From Ophiosphaerella korrae (lineage: Eukaryota > Ascomycota > Dothideomycetes > Pleosporales > Phaeosphaeriaceae), in the NCBI GenBank assembly GCA_028456385.1, contig JALNQF010000090.1, positions 109,315 to 173,314 on the forward strand: a DNA stretch of 64,000 nt, given 5' to 3'. Below are positions 1 through 64,000 of this stretch, piece after piece (within the stretch, counting starts at the first letter, position 1; each line of letters begins with the position of its first letter). The translations under genes and the position numbers were made by a program. The notes beneath the pieces are model-generated. The model searched no databases. It was given only the letters and a program-made list of their open reading frames with translations, and was not told the origin of the DNA.

Positions 1-2612
1 CAGCCAAGACTTTGGTGATATTAGGTTCCAGCACCGATGGCAGCGCACGCACCGCTCATGTCTGCGCCGCACTCGTCGCTTTTGCTGTGGCCATAAACCA
101 AAAGCAGTCATCAAGCAAGCCCTTCCTCAGTTCTGGGGGACCCGGCTTCGCGCACAGCAATTTTTCCTCCAACTGTTGACAGGTCTCACCGCTTGTATTA
201 TGCAATGCAAGCTGGAGCCCTCTAAAAATACAGAGCACTGCACTACGCCAGGATGCACTTCCTTAGGATACTACTACTAAGAGGGACAAATTGATGAACT
301 GGCAGCCGGTGCCATGGAACTGACAGTGACATGAGTTGGCATCACTGCGGTCCGGATTGGGTCAACCAACCGGATCAGCCAGGCGTTGCGCTGTTGCAAG
401 GCGTGGAGGCTGTGACACGCAATGCAATGAGGACCGCAGGCCGGCTCCAACAAGGCACCAGAAGCCGGCATGCGAGACGGTTCGCCGGAGCGTGGTTACC
501 CTTCATCAACCACAGGACAAGCCGTCGGCGATGCCTTTATTATTTGGCGTCGTGCGCACAGGGCCACTGTTCGCTCCATGCCGACCTAATGCACCTCGGG
601 CGTTTAAGGAAATTAAGACCGAAAGCCCTGTCATTGCCAATGCCCATCTCAACCTCAACTCCACCATGGACCAACACGCGACCGGCTTTTAGCGCCTTTC
701 ACCGTTCCATGTGCATCATCTTGGGACCTCTCCGTTTGCGGCGATGGCATGGCCGGCACATTGCTGCCAGAAAGGTTGCTTCCGGTATCGTGATCTGGCC
801 CAGGTACGCCTGGGGCAAGCCACTGAACAACGGCCAACAACGTGGTCCCTGTGCACAAGACAGCACAGCAGCACCGCCGCAGTCCGGCGAAGCGGTGTCT
901 CACGTGTCTTAGTTGTACAGGTCCATGATGGCTAACGGGTCAAGCCGGGGCGGTCATCCAAACGCCCATCCAACGTGTATGGCAGTTCACCGCTTGTCTG
1001 TCCAAGCAAACGTCTAATGAGGATTGACGGACATGGACGCTCACCGAGAGTTGACAGCAGGAAGTACTTGATGGTCAAAATCCAAGTACAGAGTGCTATC
1101 TTGACGTGGTCAAGCTTCAGGATTGAACACATCACCATTTACTCCGCCAGAATGAAGTCAGCGTTCGCAAGGCGAGGTTCGGTAGTGACCCTTTTGGCGT
1201 ATGATTGCCGTAGGGCAGACCGAGGGCTGCCGCAGATCTTGTTCGCGCGGCGCCAGGTCATCGTGCTTGCTGCACCCGAACCTGACTCTGAAGCGATGTT
1301 CAGCGAATCTCTTTGGGAGTTCACACCGCTTTTCCGCGCCTGATTCGCTGCCCTTTCTCGCACGCTTGTTTGGGCTACGATATGGGCGAACCTAATGATC
1401 ATGACAGCTCCCTTGCCCTGGCTGAACAACGCAGGCGCCAAAGCCCCGTCTTGGGGCGCATTGAGGCCTAATGAGAAGAAAGGGCAGCAAATGACGCCCA
1501 GACAATGGAGCCGGTGGATATTACAGTTATGGGAGAAGAAAGATAGAGCAGAGAGCAATGGTTTGGGGTGGGGGAACACGTCATTAGCATTGTCCCCTGC
1601 TGGGAGCGCACCGGAACTCATCTGCTTTTTGTAGCAGGCTAGCGTTAGTATTACTTTGGGCTCTTTGGGTGTTTCTTTTTGGCTTTTCGCTTAGCTTCCT
1701 GAGATCAGATCAGCTGTGCTTCCTCGGCATGGTCTGTGTGGTCATCAATGTGGCGGCGCCAGTACGAGTCGTCAAGAGGCGTAAAGCGCCGAAGGTAGTC
1801 AAGGGTCAAGTCAGAAACACCATAGGGAATATCCTGAACCCAAGCTCCTGGAATCCTTACCACAGTGAGGCGGCTGGGTGCTAGGGCCAGTTGACAAGAT
1901 GCATGCTGCTAGTAATAGCTGTTGCATGTTAGACCTCTCTATTTACAATACCCATGCAGCTATCAAGTACCTCATACCCCGTGCTCCACTTGCTTGCCTG
2001 CATTTAACATCATCCCCAACACGACGTATTCGACCTCTCGTCTCTGCAAAGCCAGTGGCTCAGCACGCTTGTCATTGACTGACCTTTTGGTTGGCCTGTT
2101 TCAGAACCCTGTCACGGTGTCCCTGCACATAGCTCCAGCCGGGCAACCACTCACAACGTGAAGGTCTCAAAGTACTTCGTCATTTGTCACTTCGACAAGT
2201 ACCGACACAACTAGCTCTATTCGATCACTCGCCTCACGATCTCCATCCGTTCCGTCTCACACTCATCAACCCATCTATTGATCCTCGTCGCGCCTTCCTG
2301 TTATTGTTTATCGAAACATTCGTCTCGCCAACCTTCCAACTTCCTCCTTTCTTGCTGTCCTCCTCAACACAGCTTTCTGCCTTGTTTAAGCCCAACGCCA
2401 CAACTGAGCTGCCACCATACTGCTCCTCTCTCGTACTTGCTACGCTTGATCAGGCTCCCTCCAAGTCTTCCAACACACCGAACACGCCCAACCTGCCTGT
2501 CATCTATCTACTACAGGTACATCGCAGTATTCGCAGCTGCCACTGTCTTCTATTATCCTAACATTAGCTCCCTCCAAACCATCTTCACTAGATATTCCCA
2601 AGACACGCCTAG
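1..2612. other. Region with no supported gene (upstream of Myb gene)
   Basis: I see short, mutually overlapping open frames but none with recognisable protein character, spliced continuity or good start context. The right end (about 2180-2600) is C/T-rich, looks like a promoter and 5' leader for the Myb gene, and contains no ATG between about 2100 and 2652. Confidence 0.5.
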
Positions 2613-2687
2613 CGTAGGTGGAGCTGGAAACGTAGAAATCACTTACTGTCTTATGGGCTGGCTCGCTGCCAGTCGCTCTCGCCCATC

Positions 2688-4292
2688 GTGGATATCAATC
2701 TACTCCTCGAGCCGCGGGGCTCTGAATCACCGGCAAGCAAGAAGAGTTCGACATCGGTAACCTCCAACTCAACTGCAACAACAAGGGCATACACAACTGC
2801 CCCCTCTGCTTACACTCAATCCCCTGCACATGGAGCCTCGCCCGCCTATGCTATTGGATCTCCCGCTTATGCACCACCGCTGTCCTATGGTCCAACATCT
2901 GCCTATCCTGCCCAGGTGCCAACATCTTCAGCCCCACACGGACCTGGACCTATGCTAGGCGGGCCAGTCTTGCCCGCCATCTCAGAGCTTCAACGACATC
3001 AGGATCCTTCATCACACCCTCAGTTTCGGCCCCTCTATACAGGCCACCCAGGCCACCCGGGCCTCCATCAAGGCCCCCCTGGAACTAATGGCTCTCCTCC
3101 TCAAGCTCTCAAGAGACAGGCTTCGCAAACCCCACTACCTGAGGAGAGTCCTGCAAAGAAGCAATCCAAGTGGACTCCAGAAGAAGATAATCTTACCATT
3201 GAACTACGAGGGCAGGGGATGAAGTGGGACGACATCGCCAAACGTCTGCCCGGCCGAAGCTCCATCTCCTGCCGTTTGCGGTATCAGAACTATCTCGAAA
3301 AGCGTGCGATTTGGGACGAAGAGAAAAAGAACAAACTTGCAAGACTCTATGCTCGGTATGTAAAACAAATTCCTGGACTACCTGGTGGCAGTCACAGCTG
3401 CGTGTGACTTTGCATGAATTTGGTCTATTGCCCCTTCCGTCGACAGTCATCCTAGACTTCGCACACCTTTGGTTTACACACCCCTCTTCCATCCCGTGTA
3501 CGAAACAAGGGTCAAAGATCTATCTAAGTGTAGGGCTAACATGCTACCAGATTCAAAGATCAGATGTGGCAGAAAGTAGCGACCGAAATGGGCATACCGT
3601 GGCGGTCTGCTGAGTCAATGCATTGGCAACTAGGAGAACAAGAAATGAGCGCACGTGCCAATGCTCCTGTCTTTCAGCTGCACCCGTCTGCGACAGGCAC
3701 GGGCCTCAGTTCCCCCTCGCAGGTGCCTGTTGTGCCTGCTCCGACCTCGCATGGCTTCACAGCTGCAAACGCCGCTCAATTGATGCCTAATCCACCGCCA
3801 ATGCCTGCGCAGCAACATCAGCCACCGCCAGGATTACCCCAAGGCCCACTGCACGGTTACCATCAACGAACAGATAGCGGCTCAAGCCAAGGGCGACGAA
3901 GGAACAGCTCATTTAGTCGCAGACGAGCAGACCCACGGTCGAGATCCAGCGTTCCACCTCAACTCAGCCAACCGTTGCCTCAGATACAAGCAGCTTCTGC
4001 AGAGGACTTGGTTAGTGGCGCTAGAACTGCACCTGTACCTGACCTTAAATCCGGTATGAAGCGCGAAGCCGATGCATCTAGCTACATTGAGCCGCTTCAG
4101 AGAAAAAGACGGGAAGATGAGTATGCAGGTTCATCGCGTTCAGAATTGGACACTCGTAGCCAAGGTTTCAGAAGTCCGGACCGATTATCACAACACAGCG
4201 GAACTGGAAGCATTAAGAGCATGAAACGGGAGCCAGAGGAAGCTGAGAGACCTTCCGCCATGCCATCCCCGCCCGCGGCTGCTAGGCCTTGA
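2688..4292 (+). CDS. Myb/SANT DNA-binding domain protein (start unresolved)
   Basis: Putative nuclear DNA-binding protein, about 469 residues if counted from 2688. Two exons, 2688-3355 and 3551-4292, flank a 195-bp intron (GTATGT donor, GCTAAC branch, CCAG acceptor) whose removal joins LYAR to FKDQMW in frame. After a Pro/Ser/Gly/Tyr-rich N-terminal half, a Myb repeat begins at KWTPEEDNLTIELRGQGMKW and continues through DDIAKRLPGRS and RLRYQNYLEK. A second SANT-like segment spans the intron (WDEEKKNKLARLYARFKDQM, then WQKVATEMG). The C-terminal half is low complexity, rich in Pro, Gln, Ser and Arg. The conserved-looking start VDINLLLEPRG is preceded by ATC, not ATG. The same frame is open back to a stop at 2610 without any ATG, so the true start lies in an unseen upstream exon or is non-AUG. 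Fungal relatives are Myb regulators; target genes are unknown. Confidence 0.8.
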
Positions 4293-7200
4293 TCGCTGTC
4301 TGACAAGACTAGGGATGTTTAGAAAGAGGTGGGAAGCACACAATTCGGGCAGGAACCGGAATAAGCATGGGTGTAATTGGAATATACAAGAGAGGGATAA
4401 GAAATAGATTCATGACAACCACTGGGATGCATAGTGGGAGGGCCATTTCACAGATCATAACCATGGGGCAGCATGATTGTGGCATTTAGCGTGGGTAGGG
4501 TCGGCATTTTGCTTGAACTTTTTTTTTTGTTTGCATTGCGAGAGTACACAAGATCATAGCGCTGGGTTCTGTTGGATTTTCTATCTTGCTTTTTTACTTT
4601 GTTTGTACTTGTTTGTTGTACACTCCATTGGTGCGGTAACGATTGTGCATTTTCAGCAGCGTTTCATTTCCTATTACTATACCATCATAAGAACCAGCGG
4701 GCATAGCGTGGCGAGGATATCCATCATATTACTTTGTAGTTTTTCCACCAAGCATCAGCCTGTCAGTATATTCAGTATTACACCTAGTATAGACTTTCCT
4801 CCCGCGTCATAGCAACTCAGCATTTTTTTTTTTCGCCAACGCATACACCTCCTGGCGACCAGCATTGTCCATACCATCTCGAGACTGCAACGTCGTCGAA
4901 GCCCGGCGGCCGAAAGCACCCTACTACTGAGTCACACACTTTGGAACTTGCAAACTGGTCGCCAGGTGAAAGTCAAGCATCCCATGCCCACAATCTGTGG
5001 CGGTGAACAGCATGGCAGAGGCTGGGAAGAAAATTTCCCACCGCCTTCGCAGTTCGTCTACCCCAGACCATCACTAATGACGTATGCAGCGGCGGCTTGC
5101 ATTCAAGTCGGTCAAAAATGCGGCTACGTGGCTCCTCTGGGCTGCACTGTCACCGCTTTCATCGATTGCAAGCAACCCTGAGAAGATGGTGTTGTGAGTG
5201 CGTTGTCATCCGCACAGCCTCATGCGGACGGTATGGTAGGTAGGGCCGACCGACATGGAGGGTGCATGAACTTGCTGCAGCCATGAACCCCATCAAACCA
5301 TGCCTGATTTATTTTAGAACGCCATGTCACTTTGACAGCGCAGACACCGGTTCATGGCCTCTAGTGACCCCACTTGAAAGCAGATTAAGCTGGTTGTAGG
5401 GATCGCCGACGTTCGCTGGTCATGTTATCGATACCTGGCATGCCGTCAGGATTGCACCCTGTCCCCTCCAGCTCCACCCCGTTTTTGTTCGGGGAAATTT
5501 TCTCGAACCTTCGGCCGCAAGGCTGAGCTTGTTACTCGTCCTGTACGCTTCCCCACTCGCATCTGAAACGCGGCGCAAGCATGACAATTTTCGCGGCTTC
5601 TTCGTCGCCAGCGCTCCACACCCCTCAAGTTGAGTGCTGCTTACCTTCCCTTGTTTTTCTAGAACATCCTCATGCTTTGGAGAAGGCGCTGCATGCGGTT
5701 ACTGTTGCGCTCTCTTGTGCATAGCGAGCGTTCGTCCTTTCAGGCAGATGTCCGGCATGAACATCAATGCCGAACAGAACCACCGAAGAACCTGGTGTAT
5801 GGTATTTCATGGAGCACGACAGACGAGACGAACATGCCATTTGTCCGATTTGCTCAATCTCCCGGGCTTACTTGCTTCTTCGGCAGAGGGTTACATGGCG
5901 GCCGCTACCACCACCTGCGAACATGTTCGAACGCGTAAAATTGTGCATGCGGGCCTTAGAACTAAACCATGCCCAATGTTGCGTAGGCAGGCCTTCGTGT
6001 GTAGTCGATACAGCTATCATCTGCTTCGAGAAGACTTGCCGATGCTCTGCAACCAGCATCGTCACCACATGTGTTCGCCCAAAACGAGGAACATGAGTCG
6101 CAAAATGTCTGACCCATCATCATCAGGTTGACACACGACAGTACACAAATCCCCACTTTTCTTTTCATATACACGAGGTTACCTCCCAGGGGAAGCGCAT
6201 CCGAATGAACCCATCTTTCCGCCGTGTGGCAGTGAACCAGTTAAATTGCGATCTGCCGGGATCGCCCATCTCGCACAAAACCGTTCTATGACATCCGAAA
6301 CACGACCGTTTTCGGCAGCGAACCATGGTTTGCAACGGATCCTGCCAACCAATTCGCATTATCCATGACCTAGCTCACTCTGACACAGGCTAGAAGGCCT
6401 AAGAAGAACCTTCTCTTGCCCCTTATCATTTCGGCAGTGTAGGCGTTATGTCGCCGACAAGGCACACCTTCCTTTACACTTCTCAAGAAGCATGCACAAA
6501 CAGGGACCAATGCAACCATCTTGAGACTGACCATGGTCGAAAAGAACGAGCATGCAGCCCTGAACGCTTGATGCTAGATCGTTACACACTCCCAACCAAA
6601 GCGAGTCAATTTGGGCCGCATCCGCAGTTCGCGCTGTGGATGCCTGTTGGCACGGCGTTCAAACAAGCCACCACGAGAACAAAAAACAATCATCACAGCC
6701 ACACGTACGATTCTTTCAGCTGCAATTGCATTTTCCATCAATAGCATTTGCATTGCTGAATGCAAATTGTTAGGCACCGACAAGAAATGAGCAATGTGCA
6801 TCCATCCCATGAATGCAAGACTTTGTCCTACTCAGGATGCGGGCCGCTAACAGATGCACATGATGTACAGTGCCTGATCGGCTGGGAACCCGCAGTTCAT
6901 CAAACCTTCCGGTGCGTGAACGTGCTTCAAGAACTAACTTGTCATTTGCAGCCATGACTCGGGCAACGAAACATCACGATCTCGGAATGATCGCTTCCTT
7001 GCCGACTAACCTGGTAGCGCCGATCGCGATTGCGCCTCCCAATAAGGAAAGTAAAGTGAGACGAAAAAAGACGGGAGATGATTCAAGCTAGGTGGAGGAA
7101 ATGAATCGTACAAACGGGTTAAGCGACTGCGTCGATAAAGGGAGATGAAGGGACAGGGCACCACGATGTCAGCGCTTCCACTGGCATCAAATGTTTCAAA

Positions 7201-8875
7201 GGGGGTATGGAAGGGCGAGGCTGGGATTCAGCGAAGACCACAAGCAACGTTCTTCTCGGCTCTTAGGGTATGCTGGCAAACTTACAAGCATACTTTGTCG
7301 CCCCCGCCTCGCTCTAACCTCAATCACTCTGGAGCCAGTGCAAAATGTCGCTCACCATCCATTTAGGCTTCGACTGCCGAAAAGTCCAGGTTGTGTGTGG
7401 GCGTACAGAGAAGAGGTCCAAGTCTCTATCTTGTGCTCGACTGGGCTTACTTTTCTTTACCGGACGCGCACTCCCGGTGCGGTGCCCAAAACCTCTCTAA
7501 AACCCAGTTCTTTTTCATGTCCCTATCTTCACCGGAAGCTGTACGTGACTTGTTGAACACATACGTGCCTCGCATCACACCGGTCAATTGCAGAATGTCG
7601 AGCGAGCCATTGGCATCTCTTTCCGCAAATCTGCATCCCAGCGCCTCGGAATGGAACATTTGGGCATGGATTTCAGCGCCACAAAACGACCCAGCCACAC
7701 CGTTGATCATTGTTTCCGTCAATCACCGCTTCATTCATGGTTTCACGAGCGGCTTGGGACTTGCGGCAGCGTGCTTGTTGGCTGCCAACCCCGCATACGT
7801 TTGAAGGGGGCAGGGATGATGGGCACCTCACCCGCAGAGGAGGGATGTGGTGTGTTGTGGTGTGTTGTGGTGTGATGCTGATGCCCCTCCAAGCAAAATG
7901 TGCAGTGTGGTCGCACAAAGGCATAAGCAGTACGTACCCGAGGCTGCGGCATGCCAGAAGCTTGAGGTAACGTTGCGAACTGTCACTTGCTGGAACGCAC
8001 ATGGCATTCCAAATCCACTAGGACCTGATTTTCTTCAAGGTCCTCGGACACGGACAAGGCACTGCCACCGCATTGTATTGGCCCTTCAGACCGCCCATTG
8101 CATTGCTGGTCCCAGTCTGTTTTCGTGAGACCCGGTGCTGCCAAACTTGAACTACCCCCACTGTCCCGCATGGCTCGCTTGGCTAGCATTGGTGCTGCCT
8201 ATGTCGTTTGTACTACATTCGCTTCCGCCTTACAAGTTCCTGCGTTCAAATTGGTCAGATGGCACGTAACCGGGACCGGGATGATTAGAGATCTAGGTGG
8301 GAATCGAGAGGAAAACCTGGATGCCGGGGGAGCGGTGAGGAGGGGTAAAGTGGCGGTGAACAGGTGTTGCCATTGAAAAATCTGGGTTGGTTCAAGATAG
8401 GTACGGAACTCGGAGAATGGAAGCATTTTCCTCGCTTGCATACGGCCATCAGAATAGAAAGGGGGGAATCCGCAGGTTGTTCGCTCAGCACCAAATATAG
8501 TGTACATCATTTGCATCATACAGCTTCCCCACAAAATTCTAGCGAGACAGGCCAGTAGCGATCTACGTCCATGTGATGGCATGTTTACGCAGCCGGTTAT
8601 CCACTCGCACTTGCGACGCCATGGGGCTTCGTTCAGATGAACCCTATGTGGGTTCGCGAACACCCAGCGATATACCTAGCGCCAGCCCCACGCCTCCACA
8701 CCAGAACACCGAACCAGAACACTGGACCATCATGTGCAAGACAGAAAATCTTCTAGCAGATCGTGGCACCAAGATTCATGCGATGATACGGCTGCATACA
8801 TAATGTACACCGCTTCTTCGCTCTCCATATGCCTAACCGAGATTGAAACTTAATCGGCCTGAGGTCCTGCCGGGA
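4293..8875. other. 4.6-kb stretch without supported genes
   Basis: This lies between the 3' ends of the convergent Myb and Mif2 genes. It has balanced base composition with many short frames on both strands but no protein family I recognise and no convincing splice chain. A small minisatellite with a GTGTTGTGGT unit lies near 7847-7876. Long non-coding transcripts cannot be excluded. Confidence 0.45.
7847..7876 (+). repeat. Short minisatellite, about three copies of GTGTTGTGGT
   Basis: A 10-base G/T unit is repeated head to tail about three times. It lies in non-coding DNA and no function is evident. Confidence 0.6.
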
Positions 8876-11518
8876 CTACTCTTCGACGTTCATCTCACGA
8901 GCCTGGGCGAAGAAGACGCGTGCCGTTCCGCTGCCGACGTTCCTGATACTATAGGTATTGCCTGATGCGATAGGTCAGTTTCTGTTATAAAATGCCGCAG
9001 GAAGCGCGAATCAAAAGAGCTGTCACGCGCCACAACGAAAAACAAAAGACATGTGACAGTGCCTCCGCAGAACATGCCCAGGGGACGTAGATTTGTGCGC
9101 CGTAGCCGCCATGCAGGCCGAACGACACAAAACTGTCGGCTGACGAGGGGCACACAGCACAGCGCCAAATGTTGCATTGATGCGCATGTCTTCCGGCGCC
9201 ACAGTCTGCAGGTAACAAAAAGAGTGAGCTCGCTTGACCACCCCTGGTCCGCTTTGTGTGACAATTGCAGAAGTAGTGACCGCAGTCACGTAACATGGAA
9301 AATGACAGGACAAGCTATATCCAAACTGCTGTTGAAGTGCAAAGTGGCGGCCATCGTACGAAATCGAACAGCAGACCGAAGAGATTGCTCAGTGGTTTGC
9401 TGAATATCCGGAGAGAAAGGTGGTGGAAAGCTGCATACGCACACGACAAACAAGAAAATAAACATTGAACTCACCTCGAGGAACTTGCCAAATGCCACCT
9501 CTATGCACAGTAAACTCGTTCTCATGCACTTTGACCTCAACTGTGCCAGATTGCACGTTGAAGACCATGTGCATTTTGCGTGAGTTCTTCGTGCGCTTCA
9601 TTTGATCTGCACGAAGCTCGATAAGACCCCAATTGAAGAATGATCCAGCCGAAGATAATTTCGTGTATTGGAAGGAACCATCTGGGACATCAACGGGTTG
9701 AATGCCCTTCTGAGCCCATGCTATCTCTGCGCGGCGTCAGTGAATATTTGGTTCATACTTGCTTGAGCCCAGACAACTTACTATCTTCGATAATGTCTGA
9801 TGAAGTGGCGTCTGTAGCAGGATCAAAATCTCTGTAGTTTCCTACTAAAATACCTTCTTCTTCCCAAGGATCAAGCTCGATCTCTTCTTCTTCGATCGCA
9901 GTAAGCTTTCGCTTCTTACCCCTTGCCCCCGTGCTCTTGTACTTTTTGACTTCTGGCTCGGGATCTTGATTCTTAACAATCGATGTCATGCTGCCACTTA
10001 GGTCGTACGCGATTCGGTCATTCTTCCAGAAATCAATAGGCGCAACGCGGTGTCTACCAGTTCGTCCAACTCGTGCCACTGCCTCAGGCTCAAGCTCGCG
10101 AAAAACCGACAGGTGTCGTCCTCGTCCATAGCGTGATCCGGCTGATATGGTAGACATCTGGTCTATGTCCTTCTTACTTAGAGGGTGGCCATGCACATCT
10201 ACAAGCTTGCCAGAGTCTTTGTTCACTTCAGCTACCTGATCAGTTGCTTTGGTCTTCGGGTTGCGCTTCGCAACCGCCTTCTCTTTAACTTTTGGAGCAG
10301 GCAAAGAAGGCTTCTTAAATACCTCCTTTGTTTTTGGCTTCATAACTGCACTCTTCGTAGATTTTGTCGAGAGTGTGTTTTCCTTTTCCACGTCTGGCTT
10401 TGGACGTGGCGGTCGACCACGCCGCTTTGAAGGTGCTGGTCCCTTGTCAAGTGGCTCTTCAGCCACTGCGCTCAGGGTGCTCAGATCTTGCTCAGTTATG
10501 TCTGAGACCCGCTTTGATCGTCGTGAAGGGACAGCTGGAGCGAGTACAGGTTTTTTGTTTTTATTTTCAATGTCTGGAGCCGCGCTGCGTTTCTGTGTCT
10601 TCGCCGCACTAGAAACTTCCACTCGCACTGGTTCCAGGACATCACTTTTCCGCTTCCTGCCCCTCTTTGCTGGCTCTTTGACAGGTTCTGGTGTAGTCTC
10701 CGACTCTTCCAAGTCCGCCAGGTTTTCGACAGCCTCTAATCCAGCGGTTGTATCATCTCCGATTTGAGCATTGAAGCTCTCCTCTATATCAACATTGAAA
10801 ATCGTCGACTCTTCCGCTGCCGTAATCTCCCCTTGTACAAAACTTTCTTCGAGCGCAGCGCTACTTTGTGCCATTGGTGAATCGTCCTCCGGTATGTCAT
10901 AGACACTCGCGCGCTTTCCACGGCGTTGCCCGGAGCCGCTGAGGGCGGGCGTCTCCTGTAAACTCGATTCATCCTGCTCAAAGTCTAGGCGCCTGGCAAC
11001 TGCGGGGTGTGAAACAGCGCGCGCCGGGCTGGAAAGCCCAATCGAGCTGCCTCGTGGTGCCATGGAAGACTGTCGGCGCGGTGAAGACCCAAGCGCTGTC
11101 TTCTTTGGCGATCGTGATCGTGGTGGAGGAAGACGCGTCCGATCATTGCGCAAGATTTGTTTTGCACTTGTAAAGTCTGGAATAGAGCCTACGGTTAGAA
11201 TAGGTCAGCGCATCTCTTAAATGGCTTACGCATACCGCGTAGCCTTAATATTTGGGTGTATCATACTTTCTTGTATATCCATCGACTCAGAGGCAGTTGC
11301 AGTATCCCCGCGTTTTGGTGGCGATTTCTCTGGAGAAGAGAAAAAACCCGAGATGGGTTCCAGGCCGTGTTCATCGTACACGCCTCGATCTTCAACTGTG
11401 ATTCCCGTTTTTCTGCGATTGTCAGTCGTGTACGCGATACATGGAAACATTGTTTTGCACACCTTCCTTGTACACCAACGTTGTAGAATTGGTTCTCGCG
11501 TTTCCTGTGAGGCGCCAT
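8876..11518 (-). CDS. mif2: Mif2/CENP-C inner kinetochore protein
   Basis: Centromere protein C homologue, which binds CENP-A nucleosomes and builds the kinetochore. I reconstruct five exons (11463-11518, 11267-11412, 9782-11188, 9475-9726, 8876-8961) giving 648 residues. The N-terminus reads MAPHRKRENQFYNVGVQG and continues with RKTGITVEDRGV and FFSSPEKSP, the N-terminal block of fungal Mif2. The middle is a basic, Ser/Lys-rich linker with AT-hook-like KRRGRPPRP. The CENP-C signature GRHRVAPIDFWKN lies near residues 445-457. The C-terminal cupin dimerisation fold covers roughly 545-648 (WGLIELRADQMKRTKNS, GGIWQVPRG, then NTYSIRNVGSGTARVFFAQ). Introns are 50, 78, 55 and 513 bp. The last is unusually long and splits the glycine codon of QVPRG|NTY. 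All junctions keep frame. Family assignment is strong. Confidence 0.93.
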
Positions 11519-12507
11519 ACTGAAAATTTGTAGCGACTAGTCACCGAGCGCGTAAAGTGTTATGTTGACGCGTCGTTGATATTGCAGTTGGTAGTGTCGA
11601 GGTGAGTGGACTTGTTTTGATAAAGATGGACTGTAAACAGACTAGTCTGTCATTGCTTGGCGTCACCCGCCAACATCGATCATTCATTACTCACGGTAAT
11701 GCCCAAGCCTACAAACAGGAATACGGGATATTATAATGGTTGACAATGTGTATTATGAAAGCGTTCTCATTTTCCGCAACAAAGCAAATATTGGCAAGGC
11801 ATGTTCGACCATTCGATTGCATTTGATAGTGTGTACCAATGGAAGTCAGCAAACAGCATCGGGACAAGAAGAGCCCACTAGGCTTTCTGTGAAAGGAGAC
11901 TAGACGAATCCCGAGAAAGGGGAACCCATTTCTCATCGCATGGTCACGCATACAATATAATCAAAGAGACATACACACATTCTAGCGTCTGAAGGAGCCC
12001 TTCCAGAAGGAGGGAAGCGTTTCAATTTCTTCATGCTACGACTTCGATCCGACTCCCCGACTATCCGATGAAAGTCGGGGATGATCTGGATCTTCGCCAA
12101 AGGAGCTCGCTCTCCTATTTCATGGACAAACCACTCCCATTCCTTGCTCACGTAGAGGTATCCGCTCTCCTATCCACCCACAATGTATCTCCCACCGAAT
12201 GCAGAAATTATCTTGATTCGAGAAATTTTCCGTGAAACCAACTCTCTTTACGTTCGGCCAGCCGGTAAGAACCAAGTCCAATCATGCCGGGCGATGATAT
12301 GCTTTTCGTGTAAGCGTCGAAAAACGGCAGCAAGCCGTAGAATGAGAAAATGTACAAGAAAGGAAAAGTCGTAATCGTGTCGATGATTCGTAAATCATGG
12401 CGGCAATCTCTCAAAATCGAACATGCCGGATCGCACGCGACAAGGCGAACCATGGCATCAAGAACTACTCCAGATCAAAGACATCGACGTGATCCAGAAT
12501 GACGACT
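11519..12507. other. Intergenic region between mif2 and the zinc-knuckle gene
   Basis: This is the promoter side of mif2 and the 3' side of the zinc-knuckle gene (both on the minus strand). No coding region, RNA gene or repeat is recognisable. Confidence 0.5.
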
Positions 12508-13412
12508 CTAATTGGGGCAAGCGCTCTGAACGTGGCCAGGCTGCTTGCAGCGGTAGCACACGCGCTCAGTGGTGGTCTCCTGGGGGCAGTCTCGGGAAAG
12601 ATGGCCAACCTCACCACCTGCATAATATTAGTATTTTTAAAGCAGGGGCACCATAATTCACTTACAGTTGTAGCACTTCTGGCCCTGGGTGCAGTCACGG
12701 CTCATGTGACCAAAGCCACCGCAGGAGTAGCAAGTGGTCTGGCGAGCACCGCCGTAACCACCGCTACCGCCACCGCCACCGTAGCCTCCACGGCCACCAC
12801 CGTAACCTCCTCCGCCATAACCTCCACCCTGAGTGCAGTTGCGGGCAATGTGGCCTCGCTGACCGCACTTGTAGCATTCTTGACCACCACCAGCGCCGCC
12901 GGCACCACCCATACCAGCTCCACCCTCCTTGGTGCACTCACGGCTGATGTGGCCAGTACCACCGCAGCGGTAGCATGTCTTCTCAGCCTGGGGGTTTTGG
13001 CATTCGCGGCTCACGTGGCCCTTTTCGCCGCAGTTGTAGCAGGTCGGGGTACCTTTAGTAGGGCACTCTGCAGCACGGTGAGATGAATCTCCACCTAATT
13101 TTTTGTAAGTTGGCATGCAAGGAGGTGATGTAATGTGTGAAAAGCGATGAGGTGAAATTGTAAACACCAAACAAAATGCACCAGCTAAATTTCCTGAGCA
13201 GGATCAATCTAGGAAGTATGTTTCATGGTAGTCGGTCAACCGATTTGTCAATCAGTCTGCTCTAATGGGTCGTGATGCCTCGCTTGGGAGGTGGGCGCGG
13301 GGTTGCCGGTGGGTGTTGCGCCGAGTAATTGTGGCAAAAAGGGATTCGACTTACAGTTGTAACAGCCACGGCTGCCACCACCACCGCCAGTTGCTGGGGC
13401 CTGATAATCCAT
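12508..13412 (-). CDS. Seven-zinc-knuckle nucleic-acid-binding protein (CNBP/Byr3/Gis2 family)
   Basis: Small cytoplasmic/nuclear single-stranded nucleic-acid-binding protein; family members bind mRNA and affect translation. Three exons (13355-13412, 12666-13094, 12508-12617) give 198 residues from [10 protein letters not shown]. Seven CX2CX4HX4C knuckles are visible: [84 protein letters not shown] and [15 protein letters not shown] Gly/Tyr/Arg-rich RGG-like spacer (about residues 107-137) separates knuckles 4 and 5. Both introns (260 bp and 48 bp) cut the second Cys codon of a CYNC motif at the same phase (T|GT) and begin GTAAGT. Seven knuckles match yeast Gis2 and S. pombe Byr3. The spacing and length fit a cellular protein, not a retroelement nucleocapsid. 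Confidence 0.93.
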
Positions 13413-14215
13413 TTTCGGTGAAATTGAGGAAGAGACCTTGAGTTCATTAGCCTGTGCTTGCGGCAGGCGCGACATACGCGCCGTGGCGCGGGAAATTGAG
13501 CATACCGTAAAGTCGTTAAGTAGAGAGTGTGATTGAAGGTAAAGTCGTGCCGTAAGATAGAAAACTAACTGTCGTGCGGACCTCAACGAGCAAACACGCC
13601 GCCAATTGAGTACAGATCTGATTTTCTGGGAGTGTCGAAGAGAGGAAAGCGAGGGGCACCTGCGGGACAGATATTTTCCTTTCAAGTGCGTGTTGCGCTA
13701 ATCAGAAGTGGCCTATCGGAAGTGGCCTAGGCTAAAGATAGACTAGCTTGCCGTTTACTTATGCATTGTTCAATGTAATCCGTCAAAGAATCTACCATAT
13801 CCTGTGAATTGGAGGGAACGGAACAATCGTGGTACACACAGCGAGTAGATGCGACACTTTCCGCTTGATGCGCGACACAGGCTATCGGTTCTGGGAGCCT
13901 CGCGCTTAGGGTCCTCATTTGTGTCCACGTCATTGGAGGGGCCTCGCTTGGTAACGTGCAAGTCGTGAGCCGTAGGCGTGGCTGGTCTCAGACTGCACAA
14001 GCGGCGGAACCGATGTCGTCCAACTATACGTGGCTGCACGCTACCAGGTCTATGAGCGCCTTGGGTCACGAGAGTTGTTTCCAAATCCGTCTTTAAACCG
14101 ATGTAAGAGTGCCACCGGAAGCGATATGGCAAGGCAGAGTTGATCTGTCTCATGAATTGGGCGGTTAGTAGCCAATCGTTGGATCGAATGGACTGTGGAT
14201 TCTTTCGTTTTGAGA
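13413..14215. other. Intergenic region upstream of the zinc-knuckle gene
   Basis: This lies between the zinc-knuckle start and the stop of the F-box gene. Only short uninformative frames are present; it probably holds the promoter of the former and the 3' UTR of the latter. Confidence 0.45.
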
Positions 14216-16056
14216 TCAAGCAAAATCATACACGACCAATGCCTGGCTGCCTTCACTCTTCTCGCGAAGCACAATAACATTCTGTTCATCAAACCCTACC
14301 CAACCACGGCTGATGGTTGAATCATCAAAGCCTTGATCAAGCGCGTTTCGCAATCCAGCCTTTGGCTGCGATGAATCTTCCTCGGCAAGGTCCGTATTAT
14401 CCCCGGCCTTTGAGGGCTGGACCCTTACACTCATATCGCCATTTCGTAAACGTCGTCGGTTTTTCAAAGAAGAAATGCCTCCTTCCAGATCCCAAACCCT
14501 CAGCTCGTCACCCAGTCTGCTCACAGATACTGCTTTGCCACGCATACCAACATGCGCGCCAGATATTGAAGAAGTGTGGCCCCAAAGTCGGTTGCCGGAG
14601 TTAATTGAAAGCGCAGAGGATGTAGACTTGACTAAGTATAAAGAGAGTGTATTGTCGGGATGAGCTACAAGAAGATATGGGTGCGAGTATGACATTGAAG
14701 TGGGTTTCGAGGTGCTCGGGTCGCTTGTGAGAGAAGCTTCCCGAGAACTGCTTGGGAATGGCGATGATGACCGCGTGGATGGTGATGATGTGGAGCGGTG
14801 GGCAGAGAGCGTGAAGGAATGCTCATTCGCTGCGGTAGCCAATCGAGACTCGAGTAATTCGCCTTTCTGTGAAAGTCTTAATTCTTGTACACCTACAGTC
14901 CATCCCGAAAGGTATGTTGGAAGCGAATATGCGATTGCAGCGGTCATACTCGTCGTCGTTATGCGCAAAGACAAAGATACTGGAGGCCATACAGCGTAGG
15001 AACGTAGTGAATAGAGAAGCTGTGGAGATTGCAGGGTCAAGGGGTAATCCACAGAGTTTCCAAATTCATAGAGCGATAGTAAATGATCCTCGGTCATGGT
15101 CAGAAGGTATGGCGAAGAATATGCTATGGCCGTCAAAGCGCCGTTGATCGATGGCGGATGCGTGAACAAGCAAGAAAATCCGTGACGATCTTCCTGGAGA
15201 GCATACAAGGAAAATGAGCCGTCCTCGAAACCTACAGTAACTCTGTTGCAAGCTTCAGTGAGTTCTGATGAGTCTATAGCCATGGATATCGGTAGGCGCA
15301 AAGTCTCGGTCCCAGGTGTACTTAGCGACGCTCTTGCTAGCATCTGTCGTTCATTCTTCAAGTTCCATGCTCGTAAACCGGATATAGAATCGGCAGCGAA
15401 GATAGTACTGTTTGACATCATGGCGAGTAGGGGCGGATCTGGAGGCCTCTCGGCGACCATGATCTCGCTGACAGCGCATTGCCCTTGCGACCAGTTGTGC
15501 CGCAGCCGGTACTGTTGCTTCCAGTGCGTCTTAACTCCATCTTTGACAAGATTTCCGTCATCCAGCCACTTGGACAACTTTGAAGAATAATGTAAGCGGC
15601 CGGTAAAGCCAGCACCCTTTATGCCAGGTATGCGCGATGCTCGTGGCAGGACAAATGTTCGGTAGTAAGCGGCTTTCCAGAGCTCTGAATCCACTGCCAG
15701 GCGACTGAACCTATGCGACAATCTTCTCTAAGTTAGTTCTACATTTAACACCGGGAAGGCGACTCGTACCTCTGGCACACGAGAAGTGAGGCAACTGGAA
15801 TGAATGACAAGATGCGCACTAGCAGCTCGTCGCTAAGTTTTGAGAGTCTATCAAATTTTGCTACACGACGAACTTTGGCGGGGCGCACACCATCATAGTC
15901 CTCGTTACACGTCCTCTTCATCATCTGACCAGCAAGGGAATATAAGGAATCTTTAGTCTCAGCACCGTGGTGGCCTTTATCGATATCGCGCCATCTGTGA
16001 TCCGTGCGTTGGCTAAAGTCCAACGTGACTGCGCGACGCGCTAGCGTGTTGTCCAT
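14216..16056 (-). CDS. F-box protein with WD40-like repeats
   Basis: Probable SCF ubiquitin-ligase substrate adaptor. Two exons (15770-16056 and 14216-15725) encode 598 residues. The start is the ATG at 16056 (MDNTLARRAV). The F-box covers about residues 72-115: LSKLSDELLVRILSFIP then LLVCQRRLSHRF and LAVDSELWKAAYYRTF, with the 44-bp intron (GTACGAG donor, CTAAC branch) falling inside it. Frame requires the acceptor at TTAGAG rather than the TTAG two bases earlier. The rest has degenerate WD-type blades, for example IFAADSISGLRAWNLKNERQ and LWGHTSSISG followed by GDELRVWDLEG, separated by Ser-rich loops. Start codons of this gene and the Sae2-like gene are only 111 bp apart and divergent, so they share a promoter region. 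Substrate is unknown. Confidence 0.85.
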
Positions 16057-16167
16057 GTCCAAGGGCTCTCTAGTTGCCTGGTATCACACATCACTGCTAG
16101 AATTTCAGATGAAAGCAAGCTTTCATTGATTGACTTATCTTTCTCGGTAATGTCAGTGAACTGAGAT
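16057..16167. promoter_or_regulatory. Shared divergent promoter of the F-box and Sae2-like genes
   Basis: Only 111 bp separate the two divergent start codons, so both transcription starts and leaders must lie within or overlap this interval. No specific factor site is claimed. Confidence 0.55.
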
Positions 16168-18695
16168 ATGTCCGATTTCCCTGCGTGGATCGCGAAGAAT
16201 AAAGCGCTGTGGACACGCGTCTATGATGAGGTCATTGCACCAAACCTAGAAGAGGAGTGGAAGAAGAGTTCGTAGGCCTAAGTACTGTATGAAATTTGCT
16301 AACACAATTTCAGGAGAGGAAACACATGAGAAAGAGCTGAAGCAGAGTATGTATGCTTAAAGTTTGAGAAGGACGGGCTGACAAGTCGGCAGAGGAGGAG
16401 AATCAACAAATCCTATTCAGCCACATTGAAAATGAGGTAGTTAAGAATTCACACCTAGCCTCGGAGAATGAAAGACTCAAGGAAAAGCTAGAGTATTTGA
16501 CCAACGACACCACCTCAGGAACTGATCATGTTGCCAAGAAAGCGACGGGAGGGGAATCCCCCGTTTCTACAGAAGAACATGATGATCTGGAGGAGAAATA
16601 TAATACGCTCAGCAAAAAATACCAGGATCTCTCACAAAAAATCAAGTACCTGGAGAGGAAGAACAGTGCTGTCATGCAGAAGAACAAGGACATGAAAGAA
16701 AGTGTACGTGCATGGCAAGAGTACGCCGATCGTCAGTCTGGACGGCAAAAGCACAAGCCAAAGAGTGAGATAGAGGCCGACGAACACCGATCGAAGCTGT
16801 CCGCCGCCCTCCATGCTGAGGATACTCGCCCTCATATGCCATCTAGCCCGAGGTCTATGGCAACCACTCGGACACCTCCTGCCGCGCTAGGCTTCTCATC
16901 ACCTGCACCTATCTCTACGCTCGCAGCTTCCGACATTGAAAATCAAACTAGATCAGTGTTTTCACCACCTCATAATGATCAACAACCTGGGCATGCCAGA
17001 AGTCCGAGTGGATCAGTCACACCAAAAACATCTACCTCTTACGAGCCTAGTAAGGAGCCCCAAACACGAGCTAATGATCTCCCCTCTTTCGACGTCTCCA
17101 CAAATACGAAGTTCGACAAGAATACAGTAACACGCGTGCAGTCGCATGAACGGGCGACTGAAATAAACTCAAGCCAAACTACAGTAGACGAGAGCGCTGA
17201 GCAGACTACTATAAATATGCAGACTGCTCCTACTGTCTCCGATGATGACCAAGACTTTCCGCAATTTGTGTCGACTCGATGTCTTAAACGCAAGCGGGAC
17301 TATTCTACAAAGATTCAAGTATACCCTGATCGCTCCTCGGACGGCACACCTGCGAAGCCATTTCGAGTGAAGGAAGAACCAACTAGCAGTCCTCCCAGTA
17401 TTCATAGCCTGGTAAGGAAGGAAACATTTGATCTAGATGACCCTGCAGCCTATCTACTTCAAACTCCGCATCGTCCTAGACGCCAGTTTTCAGATCCATC
17501 AGCTGTCACTGACGCATCTTGCCACCAAAGGTCGAGTAGCGCCCTCTTCACACAAACTATCAAGAGAGAAAATACCCGTACTGGGCGTTCGTTCGACACA
17601 CCCAATGTTCTTGTTCGTCCCGGCCAAATTGGAAATACAAGCGCGGAAATCCGAGCGTCTAGCGAGCCGTCAGATGCGACGCAAAATGCGGATAAAGTTC
17701 TGAGACACCTTGACCCAAACGTCGTGACAGATTCTGGCACAGAACATGCCAGTAAACGAATGAAGAAGTCCAAAGTCCAAACACAAAACGAGTACCGTAT
17801 CCTTACAGAGCCTGGAGAGGAGCCACCCCCAGTAGATTTGAACGCAGCCAGACTTGCTCCCAGCCTGGTAAAGCTCAACCGCAGACTACACGATTCAAAC
17901 AATCCTCAGTTGCATGCCACGAACATCAACCAAGCTCTAACTCCAGTTATCCCGAAGATAAAAACTGAGCAGGATCGAAATAGTCCACCGCACACTCGCA
18001 ATATGAGGACACGACAGTCCAGAGTCAAGTCGCGCGAAGACGCCCAATCCAACCCTCGATCCACCACTTCCAGCGACCCTCCCACCTCCACCCGCCCCCA
18101 ATGGTCCATGAAACCCTCCATCCCCCGTCCCAAGCCCCCCAAAGCCACCCACCTATCCCCCCAAAACGAAACCCCCCTCCGTTCCAAACCTCTTGCGGCC
18201 CTCAAACTCCAAGACTTCCGCCCCAACCCAGCCTACAACCAAGGCTACACACACGCCTTCTCCGACACCGTCCGCACCCACAGCGACCGCATGTGTCTCC
18301 CCGGCTGCACCAAGCCCTCATGCTGCGGCTCCACCTTCCGCGCCTTCGCACAGGCCCAGGCCGCGCTCGCGCCCTCACAGGAAGACCGCTTGCTGCAGGA
18401 CTACCTCGGCGACGCGTACGACGACCTGGTGTTTACCCAAATGGCCGTCGACGAGCGACAGGAGCTGGTGTTGCAGGCGCGCACGCGTAGGTTGGCGGGC
18501 GAGGCGGGGAAGCATCGCGAGCGGTGGGAGCGCAGGCGCACGCCGCCCGGGTTTTGGCGCGTAGATTTTCCCACGACGCAGGAGATGGAGGGGGATCGGG
18601 AGAAGGCGATGGAGGCGGAGAGGGGGATTGTTAGGGAGAGGTGGTTGGAGGCGCAGCGGAAGGGGGGAAAGTGGGTGTTTAGGGATGAGTGTTAG
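16168..18695 (+). CDS. Sae2/Ctp1/CtIP-type DNA double-strand-break resection factor
   Basis: Cofactor of the Mre11-Rad50 nuclease that starts resection of DNA ends. Three exons (16168-16267, 16314-16346, 16393-18695) give 811 residues. The N-terminus MSDFPAWIAKNKALW, running into WKKREETHEKELKQ and a coiled coil (about residues 45-150), matches the oligomerisation region of Ctp1. The middle is long, Ser/Thr/Pro-rich and acidic, as expected for a phospho-regulated disordered region. The C-terminal Ctp1/CtIP domain (about 649-780) shows LQDFRPNPAYNQGY, the metal-binding-like CLPGCTKPSCC, KHRERWERRR and TPPGFWRVDFPTTQE. Both introns are 46 bp. The first uses a non-consensus GTTCGT donor, chosen because it alone keeps the frame; the 33-base middle exon is also frame-consistent. 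Assignment rests on the C-terminal domain and is strong. Confidence 0.9.
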
Positions 18696-19058
18696 TGGAT
18701 GGGTTGGGTGGCGGTGGGAGATGGGATCTAGATACAAACGAGAGGGTTTAGAAACGGTATATCGATATTATGCGGGTTTCGCGTTTCTGTCTTTCATCTT
18801 ATCATATTGGCACTGAGAGGGCACCTATGGAAACTAAGTGAACCTAGACCATCAAAAACAACACGTACTATCGCCGCCGCCCCACCGCATACTCATCGCA
18901 TACATACAAGATCAAAACAAGCGACAATATCATTCTCAACTACACACTCGTCTCCACCAACCGCACCTTTCAATCACCCTCCGTTCCACGATACCGCCCA
19001 TACGCTGCATACGGACTTCACTCATTAACAAAACACCACCTCTGGCAGAAGAACAAAC
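18696..19058. other. Intergenic region between convergent Sae2-like and precursor genes
   Basis: 3' flanks of two convergent genes. I see no gene here. The precursor's last exon could extend into this interval if the GTAAGT at its stop codon is used as a splice donor. Confidence 0.4.
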
Positions 19059-19600
19059 TTACTTGTACTTGCCATACAACAAATCAGCTCCTGCACTGTC
19101 GCGCGGCAGTTCATCGACGTCAGCCAAAGGGCCGAGGTCAGACATCTCAGAGTCGCGCTTCATGTTGAGTGCTAGTGAGTGGGATTAGATGTGTTGGGTC
19201 AAGGAGAAATGGAAGACTTGCTTGACTCCTGTTGTGTGGCGGCTGCGCCTTCGGCGGGGGGAAGGGGGTACGAGCCGTACTTTGCGTAGGGGATGTAGGT
19301 GATGTATTTTACATCGTCGGCCATGCTGCGCTTGCTCACTTGATCTACGGCGTTTAGCACCATGTTTTCCCCTTTGCGTGGCGACTCACCCATGTTCGCG
19401 GCTTCGGCAACCTCGGCAGGAGGAAGAGGATATGTGCCGTACTTTGCGTAGGGGATGTATGTGGTGTACTTCGCATTGTCTGCCATGCCCGAGTCCCTCT
19501 GCTTCTGCATGACGGACTTTGGGCTGCTATCGTCTGCAACCATCACTGGCGCGGCTATAGCCGTGGTGGCCAGGCTGGCGAGTAAGAGGATGTAATGCAT
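19059..19600 (-). CDS. Secreted Kex2-type repeat precursor peptide (candidate RiPP precursor)
   Basis: Predicted 163-residue secretory precursor from two exons, 19222-19600 and 19059-19171. Residues 1-17 (MHYILLLASLATTAIAA) form a signal peptide. Two Tyr-rich blocks, residues 44-63 and 98-117, agree at 18 of 20 positions and share YIPYAKYG(T/S)YPLPPAE. Segments are set off by basic sites: QR at 34-35, PRK at 74-76, KR at 90-91, KR at 131-132 and PR at 149-150. Three of them are followed by Asp-Ser (QRDSG, KRDSE, PRDSA) and one by Ser-Met-Ala-Asp. The 50-bp intron joins only if a GC donor (GCAAGT) is used; GT alternatives break frame. Kexin-cut repeat precursors beside UstYa genes make ustiloxin-, phomopsin-, asperipin- and victorin-type cyclic peptides. 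By inference this precursor supplies such cores, perhaps crosslinked through Tyr. It is divergent from the UstYa gene. The 3' end could include a further exon, since AAGTAAGT overlaps the stop. Confidence 0.8.
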
Positions 19601-20551
19601 GTTGTGTAGGGCCAGATGTCCAAGGTTGGATGGATTCTAGGTTGGGAACTCGAGGTGTCAGAGCTGTGTGTGGAGACTTGGTGCCTGCTGCTTGGGGCGG
19701 CCTTATGTAGACTCAATTACAAGCAAGTGTGCTCGAAATTGTGAGGTATGAGATTGTGATGGCGGGTAAGGTGTGGGGTGGTACACAGTGTGAATAGAGG
19801 TGATATGTGTTGCTGTGCTGCTCATAGGCTGTTGTGATCTGTTGCTATCCTTACGGGTGCGACTCATAATGTTACTTGGATTCGTGTGATTGAGTGATTG
19901 GCCGACTGAGACGTCGTCAGGTGATCTTAGAGTGTGTTATGGTTTGATATTTGGACAGTTATGTCTTCCATCTCTTGCCAAATAAGGCTTGCCAGGTCGA
20001 TTTGGAAAGTATATTGGTGTGACGACATGGGCAGCAAGACTCATTTAGATCTTGATACAAATTATATTCTCTAGGTTCCCACAGATATCTATATGTATGA
20101 TAGAAGTTGTATAGTTACGGTGATTCCGCGTGCCAGGCGGCAAAATACCTAGCGTCCATAGATTGTTGTACAAATACGGGGATGACAACAATCGACTATC
20201 GCCGGTAGTGTGCTCTCAGTATTCCAAATGCCATATGGTCAAGACGCATCAGAATCTATAGGTTCATTTCGTTTTGAATGGTGACGGGTCTGATGTATAA
20301 CGTTCCACCAGTAACGTGTTGACAGGCTTCAAGATCATCACGAGCAATCGACACCAAATTCGTTTGCTATCGCACTGTTTTTGATACGATATCATGTCAT
20401 ACTTGCGGGAGGCCTGGAACGCTTCGGCGTCATAACCCGCTTTTGTCACTAAGCCATAGGGCTTGATAAGTTTCTGTCCTTCAGACAAGTTGTTTTGGCA
20501 TAACCTACCCAGTCGCTGATTGCCTTCTCCAAGAAGCTCGCGTCATCTTGA
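19601..20551. promoter_or_regulatory. Divergent promoter region of the precursor and UstYa genes
   Basis: This 951-bp region separates two divergent start codons and contains no convincing coding frame. The head-to-head arrangement would allow co-regulation. No particular regulator site is claimed. Confidence 0.5.
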
Positions 20552-21651
20552 ATGGAAACTCTGTCCTCTTTTCAAGCCGCAATGTTCGCCAGTCTCTTCA
20601 GCGCTCAGCGCAAGCACCAACACACTCAACTACCTCGAGAAGAACCAGGAAGTCTTGACAGCGACACCCTTTTGCCACGGTCTTCAAGAGATGCACATGA
20701 GCCATCCAAGGCGAGTGCCTTTGACCGCCCCAATCGTGGCATTAGAACCGCCGTGAAGACTGTAGTGCTCAGCACTATTGTCTATCTTGGTGTAGGGCTG
20801 TGGTTGATGTTTAGCCTCCGGGCGGGTACTATCATAGCTGATGCAGATGAGTTTTGCATGCAACATATTTCGCGCTATTGTAAGCTGTTTTGAGAATGAA
20901 GTCAACGTATTGACTGACGAAAGCAGCGCCCGTTGTCAAGGAGGTGAAGCCTGGCTGGCACGACAAGTTGTTCAACGGGAGCTTCCTGCATCAGAACGTG
21001 TACAGGCAGTCAGCAGGCCCGGAGGTTGATGCGGCATGGAACGCTTTAGGAGTGAACTGTATGTATATATTGCCTACGGAAGTGCTTGTGCTGATCCATG
21101 GATTCCAGACAGAAGCGTTGCTATACCTATGGAAGAAGCCGAGGAATCGGGGCTTCGCCATGACCAAGTCAAGATTAGCCAGCAATACGGTGGTGGTTTT
21201 CCAGCAAACGTTGAAGGGTTGCATCATTTGCATTGTTTGGTACGGCCCCTTTCTAAATTAGGATCGCCGACTCTGTGCTAATATGGCGCAGGATCTCCTG
21301 CGCAAAACCCTGCATTGGAACTACGACTATTACCTGGCAGAGAAGAAAGGCGCGTTTGTGAATAGCGAATACATTGTGCGAGTCCATACGACGCATTGCC
21401 TGGACACCTTGAGGCAGGTGCTTATGTGCAATCCTGACGTCGGTGTTCTCGGCCAAGTGTGGTGGCGACCAGAGAACACGTCAAAGCCGATGGCATTTGT
21501 TGACTTTAACACGGAGCACCGGTGCCGCGATTATGAAAGTGTCAGGGTATGGGCAGAGGAGCATCAACTGCCTCCAGAGGAGCAGATGGACATGTCGCGG
21601 TTCTACGAGATGCCCAAGCCGGGCGACACTGTCTATTCAGAGATCCCTTAG
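20552..21651 (+). CDS. UstYa-family (DUF3328) oxidase/cyclase
   Basis: Membrane-anchored enzyme of the UstYa family, which catalyses oxidative cyclisation or chlorination and related steps on fungal RiPP and other peptide precursors. Four exons (20552-20879, 20927-21058, 21109-21239, 21292-21651) give 316 residues. A cytosolic-like N-terminus is followed by one transmembrane helix (about 67-89, VKTVVLSTIVYLGVGLWLMF). The family motif RYSP occurs at 108-111 and NGSF at 126-129. The two hallmark HxxHC metal-binding motifs are present: HHLHC at 192-196 and HTTHCLDTLRQ from 229, then LMCNPDVGV. Introns are 47, 50 and 52 bp and all junctions keep frame. The gene lies head-to-head with the repeat precursor, which is the basis for assigning it a peptide-modifying role. 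It converges on sen15 with a 136-bp gap. No tyrosinase, methyltransferase or second UstYa gene is visible nearby, so the pathway would be minimal or its other genes are elsewhere. Confidence 0.92.
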
Positions 21652-21787
21652 AGCTGGGCAGTCTTGGAATTGGTGGTTTGATGGTTTGGTGTGGCTAGGC
21701 TGTGTTAGTTGGCTTCTATGATTGAATTAAAACCCCTGCTCTGCGGCACGACTACGTGTGTTGACGTCTCCTAAGTGAGGCAGAGGC

Positions 21788-22381
21788 TTAGTTTTGGCGG
21801 GGCTTCACAACGCCGTCATGGACAAAGTAATAGACCACGGTGCTGTCTGAGTCGACTGTGGCCAGTAGCACTCTTTTGGTGGTCCTCCACGGGTGGTCTG
21901 GGCGTCTGGACTCGGCAGCAGGCTCGAGTGATGGCGGGGCCTCGGTGATGGCATCAAAAACTTCAGCAAGCCTGCGCAGGGTCCATTTCTCGTTCAGTCT
22001 GGTGGGCAGAATCCACTCGGGCTCGGGCTCAGTCTCGACATGCAGGCCCGTGTCTGCCGTTCCTGCCTCCTGGTTCGCCTTCCTCTTGCGATCAGCCTCT
22101 TTCAGCAGCCCGACCTGCTCGTCCGGATGAACGTAGATGCGCTGCGGCGGCAGACCAGAGAGCAGCGGCCGGGGCAGCGGCTTGTTGGTGATGGGCGAGT
22201 GGGTGTGGGCTTGGAGGCGGGACCAGTGGTGCTGGTACTCGAGGTTGTGCTGTATCTGAAGAGCAAGCGATTGCAGTTGGGGCAGGTGCAAGGCAGCGGC
22301 CGGATTGGGATCGACTGATGCAAAGGACAGCTGTACTGGGGCGGGCACGATTGCCGGGTCTGTGTGTGCAAGAGACGTCAT
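21788..22381 (-). CDS. sen15: tRNA-splicing endonuclease subunit Sen15
   Basis: Structural subunit of the heterotetrameric tRNA intron endonuclease (Sen2-Sen34-Sen15-Sen54). Single exon of 197 residues starting at an ATG. The C-terminal half carries the Sen15 fold signature: LPTRLNEKWTLRRLAEVFDA, WRTTKRVLLATVDSDSTVVY and the terminal VHDGVVKPRQN. The N-terminal half is a helical, Gln/Leu-rich region (about residues 35-60). The protein lacks the catalytic Tyr-His-Lys triad, as expected for this non-catalytic subunit. It is a housekeeping gene on the right border of the precursor/UstYa pair and is probably not part of it. It is divergent from the cell-wall protein gene, with 300 bp between starts. 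Confidence 0.9.
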   Translation of the reverse strand: MTSLAHTDPAIVPAPVQLSFASVDPNPAAALHLPQLQSLALQIQHNLEYQHHWSRLQAHTHSPITNKPLPRPLLSGLPPQRIYVHPDEQVGLLKEADRKRKANQEAGTADTGLHVETEPEPEWILPTRLNEKWTLRRLAEVFDAITEAPPSLEPAAESRRPDHPWRTTKRVLLATVDSDSTVVYYFVHDGVVKPRQN

Positions 22382-22681
22382 GATAGGAGGGTGAAGGGGG
22401 CGATGCTGGTCTTGCTGGGCGTGTTACTGGTGATTGGCGGCGGAAGTGTTTCGCATGGCGTAGATGTGAGTGCCGCTGTGCTGTTGCAGGAAGGAGCGAA
22501 CCTCTCACTAACGCCCCACCAGTCACAAGAGCATCATAGGCCTAGGCGACACGCAAGCTTGCGCAAACAAAGCTTGCCTGCTTGCTGTTAAAGGTCGTTC
22601 CTCTTCCCTGCTCTACGTTTCTACCCATTGTCTGTCTGTCCACTCAATCAATTCTGCACAAGGCCTGTTGTTCTGTTGACC

Positions 22682-23287
22682 ATGCTGGCTTCCTACACCA
22701 CCGCATTGCTGCTTGTGGCTAGCGCCGCTGTGGCCCAGCTTTCACCCAGTGTCGTGACCTTCATATCCGTCAGCCCAGTGCCCACGACCGAGGGCATATT
22801 TACCATTCAGACGTCTATGCCTGGTAGGTCGACGATGCCTTGCTACGAAGTCTGCATCCAAGAGCCGTGTTCCCCTTGTGCGCAACCATCAACGGTTCTG
22901 TAGCTTGCAGACATGTGCTAACATGGCAAAGGTTCAGGCACTTCTGAAGGCTGGATGGGCATACCGCCATTTGAGACGCCCATTCCCAGCTCGCTCGTCT
23001 CGGATCGCCCTTCAAGTGTCATCGTCACTACGCCTGCTAGTCGTCCAGGTAGCTCTGCTGCAGGTAGCTCTGCTCCAGGTGGTAGCACACCTGCAGGCAG
23101 TTCACCGACTGGCAGGGCATCAGCTACAGGCGCACCATCACCATCAAGATCAGCATCGTCATCATCATCGCCTCCTCAGCAATCGACTGGTGCATCTCCG
23201 TCTCTGCAAAGCGACGGATTGTCTTTCAAGCTCGCATTGGCTGTGTCTGGCATGGCGCTTGTCGGTGCGACATTCATTCTGCTTTGA
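22682..23287 (+). CDS. Small secreted Ser/Thr/Pro-rich, probably GPI-anchored protein
   Basis: Two exons (22682-22823 and 22932-23287; 108-bp intron with GCTAAC branch) encode 165 residues. Residues 1-18 (MLASYTTALLLVASAAVA) are a signal peptide. A short folded-looking segment (QLSPSVVTFISVSPVPTTEG) is followed by a long Ser/Gly/Ala/Pro/Thr stretch, likely O-glycosylated, and a hydrophobic C-terminus (LALAVSGMALVGATFILL) typical of GPI-attachment signals. This is the layout of fungal cell-wall or plasma-membrane surface proteins. No enzymatic domain is visible. It could instead be a C-terminal tail-anchored mucin. Confidence 0.72.
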
Positions 23288-23827
23288 AGTGAGAGGTGAA
23301 GGTGTTTAGTAATGAATTAGTTACAGTCGATTAGTTTGTCAGTATCAATCAAACAATGCAAATGCATATAGATAAAGCGCATGCCGCAGCACAGCGCGAA
23401 CGTGGTGCTGATACGCGGCTCCAGGCTGGGTGTGGCTTGGGCTTGGACTTGGACATGCGTTGACGTGGGTGTGCGGGTGCAGCTGCCAATAGGGGCAATT
23501 TGGCGACTCGTTCTCCACTTTTGGGCCAGCATGGAACGGCCGCGACCAATCGACCGTGCATAAAGAAGGTGACGCCCATAGCCATCATGTCGCCAGTCGC
23601 CTCTTTGCCAACACCAAGCCGGCTCCTTTCTACCATTGACCATGATGACGCTCCCACCCGGCTCATATTGCTAGATCCTAACAAGCAAGGTTACTGCCAA
23701 GGCATTTGCGCCGCTGCCAATTGCGCAAGTGGTCATCGAGCTTGGCCGACCGCGCAATCTGGAAATTGGCCATCAATCACAAAACACTTGATGTCGGCTG
23801 CTCACATTGAGCCTCCAGCCACCAAAC
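23288..23827. other. Intergenic region upstream of the DUF2985 gene
   Basis: 3' flank of the cell-wall type gene and promoter of the DUF2985 gene. No supported gene is seen. Confidence 0.45.
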
Positions 23828-25283
23828 ATGGCCTCTCCAGATGCAACAGCCACACCAGTACCCTTTCCACAGCCCCAAAGTATTCGCGATCCCAATTTAC
23901 CAGACTCGCCAGCCAACACGCGTCGCCAGAGAACCTCTACCAATGTCTCGACTGCTTCGGGTAGGATTCGAACAGCATCTTTAAAGTTGATGGAGTCCAA
24001 TCCACCGCCAGGGATGTGGGCCGCAACCGGCACTACCGCATCCAGGGCCCCATCACTAGCAGACATTCGCAGGGGCTCATTTGGCTCAGATGGATGGAAC
24101 GAGCATACACAGCGACACAGAGCAGGTTCTCGCACAAGCCAGGAGGATAGAATGAAGCCATCGAGGGAGACGAGTGCTGCTGCCGTGCCAATGGATGGTG
24201 CACAGCCCTTTCCATCATTGACGGAAGAGGGCACACACCACCAGTCGTCGCATGAAGCTGCCCAGGAAGCTGCAAAGCATGATACACAGAAGAAGGATGG
24301 CAACGCGTCTGTTGATCTCAGACAGAGCAATTCGACGAGATCCAAGAACAATGAAAGCGCTGCGCAGCACCCACACATGGGTTCTGAGGTGCGTATTCCA
24401 CTCCAACCACAACTTTGTCCACTGACCATTCCAGCAGTATGCCAATGGCTACATACCACCTCCAAAGCTTCCCTGGACGCAATCATTCGCCATTGGCATG
24501 AAAGGGTTCTGGAAGTGGTTCTTGACGCCGTCCGGTTTCCTCATCACCTTGTACGGTCTGAACGTCGTCGCCTGGGGTGGCATGTTGTTCCTACTTCTCT
24601 GCAATGCATCACCGGCCATGTGCACTCCGACCTGCGACGACATCAACTCACCACGCAGGAAGTGGATCGAATACGACTCGCAAATTTTGAACGCGCTCTT
24701 CTGCGTTACTGGCTTCGGTCTTGCTCCATGGCGGTTCCGCGACTTGTACTGGTGGGCATGGTGGAGAATCGGAGGATCAAAGCGTCAAGAGATTGGTATC
24801 CGTCGCCTTGCGGGCATCCATCGGGGCTGGTTCCGACTCCCTGGCTCAGAGCAGCTCCCTGAGCTTGCGGATGGAAAGAGCATCGACCCTGAGGACCCGG
24901 TTATCCCCATCCCACCTCAATTGACGCCCGATCCGCCGCCAACAGGAATCCGCGCTCCCCCTACCAAGAGCTGGAAGATGGACTTTGTTGTATGGAACAA
25001 TGTGTGGAACACTTTTTTTCAGATTGTCCTCTGTTTCTACATGTGGCACTACAACCGCATTGAAAGGCCATCTTGGGCGACTGGTCTCTTTGTCGCCTTG
25101 GGGTGTATTGTCGCTGGAATTGCAGGCATTATGATGTGGCACGAAGGCGGGAATATCAAGAAAGTCGAGGGCGTCCCTGTAAAGAAGGGCTCCAGCTACG
25201 AGAATGCGCCGGGTGACGTCGAAGGAAATGCAGCACAGAACATTCCCCTGGTCACTAATCCGGGTGGACCGGCAAAATCTTGA
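23828..25283 (+). CDS. DUF2985 multi-pass membrane protein
   Basis: Membrane protein of unknown function (DUF2985, related to PLAC8-type proteins) found widely in filamentous ascomycetes. Two exons (23828-24388 and 24435-25283) separated by a 46-bp phase-0 intron encode 469 residues. The start is the ATG in CCAAACATGGCC. An in-frame TTG lies a little upstream, but the ATG has far better context. Residues 1-187 are disordered, rich in Ser, Thr, Gln, Arg and acidic residues. The conserved part opens with GYIPPPKLPWTQSFAIG and KGFWKWFLTPSGFLITLYGL, then a hydrophobic segment (VVAWGGMLFLLLCNA, about 231-245). It continues with FGLAPWRFRDLYWWAWW and two further membrane segments near 378-392 and 401-421. 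Family recognition is good; function is unknown. Confidence 0.85.
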
Positions 25284-25962
25284 TGATTTTCAGCGAGCAT
25301 CATCGCCTGCAGTGTGGCGTCGATTGGCCCGGAGGCGCTGAGCGAAATCTTGGCGCATGGGCAACCTCAACACCAAACACCACATGATGGTTTGGATACA
25401 GCACACGCTTGAAGATATCCCGCCTATCGCATACTATTTTAATATACATTTCTATTCGATCCATGTGCTCTTCGATATGCGACTTCATGACAGCAAATAT
25501 CCAGCGAGATGATGTATTTTTGCAACAAAGTTCTGTTGCAGTTCGCCACTTGGCCGTTCGTTTGCAGCCTTGCATATGCTTACCCAGCACGCCGAGACAA
25601 TCGGTGCTCCCGAACGCGATCGGAAGCGAACGAACCAAGTCTGTTATAAGAATGACGTCGATGTCTATTGATGCTGTAGATTTTGCTCAATTAGAGCTGG
25701 TGACTTGTGCACGTGACCATTTATATACTCGGCGTGGCCTTAGGGCTGACCCATCTGACGTTCTGCCCCAGTTTTCGAGTGTTTCTTGCCTCCCTGCTCA
25801 GATCGTTGTTACTTATATCACTAGTCCGCCCGTCCTTTAGTCCATTAAATAGAAACATCATATACTGCCTGCTTGGGAATCGACGACCGATCTCAAGGAC
25901 CGCTCACCTACGCACCTAAAAAAAACAATCTCCCTCCAGCAGGCTGAGGGATAAAAAGAGAT
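25284..25962. other. Intergenic region between the DUF2985 and glycine-zipper genes
   Basis: Contains overlapping short frames on both strands, none starting at a good ATG. No feature is supported apart from the promoter of the downstream gene. Confidence 0.4.
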
Positions 25963-26853
25963 ATGGCAGCAGCAGAGTACTACATGGGCACGCAGGCCCA
26001 CGAACTGCCAGGCTCTCAACCCTACGGCTACCCACCACAAGGAACGCCACCACCGTATCAAAACCCCCCTGTACAGCAGTATCCGCAACATTACAACGTC
26101 CCGACCTACAACACACCACCTCCAACTTACTCGGCACTCGCCAGTCCACAACAAACCCAGTCATACCCACCTCCTCCTCTTCCCCAACAACACCAATCAC
26201 CTAGTTCACCACCCTACCCCACTGGCACCCTCCCTTTCCCAACACCTCACATCCCTACCAAAAGCACACTAGCCCCACCAACCCAGCCGCAGAGGAGTCG
26301 CTCTCAACCCCCGCGCGTTCGCTTCGCAGACCAGGAATTAGATAGCTCATCCTCAGACTCATATTCTGACGGCGAGGACGAACCACAGCGACGACGGCGC
26401 AGACATCGTAGGCGCGAAGCCAAAGACGATTTCGCGCGTGACAGCGAAACATCAAGCCGCCACAGCCATAATCACCGAGACCGGGACCGGGACCGAGACC
26501 GAGATATCCATGGGGAACGGGACAGCCACCGAGAACGAGCACGAGACAGCCACCGCGAACGAGATACCGAAAGAGGCACCCACCACACCCACCGCAAAGA
26601 ACGCAAAGACCGCGATACCTTTCTCGGCGCGGGCGCAGGCGCCCTCGTCGGCGACGCTATCTTTCCCGGCCTCGGGACTGCGGCGGGCATTCTGCTGGGC
26701 GGGCTGGGAGGCAGGAAGTATGCGGGGCGGACGCAGAGCGAAGAGCGGGGGTACGACGAGCGCGACCGAGACCGGGAGCGGAGGCGCAGGCGGCGAAAGG
26801 ACGGGTGGGACGAAGAGAGTAGGACGTATCGGAGTGGGGGCGTCGTGCGGTAG
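25963..26853 (+). CDS. Pro/Tyr-rich, RD-repeat protein with glycine zipper
   Basis: Single-exon protein of 296 residues from ATG at 25963. Residues 1-110 are Pro/Gln/Tyr-rich. Then come RVRFADQELDSSSSDSYSDG, a basic run and an Arg/Asp/His/Glu alternating tract (about 168-210). A glycine-zipper hydrophobic segment follows (FLGAGAGALVGDAIFPGLG then TAAGILLGGLGG), and the tail is again RD/RR-rich. The zipper resembles the paired-helix glycine-zipper segments of small fungal proteins of unknown role. The charged tract resembles RS/RD linkers. Localisation and function are not known. It converges on the Zn2Cys6 gene. Confidence 0.75.
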   Translation: MAAAEYYMGTQAHELPGSQPYGYPPQGTPPPYQNPPVQQYPQHYNVPTYNTPPPTYSALASPQQTQSYPPPPLPQQHQSPSSPPYPTGTLPFPTPHIPTKSTLAPPTQPQRSRSQPPRVRFADQELDSSSSDSYSDGEDEPQRRRRRHRRREAKDDFARDSETSSRHSHNHRDRDRDRDRDIHGERDSHRERARDSHRERDTERGTHHTHRKERKDRDTFLGAGAGALVGDAIFPGLGTAAGILLGGLGGRKYAGRTQSEERGYDERDRDRERRRRRRKDGWDEESRTYRSGGVVR

Positions 26854-27118
26854 ATGCACACACACACCAATGAATGATTGAATGAAAGTCCATTATTCAA
26901 GACGACAGGCATAACGAGCACAATATATATATATCCTATTTCTCAAATAAATCGAAGCGTACAACATTATACATTCCGTCCACAGCTCCACCGCCGTATA
27001 TTCGTAACCATCCCACCCATCCACCCATCCACCCTAAACGCCACAAAATGCATTGCGTAAATCCAGCCGCCCAATTCAAACACACACACACGCGCGCAAT
27101 CCCTTCTTCTTCCGACAC

Positions 27119-30100
27119 TCAAATACTCCCCCGCCCCCTCCCGCCTCGCCCCTCCAAATCCACCGGCCCCCCCGCAGCCCCAACCCCAAACCCAAACCCC
27201 TCGACGCCCTGCGCAAACACGCCATCATCCGCCATGCCCGGCGGCTCAACATTAAACGGGACAAAATAGCTGCTCATAGGATCAAAGAACGAATTGTTAG
27301 CCATACCCATGGCCTCGAGGTTCCAAAACGAGGCGTTGAAGTCGGTGGCGAGGTCGGGGAATGGGGAGAGGTCCATTTGCGGGTTGTGCGGGACAATGGG
27401 CGAGGTGGCGAGGAGGGGGAGGTGCGGGTGAGGGTGGTGCGTGTAGTCTTGGAGGAAGGGTTGGGGGTGATGTGCGGCGTAGTAGTTTGCGGGGTCGTAA
27501 GATGTTTCGAGGTCTGGGTGGTGGGGGATGGGGAGATGGGAGAGGGGGTGGTGGAGGTGTTGCTGGGGGTGTTGTTGCGGGAGCGACTGGGAGGGGCGGC
27601 GGGGGACGGAGGTTGGGGCGTCGGCTTTGGAGAGGGATTTGGTTTTGGTTTTGCGGGCTTGTTTGCGCGGGTCAGCGCGGGATGGGGGCGAGAGCGAGGC
27701 GAAGAATTCTTCGACGGATTGTAGGTCGGATTTTTGGCTGAGGACGGCGTCGGTGCCGGGTTCGTGGCTGTGCGGTTCCGCGGCGTCTTCGTAGTCCGTT
27801 TTAGACACGCCGTGGGGATAGCGGTCGAACCAGTCGCCGTATTGGAAGATGGTGCCCTTCTTCTTGTCGCCTTGTGAAGCTGGGCCCTTCTTCTGCGCAT
27901 CGGCGTGCTGCCGATAAAGGTCTTTGAGGTTCTCCGCGATGTAGTGGAACATTCCCCAGTACTTTTTCATTTTTGTCAAGTACTTGACATTATATGCCAG
28001 GTACTTCTTCGATTGTGCCTCGAGCTTCGGGTTCTTGGAAAACACGCCATGTACATGTACAGTTGATGAGAAGAAAGCAGTATAGCCAGCAAACGGTGCA
28101 ACAACATTGTGGTCCATGGCTTCGTTGATGAGTATCGAGATTTGGTTCGCCGCATCGAGCGCAGAACGAGCCGACTCGGTGAGAAAGTCGTGCGGCATGT
28201 CTTTCGGCGGCCTGCTTCCTGCTGTCGATGGCAGCGCAAAACGATGCATGAAGAGCATGATTTGTTGCCAGAGAATATGAAGGTATAAGAATGAATTTGC
28301 CGTTTTACCAATGGCATGGCTCTTAAGGTTCTCTGGTGTGTAAATGAGCATCTCAGGAAGTGATTCTCTAAACTCTCTGGCCTCCTTTTTGATGGCGTGG
28401 TGTATTGATTGCGACGACCACATCGGCTCTGCTTCCCGCTCTTTCCCGCCCATATTCATATATTTGATCAGCTTGCCCCAAATGCACACAAGGCGAATGT
28501 TATACGCTGTCACGCCCATGTTATCGCGCGCATTCGCTAGCTGGCCGCTGTCTGGCGGAACAGGATTCGGTACGTTGCCTTCGAGATTTTCTGTTGGCGC
28601 ATGGATCTCGTGAAGATACAGGTGTTCTTTGACCGGCAATTGCACCTCGATATACTGCTCGTGCACGAAAAGCGGTCGATCGGTACCAGAAGAGTTAAAT
28701 CGATCCATTAAGAAACAAGACCACATTGTCCGCCGTCGAATCTCGCGATCGGTAGCGCTAAGTATCTTTCGGTCGGCGTCAGTAGCAAGCGGGTCGTACT
28801 CGGTCTCCTTGTGTAATTGCAACGCGTATGCCATTCTCTGTGCCATGCCGCCAAACATCCAACTCCGTCCGCCCTGACATGTTCCAAATTCGTGTAGACC
28901 CAGTAGTAGATAAACGATCAAGATGGTAATGTTGGGCGAGTCGTACCGCTTAAGTGCAATTTCGCGCGCGCGCTCAGCCCAGTTGTCGCCCCGGAGAAAA
29001 CATGGCTCAGTCCTTAATTGTGGATGTGTGGAGAAGCGGGCTGATATAGCGCACATGGCCAGAGTGAGGACAGGGGGAACCTTGCCGGCTGCTAGTCTCC
29101 TCATAAAACTGGGCTTGTGGAGAAGAGGGTAGCTTTGGCCATATACATAGTCGAAATAGACTTCAGCCAGATGCTCCTGAATATCCTTGGAAGGCAAGCT
29201 TTCGGCGCCCTCTGTGAGCAACTTGCTGTCGTCTGAGTCCTTAGGGCGAGACGTGATGCCCACATCATCTGGATTGGATCCCTTTGACTTTGACCAGTCG
29301 TCCAGGTCGTTTCCAAAGGCTTCCTCGGCGATGCGCTTCTTGGTGGTTGGTGTTTTGGGTGGGGCTCCAGGGATGGCAGGCTTAACGACGGACCTGCCTA
29401 CGTTTGCAACGGACGGCAAGCTCTCCTTAGGAATCAGCTTGATAACGCGGTCCTCCATGCGCTTCAATCGCTTGTCCAACATAGACATGTAATCTGTTCT
29501 CGGCGCGGCTTTCCTAGTTGTCACTTTGTAGACGCAGGGTATCCTGCTGCGCAAACAATGCTTGCATGCCGGCTTCTCGCCTGAGCAGCGAATCTTTTTT
29601 CTGCGACACGCGATACACGCAAGCGGGAGTCTCTTCCTCTCCTTGCCAGCCTTTGTCTTCATTTCGCTCCACAACGGGGGATCCAGAGGGTCTTCCTTGC
29701 TGCGGCGCGAGGTGGTGGAGTGGTCTGTACCATCGTTCAGTCTGATGCCGAGAGCTCCAGCATCAGCCAGTGAGTCTCCGATGGCAAGCAGGCCCATGGC
29801 GGGCGCACTCTCGGGGCTGGTGTTGTTCCCATCCAGCATGCCGGCGCCACTCGCATTGTCCTCGCTCATGTGGCCGATGCTGCCGCGATGGTCCTGAAAG
29901 CCTGTCTCCATCTTGACGCCGTCGAATCCCGCACCGAATTGGTGGGCGTGGGCGTGGGCATAGGCGGCGTCGAAGTCAGCAAAGGAGCTCATCATGGCGG
30001 ACGGGCTGATTCCAGAGTGGTTGGGCGAGGAGCGCAGTTCCGGCAGGCCGAATTCGTTGAGCACCAGCGAGTCATCATGCTCGAAGCGGGAGTGGGAGGG

Positions 30101-30151
30101 CGTGGCCATGGAGGGTACGGATGCGGTTGCAGTTGCACCAGGGTCGGGCAT
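27119..30151 (-). CDS. Zn2Cys6 (Gal4-type) transcription factor
   Basis: Nuclear transcriptional regulator of 1010 residues in one uninterrupted exon. The binuclear cluster sits at residues 179-206 with spacing C-x2-C-x6-C-x6-C-x2-C-x6-C (starting ACIACRRKKIRCSGEKPACK), followed by a basic linker and a short coiled coil (MLDKRLKRMEDRVIKLIPKE). The fungal-specific middle homology region runs from about 330 (YFDYVYGQSYPLLHKPSF) to about 620 and includes WMFGGMAQRMAYALQLHKE. The C-terminal part is His/Pro/Gln-rich and ends in a Gly/Arg-rich tail. The cluster is internal, unlike the N-terminal cluster of many relatives. A 27-base A-run (30220-30246) lies about 70 bp upstream of the start. Target pathway is unknown; I do not assign a name. 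Confidence 0.9.
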   Translation of the reverse strand: MPDPGATATASVPSMATPSHSRFEHDDSLVLNEFGLPELRSSPNHSGISPSAMMSSFADFDAAYAHAHAHQFGAGFDGVKMETGFQDHRGSIGHMSEDNASGAGMLDGNNTSPESAPAMGLLAIGDSLADAGALGIRLNDGTDHSTTSRRSKEDPLDPPLWSEMKTKAGKERKRLPLACIACRRKKIRCSGEKPACKHCLRSRIPCVYKVTTRKAAPRTDYMSMLDKRLKRMEDRVIKLIPKESLPSVANVGRSVVKPAIPGAPPKTPTTKKRIAEEAFGNDLDDWSKSKGSNPDDVGITSRPKDSDDSKLLTEGAESLPSKDIQEHLAEVYFDYVYGQSYPLLHKPSFMRRLAAGKVPPVLTLAMCAISARFSTHPQLRTEPCFLRGDNWAERAREIALKRYDSPNITILIVYLLLGLHEFGTCQGGRSWMFGGMAQRMAYALQLHKETEYDPLATDADRKILSATDREIRRRTMWSCFLMDRFNSSGTDRPLFVHEQYIEVQLPVKEHLYLHEIHAPTENLEGNVPNPVPPDSGQLANARDNMGVTAYNIRLVCIWGKLIKYMNMGGKEREAEPMWSSQSIHHAIKKEAREFRESLPEMLIYTPENLKSHAIGKTANSFLYLHILWQQIMLFMHRFALPSTAGSRPPKDMPHDFLTESARSALDAANQISILINEAMDHNVVAPFAGYTAFFSSTVHVHGVFSKNPKLEAQSKKYLAYNVKYLTKMKKYWGMFHYIAENLKDLYRQHADAQKKGPASQGDKKKGTIFQYGDWFDRYPHGVSKTDYEDAAEPHSHEPGTDAVLSQKSDLQSVEEFFASLSPPSRADPRKQARKTKTKSLSKADAPTSVPRRPSQSLPQQHPQQHLHHPLSHLPIPHHPDLETSYDPANYYAAHHPQPFLQDYTHHPHPHLPLLATSPIVPHNPQMDLSPFPDLATDFNASFWNLEAMGMANNSFFDPMSSYFVPFNVEPPGMADDGVFAQGVEGFGFGVGAAGGPVDLEGRGGRGRGSI

Positions 30152-31456
30152 ACTCGTGACGCGTGCGTCGCAGGCCGCTCACATTGGGTTGCCGATGGAC
30201 TTCCAGCTCTTTCGCATCCAAAAAAAAAAAAAAAAAAAAAAAAAAACTCAGACACCAACAACGACACGGGCGTCGTGTGCGAATCCTTTCTCCGCAGCCT
30301 CAAAAGGGCAACGAGGATGGTGGGGGCGCTAGGCGGCTGTCAATCTCAGCGATGTGGGGAGAGTAGCGTGCGGCGTGCGTAGCTGGAGGGCGCAGACGAC
30401 AGCAGCAACGCACCAGGCGATGAGGTGAGATGAGAGCGATGCTTGGGCGTCAAAGCAGACCACTGCCTGCACATGGCACATGCGATGACGGCCAGTAGTG
30501 AGCAGGCGTCTGATTCGCAGCCATTCTCTGGTTCCAGTCTTCCCGCTCCAACTCTGGCCTTTGCCTTTGCCTGTCTAGCCTAGCTGGTCTGTGAGGTCTG
30601 ATTAACCTCGCCAAACGTCACGTGAATTGCCCATAATTGGGCCCGAGGTCATTCCCCACACGGCTGCCCGTGGGCCAGCCCCCGATTATTCAGTCATCAC
30701 TCAGCACTACCACTAATCCGCCCATCCACCACGTGTGACGCGCCGCTGTCGTTTCGCCTGTAGTATCAGCGGTCAATACCAACATCTATGTCCAATATCG
30801 TCTCATCACTGCGGTCCGGCGCTACCGGCTTCCTCGCTGCGTAAGGTGCGTGATGTGACGGCGCTCACCCGTCCAGCCATTCAAAAGCCACGCGCAAAGG
30901 CGCCTCCACGTTGCGGCCCGGACCAGGGGTAAATGCTTCTTCATAGAAGACCTGTCATGCCTCCGCACCTCTCCAAATCCTACCGCGGATTTTAGCCATA
31001 GTTTGGCGACTCATCCATCCCTTGATCTTTCGCACATCCTTTCTCCCCGCATCTTCTTACGTTGCACTCACTCTCCAGTCCACCCGGAGATATATGATAC
31101 ATCCATGCCTCCAAACGTGCGAAACTACGTGCATTTAATCACTGTGCCCGGGCGAGCCACTCGTTTATCAAAGCGACCCTCTCCCCAGACACCATGTGCG
31201 CCGTGATGTGCGCCTACCATAGTGCTGACGTGAAGCCGGTGGTCCGCGTCAAGCTTGTGTCTCGTCCTTGCAGGGAAAATCCGGTTGCACCCGAGACGTG
31301 TACACAGGTTTGTTGTGACTTCATTTGCGTCTGCAGGGCATTTGCACGCGACGAGACGCGGGGAAGCGAGGCGTAGATCTTGGTTCTGAGGGCTGCATGT
31401 GGATGCTGGTTAATCGGTGGGTGTCGGTGAGACATAATTTGCAGACATTATGTAGT
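30152..31456. other. Promoter-side region of the Zn2Cys6 gene with poly(A) tract
   Basis: About 1.3 kb without supported coding sequence, between the start of the regulator and the 3' end of the degraded ENGase gene. It includes a 27-base A-run at 30220-30246. The length is compatible with a large regulatory promoter. Confidence 0.5.
30220..30246 (+). repeat. Homopolymer (A)27
   Basis: Uninterrupted run of 27 A on the plus strand, T on the coding strand of the adjacent transcription factor, lying about 70 bp upstream of its ATG. It may act as a nucleosome-excluding poly(dA:dT) element. Confidence 0.9.
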
Positions 31457-33694
31457 TCAGGTCACCTGCTTGTTGTTGATGCCTACTGTGCTTGTGTGGC
31501 GGGCGAGGTTTTGCCCGTCGAATCCAACACCAGTCATCTCCACGCGTACTTTGTCAGTCAGGTTTTCGATCATGGTTTGAGGTATGGCATGCTCGAGAGC
31601 GTACGCTCTTCCCACATTCACGCCATCAATCTGGATGCTGAAATGCGAAAAGGGTCCTGTCAGTGCACTGAAGGGTACACCGTGCATCCTTTCTCTAGCA
31701 TCACTCGTATAACTCCAGCATAGTCGGACATGTTTGCCTTCTCCTTTGCCACGATGCTCAATTCGCAGATCGTTGATTGTAGGTGCATTATCACCCTTAC
31801 AATAACTAGCTGGCAGAATCGTGATAGAAGAAAGTTCAAGCACACGCACGATTCCCTCGCCACTGAATCCATCAAGGTTGAAGCCGAGCTCCTTGCAGCG
31901 AACACCTCGGTCTGCATCCGATGGGTCACCGATTCTTGTAATTATAGTACATACTTTTTCATCTCTTTGAATGGCTATTAGTTGTCGATGTTCAATGGTG
32001 TCGCCACTTCCTTGGGAGACTCCGAGATAGATATTGGGCAGCACGGCTGCTGCAGGGAACAAATTACGACAAATAATTTCGACACGCAAGCTGCCGTCAG
32101 CTGGCATGTTGAGCTTGTACAGTGGAAGCCAGTGACCGTCTGTGAGCTTCTCTTCTGTAGAGCCTTTGCAGGCTTTGATGATCAGGTTCGTCTGGTCAGC
32201 AATGTCCTCCAAACTATGTGCGAGTCGGAATTGTTTGTTTCCATTACATGAGGGCGAAGTTAAGGGGAGTATGGACTGTGCTCCGAGTTGGGCATGTAGG
32301 TTGTGGCCACCAAACATCCGCCGTGTTTCATCTTCCCTATGTCTACCATATGCGCGAGAAAAGTCGGTGTAGAGGAAGGATTCTGATCCTGCAGGGAACT
32401 CCCTCGCGTATTTAGTGATGTGGAATCCTTTTGTTGGGTGATGACGAACAATAGCGTTGCCACATGAGCACTCGATATTGTCGGGGAGTGTCTCACCCTC
32501 CCATATTGCTCTCTCAACCTCATTCCCGTGTCTGGGAAAGTGTTCGAAAGACCAAGCCGGCGCAAAGATGCCTACAGATAGCCCCATCTCGGCAAGCGCT
32601 GCTACCGCTATACCTGTATTCGTGCCACCGCCACCGCTTTTTGGATATGTGACTCTTGGATGTAAGAGGCTGCTACTACTCCGCGCCCAGACGTCAACAC
32701 CGAAGAAGATACTCTTTGGAGAAATACTAGACTCCCTAGCGACATTCAAGGAATCCTCTGCCTGAGATCGCTTCCAGCAGTAATTTGTCAAAACACTGCC
32801 ACACGCCTCAGAAAAGGACAGGTTGAGAACATCAAGACTATTCTGATAGTTGACTTCATTCGAAGCTGTAAGCGCGTCGTACCTTTTTTTTTTTTTTTTT
32901 TTTTAGCTTTCTATATCAAATGCAACCTTGCCCAAAAGCTACTCACCAAATGAGATGCATTTGGTCACCCAAACTACTTCGCAGCTGGGCAAGAAAAGCC
33001 GTCAAAACATCGGGGTTCCAAAGCTCTTTTGGAAACGGCTTCTCAATATTCAACAGCCACCCATCGAACCCGTAATGGTTTGCAATATCCGCAAACGTTT
33101 TTGCAAGGCTGAATGATATATAGTCTCCACTGCCTGTGTGCCGTAGTAGCCTCTCTACATCCTTTGTTTGCGGTTCCAATAGGATTGCTCCCAGGACTTT
33201 CACACCGTTTCGATGCAGAGTGTTCGTCCAAGTTGGCGGCGGCACACAAACCAGCTTATGAGAAAAGTATACAAACGTACATACTGAAGGTATTGGCAGG
33301 TATACATCTCATCATCCGCGCCTAATTCATGTGAAATTTCGTAGTCGTGGTAATTGCCAGCATAGTCATGACATAACAAAACGTTTGCCTTCTTATCTTG
33401 CTCAACTTCGGTATCGATACAGCGTGGTAAGAGTGGCGTGTTTGCTCTCTGCAGTGGGTCAGAGTCCCTCGAATTCCAGACTTCCAATTGCTCGAATGTA
33501 TCGAAGTAGGTAAACCCTTTTAAACGATCTTCTTCGTGCCTCTTATGGCGCTCTTCGGGTGTTGGGCCAGAGTCTGGTGTTGGGAAGAGGTGACGGTAGC
33601 CATCTCGTATAGGCCTGAGGATATCCTTCCAGCCAAAGTTCGTGGTCGTGATTTCGTCACATAGTTGACTCACGGTACTAGATACCCCTAACAA
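31457..33694 (-). pseudogene. Degraded GH85 endo-beta-N-acetylglucosaminidase (ENGase)
   Basis: Cytosolic ENGase releases N-glycans from misfolded glycoproteins. GH85 blocks occur in order on the minus strand: FGWKDILRPIRDGYRHLFP, FTYFDTFEQLEVWNS, LLCHDYAGNYHDYE, CVPPPTWTNTLHRNGVKVLG, GFDGWLLNIEKPFP (with the catalytic N-x-E), WYDALTASNEVNYQN and IFFGVDVWAR, then a beta-sandwich C-terminus. Two defects are visible. First, the frame shifts near 33276-33280, where YLQYV is followed in another frame by TFVYFSHKLV, consistent with a small deletion. Second, no ATG precedes FGWKDIL in frame; ACG codons occur where a start would be expected. The remaining intron (32883-32946, 64 bp) joins W|YDAL correctly, but its acceptor directly follows a 21-base A-run. 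The rest of the frame is intact, so decay is recent, or one defect is a sequencing error. Confidence 0.78.
32884..32904 (-). repeat. Homopolymer (A)21 on the coding strand, abutting a 3' splice site
   Basis: The plus strand shows 21 consecutive T. On the ENGase coding strand this is A21 immediately followed by the G of the acceptor AG, replacing the usual pyrimidine tract. Confidence 0.85.
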
Positions 33695-34165
33695 TTCGAT
33701 CTAACTAGAGCTTCTCGTTATAGGAGAGGCTATGACAGAGGTTGTTCAAATTTGTGGGAACGAAAGTTGCAGCGGAAGGTGCGAGTGATAGAAGCTGTGC
33801 CTCACTCTATAGCTTTGAGGAATCACCCACTAGAATACGCATCTTCTGTGTTATAAGTAATGTAATAATCGAATGATTATGCAACAAATACAACAAATAC
33901 ATGTAACTCTATAACGACCAATGTACGACGGCATGTCGGAGGTTAGTGATGAGGTGTGCCCCGTCCCATTGCCTAGCGCTACTTGAACTAGTCTCAGCTG
34001 AGCTAGGCCCCCTCCCCAAAATCACCGCATACTGATCGCAGCTGACCCAATCCTCTGCTTGCATCATGACAAACCGGGTCTAAATATATGCAGAGCCGGT
34101 TTTTATTTTGCCTTTAAGAGAGACAAAAGCTGAATGTTACCATAGACGGTGAATTACCCTCAAAC
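33695..34165. other. Intergenic region between ENGase remnant and hydrolase
   Basis: Divergent upstream region with no coding potential recognised. It contains AT-rich patches near 33840-33900. Confidence 0.45.
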
Positions 34166-35161
34166 ATGTCTGAACTACCAACACTACTCTTTATCCCTGG
34201 AGCGTGGCACCAACCTACATGTTATAATCCAATAATCAAGCTCCTGGAAGAGCACCATCATTTGAGATGTGTCTCAATTACACTCCCTTCAACAACTGGA
34301 GATCCAAATGCAACCTTTAAAGACGACATTGACACTGCTCGCACAGCTATAGCTGGCGAGACAACCCGAGGGCGCGATGTAGTTGTTATCGCACACTCTT
34401 ATGGCGGCATGGTTGGAAATAGTGCAGTCAAGGGTTTTTCGAGACCGAAACGCAACGATGTAAAGAATCCTACTCCATCCTCAACTTCACCTCAAAGTAC
34501 AAACCAATCCCATGCAGGGTATGTTGTGGGTATCATTCTGATCGCCTCTGGATTCACTTTGACTGGACTTTCATTCATGGACCCGTTCTTCGGCATCCCA
34601 CATCCTGCCTGGCGCATTAATAAAGAAACTGGGTTTGCAGAATTGGTAGTGTCTCCAAGCAAATTCTTCTACCACGATGTGCCTGCAGACGAGGCAGCAT
34701 ACTGGGTGTCGCAGCTCACTCCACAAAGTCTCAAGGCACTATTTGAGGGCGGCGAACATGCATACGCAGGCTGGATAGATGTGCCCACGTGGTACGTTGG
34801 AACAATTGAAGATCAAGGGTTGCCGGCGGTGTTGCAACGAATGCAGATTGGAATGGCCAAGGAAATGAGCGGTTCTATCGAGCATAGAGAATTACAATCC
34901 AGTCACTCACCGTTTTTGAGTCAGCCAGAGGAGGTGGTGGGGGTTCTAAGGGAGGCTGTTGAAGCGTTCACTGGGAAAATAGTTGAAGGACAGCGAGCAT
35001 TGGGAAAAGGAGGTAATGAGATATTTGTACCAGCGGTGAAGATCTTGCAACCTTCCTCATGGTTTAGATTCGGGTTGCCGCTACTTGTTGGCCATCTGAT
35101 AGGAAGAGGAATCATTACCTTTGGCTGGTGTAGAAGACTGTGGAGGTATTGTTTTAGCTGA
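34166..35161 (+). CDS. Alpha/beta hydrolase
   Basis: Single-exon hydrolase of 331 residues, start ATG at 34166 in AAACATGTC. The N-terminal strand and oxyanion region read LLFIPGAWHQP. The nucleophile elbow is AHSYGG with Ser78. A candidate acid is Asp216 (VGTIEDQG) and the histidine is probably His247 (SSHSPFLSQPEEV), all at positions typical of the AB-hydrolase superfamily. A C-terminal hydrophobic segment (about 299-321, WFRFGLPLLVGHLIGRGIIT) may anchor the protein to a membrane. A Ser/Thr/Pro-rich insert (about 92-117) follows the nucleophile. Substrate is unknown; related fungal enzymes act in secondary metabolism or detoxification of esters and lactones. Confidence 0.85.
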   Translation: MSELPTLLFIPGAWHQPTCYNPIIKLLEEHHHLRCVSITLPSTTGDPNATFKDDIDTARTAIAGETTRGRDVVVIAHSYGGMVGNSAVKGFSRPKRNDVKNPTPSSTSPQSTNQSHAGYVVGIILIASGFTLTGLSFMDPFFGIPHPAWRINKETGFAELVVSPSKFFYHDVPADEAAYWVSQLTPQSLKALFEGGEHAYAGWIDVPTWYVGTIEDQGLPAVLQRMQIGMAKEMSGSIEHRELQSSHSPFLSQPEEVVGVLREAVEAFTGKIVEGQRALGKGGNEIFVPAVKILQPSSWFRFGLPLLVGHLIGRGIITFGWCRRLWRYCFS

Positions 35162-35619
35162 GCTCGATTTTGGCCCTAAAACAAGCATATAGTTAGTAGA
35201 ATTACACTCAATCCTTATTCGCGTAGAGCTGGAGTTGTAGTCGTAGGACAGGTCGAGCATTTGAGAGTGACGAGCCGTACCGCGAAGCCGTGAGCGGGGG
35301 GCGCGGCCCTTGGAGTCATAATGCGCAACAAGCCAAACCGTGGCAATCGTCAAATTCAACAACAGATAATCTGAGGTACAAATCTGCAACCCTCCCCCCT
35401 TCCTCTCCCCCCCCAGAAGTGTGGTGGGTTGAGGGGCTGACGTTCCTCCCGTGCTCGGCTTGGCATGCAAGGATTAAGCTTTCCAACCCTACGCCTTGCA
35501 GCTGCTCCGTCTAAACGTGTCATTTCTCGACGTCTTGCGCTGTACTCCCCTTCTGCTTTCACCCGTGTCGAAGCCCCTCCACGACTGTCTCTGGCGAGAC
35601 ATTTACTGAAGTCGCAAAT
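35162..35619. other. Intergenic region upstream of erd2
   Basis: Promoter and 5' leader of the ERD2 gene, including a C-run near 35407-35416. No coding sequence is seen. Confidence 0.5.
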
Positions 35620-36512
35620 ATGAATCTCTTCAGGCTACTGGGTATGTTCGTCCCTTACTGCTGCGGAGTTTTCGGAAGTGCCCAGGGATGCTCGATGCCG
35701 GGTCGCGCTGGCTAACATGTATTTAGGGGATTTATTCCATTTATTCTCCATTTTCATTTTGTTGCATAAAATGAAGACCTCCAGCGTATGTTTCTAGCCA
35801 CTCGCAAACAGATGCGCCGATCCTAATGAGTACCCAGAGCGCGTCTGGCATCTCGTTCAAGTCACAGTTCCTTTACCTGATCGTCTACCTTACACGATAC
35901 ATGGATCTGCTATGGACCTTCTACAAATATAAAGCGCTTTACCTCACCATATTCAAGATCGTCTTCATCTGCACGTCCGCCTACACTGTCTGGCTCATGC
36001 TCAACGACTACAAGCCGACCCACGACCCGAACCTGGACACATTCAAGGTGCAATACTTGATAGGGGCAAGCGCAGTACTGGCGGTGCTGTTTCCGTACTA
36101 TTACACTTTCTCGGAGGTGGGTACTCGCTGATGTTAGGGGTCTGGAATGCGCTAATGTGGGGGATAGATTTTGTGGGCTTTTTCGATTTGGTTGGAATCA
36201 GTTGCTATCCTCCCTCAGCTGTTCATGCTGCAACGGACTGGCGAAGCGGAAACTATCACCACGCACTATCTCTTTGCGCTTGGAGCATACAGGGCTTTGT
36301 ATATTCCCAACTGGATCTATCGCTACATCTTCGACGTACCGCGCTTCTACGACCCCATCGCCGTCATTGCAGGCATTATCCAAACTGTTCTTTACTCGGA
36401 CTTCTTCTACATTTACTACACAAAGTGAGTTTACGAAGCCTGGATGGCACCGTGATAGCTACTGACTCGTAACAGGGTCGTCCAAGGCAAGAAGTTCAAT
36501 TTGCCCGTTTGA
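35620..36512 (+). CDS. erd2: ER lumen protein-retaining receptor (HDEL receptor)
   Basis: Seven-helix Golgi/ER receptor that retrieves HDEL/KDEL proteins to the ER. Five exons (35620-35641, 35727-35785, 35838-36116, 36168-36424, 36476-36512) give 217 residues, the normal family length. The start is [16 protein letters not shown], and conserved segments include [85 protein letters not shown] and the tail [12 protein letters not shown]. Introns of 85, 52, 51 and 51 bp all keep frame, with CTAAC/CTAAT branch sites. The first exon is only 22 bases. Identification is very strong. Confidence 0.96.
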
Positions 36513-37146
36513 GGGCTGATATAGAGATACGACAGCATTTTCTGTTGAAGCATCAGCCGCCGTTTGTCGCACCTTTCGTGTACAATAAATTAGTAGGGCT
36601 TGGGCGTTGTTCGCCGGCGTTTGGAAGCCGACTTGACAGGCTAGTCAAAGTATTGGATGTGTTACGCTTCTCAGCATTGTAATCATACGGCGGCCGTAAA
36701 GGCCCAAGCATTAGAGGCTTAGGAGGACAGTTATTTAGGATGTATACCAGCGACTAGGTAGTTCTCAAGCAATCTGCGGCTGGTCTGAATAGAAGTTAGT
36801 CGTGCACACCCTTGAAATGTGGCGCAGAGGAAACTTTAGGTTCAACAAGGAATCAGGTCGATATTTGTAAGGCTGAGACACGTGCAGGGCCCCTCTGCAT
36901 GCGCCACAGCGCGCTTCGGACGTCCTTGCCAATCGAGATTCTGATGCCTGCCGACAGTCTCTCACCAACAACCCGTCACCTTTTCCTTCTCCCCTATAGT
37001 GCTTATAATAATTCTTATCCACTCGCTGCTTCGCTTCTATCCTCCTCACTCACCTCACCCACCTCTCTGCCGTATATTTTCGATCCCTACCCTCCGACCG
37101 CCCGATTAGGCGCGCACGAGGCTACAGCACTCACACGCGAAGGATC
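36513..37146. other. Intergenic region downstream of erd2
   Basis: 3' flank of erd2 and promoter of the small membrane protein. Nothing else is recognised. Confidence 0.45.
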
Positions 37147-37620
37147 ATGTTCTGCCTGAGGAGCTGGATACCAGTACTTTTCTTCCTGTATATTCAAATA
37201 TAGTCTCATAATACTCGACACGATACTGACTGCGACGGTAGACTGCGAACACATGCCTCGCCCGTTTACCTTGTCCTCTTTATCGCGGCAACATACTTTC
37301 TAAATCGACCATGCGTATACTGCTCGCTCCTCCTATTCATTCTAGTAGCCGCGCTTTTTGACTTCCACACGCCGTGGTTTGATGCGCCACTCGCTCCCGA
37401 CACAGCAGAGCTAGCCTTGAACGGCACCATGGTTGAAACCGCCGGTGTGCTTGCGCAAGCAGCAAACCACACTGCCCAGGCAATTGTGAAGAGCGCGATT
37501 GACAGTGTCCGCCTCAAAGTGGGCCCGGTCAGCGGTGAAAAGGAATACGAGTGGGTCAAAGGGTTGCTGGGAAAGAAAGAGTGGAGGGTTCAGTGCTTGG
37601 ACGTCCTGATTCGGATATAA
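37147..37620 (+). CDS. Small predicted membrane protein, function unknown
   Basis: I reconstruct two exons, 37147-37187 and 37242-37620, joined by a 54-bp intron (GTATAT donor, ACTGAC branch, TAG acceptor), giving 139 residues. The N-terminal half is strongly hydrophobic in up to three segments (WIPVLFFLLR, PVYLVLFIAATYFLN, YCSLLLFILVAALFDF), preceding a soluble Ala-rich amphipathic helix (ETAGVLAQAANHTAQAIVKS). A charged tail (EKEYEWVKGLLGKKEW) follows. The frame of the second exon is open upstream only to the acceptor region, and the proposed exon 1 supplies the only well-placed ATG. I do not recognise the family. It may be a small ER- or nuclear-envelope-associated protein, but that is a guess. 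Confidence 0.5.
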
Positions 37621-38625
37621 GCATCTAGGTAAATACTTGAGGGATTGCGGCCTGGTACGAATGATCGTGACAAGGCAGGGATAACTGGGATATGGAGGAC
37701 TTGAAGGACTTGGACTTGGGTTTACTGCATGTTTGGCGTATTGGTTTTCAGCATCTGTGGCGCTTGCGGAATACCTTTTTGCAATGGTTTGCTTTACTTA
37801 TGAAGCATCCAAAATGAATTTTATCTTAGCTATTATAAATTGGGCTTGTGGCTTAAGATGCTTGACTGGATGCCCCGTGCCCACCGACGGTGGTGTAAAC
37901 TGGAGGTGTTGTTGCTTCATTTGCCTAGTTGTGCAAGAAGTTTATTTCATCTGGCTGTAAAGATTATTTGCTTCATTTGCCTAGTCAACCAGATTTCTAC
38001 TTCATTTGCTTAGCTATACAGCATGGACGATAATCTGGGTATCATTAGAATCATATTGCTCGGAGAGATGCTGCAGTGGTCTGGAAAAAGTGTGAAGGTG
38101 ATAGCGTCAGTAAAGGTGCAACTACTTTCATTTCCTGCAGCCAAAATCAAGAACAAAGATCCCTCTCGAGATTCTAAATCCTTTCATCTGATACCCATGA
38201 CATGCGAGATGAGGAACCCCGCACTAGCATCAAAGTAGGCACGCGCACCTTCCCTTCCCAGCCCGCATGCGTGATGTGAGCGAATCAACATCACACATCA
38301 TTGGGCTTTGCCGTTCACTCTTACCCCTCCCTTAAAGCTGGCTGCCCTTACTATATGTTCGAGACTCTGCTCTCGACCACAGCTTTGGACCAAACTCCGA
38401 GTCACGCGTTTGTCTTCAGCATCGACAAGCTATCCATCAACTAATTTGGCAAGCTCCGCTTACCCCACTACCAGCTCTAGACACTTCTCCTCCAGAGCTA
38501 CTAAGCCTTATAGCAATCGGCATACGCAATTAAGACTAAACCCCAGACACGTACTTCCTACGTCCTGCATCTTCAGTTTACAGAAACGATATTGCCAGAG
38601 TGAGGTCACAAGTAGTTTTGCAAAC
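37621..38625. other. Intergenic region upstream of the aminopeptidase gene
   Basis: Contains three short direct repeats of CTTCATTTGC(C/T)TAG near 37914, 37971 and 38000. The last 350 bases (38275-38625) are an open in-frame extension of the aminopeptidase without an ATG, discussed as a finding. Confidence 0.5.
37912..38014 (+). repeat. Three short direct repeats (CTTCATTTGCCTAG-like)
   Basis: The word CTTCATTTGCCTAGT occurs twice, and once as CTTCATTTGCTTAGC, within about 100 bp of non-coding DNA. Confidence 0.6.
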
Positions 38626-41600
38626 ATGGCGTCTGACAGAGACATTCTCCCAGCTTGGTAAGTTACATTGAATCAAGCACCAATCTGTATCTTTGGCCAT
38701 TATAAAACTGGCTAACATGGCGTTCAATAGGGTCAAGCCTGCGCACTACGCTCTGTCCATCCACGACATCGAATTTGGCGGCAAGTTCGGTTATCAGGGT
38801 ACTCTCAACATCACCACACAAATCAACAAGGACGATGGTTTCAGTGACCTTGTTCTTAATGCCTACCAGCTTAAGATTCAAAGCGCGGAACTGAAGGCTG
38901 GTGATGCCACCAAATCGGCTAAGAATATCTCATACGATGAGAAGCGACAGCGTGTTACACTCAATTTTGGAGAGAAGATCAACTATTCTGGGGAAGCTTC
39001 TTTGGAAGTCAAGTTTGAAGGAACCATCAACAACGTCTGTCTGCTCAAATAAAAAAATACCAAGAGAGAGATTGCTAAATTACAGTACAGGTCATGGCAG
39101 GCTTCTACCGCTCCAAATACACACCCAAAGGCGAAGTCCCAGCTTCAGTTGCTAAGGACAACGAGTTCCACTACATGTTCAGTACTCAATTCGAGTCCTG
39201 TGACGCCCGCCGCGCATTCCCCTGCTTCGACGAGCCGAACCTGAAGGCGACATTCGATGTTGAGCTTGAAGTACCAAAGGATCAAGTCGCACTCAGCAAC
39301 ATGCCCGAGAAGGATATCAAACCAAGCAAGCGCGAGGGTTTCCATACTGTCGCCTTCGAGCGCACACCTGTTATGTCAACATACTTGTTAGCATGGGCCA
39401 TTGGTGACTTTGAGTATGTTGAGGCATTCACAGAGCGTAAGTATAATGGAAAGAGTATACCAGTGAGGGTTTACACCACGAAGGGTCTAAAGGAGCAAGG
39501 CCGCTTTGCACTGGATAACTGTCATAAGGTTGTGGATTACTTCTCAGAGGTCTTCCAAATCGACTACCCTCTTCCAAAGGTCGACCTGCTGGCAGTGCAC
39601 GAATTCGTAAGCCGTTCCTCCATATGCTATGGATCGGGCTAATTCATTAGCCCATCATATGTATACCTATTCATTATTTTGTGTACGACGCTGACCAGTG
39701 CATTTTAGTCGCACGGTGCTATGGAGAATTGGGGTCTTATTACCTACCGGTAAGTTCTTTGAATAGTTGCTCTGTGGTGAACCATGCTTACACAATTTCC
39801 TAGAACTACCGCAGTTCTTTTCGACCCTGCAACATCGGCAGACAGCTACCGCAACAGGGTAGCGTATGTTGTCGCCCACGAGCTTGCCCACCAGTGGTTT
39901 GGCAACCTTGTCACAATGGACTGGTGGAGTGAACTTTGGCTCAACGAGGGCTTTGCTACTTGGGTCGGATGGTTCGCCATCGATCACTTGTATCCTGGTA
40001 TGATTTCACGACAATGCCTTCAAAACTTTTCCTAACATGATTCATAGACTGGAATGTATGGGGACAGTTTGTCGTACGTCACAAATCCCGAGGTATATAT
40101 TATCTGGTCAAAAACTGACAAGTGTTTAGACTGATTCGGTGCAACAAGCCTTCGCACTAGATGCCTTGCGAACCTCTCACCCGATTGAAGTTCCCGTTTA
40201 CGACGGCCTCGAGGTCGATCAAATCTTTGATCACATCAGCTACCTCAAGGGCAGTTCCGTTATCCGCATGCTGAGTGCTCATCTTGGCGAGAGAGTTTTC
40301 CTTCAGGGTGTGGCCGACTACCTGAAGGCGCATCAATATTCGAACGCTACTACCAATGACTTGTGGTCTGCGCTAAGCAAGGCTTCTGGACAGGATGTAA
40401 ATAGCTTCATGGACTTCTGGGTACGCAAGATTGGGTTCCCAGTAGTCACCGTCACCGAAGAGTCTGGCCAGATTGGACTGCGCCAACAACGATTCCTCCT
40501 CTCCGGTGACGTCAAGTCAGAAGAGGACCATACAACATGGTGGATCCCACTTGGTCTTCATACTGGATCCTCTGCTTCAGCTGCCTCGCTGCATGATTCA
40601 TCAGCTCTAACTAAGAAGGAAGACACCGTGAAAAATATTGACAATGGTTTCTACCAGATCAACAAGAATCTCACTGGCTTCTACAGGACTAACTATCCAG
40701 CTGAGCGACTCAAGAAGCTTGGTGAGGCTCGCGCACAACTCACAGTACAAGACAAGATCGGTGTCATCGGTGATGCATATGCGAATGCAGTTGCTGGATT
40801 TGGTTCCACGGCTGGCCTCCTTGCCTTGGTGGAGCGTTTCTCAGATGAGTCTGACTATTTAGTGTGGTCACAAATTCTCACCAACATTGGAAATGTTCGC
40901 AGTGTTCTATCTGGCAGCGACGATATCAGCGAGGGGTTGAAGAAGTATCACCTCAAGTTGATCACTCCCGCTGTGGAAAAGATTGGCTGGGATTTCAAAA
41001 CTGGCGAGGGCTTCTTGGCCGGCCAGCTGCGTTCTAGTCTCCTCCTGTCTGCTGGTATGGCTGGCCACCAGGCGACTGTGGACGAGTCGTTGAAGCGATT
41101 TGATTCACACGTTGCAGGGGAAAAGTCAGCCATCCACCCATCATTACGAAGGGCGATCTTTGCTACCGCGATAAGGCACCGCGGGGAGTCCGCTCTCAAA
41201 GCCATCCAACAAGAATATCTCTCAACTACCTCCATCGATGGCAAGGAGATCTGTCTCCAGTCACTCGGTCGCGTACAGACCCCCGAGCTTGCAAAGGAGG
41301 TCATGTCCTTTATCTTCTCTGACGGGGTCGCCATGCAGGACAAGCACTCCGGAACTATCGCGCTGGCCAGTAACAGCAAAGTGCGCAACGAGGTTTGGAA
41401 CTTTGTCCGTGAAAACTGGGAATCCAAGGTGAATCCTACGCTAAGCGGTAACATGGTCGTCTTAGAGCGCTTCCTACGCTTCGGCCTGAATAAGTTTGCG
41501 GATGAGAAGATTGCTGATGAGATTGCTGCTTTCTTTAAGGATAAGGATACGCGCGGCTACGACAAGGGTCTTGAAGTCATTGACGATACTATCAGGTCAT

Positions 41601-41671
41601 ATGCGAAGTATGCGAAGAGAGACGAGGCGGTTGTTCGTGAGTGGCTGAAATCTAATGGCTACCTGTCTTGA
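38626..41671 (+). CDS. M1-family zinc aminopeptidase (puromycin-sensitive / Ape2-Aap1 type)
   Basis: Zinc metallopeptidase removing N-terminal amino acids. Seven exons (38626-38657, 38731-39034, 39091-39606, 39709-39749, 39804-39997, 40048-40073, 40130-41671) give 884 residues from [19 protein letters not shown]. Hallmarks are GAMENWG at 287-293, the zinc site HELAHQWFG at 323-331 with the third ligand Glu346 in [13 protein letters not shown], and the transition-state Tyr409 in [14 protein letters not shown]. The ERAP1-type C-terminal helical domain follows. All six introns are 50-102 bp. Intron 2 uses a weak GTCTGT donor, required by frame. Upstream of the ATG the frame stays open for another 117 codons with a basic, Ser/Arg-rich, acid-poor sequence, suggesting a mitochondrial isoform from a non-AUG start or another exon. 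Confidence 0.93.
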
Positions 41672-41797
41672 CTTGCAAGGCTATAGCCAGGTCTTGTGTC
41701 AAAGTGTGTCTATCCATCTGGTCTATCGGTCACTGTAACTTCACAGATTGATAAGCAAAAATAAAAATACACATTAATTCTTGCTGCCTAGTTACTC

Positions 41798-43182
41798 TCA
41801 GTCGACAGTATTTCCCTTACTCTTCCCCTTTGTCCCATCCTTTGGCCTACTTATTTCCTTCAATAGCCATGTCTCATACCTCTCACCTTCATCATCTCCC
41901 CAATCTGATTTATCAATAATTGCAACACTACTCCATCCCAATATCAACGCTCTCCAATAACAGGTCTCTGCCGCCAGGCTCAAATACCTGCCTCTAACCA
42001 ACAGATCTCGCTGGTTTCTTGCTATTCTACGTGCAACATCTGGACGCTCCCTCAAAAACTCGATAACCCTCTCAAGATCTGAAAAGTCGCTCTTGACATA
42101 AATAGCGTTCGCATCTTCGTACTTGCTCACAGTAGGCACCAAACCAACACTCTTTTTATCCTGGCCCCCCATTAATACCTCCACCCCAATCGGTCTAACC
42201 AGCACGGCACTCATCGTCACCCACGTCAAAGGCGGTGAAATCAAAACACTCTCGCATGCCTGATGATATGGTAATCTCCCCGAATACGTCACACCCTCCG
42301 TATACACTATATACCTAAACGCACAGAACTTTTCAATCCTCATCTTCTTCGTCGACGCCGCGCCATCCAAAGCACTGACATCAGCCCACCCTTTACCCCT
42401 TGTCTTCTTTAGCAAATCCTTGCGCAGATTCGGATTCCCTAACGGATTAAACCATACCGTCCCGCGCCAAACGACTTTATCTTCCTTTGCAGCCCATGGC
42501 GTTGTGTCTTCGACGTGTGCGATGCGCGACAAGACTTCAGACATACTGCCGAGCTGTGGGTCTGGCCAGCTCCACGCCGCAAAGCCAGGCATGATCCAGG
42601 AATTGTATGTCGAAGCCTTGTTTGGAGTAGCGAAGGCCCAACTGTTGTTTTTCGGCACATCGTTTATGGCGAAGGCAAAGGTTGTGTTTGGGAGGGGGGA
42701 CGGCGCGGATTGGAGGGCGCGGGCAATTTGGGAGAGGATAGCTGTACGTTGATGGAGGATGATAGGGAGGGTATCCGTGGATGCCGTGAGGATGTGGAGC
42801 TGAGTGGTATGTTAGATTTGGGTGGAGAACATTGGGGGAGGGAGGGGAGAGTAACGTTATTGTTGATTATGCGGGCTTGCACGAGGCCTTTGTAGTCTGC
42901 TGGACTCTTATTCAGGACAAATTTCCCGCGAGAAATAGAGGCGTCTAGCGCGGTGAAGAGGCCTGGGAATTCGGCGCGGCATTCTTCTTCGTTGAGGTTC
43001 GAGCGGTGGGTTTTGCTGCTGGCTGAAGACGTGGCGTTTGAGAGAAGAGATTGAGGAACACCACGGTAGTTCGAGTAGTCCACAGCTCGACCGTGATGGA
43101 GAAAAGATATGGTAAGGAAAACAACAAGAAAACAACTCAATATTCCCATGCGCAACAAACTTCGAGAAAACGGCGCAGTCAT
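41798..43182 (-). CDS. GT90-type (CAP10-like) glycosyltransferase
   Basis: Type II membrane glycosyltransferase related to the CAP10/KDELC/POGLUT (GT90) family, which transfers sugars such as xylose or glucose in the secretory pathway. Two exons (42856-43182 and 41798-42799; 56-bp phase-0 intron) give 442 residues. The N-terminal anchor is at about residues 12-30 (MGILSCFLVVFLTISFLHH). Conserved blocks are GLVQARIINN, LHILTASTDTLPIILHQRTA, FAFAINDVP, WAAKEDKVVWRGTVWFNP, KFCAFRYIVYTEGVTYSGRL then PYHQACESVLISPP, and a C-terminal segment FLRERPDVARRIARNQRDLL then SLAAETCYWRALILGWSSVA. Intron donor GTTACT is non-consensus but keeps frame. It is the last intact gene before the AT-rich block, which starts about 660 bp upstream of its start codon. 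Confidence 0.87.
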
Positions 43183-43840
43183 GTTTCACAGCACAAGACA
43201 CATGAACCGACCATTCGAAGTCATGTACACCACTACAGTTCCTCCACTTCAAAACCCATCCCATCAAATCCTCCGTCCGAACCCCTCACTTTCTCCCTTT
43301 TCAATATCTTCATCGCGGCGCGGCGCCCAAACCGCCATTCCGCATCACGCAACCGCGAGCATTTTCAGCCAATCCCGTCGTTGCTTCTATTACCCTTCCC
43401 CGCATGTTCTAGTACATCCGGGGAAACACGTGTAACGTACCAGCCAATCCCCGTTCGCGCACTATATTTGATTAATTATTTCTGTGGTTGCACCAATTTA
43501 TACATCCCAGTTGCCGATGCGTGGAAGCTTGTTTTGAGGGTTGGTGTGGCGTGTTGGGTTTGGCATGCGTGTGATGTAGTCTGGGTGTGTGAGGCAGGCT
43601 GGTTAATGCGAGGTAGAATGTGTTATAATTCATGAATAATTGTCTGTATTGTTTTAGCGGGCGCAGAAACGTTTTTGGCGCGAAAGGAGGTTCTTGGTAT
43701 AGCGATATCTTGGTCTGGTCAGGATGTTCTTTAAATGACCGGGATGAGAAAGTCAGGAAGAGATATACCGTAAAAATTCGCCCCTTTCGCCGAACGCCAG
43801 CAGGGGTGCTGCGGATCGGGGGACAAGCTTAAATCAGCTG
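43183..43840. other. Upstream region of the GT90 gene, up to the AT-rich boundary
   Basis: Promoter-side DNA of balanced composition with no supported gene. It ends at the abrupt transition into AT-rich DNA near 43840. Confidence 0.5.
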
Positions 43841-44098
43841 CGATGACGCGTAATATAGGGCTAACTAACAAAATTACATTACGTTAATTCTTGTAGGTCT
43901 ACTATAGCACTACAAGTAAGCCTATATCAAATTTAAAGCTCGATTTTAGTCTATATACACTAAATTTTAGAGTTTTTTTAACTTTTAATACTCCTTAGCG
44001 CTTACTAGCGCCGCGCTAGTATACCGCTAGTAGTAACACGCTAGTAATAAGCTACTAGCTCTAGTAGTAAAAGTTTACTTTAAGATTTATTTTATATA

Positions 44099-44103
44099 AG
44101 AAA
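44099..44103 (+). repeat. Left target-site duplication AGAAA of element copy 1
   Basis: AGAAA directly precedes the 5' LTR and recurs directly after the 3' LTR (51139-51143), the 5-bp duplication expected of Ty3/Gypsy integrases. Confidence 0.85.
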
Positions 44104-44533
44104 TATTATAGTAGTAATAGAAGAGCTATAAATAGAACTAATTAGTCCTATAATAGATAACCTAGACTTATATAACCTAGAAAGATAGGAACTTAATTAG
44201 GAGACTATATATAACTAGGATACCTAGAGTAATCTATAATCTATAGACTCTTAGTATTAATAGATTATAGATTAAAGTAATCTATAATCTATTAGTCTTA
44301 GTAACTATAGATTAATAGATTATATCGTGTATATAGTTAGTAGTAATATATATTATTAGGATAGTATTAGTAATTTAATTATTAACTACAAGTAATAATA
44401 CTAAAGATAGTTATAAAACATCTTCTATTATTTATAGCTTATTATAGATTAAAATATAAACTCTTACTATTACTTTTTAATCTACTAATAACTCTTAGGT
44501 ACTAAGAAGTTAACCTTAGTAACACTTACAATA
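44104..44533 (+). repeat. 5' LTR of copy 1
   Basis: 430 bp, colinear with the 3' LTR and with both LTRs of copy 2. The terminal TG has become TA by RIP. It contains inverted repeats around TAATCTATAATCTATAG, able to form hairpins. Confidence 0.9.
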
Positions 44534-45514
44534 CTTTACTAATTTAGTTATTATAAGAAGTAAAGCGTAAGTAGCGTATAGTCTAGCTAATACGATAGTA
44601 GAAAGTTTAATAAGAAAAAAAGCTAAGGTACCTATAAGTAGCTATAACTTAGACGATACTATATAGAAATAAATTAAAAACTACTTAAATAACTTAATCT
44701 CTAAAAAAAAAGATATAAAAATAGTAATTAAAGCCTTAGAAATATAGAATAAAGAACTATAAGACTACTTAAAGTAAAATAAAGTATAAATTAAAGCTAT
44801 TATTAAAGGATAGAACTAGATAGAAATAATTACTTAACGCCTAAAAATAAGTACAACAAAGAAACTACTAAAGATACCTATTCTTAAGAAGTTTAATAAA
44901 ATAAGAGAGAAACTAAGACTCTTTATAGCTTTAGTATAACTCTAGATAGATATATAAGTACTATACTTTAATATAGAAGAAAAAAAGGTTATATATATTA
45001 GACTATATCTTAAAAAGACGTAATAAGATAGTATAAGCTTTACTAGATAGATTATACAATATATTTACTAATAACCTAGAAAGATAAAACTAGAGCTATT
45101 TTTAGAAGTTATAAATACTTTGCTAAATAAATAAGAGTAGTATTTAGGGATATAGATATTACCTAATAAGCTAAAGAAAAACTCGAGAGGCTTATATAAA
45201 GAAAGAGTATACCTAAGTATATATTATAGTTTAAATAACTATTATAAAATATAGAGTAGAATAAATTAGCTCTTATATTATAATTTAAATAAGAACTAAA
45301 TAAGAAAATCTAATATAAGATAATTTATATAGAAAAACCTAGAATACTAAAAGCTCTAAAGTAATAAGTAATCTAAATTAATAATAATCTTTAAGAATAG
45401 AAAAAGAACAAGTATAGTAATTAAACTAGAAACTAAGATACTAGAGACTCTATAATCCTTAACGTAAATAAAGATAAGAAAAAAAAAAGAATAAAGACTT
45501 TACGTACTTTAATT

Positions 45515-45660
45515 ATAGTAAGAAAAGCTACTATATAAGAGATTACTAATTATAAAAAAAAAAGATATAGTATATTATAAATATAGAAAACTAGGATACT
45601 TTATAAATAGTTATAAAAATAAAGACTATAAAAAAGATAAAGAAGCTTAGTTAAAGATAA
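45515..45660 (+). pseudogene. Decayed gag zinc knuckle, copy 1
   Basis: The frame reads YYKYRKLGYF, where a CCHC knuckle would have Cys and His. Each ligand has become Tyr, the result expected from G-to-A (TGT to TAT) and C-to-T (CAT to TAT) changes. Confidence 0.7.
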
Positions 45661-47479
45661 CTAAAAATAAGAAAGAAGTACTATAAGTATAAGCTAAACC
45701 TTAGAAAAAAGTAGCTAAGAGTAAAGAAATATAATATATAATACTCTATTAGACCTTTTATTATAAAGATAACTACTATATATATCTTTCTAGTAAAGAG
45801 GAAGTAAGATACTTCTTATAATAAAGAAATAGAATAGTAGTAATAAAAGAAAGAATAAAAGTATAACTAGAAGAGATAGTATATATAATAGACCTACTAA
45901 TAGAAGACTTAGAGAGGAGAAAACTCTTAGTACTATTAATTTAAGCTAAAGAACTAGTACTAGATAAAGAAACTACTATAGCTTCTTCTAAAAGACTATA
46001 AAAAAGTAAGAGATAAATTAGTATAAAAGATATAGAGTATACCTAGCTAAAAACATATAGCTATAATAGCTATATAATAATAGATATAAAAGAATAAAAT
46101 AAAAAATAGAAGTTTATTTAAAAATACTTACTAGTTATAAGTTTAGAGAAAGTATACAAAGACTAAAAAGAGTATAATCCTAAAGAAATAAAGTTTATAC
46201 TATTCTAAGAATAGATAAAGTAATATATAGTTATAGTAAGAAGAATACCTATAAAAAAAGAGTAGTAGTACCTAGTAAGAAAGACGTAATAGATTAATAA
46301 AGCCTATATACTAAGAATACTAGTAGTATACTACGTCCTAATAATAGATACACCTAGAAAAGATAAATACTAGAAAGGAGATAATAAGATAATAAATCTA
46401 AAATATCTAGTATACTTTAAAGTATTATAGATATTATACTTAGATAAGAATTATATAAAATATAGGAACCTAAAAGTAAATAATAAAGTATAGCCTATAA
46501 GAAGAAAAGGCTATAACTATATAAGAGTAATTCTAGTAGAAGATATTTAAGGATAGGAAATTATCCTAAAAGATAGATATATAGTAATAAGACCTAGTCT
46601 AAAACAATCTAAAAAATATATCCTAAGAAGACTATAGTATAAATATATATATAATAAATATCTAAAATATAAAGAATATAAACTTAAAGTAAAGCTATAG
46701 CTTTAGAAAGATAGATAATTTATAAAACTACCTAAGTAAAAATAGCTAAAAGGTATAAGAGGCCTATATATTATAAAGATAAGTACTTACTAAGAAAAGA
46801 AAGTATAATTAATAATAGATAGTAAAGCTATAAAAAACTTTATATTAAAGAAGTTTATAGAAATATAAAGAATACGTTATATAATAAAGAAATATCCTTA
46901 ATAATTAAGTATAATTAAAGGAAAACTATTCTAAGAACTAATTAGGTTTAAAATAGTTCCCTCTATACTTAAACTAGAAAAGATAACAATAAAGAATATA
47001 GTTATAGATATAATAATAATTAATAATAAATAAAATATAATACTAAGAATACTATAGTTATAAATAACTAACCTATATATTAATTAGAGGATAGGAAAGA
47101 TTAACTACTATAGAATAAATATATTAAAGGCTAATATAAACACCTATAAAGGAAAATTCCTAAAAGAATATAAGAAATAAGAGGAATAGCTTATAAAGCC
47201 TAAAGACTACTTCCTAGAATATTAGCTATAGAACTTAGTAATAGAACTAAAAGAAGATAAAAACGTAGAATAAAGCCTAGTCTACTAAAAAATAGAAGAA
47301 AAGTTAAAAATTAAACAAGTATTTATTAAAAACGTACTAAAAAAAGGATAGATAAGAGAATCTAAGTCCTTAGTAGTATATAGACTTATCTTTATAGATA
47401 AAAAAAAAATAAGTAATAAGAGACCTTATATAGATTTTAGAAAGACTAACGTAATTATAAATAAAAACTAATACCTACT

Positions 47480-47800
47480 ACTATAAATAGATATAATATA
47501 AAATAAGCTATAAAGAGTAAAAATCTTTACAAAACTAGATATCTAGAATACTTACTACTAAATTAGAATTAAAAAAGGTAATAAATAGAAAATAGCGTTT
47601 AAAACACAATATAGACTATATAAATATATAGTTATACCTTTTAGCTTAATAAATATACTAGTAGCCTTCTAAGAAAAGATAAATATAGTACTAAGAGAGT
47701 ACTTAAACGTATTTATATTTATATACCTAGACAATATCTTTATATTCTTAGAAATAAAAGAAGAATACGTATAATATATATATAAAGTACTAGAAAAGCT
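47480..47800 (+). pseudogene. Reverse transcriptase core, copy 1
   Basis: Residual RT motifs are visible in one frame with stops: FTKLDI, RLYKYIVIPFSLIN and IYLDNIFIFL. The last is the YxDD active-site box with the second Asp changed to Asn. Spacing fits a Ty3/Gypsy RT palm domain. Confidence 0.8.
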
Positions 47801-48199
47801 AGTAAAAAGTAAATTATTCCTTAAAATAAGAAAATATAAGTTCTATACAAAGAAAATAGATTTCCTTAGATTTATTATTAAACTAGGAAAAATTAAGATT
47901 AACTTTAAAAAGATTAGATTAATTAATAAATAGCTAATACTAAAGAACCTAAGAGAAGTATAATAATTTTATAGCTTAGCTAACTTTTATAAAAAGCTAA
48001 TAGTAAGATAGTCTAAAGATATAAAACTAATAATAAAACTTATAAAAAAAGATATACTATTTAAATAGATAAAAGAATATAATAAAGTATTTAATAAAAT
48101 TAAAAAGAAGTTTATAGAGAACCTAGTTATTAGAATATATAACCTAGACCTACTAGTAATAGTAAAAATAGATATATCTAACTTAGTCTATAGAATAGT

Positions 48200-48420
48200 A
48201 CTAATACAAGAAGACCTAGAGACTAAAAAGGAATACTTAGTTAAATACTTCTCTAAGAAGATAAAAATAGTAGAACTTAACTACTTAATCTATAATAAAG
48301 AAATACTAGTAATCTATAAAGTATTTAAGTAATAGAGAGTATACTTATAAAAAGTAAAGTACTAAATAAAAGTCTATATAGACTATAAAAACTTTATAAA
48401 GTTTATAATAAATAAAAAAC
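48200..48420 (+). pseudogene. RNase H region, copy 1
   Basis: KEYLVKYFSKKI and VELNYLIYNKEILVIYKVF match the RNase H segment that follows RT in Ty3/Gypsy elements. Confidence 0.7.
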
Positions 48421-48699
48421 TATTATAATAATATATAAGATAGTAAGAATTCCTATTAATATTTAATATAGAAATTATATATATATAAAAGAAAGATAAC
48501 TAATTTATAGATACTCTTAGTAAAAGACTAGACTTATAAGAAGAAGTAAATACTACTAGAATAGTTCTAGTTAAGAATAAAAAAAGATACTTAGTCCTAA
48601 ATATACCTAAAATAGCTATAACACTTAAAAGAAAAAATAGCGAGCTAGATAAATAGATTTAGAAAATAACGTAAAAAGTATCTAAAAAAATATAGAAAC

Positions 48700-49560
48700 T
48701 AGAAATCTAAAAAGGACTTATATAAGCTTATAGAAGAATATATATCCTAAGAAAGATCTAAAGAGAATTTATATAATAATTCTATAAATTACTAGTATAT
48801 AGATACTAAAGGATTAATAAAACCTTTAATAGGTTACTATAAAACTACTATATTCTAAGAGTAAGATAGCTAGTAATAGAAGTACTATAAGACTATATAG
48901 AATACTAGAGAAATAAGTATAGTAGATACGCACTATATAGAATATTATAACTAGTAGAAGTACTAGAATAACTATAAAGAATTATTATAATAGACTTTAT
49001 TATAAAGCTACCTAAGTCTAAAGACTTAATATTAGGAGTTAAGTATAATAGAATCTTAATAATAGTAGATAAACTTATAAAGTACTTATACTTTAGACTA
49101 TATAAAAAAAAAAGTAGGATAGAGGTTACTATATACTAGATCTTAGGAATAGTAATTAGCTAATATAGACTACTAGATAAGATTATTATAGATAGAGATA
49201 TACAATTTATATTAAAACTATAGAGAAAAATTATAGTATAACTAGGAATTAAATATATAATATTAATAGTATACTACCTATAGATAGATAGATAGTTAGA
49301 ATAAATAAATTAAATAGTAGAATAATACTTAAGATACTACCTTAACTATAACTAGAATAATTAGGTATAGCTACTACCTATAGTATAGTTAGTATATAAT
49401 AGTGTAAAAAATATAGTAATAGAAATATTACTCTTCTTTATAAACTATAGATTTAACCCTAGTATATATAGAATACTAAGATTAGAGATATCTTAGTTCC
49501 TAAAAGGAAAAAACTTCGCTAATAGACTTAAAGAGATATATAACTAACTAAAATAAGATA
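48700..49560 (+). pseudogene. Integrase region, copy 1
   Basis: IIIIDFIIKLPKSKDLILGV and VDKLIKYLYF represent the catalytic core start. IIDRDIQFI is the second acidic motif. Many stops interrupt the frame. Confidence 0.72.
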
Positions 49561-49849
49561 TAGAATTCTTATATAATTAAATAGTAAAGTACTATAATAA
49601 GAGATATAAAGAGGGACCCTAATTTAAAAAAAAAGAAAAAGTATAGTTAGTATAAAAGAATATTAAAAGTAAAAGACTAAGCTCTAAATTAGACTATATT
49701 AAGATAGAACTATATAAGATTAAAAAAGAAGTTATACTAGTTATATTTAAATTAAAGCTACTAAATAAGATAAAGATATACTTAACTTTCTATATAGTAC
49801 TACTTAAGATAGTACTATAAAACGTAGAACTACTAGTATATAAAGTAGA

Positions 49850-49990
49850 TATATATAGAGAATAAGAAGAATAGAAAGTTAAGAAAATCCTAGTATATTA
49901 GTTCTATAATAGGAGAAACTATTATTTAGTAAAATAGATAAGTATAGACGAAAAAAAGGAAACTATAAGAAGAAATATAGAAACTAGAAG
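49850..49990 (+). pseudogene. Chromodomain-like integrase tail, copy 1
   Basis: KVKKILVY, then FYNRRNYYLVK and IDEKKETIRRN, resembles a chromodomain core (strand, YLVKW-like aromatic segment, helix) placed directly after integrase, as in chromoviruses. The match is degraded, so this is a moderate call. Confidence 0.55.
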
Positions 49991-50694
49991 ATAACCTTAA
50001 CTACTCTAAGAAACTAGAAGACTTCTAAAGTTAAAACTCTCTAGAACGCCTAGTAATAAACTAAGAAAACTAATATTACTACTATTAGATAGAGAGGCGA
50101 TAGGAGTATATAACGTAAGACTTACTATAATAGTATTAAACGCCTTATCTAAGTCTAGCTTAGCTTCTAAAGCTACTAACTACTTAGTTAATTTTTTATT
50201 ATTTAAGGCTTTTATCTTATAAAAGTAAGAGAGATAAGTTTAATTCTCTACTAACTTACTCTATATAAGCTCTTAGATTTACTTATACTTAGCTTTAGCT
50301 TCTACAATTTAAGATAGTAATTTCTCTTAAGTCTAGTTAATAGCTTTCCCTATTATTATTAAGCTTAGATATAAGAATAAGTATAATAAATATATACTTA
50401 GAAAGAGAAATACTAGATATATTATAAGAACTACGTATATTTATATAAATATATACCTTATAAGCCTTACTATTATTTATAGAAATAATATAAAGAAGAG
50501 ACTTAGGATTTAACTTAAGAGAAGTATAATAAAAATAAAGAAATATCTTAATACTATTATATAACACGTAATTAGTAAGAAGATATTAATAATATATAGA
50601 AGAAATAACTATAAAGAGTAATAAAGAACTATAGATTAATAAAGAAAGTAAATTAATAACTTTAGCTCTAAGATAGATAAACGAGAACTTACTT

Positions 50695-50708
50695 AAAAGA
50701 AGAGATAG
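50695..50708 (+). other. Polypurine tract of copy 1
   Basis: AAAAGAAGAGATAG lies immediately 5' of the 3' LTR, the plus-strand primer site position. Confidence 0.65.
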
Positions 50709-51138
50709 TATTATAGTAGTAATAGAAAAGCTATAGATAAAACTAATTAGTTTTATAATAGATAACCTAGACTTATATAACCTAAAAGGATAAGAACTTA
50801 ATTAGAAGACTATATATAACTAAAATACCTAGAGTAATCTATAATCTATAAACTCTTAGTATTAATAGATTATAGATTAAAGTAATTTATAATCTATTAG
50901 TTTTAGTAACTATAGATTAATAGATTATATTAAGTATATAGTTAGTAGTAATATATATTATTAAGATAGTATTAGTAATTTAATTATTAACTATAAGTAA
51001 TAATACTAAAGATAGTTGTAAAACATCTTCTATTATTTATAGCTTATTATAGATTAAAATATAAACTCTTACTATTACCTCTTAATCTACTAATAACCCT
51101 TAGGTACTAAGAAGTTAACTCTAGTAATACTTACAACA
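50709..51138 (+). repeat. 3' LTR of copy 1
   Basis: 430 bp, nearly identical to the 5' LTR except for transitions. It ends in ACAACA and is followed by AGAAA. Confidence 0.9.
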
Positions 51139-51143
51139 AGAAA
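51139..51143 (+). repeat. Right target-site duplication AGAAA of copy 1
   Basis: Direct copy of 44099-44103. Confidence 0.85.
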
Positions 51144-52265
51144 CTTATATAAATAATATCTTTAAGTAAACTTCTACTATTACTTATAGTAACTACTTAC
51201 TAAGAGCTTACTAGTATTAATTTTAGTATTAGTAAAGAGTAAACTTAACTCTATCTTACTTATTAACTTTATTTTACTTATTAACTTTATTTTACTTATT
51301 AACTTATTAACTCTATTTACTCTATTTACTTAACTACTTTAACTACTCTATTTTACTTAGTAGCTTTAGTAGCTCTAGTAGCTTTATTTCTACTACTATA
51401 TTATAGATAAAATCTTTTAAAACTAGTACTTTATAGATTTAAGTAAAAGAGTATCTTTATATATTTCTAGTAGTATAACTAGTATAGCTTAAGAGTTACT
51501 AGGCTTATTTTAAATAAGTTACTTAGTAAGCTATACTTTACTCTAACTTTTATATCTTCTCTTACTTCTAGTAGTAGCTAATACTACTAGTCTAGCTCTA
51601 GTTAGAGATATAAAATAGTATATTTTATAACTTAACTTATTTTCTTTACTATTAGTAAAGCTCTAACTAAAGCTACTATTAGCGTCTTTTAGCTTTAGCT
51701 TTATATTATTAAAATTATAAGCTTTAGTATACTTTTATATAGTAAAGTTAACTTATCTAGTAAAATCTTTAATTATAATCTTACTATTATTAGTACTATT
51801 AAAGTTTATAGTAATACTTATATAAATAAAACTTTATTATATAACTTTATATTTTTATTTATATAGCTTATTTTAGGTATCTCTAACTACTTTTATTATA
51901 GTAATATAATATTCTAAAATTATACTTTTTACTTTACTACTTTTACTACTAGCTATAGCTTTAGCTTTAGCTATCTTAGTATCTACTTTAGCTTCTAATA
52001 TAGCTTTTAGCTTATCTCTTTATAATAGTTTAAAAAGCTTATTAATTAATATATCTAGTAGCTAGAGTAGCTCTATATATCCTAGAAAGATAACTATAAA
52101 TATAACTTATTTTTTTCTAAGTTATACTTTTATATTACTATTTTTATAAAAAGTAGTATAATCTATTATAAATAAGTTTTTTTTTTTATTAAAGCTTAGT
52201 ACTAACTTAGTATTTATTTACTTAAGTATTAGCTTTTTATTATTAAAGGTACTAGCTAATAGCTT
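51144..52265. other. AT-rich DNA of unknown origin
   Basis: RIP-like sequence with no domain I can recognise. It may be a diverged part of the same or another transposon, possibly in minus orientation. Confidence 0.4.
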
Positions 52266-52728
52266 AATAGATACTTAAGAGTTATAATAGAGTTACTTAT
52301 TATTAACTATAAGTAACCTTATTTAAAAGTATTAGTAGATTAGAAGTTAATAATAGAAGCTTATATTATAATTAAGTAATAGGCTATAAATAATAGAAAG
52401 GTATCTTATAATATTAATATATTATTACTTGTAGTTAGTAATTAAATTACTATTACAATCCTAATAATATATATCTTTAATAACTATATACTTATACTCT
52501 TTAGTTAGCTTTATAGCTTTATAGGCGCTAAGCCTTATAAAGCTATAAAGTTATCTAACTACTAGCTTTATAGCTTTATAAGTACTAAGCCTTATAAAGC
52601 TATAAAGTTATTACGTATCTTTATTATAATTAACTTTATAATTAAATTTATATCTTTATAAGTTATATATATTATTATCTTCTATTATAAAACTAATTAG
52701 TTCTATTTAGTTTTTTTTATTTACTATT
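52266..52728 (-). repeat. Diverged minus-strand LTR relic
   Basis: Read on the minus strand it follows the LTR order of copies 1 and 2 (start-like TATTATAATAG near 52728, AACTAATTAG near 52695, end-like segments near 52270). A hairpin-rich insertion sits in the middle. It is probably a solo LTR or the edge of another copy of a related family. Confidence 0.6.
52508..52608. repeat. Two tandem near-perfect hairpins
   Basis: Each unit pairs CTTTATAGCTTTATA(A)G with CCTTATAAAGCTATAAAG around a 5-8 base GCTAAG-type loop. The units lie head to tail at about 52511-52552 and 52565-52606. Confidence 0.75.
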
Positions 52729-53078
52729 ATAATAAGAGTCTTAAAAATAGTACTTTACTATATTAATTTTACTCTTCTCTATTTTATAAAAAATTAACTT
52801 AAGCTTAATATAAGGCTCTCTATTAGTATAAATAGTTAATACTAAAGTAGCTTAGTACTTTACTTAGTTATAGTTATATACTTAAGCTATTACTAAGTAG
52901 TCTCTTTTAAGATAGTAAGTATACTTATTAAAAAACTTAAATAAAATTAAAGTCTTATTTATATTTACTATAAAAGATAGTTAAAAGTACTAAACTATAT
53001 AAAAACTTCTTATAATAATTAAATTTTAATAAATAAACTAGAAGAAGCTATTTACTAGCTTCTAGTAGTAAGGTAAGA
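52729..53078. other. AT-rich DNA of unknown origin between LTR relics
   Basis: RIP-like sequence between the minus-strand LTR relic and the relic host element. No feature is identified. Confidence 0.4.
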
Positions 53079-53535
53079 TATTATAGACGTAATAAGAGAA
53101 ATTAATATAGAACTAATTAGTCCTAACTTAGGTACTAACAAAGTATAAGATAAGTAAAGTAATAACCTTAATTAAGAAACTACTTATAATTAGAATATAT
53201 AGTAGTAATCTATAGTTACGTATAAATAGATTAAAGTAATCTATAATAATATATAAATAGATTAAAGTAATCTATAATTATATATAAATAGATTAGTAAT
53301 AATCTATAATATTATATAAATAGATTAATACAAGAATATAATTAATAGGATATATATTATTAAGATAGTATTAGTAATCTAATTTCTAACTAAGAACGCT
53401 AATACTTAATATTATATATATAAATTAACTATTATTTATAGTTATTACTAATTACTATATAAGCTTTTATTATTACTTCCTAATCTACTAATAACTTTAA
53501 GGTTACTAAGAAGTTAACTTAGGTAACTTATTATA
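53079..53535 (+). repeat. 5' LTR of the relic host element (copy 3)
   Basis: About 457 bp, colinear at both ends with the 430-bp LTRs but with its centre expanded into about four imperfect tandem units of ATAAATAGATTAAAGTAATC type (about 53222-53325). It is followed by the same post-LTR sequence (CCTTACTAATTTAG) found in copies 1 and 2. Confidence 0.75.
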
Positions 53536-53616
53536 CCTTACTAATTTAGATATTAAGAGGAGTAAAGCGTAAGTAGTATATAGTCTAGCTAATATAATAG
53601 TAAAAAGTTTAACTAA
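53536..53616 (+). mobile_element. Copy 3, interior left of the nested insertion
   Basis: Start of the interior of the relic element (GTAAAGCGTAAGTAG, TAGTCTAGCTAATA), broken at the ATAAG target by insertion of copy 2. It resumes at 60663. Confidence 0.75.
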
Positions 53617-53621
53617 ATAAG
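53617..53621 (+). repeat. Left target-site duplication ATAAG of copy 2
   Basis: ATAAG precedes TGTTACGATAG, the LTR start, and recurs at 60658-60662. Confidence 0.88.
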
Positions 53622-54051
53622 TGTTACGATAGTAATAGAAGAGCTATAGATAGAACTAATTAGTCCTACGATAATAGACTTAGACTTATATAACTCTAAG
53701 GAGCACGAACTTAATTAGGAGACTACGTACAATTAGGACACCTAAGGTAATCTATAATCTATAGACTCTTAGTATTAATAGATTATAGATTAAGATAATC
53801 TGTAATCTATTAGTCTTAGTAATAATAGATTATAGATTATAACGAGTATATAGTTAATAGAATATATATTATTAGGATATTATTAGTAATCTAATCTCTT
53901 AACTATAGAGCGCTAATACAAGATAGTTATAAAATATCTTCTATTATTTATAGTTTATTATAGATTACTATACAAGCCTTTGTTATTACCTCTTAATCTA
54001 CTAACACCCTAATTAGGTATTAGGAAGTTAACCCTAGTAATACCTATAACA
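53622..54051 (+). repeat. 5' LTR of copy 2
   Basis: 430 bp with intact TG and CA termini; the best-preserved LTR in the window. Confidence 0.9.
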
Positions 54052-57019
54052 CCTTACTAATTTAGTTATTAAAAGGAGTAAAGCGTAAGTAGCGTATAGT
54101 CTAGCTAATACGATAGTAGAAAGTTTAATAAAAAGAAGTACTAAGGCACTTATAAGTACTTATAAGTTAGATAGTACTATATAGGAAACTATTAAGGATT
54201 GTATTAATAAACTAATAGATAATAAAGAAGATATAAAGATAGTAATTAAAGCTTTAGAGACGTAGAACAAGGAACTCTAAGATTATACAAAGTAGAATAA
54301 GGTATAGATTAAAGCTATTATTAAAGGTTAGAATTAGATAGAACTAATTATATAATAACTAGAGATAAGTATAATAAAGAAACTACCTAAGATACCTATC
54401 TTTAGAAAGTATAATAGAATATAGGAAGAACTAAGACCCTTTATAGTATTAGTATAACTTTAAATAGATATATAAGTACTATACTTTAATATAGAAGAAA
54501 AGAAGGTAATATATATTAGAATATATCTCGAAAAGAATATAATAAGATAGTTTAAACTTTACTAGATAGATTATATAATACACGCTCTAATATACTAGAA
54601 GGACGAAACTAGAGCTATTTTTAGAAGTTACAAATACTTTACTAGGCGAATAAGAGTAGCCTTTAAGGATATAGATATTACCTAATAAGCTAAAGAATAA
54701 CTTAAAAGACTTATATAATAAAAGAGTATACTAGAGTATATATTATAGTTTAAATAACTATTATAAAATATAGAATAGAATAAGTTAGCCCTTATATTAC
54801 AATTTAAATAAAGACTAAATAAGAAAATCTAATACAAAATAATCTATATAGAAAAACTAAGGATATTAGAAGCTCTAAAATAATAGGCAATTTAAATTAA
54901 TAATAATCTTTAAGAATAGAAAAAGAATAAGTATAGTAACTAAACTAGAAACTAGAATACTAGAGACCCTATAATCCTTAATATAAACAAGGATAAGAAG
55001 AATAAGAAGAATAAAGACTTTACGTACTTTAACTATAGTAAAAAAAGCTACTACGTAAAAGATTACTAATTAAAGAAGAAATAAGATATAGTATACTATA
55101 AATATAGAAAACTAAGATACTTTATAAAAGACTATAGAAGTAAAGACTATAAGAAAGATAAAGAAACTTAGTTAAAGATAACTAAGAAAAAGAAAGAAGC
55201 ACTATAAGTATAGGCTAAACCTTAAGAGAAAGTAGCTAGGAGTAAAGAAATATAATATATAATACTTAACTAGACCTTTTATTATAATAATAACTACTAT
55301 ATATATCTTTCTAGTAAATAAAGAGTAGGATATTTTCTATATAGTAAATAGAAAGTAGCTATAATAAAAGAAGAATAAATAAAAGTATAGCTAGAAGAGA
55401 CTACTTATATAATAGACCTACTAATAGAAGACTTAGAGAGGGAAGAACCCTTAGTACTATTAATCTAGGCTAAAAGATAGGTATAAGATAAAGAGACTAC
55501 TATAGCTTCTTCTAAAGAACTATAAGAAAGTAAAAAGTAAAATAGTATAAAAAGTAAAGAGTATACCTAGCCTAATATATATAGCTATAATAGCTATATA
55601 ATAATAGATATAGAGGAATAAAATAAAGATTAGAGGTTTATTTAGAAATACTTACTAGTTATAAGTATAGAGGAAGCGTACAAAGACTAGAAAGAACGTA
55701 ATCCTAAAGAAATAAAATTTATACTATTCTAAGAATAGATAAAGTAAAATATAGTTATAGTAAGAAGAATACCTATATAAAAAGAGTAATAATACCTTGT
55801 AAGAAAAATAAGATAAATTAATAAAGCCTATATACTAAGAGTACTAGTAGTGTACTATATCCTAACTACTAATATACCTAGAAAAGATAAATACTAGGAA
55901 GGAGACAATAAGATAATAAATCTAAAATACCTAGTATATTTTAAAGTATTATAGATATTATACCTAGAGAAGAATTACGTAATATATAGGAACCTTAAAG
56001 CAAATAATAGCGTATAGCCTATAAGGAGACGAGGCTATAACTATATAAGAGTAATTCTAGTAGAAGATATCTAAGGATAGGAAATAACTCTAGAAGATAA
56101 ATACCTAGTAATAAGGCTAGGATATAAACTATCTAAAAAATACGTCCTAAGAAGACTATAGTACAAATATATATACGATAAATATCTAAAATATAAAGAA
56201 TATAAACTTAGAGTAAGGCTATAGCTTTAGAAAGATAGATAATTTATAAAGATACCTAAGTAAGAAAAGCTAGAAGGTATAAGAGGCCTATATATTACAA
56301 AAATAGGTATATACTAAGGAAAGAGAGTATAATTAATAATTAATAGTAGAGCTACAAGAAACTTTATATTAAAGAAGTTTATAGAAATACAAGGAATAAA
56401 GTATATAATAAAGAAATACTCCTAACAACTAAGTATAATTAAAAGAAAACTATTTTAAGAACCTATTAGGTTTAAAACAACTCTCTCTACACTTAAATTA
56501 AAAGGAATAATAATTAAGAATATAGTTATAGATATAACAACAATTAATAATAAATAAGATATAATATTAGGAATACTATAGTTATAGATAACTAACATAT
56601 ACATTAATTAGAGAATAAGAGAAATTAGCTACTAAAAAGATAAGCTAAAAGCTAATATTAGTATATGTAAAAGAAAATTCCTAGAAGAATACAAGAAATA
56701 GGAAAAATAGCTTATAGAACCTAAAAACTACCTTCTAGAATATTAGCTATAGGATTTAGCGATAGAAATAGAAGAAAAAAAAAAATTAGATAGAGTCTAG
56801 TCTATAGAAAGATAGAAGAAGAATCTAAAATTAAAAGAATATTTATTAAAAATATACTAAAGAAAGGATAAATATAAGAATCTAAATCCTTAGTAGTATA
56901 TAGACTTATATTTATAGATAAAAAAGGGATAAGTAATAAAAGGCTTTACGTAGACTTCTAAAAAACTAACGCAATTATAAACAAGAACTAATACTTTTTA
57001 CTATAAATAGATATAATAC

Positions 57020-57300
57020 AAGATAGGCTAGAGAAAGTAAAAATCTTTATAAAACTAGATATCTAAAACGCTTACTATTAAATTAGAATTAAAAAAGGTA
57101 ATAAATAGAAAATAGTATTTAGAATATAGTATAGACTATATAAATACATAGTTATACCTTTTAGTTTAATAAACGCACTAGCCGCATTTTAAGAAAGAAT
57201 TAACATAGTACTAAGAGAGTACTTAGACGAATTTATATTTATATATCTAGATAATATCTTTATATTCTTAGAAATAGAGGAAGAATATATATAACATATA
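57020..57300 (+). pseudogene. Reverse transcriptase core, copy 2
   Basis: FIKLDI, RLYKYIVIPFSLINA and IYLDNIFIFL appear in one interrupted frame, parallel to copy 1. Confidence 0.8.
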
Positions 57301-60213
57301 TATAAAGTACTAGAAAAATTAGTAGAGAATAAACTATTTCTTAAAATAAGAAAATACAAATTCTATATAAAGGAAATAGATTTCCTTAGATTTATTATTA
57401 AACTAGGAAAAATTAAGATTAACCTAGAAAAGATTAACTTAATTAACGAATAGCTAACACTAAAGAACCTAAAAGAGGTATAATAATTTTATAGGCTAGC
57501 TAACTTTTATAGAAAGTTAATAGTAAGATAGTCTAAAGATATAGAACTAATAACAAGACTTATAAAAAAAGATACGCTATTTAAATAGATAAAAGAATAT
57601 AATAAGGTATTTAAGAAGATTAAGAAGAAGTTTATAGAAAACCTAGTTATTAGAATATATAACCTAGATCTACTAGTAATAGTAAAAACAGACGTATCTA
57701 ACTTAGTCTATAGAATAGCACTAATACAAGAAGACCTAGGAACTAAAAAGGAATACTTAGTTAAGTACTACTCTAAGAAAATAAAGCTAGTAGAGCTTAA
57801 TTACCTAATCTATAATAAAGAAATACTAGTAATCTATAAAGTATTTAAATAATAGAGAGTATACTTATAAAGAGTAAAATATTAAATAAAGGTCTATATA
57901 GACTATAGGAATCTTATAGGATTTATAATAAATAAAGAACTATTATAACAATATATAAAATAGTAGGAATTCCTATTAATATTTAATATAGAGATTATAT
58001 ATATAAAAGGGAAAGATAATTAATTTATAAACGCCCTTAGTAGAAGACTAGACTTATAAGAAGAAGTAAGCGCTACTAGAATAGTTCTAGTTAAAAACAA
58101 AGAAGGATACTTAGTCCTAAATATACTTAAAATAGCTGTAATACTTAAAAGAAAAAGTAGCGAGCTAGATAAATAGATTTAGAAAATAATACAAGAAGTA
58201 TCTAAAGAAATAAGAAAATTAGAGATCTAAGAAGGACTTACATAAGCTTATAGAAGAATATATATTCTAAAGAAGATTTAAAGAGAATTTATATAACAAT
58301 TCTATAAATTACTAGTATATAGTTACTAAGGTATTAAAAAAATATTAAATAGACTACTATAAGATTACTATATTCTAAGAGTAAGATAACTAGTAGAAGA
58401 AGTAATATAAGACTATATAGAATACTAGAGAAATAAGTATAGTAGATACGTATTATATAGAATACTATAACTAATAGAAGTATTAGGATAACTATAGAGA
58501 GTTATTATAATAGACTTTATTACAAAGTTACCTAAGTCTAAACACCTAATATTAGGAGTTAAGTATAATAGAATCCTAATAATAGTAGATAAACTTATAA
58601 AGTATTTATACTTTAGACTATATAAAGAGAAAAGTAAGATAGAGGTTACTATATATTAGGTTCTAGGAACTGTAATTAGCTAATATAGACTACTAGATAA
58701 GATTATTATAGATAGAAACGTACAATTTATATTAAAATTATAGAGAATAATAATAGCGTAATTAAGAATTAGATATATAATATCTATAGTATACTACCTA
58801 TAGATAGATAGATAGTTAGAACAAATAAATTAGATAGTTAAATAGTACCTAAGATACTACCTTAACTACAACTAGAATAACTAGGTATAGCTACTACCTA
58901 TAGTATAGCTAGTATATAACAGCGCAAAGAATATAATAATAAGAGTATTACTCTTCTTTATAAACTATAGATTTAACCCTAATATATATAGAATACTAAG
59001 AGAATAAATATCTTAGTCCTTAAGAGGAGAAAACTTCGCTAATAGACTTAAAGAAATATATAATTAACTAAGATAAGACGTAGAATTCCTATATAATCGC
59101 ATAGCTAAGTACTATAACAAGAAATATAAAGAAAGACCCTAATTTAGAGAGGAAGAAAAAGTATAGTTAGTACGAAAAAATATTAAGAGTAAGAGACTAA
59201 GTTTAAAACTAGACTACGTTAAGATAAGACTATATAAAATTAAGAAAAAAGTTATACTAGTTATATTTAAATTAAAGCTACTAGATAAGATAAGGATATA
59301 CCTTATATTCTATATATTACTACTAGAAAAAGTACTATAAGACGTAGAACTACTAGTGTATAAAGTAAATATATATAGAGAATAAGAGGAATAGGAAGTT
59401 AAAAAAATTCTAGTATACTAGTTCTATAATAGAAAGAACTACTACTTAGTAAAATAGATAGGTATAGACGAGAAAAGATAACTATAAGAAAATATATAGA
59501 AACTAGAAGATAATCTTAGCTACCTTATAAAATTAGAAGAGTTCTAAAATTAAAACCCTCTAGAACACCTAGTAGTAAACTAAGAGAACTAATATTACTA
59601 CTATTAAATAGAGAGGTAATAGGAACGTTTAATATAGGACCTACTATAGTAATATTAAATACTTTATCTAAGTCTAGCTTAGCTTCTAGAGCTACTAACT
59701 ACTTAGCTAATTTCTTATTATTTAACGCCTTTATCTTATAAAGGTAAGAGAAATAAGCCTAATTCTCTACTAGCTTACTCTACGTAAGCTCTTAGATCTA
59801 CTTATACTTAGCTTTAGCTACTACAATTTTAGATAGTAGTTTTTCTTAAGTCTAGTTAATAGCTTTCCTTATTATTATTAAGCCTAGATATAAAGATAAG
59901 CGTAATAAATATATATTTAGAAAGAGAAATACTAGACACGTTATAAGAACTATATATATTTATATAGATATATACTTTATAAGCCTTACTATTATTTATA
60001 AAAATAATATAAAGAAGAGACTTAAGATTTAACTTAGGAGAAGTATAATAAAAATAAAGGAATATCTTAACAATATTACGTAATACGCAATTAGTAAAGA
60101 GATAGTAATAATATATAGATAAAATAACTATAGAAAGTAATAAAGAACTATAGATTAATAAAGAAAGTAGATTAATAACTTTAGCTCTAGAGTAGATAAA
60201 TAAAAGACTACTT

Positions 60214-60227
60214 AGAAGAGGAGATAG
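60214..60227 (+). other. Polypurine tract of copy 2
   Basis: AGAAGAGGAGATAG directly precedes the 3' LTR. Confidence 0.65.
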
Positions 60228-60657
60228 TATTATAATAGTAATAGAAGAGCTATAGATAGAACTAATTAGTCCTATAATAATAGACTTAGACTTATATAAC
60301 TCTAAGGAGTATAAACTTAATTAGGAGACTACGCATAATTAAAATACCTAGGGTAATCTATAATCTATAGACTCTTAGTATTAATAGATTATAGATTAAG
60401 ATAATCTACAATCTATTAGTTTTAGTAATAATAGATTATAGATTATAATAAGTATATAGTTAATAGAATATATATTATTAGGATATTATTAGTAATCTAA
60501 TCTCTTAACTATAGAGCGCTAATACAAGATAGTTACAAAATATCTTCTATTATTTATAGTTTATTATAGATTACTATACAAGCCTATATTATTACTTCTT
60601 AATCTACTAACACCTTAATTAGGTATTAGGAAGTCGACCCTAGTAACACCTATAACA
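60228..60657 (+). repeat. 3' LTR of copy 2
   Basis: 430 bp, colinear with the 5' LTR. Differences are mostly transitions, including loss of the terminal TG. Confidence 0.9.
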
Positions 60658-60662
60658 ATAAG
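60658..60662 (+). repeat. Right target-site duplication ATAAG of copy 2
   Basis: Direct copy of 53617-53621, after which copy 3 interior sequence resumes. Confidence 0.88.
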
Positions 60663-62160
60663 TAGCTAAAGTACTCTTAAGTAGTTATAAATTAGATAAT
60701 ATAGTATAGAAAGTAATTTAAGACTATATAAATAACTTAATCTTTAAGAAAGAAAATATAAAAATAGTAATTAATACCTTAGAAGTATAGAATAAAGAAC
60801 TATAAGATTATTTAATGTAAAATAAAGTATAAATTAAAGCTATTATTAAAGGATAGAACTAGATAGAACTAATTACTTAATAACTAGAGATAAGCGTAAC
60901 AAAGAAGCTACCTAAAATACTTATCTTTAAGAAGTTTAATAGAATAAGAGAAAAGCTAAAAACTTTTATAGTATTAGTATAACTCTAGATAGATATATAA
61001 GTACTATACTTTAATATAGAAGAAAAAAAAGTAATATATATTAGATTATACTTTAAAGAAGATATAATAAGATAGTATAAACCTTACTAGATAGACTATA
61101 TAATATACGCGCTAATAGCCTAGAAAGATAAAACTAAAGCTATTTTTAGAAGTTAGAAATACTTTACTAAATAAATAAGAGTAGTATTTAGAGATATAGA
61201 TATTACCTAATAAGCTAAAAAAAAACTTAAAAGACTTATATAATAAAAGAGTATCTTTAAGTATATATTATAGTTTAAATAACTATTATAGAATATAGAA
61301 TAGAATAAATTAGCTCTAATATTATAATTTAAATAAAGATTAAATAAAAAAATCTAATATAAAATAATCTATATAGAGAAACTAAAGATACTAGAAGCTC
61401 TAAAATAATAAGTAATATAAATAGATAATAATCTTTAAAAATAGAAGAAGAATAAGTATAGTAGCTAACCTAGAAACTAGGACGTTAGAGACCTTATAAT
61501 CCTTAACGCTAATAAAGATAAGAGAAAGAAGAAGAATAAAGACTTTATATACTATAACTATAGTAAAAAAAGCTATAATATAAAGGACTACTAATTATAA
61601 AAGAAGAAAGATATAGTATACTATAAATATAGAAAACTAAGATACTTTGTAAAAGACTATAGAAGTAAAGACTATAAGAAAAATAAAGAAATATAGTTAA
61701 AAATAACTAAAATAAGAAGAAAGTACTAAAAGTATAAGCTAAACCTTAAGAGAAAGTAGCTAGAAGTAAAGAAATATAATATATAATACTCTATTAGACC
61801 TTTTATTATAAAGATAACTACTATATATATTTTTCTAGTAAATAAAAAGTAAAGTATTTCTTATAATAAAGAAATAAAGTAGTAGTAATAAAAGAAAGAA
61901 TAAAAGCGTAGCTAGAAGAAATAGCGTATATAATAGACTTACTAATAGAAGACTTAGAAAGAGAAAAGCTTTAGACTCTATTAATCTAAGCTAAAAAACT
62001 AGTACTAAATAAAGAAACTAATATAGCTTCTTCTAAAAGACTATAAAAAAGTAAAAAAGAAGCTAGTATAAAAGGTATAGAGTATACCTAGATAGATATA
62101 TATAGTTATAATAGCTATATAATAATAGATATAGAGAAATAAAATAAATAATAGAAGTTT
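60663..62160 (+). mobile_element. Copy 3, interior right of the nested insertion (gag region, truncated)
   Basis: Continues the element interrupted at 53616. The sequence matches the gag part of copies 1 and 2 (zinc-knuckle relic near 61560-61680) and stops about at TAATAGAAGTTT, where it meets the minus-strand LTR of copy 4. The rest of its pol and its 3' LTR are missing. Confidence 0.75.
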
Positions 62161-62547
62161 TATAATAGGCTTACTAGAGTTAACGTCTTAATAAGCTTAG
62201 AGTTATTAGTAAATTAAGAGGTAATAGTAAAAGTTTATATTATAATCTATAATAAGCTATAAATAATAGAATATATTTTATAACTATCTAAATATTATTA
62301 CTTGTAGTTAATAATTAAATTACTAATACTATTCTAATAATATATATTACTACTAACTATATTCTTAGGCTTCTTAGCTAGCTTTATACTTTATATTTAC
62401 TAAGATTATAAATTATAAATTTATTACGTATCTCTATTATAGTTAACCTCTTAGTCTAGTTTATTATTTTATAGATTATATATATAGTTATTATCTATAG
62501 TAAAGCTAATTAGTTTAAATTAGTTTTCTCTTATTATAATTATAATA
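62161..62547 (-). repeat. LTR of copy 4 (3' LTR on the minus strand)
   Basis: About 387 bp, aligned at both ends to the reverse complement of the 430-bp LTR, with internal deletions and no intact termini. Confidence 0.65.
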
Positions 62548-64000
62548 CTATTCTTCTCTCTAGGTAGGTTCTTATTTCTCTACCTTAGGCCTAAAGTTAT
62601 TAGTCTAGTTTCTTTATTTATTTCTAACTCTTTATTATTCTTTATATCTTTACGTTCTAACTATAATAAACTCCTTTTTATTACTTATATTACTTATAAT
62701 AGAGTTAAAATATTTCTTTATACTTATTATACTTAATTAAAGCTTACTTACTTTATATCTTTAAAAGATAGTAAATACTATAGTAAGTATATTCTAGCTA
62801 ATATTTAGTATAAGTATATACTATCTAGTATTTCTCTTATAAAGTATAAGTACTTAATTTCTATATAGTTTTTTCTTACTAAGTTATATAAGGCGAGCTA
62901 TTAACTAAGCTTAAAAGATACTATTATTATAGCTTATAGAAGCTAAAGCTAAGTATAAGCTAACTTTTTATAAGCTAGTAGATCTTTATTCTTATATTAA
63001 GCGTCTTTATAAGATAAAAGCTTATAATAATACTAAATTATCTAAATAGTCTTATACTTTAGAGGCTAAGATAAACTTTAAGGATATAGTTTAGGCTATT
63101 CTAGCTTCTATTACGTTAGACGTTCCTAATACCTCTCTATTTAGCGCTAGTACTACTAATTTTCTTAGTTTACTATAAAGTAGTCTAGAGGATTTTAACT
63201 TTAGAAGTCCTCTAGTTTCTTAAAGTAGTTAAGATTATCTTCTAGTTCTTATATTTCTTTCTATAGTTATCCTTTTTTATTTATACTTATCTATTTTACT
63301 AGGTAGTAGTTTCTACTATTATAGAATTAATATACTAAGATTTTTTTAACTTTCTATTCTTCTTATTCTCTATATATATCTATTTTATATACTAGTAGTT
63401 CTACTTCTTATAGTACTATCTTAAGTAGTACTATGTAAAAGGTTAGGTATATCTTTATCTTATTTAGTAGTATTAGTTTAAATATAACTAGCGTAACTTC
63501 TTTTTTAATTTTATATAGTTTTATCCTAATATAGTCTAGTTTAAAACTTAGTTTTTTACTCTTAATATTTTTTTATACTAACTATACTTTTTCTCTTTTT
63601 TTAAATTAAAGTCTTTCTTTATACTTTTTATTATAGTACTTTACTATTTAATTATATAGGAATTCTATATCCTATTTTAATTAATTATATATTTCTCTAA
63701 GTCTATTAATAGAGTTTTCTTCTTATAAAGTCTAAGATTCTATATTCTTTAGTATTTTATACGTACTAGAGTTAAATCTAAAGTTTATAAAGAAAAGTAA
63801 TACTTTTATTACTATATTCTTTACGCTATTATATACTAACTATACTATAGGTAATAGCTATACCTAATTATTTTAGTTATAGTTAAAGTAGTATCTTAAA
63901 TACTATTCTACTATCTAATTTATTTATTCTAATTATCTATCTATTTATAGATAATATACTATTAATATAGTATATTATATTCCTAATTATACTATTATTA
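62161..64000 (-). mobile_element. Minus-strand copy 4 of the same retrotransposon, running off the window
   Basis: A shortened LTR in reverse orientation (about 62161-62547) is followed by interior sequence that is the reverse complement of the region before the 3' LTR of copy 1, then of the chromodomain-like tail and integrase. At 64000 it has reached the integrase core. Its junction with copy 3 suggests that it inserted into, or recombined with, that copy. Confidence 0.78.

Follow-up and report, generated by a model that had tools for sequence, protein, structure and literature searches.

A divergent precursor and UstYa gene pair with tyrosine-periodic cores, a candidate dikaritin-type RiPP locus in Ophiosphaerella korrae

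The window analysed here, the whole 64,000-nucleotide stretch of Ophiosphaerella korrae DNA, corresponds to positions 109315-173314 of contig C890 in a genome assembly of 63.0 Mb and 974 contigs. Two genes lie head to head within it, separated from start codon to start codon by a divergent intergenic region of 951 bp (19601..20551). On the minus strand is a gene for a putative secreted repeat precursor of 177 aa (19600..18970, three predicted exons), and on the plus strand a UstYa/DUF3328 gene encoding 316 aa (20552..21651), whose four exons are predicted at 20552-20879, 20927-21058, 21109-21239 and 21292-21651. The UstYa protein matches PF11807 with 174.3 bits (Pfam cut-off 25) and carries two HxxHC motifs, HHLHC at 192 and HTTHC at 229, so that both the Pfam score and the double HxxHC marker described in PMC12048977 place it in the UstYa family. 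It has one N-terminal hydrophobic segment, residues 71-89 being the most hydrophobic 19-mer; a comparison with PDB returned nothing up to E 10, and no relative was found in the prokaryote and virus collections. The preliminary description had proposed a secreted precursor head to head with a UstYa protein bearing both HxxHC motifs, the two-gene locus being set between housekeeping genes, and this arrangement was confirmed by hydrophobicity and by Pfam, which identified the flanking genes, one to each side, as SAE2 and Sen15.

As to the surroundings, Pfam was run on 13 of the 17 ORFs in the window that reach 190 codons and on one shorter frame (14 in all), and yielded matches to F-box pof12, SAE2, Sen15, DUF2985 and a GH85 fragment, together with a Zn2Cys6 transcription factor (27119-30151), an alpha/beta hydrolase (34166-35161) and an M1 peptidase (40268-41671, about 19 kb from the locus); the remaining ORFs matched nothing. 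Among these 14 ORFs, a set that intron-split genes could escape, there was no match to a transporter, to a methyltransferase or to a further UstYa, and a tyrosinase search gave no match on contig C890. The Zn2Cys6 factor and the hydrolases could conceivably be partners of the pair, though Sen15 intervenes. From about 44000 to 64000 of the window the G+C content falls from about 0.5 to 0.20-0.23; this very AT-rich block, the edge of which lies about 22 kb from the locus, resembles those of two-compartment fungal genomes. The 5.8S rRNA (RF00002) gave no match in the assembly while bacterial controls were positive, and the rDNA may be missing.

The precursor opens with MHYILLLASLATTAIAA (19550..19600, minus strand), a signal-peptide-like N-terminus in which the 11-residue Kyte-Doolittle means starting at residues 1-14 range from 1.2 to 2.1; judged by hydrophobicity, the signal peptide demanded of dikaritin precursors is present. 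Its exons are predicted at 19600..19222, 19171..19063 and 19015..18970. Intron 1 (19221..19172, 50 nt) is a predicted GC-AG intron, chosen since the KR and the third core then stay in frame, and intron 2 (19062..19016, 47 nt) is a predicted GT-AG intron (GTAAGT...AAG). The TAA at 19059, at which an earlier frame ended, sits within the GTAAGT splice donor, and predicted removal of intron 2 leads into exon 3, which extends to 18970, encodes ...LLYGKYNPYAAYGRYRGTEGD and adds a third core. With another acceptor (58 nt for intron 2), the protein would end in NVWAVSWNGG, in which the Tyr register is lost, and this variant was not adopted. As had been claimed, basic cleavage sites are present, at Q34-R35, R75-K76, K90-R91, K131-R132 and P149-R150, with KR, KR and RK lying between the cores. 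Pfam analysis of the 177-aa precursor revealed no match at E 0.01; DUF4329 (E 0.1) and RSV_NS2 (E 0.22), obtained with a 163-aa form, were both under the cut-offs and were regarded as chance. Core words of 8-11 letters matched no paper in one open-access library, which leaves absence unproven; in this library, shorter core words of 5-6 letters led to no fungal RiPP paper by title, and the hits of further words were unrelated.

The three cores, YTTYIPYAKYGTY, YITYIPYAKYGSY and YGKYNPYAAYGRY, contain five Tyr each at a spacing of exactly three residues and fall into three separate fragments bounded by dibasic sites. As linear peptides they have calculated [M+H]+ values of 1603.768, 1601.789 and 1585.743, respectively, and the shorter YAKYGTY and YAKYGSY of 865.409 and 851.393, although the true ends of the peptides may differ. 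Repeat unit 1 (MADNAKYTTYIPYAKYGTYPLPPAE, 19412..19486, minus strand) and repeat unit 2 (MADDVKYITYIPYAKYGSYPLPPAE, 19250..19324, minus strand) both have five Tyr, one per third residue. Core 3 (18991..19076, minus strand), the codons of which lie in 19076..19063 and 19015..18991 with intron 2 between, has diverged from units 1 and 2 and lacks their Pro-rich end. When the units were shuffled within bounds of our own choice, the exact three-step Tyr spacing was obtained in 8, 5 and 3 of 20,000 shuffles for units 1, 2 and 3, respectively. Over 25 codons, units 1 and 2 display 10 synonymous and 4 non-synonymous differences (dS 1.18, dN 0.07, Fisher p 1.5e-5), a contrast suggesting that the protein sequence has been kept, with small counts and a possible contribution of codon preference. 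The two near-identical Tyr-rich units of the preliminary description and their Pro-rich ends are thus present, but the count of cores rises to three after predicted splicing, the gene ends at 18970 instead of 19059, and the Pro-rich end does not extend to the third core.

A second pair of this kind was found on contig C457. In a tblastn comparison of the window UstYa with the window and 20 other loci, the best outside match was C457 (L020, E 3.6e-54), followed by the UstYa of C318 (L015, E 1e-13, 25%), which is paired with a precursor of unrelated core. The C457 UstYa, as predicted after splicing, has 305 aa, is identical to the window UstYa at 142 of 305 aligned residues (46.6%), carries HHLHC and HVTHC, and matches PF11807 with 188.6 bits. 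Head to head with it, at a distance of 1,054 bp, lies a predicted precursor of 71 aa in a signal-peptide frame, which reads MRFTLTLLAFVASAIAAPIAAPEADAQGTYATYGTYDNPPPPPPPAGGYASYGSYPPPAGGYATYGTYKKE with an acceptor chosen among three tried and contains three YA[TS]YG[TS]Y units of three Tyr each. Its units are joined by Pro/Gly spacers and have no dibasic site between them, the one KK lying near the C-terminus; Kex2 excision is therefore not a common feature of the two precursors. In the predicted proteins the element common to both is YAxYGxY; the Pro-rich tail, the MAD leader and the dibasic sites are not shared. The previously proposed core YIPYAKYG(T/S)YPLPPAE accordingly stands as part of the repeat unit, and as a core is narrowed to YAxYGxY. 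The C457 pair is flanked by Plus-3 domain and ferric-reductase-like genes, unlike the SAE2 and Sen15 genes of the window. A UstYa subfamily and a YAxYGxY precursor hence co-occur twice, in the same orientation and in different surroundings, which is the strongest functional support that we obtained from sequence; it suggests that like enzyme pairs with like core and strengthens the dikaritin-like precursor/UstYa pairing put forward earlier.

The specificity of the motif was assessed at two scales. In six-frame translations of 241 kb, made up of 1-43 kb of the window and 20 loci of 9.9 kb each (19 of which surround UstYa genes), YAxYGxY occurred 5 times and PYAxYGxY 3 times, the five YAxYGxY places being the three of the window and two unsplit ones at C457. 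Genome-wide, the DNA pattern of YAxYGxY gave 12 matches versus 20 for the reversed control, so that the bare motif is not enriched and the notable point is only its clustering, 5 of the 12 lying in two loci. A DNA pattern for YG[ST]YPxPA matched once, in C457, the PLPPA of the window lying outside this pattern by design. Apart from its own locus, the precursor matched C334 (E 0.46) and C368 (E 4.3) in the genome. The C368 match, a 300-codon frame without a leading hydrophobic segment, was rejected despite a nearby UstYa gene, and C334 is the sole locus without a UstYa match among the 20 loci scanned. The two divergent intergenic regions have in common a 14-mer, TCTCCAAGAAGCTC (window 20526-20539; C457 locus 3112-3125), and three 12-mers versus a shuffled mean of 0.08, which may represent a regulatory site or chance.

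PF11807 matches number at least 27 in the genome, at no fewer than 21 places; all of these 21 loci were inspected, and a repeat precursor accompanies UstYa at at least six of them (window, C457, C318, C40, C230 and C723), head to head in all six. Six is a minimum, C457 itself having escaped both repeat scans; for C318, C40, C230 and C723 the signal-like N-termini were read by eye, and genes may lie in between. The C318 precursor (from 5838, plus strand; UstYa 5066..4599, minus strand) has a signal-like start and units IFESDGELQVNNADASSYAQ ending in SSYAQ and separated by R or KR. At C40 (L023; precursor from 6319, plus strand; UstYa 5003..4809, minus strand), the precursor (CIIKYGADAEKR) contains two units DGE(A/S)C(I/V)IKYGADAE with KREA between them and with two Cys and one Tyr in each. 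The precursor of C230 (L025; from 3560, minus strand; UstYa 4733..5125, plus strand) contains three RR-led units (T/A)APE(L/V)ILPDAG without Tyr, and the UstYa chemistry there would therefore have to differ. At C723 (L022; precursor from 6837, plus strand; UstYa 4821..4654, minus strand), the precursor gene, divergent from the UstYa gene, encodes Lys/Gly-rich repeats with KGKGK-rich units, RR sites and HHKGKGK stretches; di-His repeat types with DUF3328 have also been described (PMC7329392).

Asperipin-2a of Aspergillus flavus is formed from the core FYYTGY by the aprA/aprY/aprT/aprR cluster, in which the single UstYa homologue AprY is essential and enough for the oxidation, ethers being formed from the Tyr side chain to the beta-carbon (PMC6514808). 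The window locus resembles this system, which has no tyrosinase among its four genes, in its one UstYa, its YxxY core and its secreted repeat precursor (PMC6514808, PMC7329392). It differs in the window core, where five Tyr follow one another strictly every third residue (C457 has three Tyr), and in that no reductase or transporter was found among the ORFs scanned beside it. With ustiloxin and phomopsin it shares a signal peptide, repeats beside KR and a UstYa with double HxxHC (PMC7329392, PMC12048977). Those pathways, however, are described with short Tyr-x-Ile cores (YAIG, YVIG, YVIP), many repeats, two or five DUF3328 genes and a tyrosinase (PMC7329392), whereas in the window one UstYa accompanies three units, and the contig gave no tyrosinase match; the ustiloxin units are tridecapeptides or tetradecapeptides around YAIG, i.e. 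longer units with a short core (PMC6514808). The plant burpitide selanine A (VLFYPSY), with a YxxY spacing, a Leu-Tyr-Tyr di-ether and a macrocycle like that of asperipin-2a, is made by BURP-domain proteins and not by UstYa, and is a chemical analogue instead of a relative (PMC11253845). Asperipin-2a and selanine A each have a C-terminal YxxY pair (YTGY and YPSY, respectively), and the window cores repeat this spacing in register.

The precursor logic is also that of the Kex2-processed repeat proteins (KEPs) with a DUF3328 neighbour. The KEP survey (PMC7329392) reports 838 types and 2560 stand-alone KEPs, with a DUF3328 neighbour for 1758 of 7878, counted most often at the next gene; DUF3328 was enriched beside repeat precursors, and Tyr was found in the repeats of 65.6% with such a neighbour versus 38.2%. 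Its cut (three or more tandem repeats, each 8 aa or longer, bounded by KR/KK/RK/RR) would be reached by the window precursor only with exon 3 accepted and the diverged core 3 counted as a repeat, and is not reached by the C457 paralogue. Under the dikaritin rule given for Venturia inaequalis (perfect or imperfect repeats of at least 10 residues with kexin sites between them and a nearby DUF3328; PMC9632046), the window locus is counted and C457 is not. The older five-gene definition of dikaritin clusters (tyrosinase, methyltransferase, several DUF3328, transporter or peptidase) leaves the window out; functional clusters without some of these genes, and a later definition by DUF3328 alone, are given in the same source (PMC12048977). 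None of the conserved core words presented in PMC6339444 equals the window core, which the tables of that paper and of the KEP survey may still list.

We consider it probable, at roughly 0.7, that the two genes constitute a minimal dikaritin-type RiPP pathway in which the tyrosines of YxxY are cross-linked by UstYa during secretory transit. The precursor would enter the secretory pathway, where a membrane-anchored UstYa, with its HxxHC domain in the lumen, would oxidise Tyr of the YAxYGxY elements and link neighbouring YxxY tyrosines, most likely, by analogy with asperipin-2a, through a phenol ether to the beta-carbon. Kexin would then cut at KR, RK and QR, and other peptidases would trim the units to cross-linked secreted peptides; one match to a proprotein-convertase P-domain is present in the genome. 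A reaction other than cross-linking is possible, since UstYa homologues desaturate residues in phomopsin biosynthesis (PMC10512285) and carry out hydroxylation or chlorination elsewhere (PMC12048977). A more specific and rather doubtful extension is that the tyrosine ladder represents a new peptide class, in which one UstYa would link Tyr(i) to Tyr(i+3) along YxxYxxYxxYxxY so that each core would acquire two to four rings, either fused or consecutive; by our count, the ring closed over i,i+3 by a para-phenol ether to the beta-carbon has 17 members. If such a ladder were formed, C457, with three Tyr per unit, would carry a shorter one, perhaps kept within a longer chain.

Kexin processing could instead release linear, unmodified secreted peptides with a signal or surface-active function, the adjoining UstYa doing something else. 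The basic sites and the convertase gene are compatible with this, as is the proportion of KEP genes lacking a DUF3328 neighbour (78%, versus 22% with one; PMC7329392), but the pair occurs twice in the genome with a matching core and a matching UstYa, and we regard purely linear products as unlikely. An alpha-pheromone is a particular form of this explanation, and neither the XA/XP (Ste13) dipeptides after KR nor the known core, the two criteria for ascomycete alpha-pheromones, are present in the precursor, which has KR-SM and KR-DS and lacks the Pleosporales motif PYG[L/M]P[I/V]G as given in PMC6339444. The exact DNA pattern of that motif yielded 0 genome matches versus 1 for its reversed control, so that it did not pick out the fungus's own pheromone either.

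To a similarly small degree we can imagine that the product is a small secreted Tyr/Pro-rich polypeptide, cross-linked at YxxY by UstYa within or between chains, e.g. as wall or surface material. The C457 precursor, with its spacers and its three units free of intervening dibasic sites, would suit such a product, as would the long units of the window precursor and the placing of core 3 within the 45 residues that follow its last KR; the KR, KR and RK between the window cores speak against it, as do the short cores on which UstYa homologues with described products act (PMC6514808, PMC10512285). Finally, exon 1 alone comprises 133 codons in a region with many chance frames, and one intron is GC-AG, yet the synonymous/non-synonymous contrast, the Tyr register in three cores and the paralogous pair make it very improbable that gene prediction created the precursor gene, or just its extra exons, as an artefact beside an orphan UstYa.

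Five dikaritins had been reported as of a 2022 review, though UstYa-linked precursors are common (PMC10512285). The locus also illustrates how such genes are lost in annotation, its third core lying behind a stop codon in a splice donor and its C457 paralogue having been missed by repeat scans. As a compact test case, it combines a single precursor and a single oxidase with a strictly periodic Tyr core and, in the same genome, a paralogous pair whose core is shorter. Two questions can be put to it directly: is one UstYa able to act on successive Tyr of a YxxY array, and do UstYa proteins work ahead of kexin cleavage, or in its absence?
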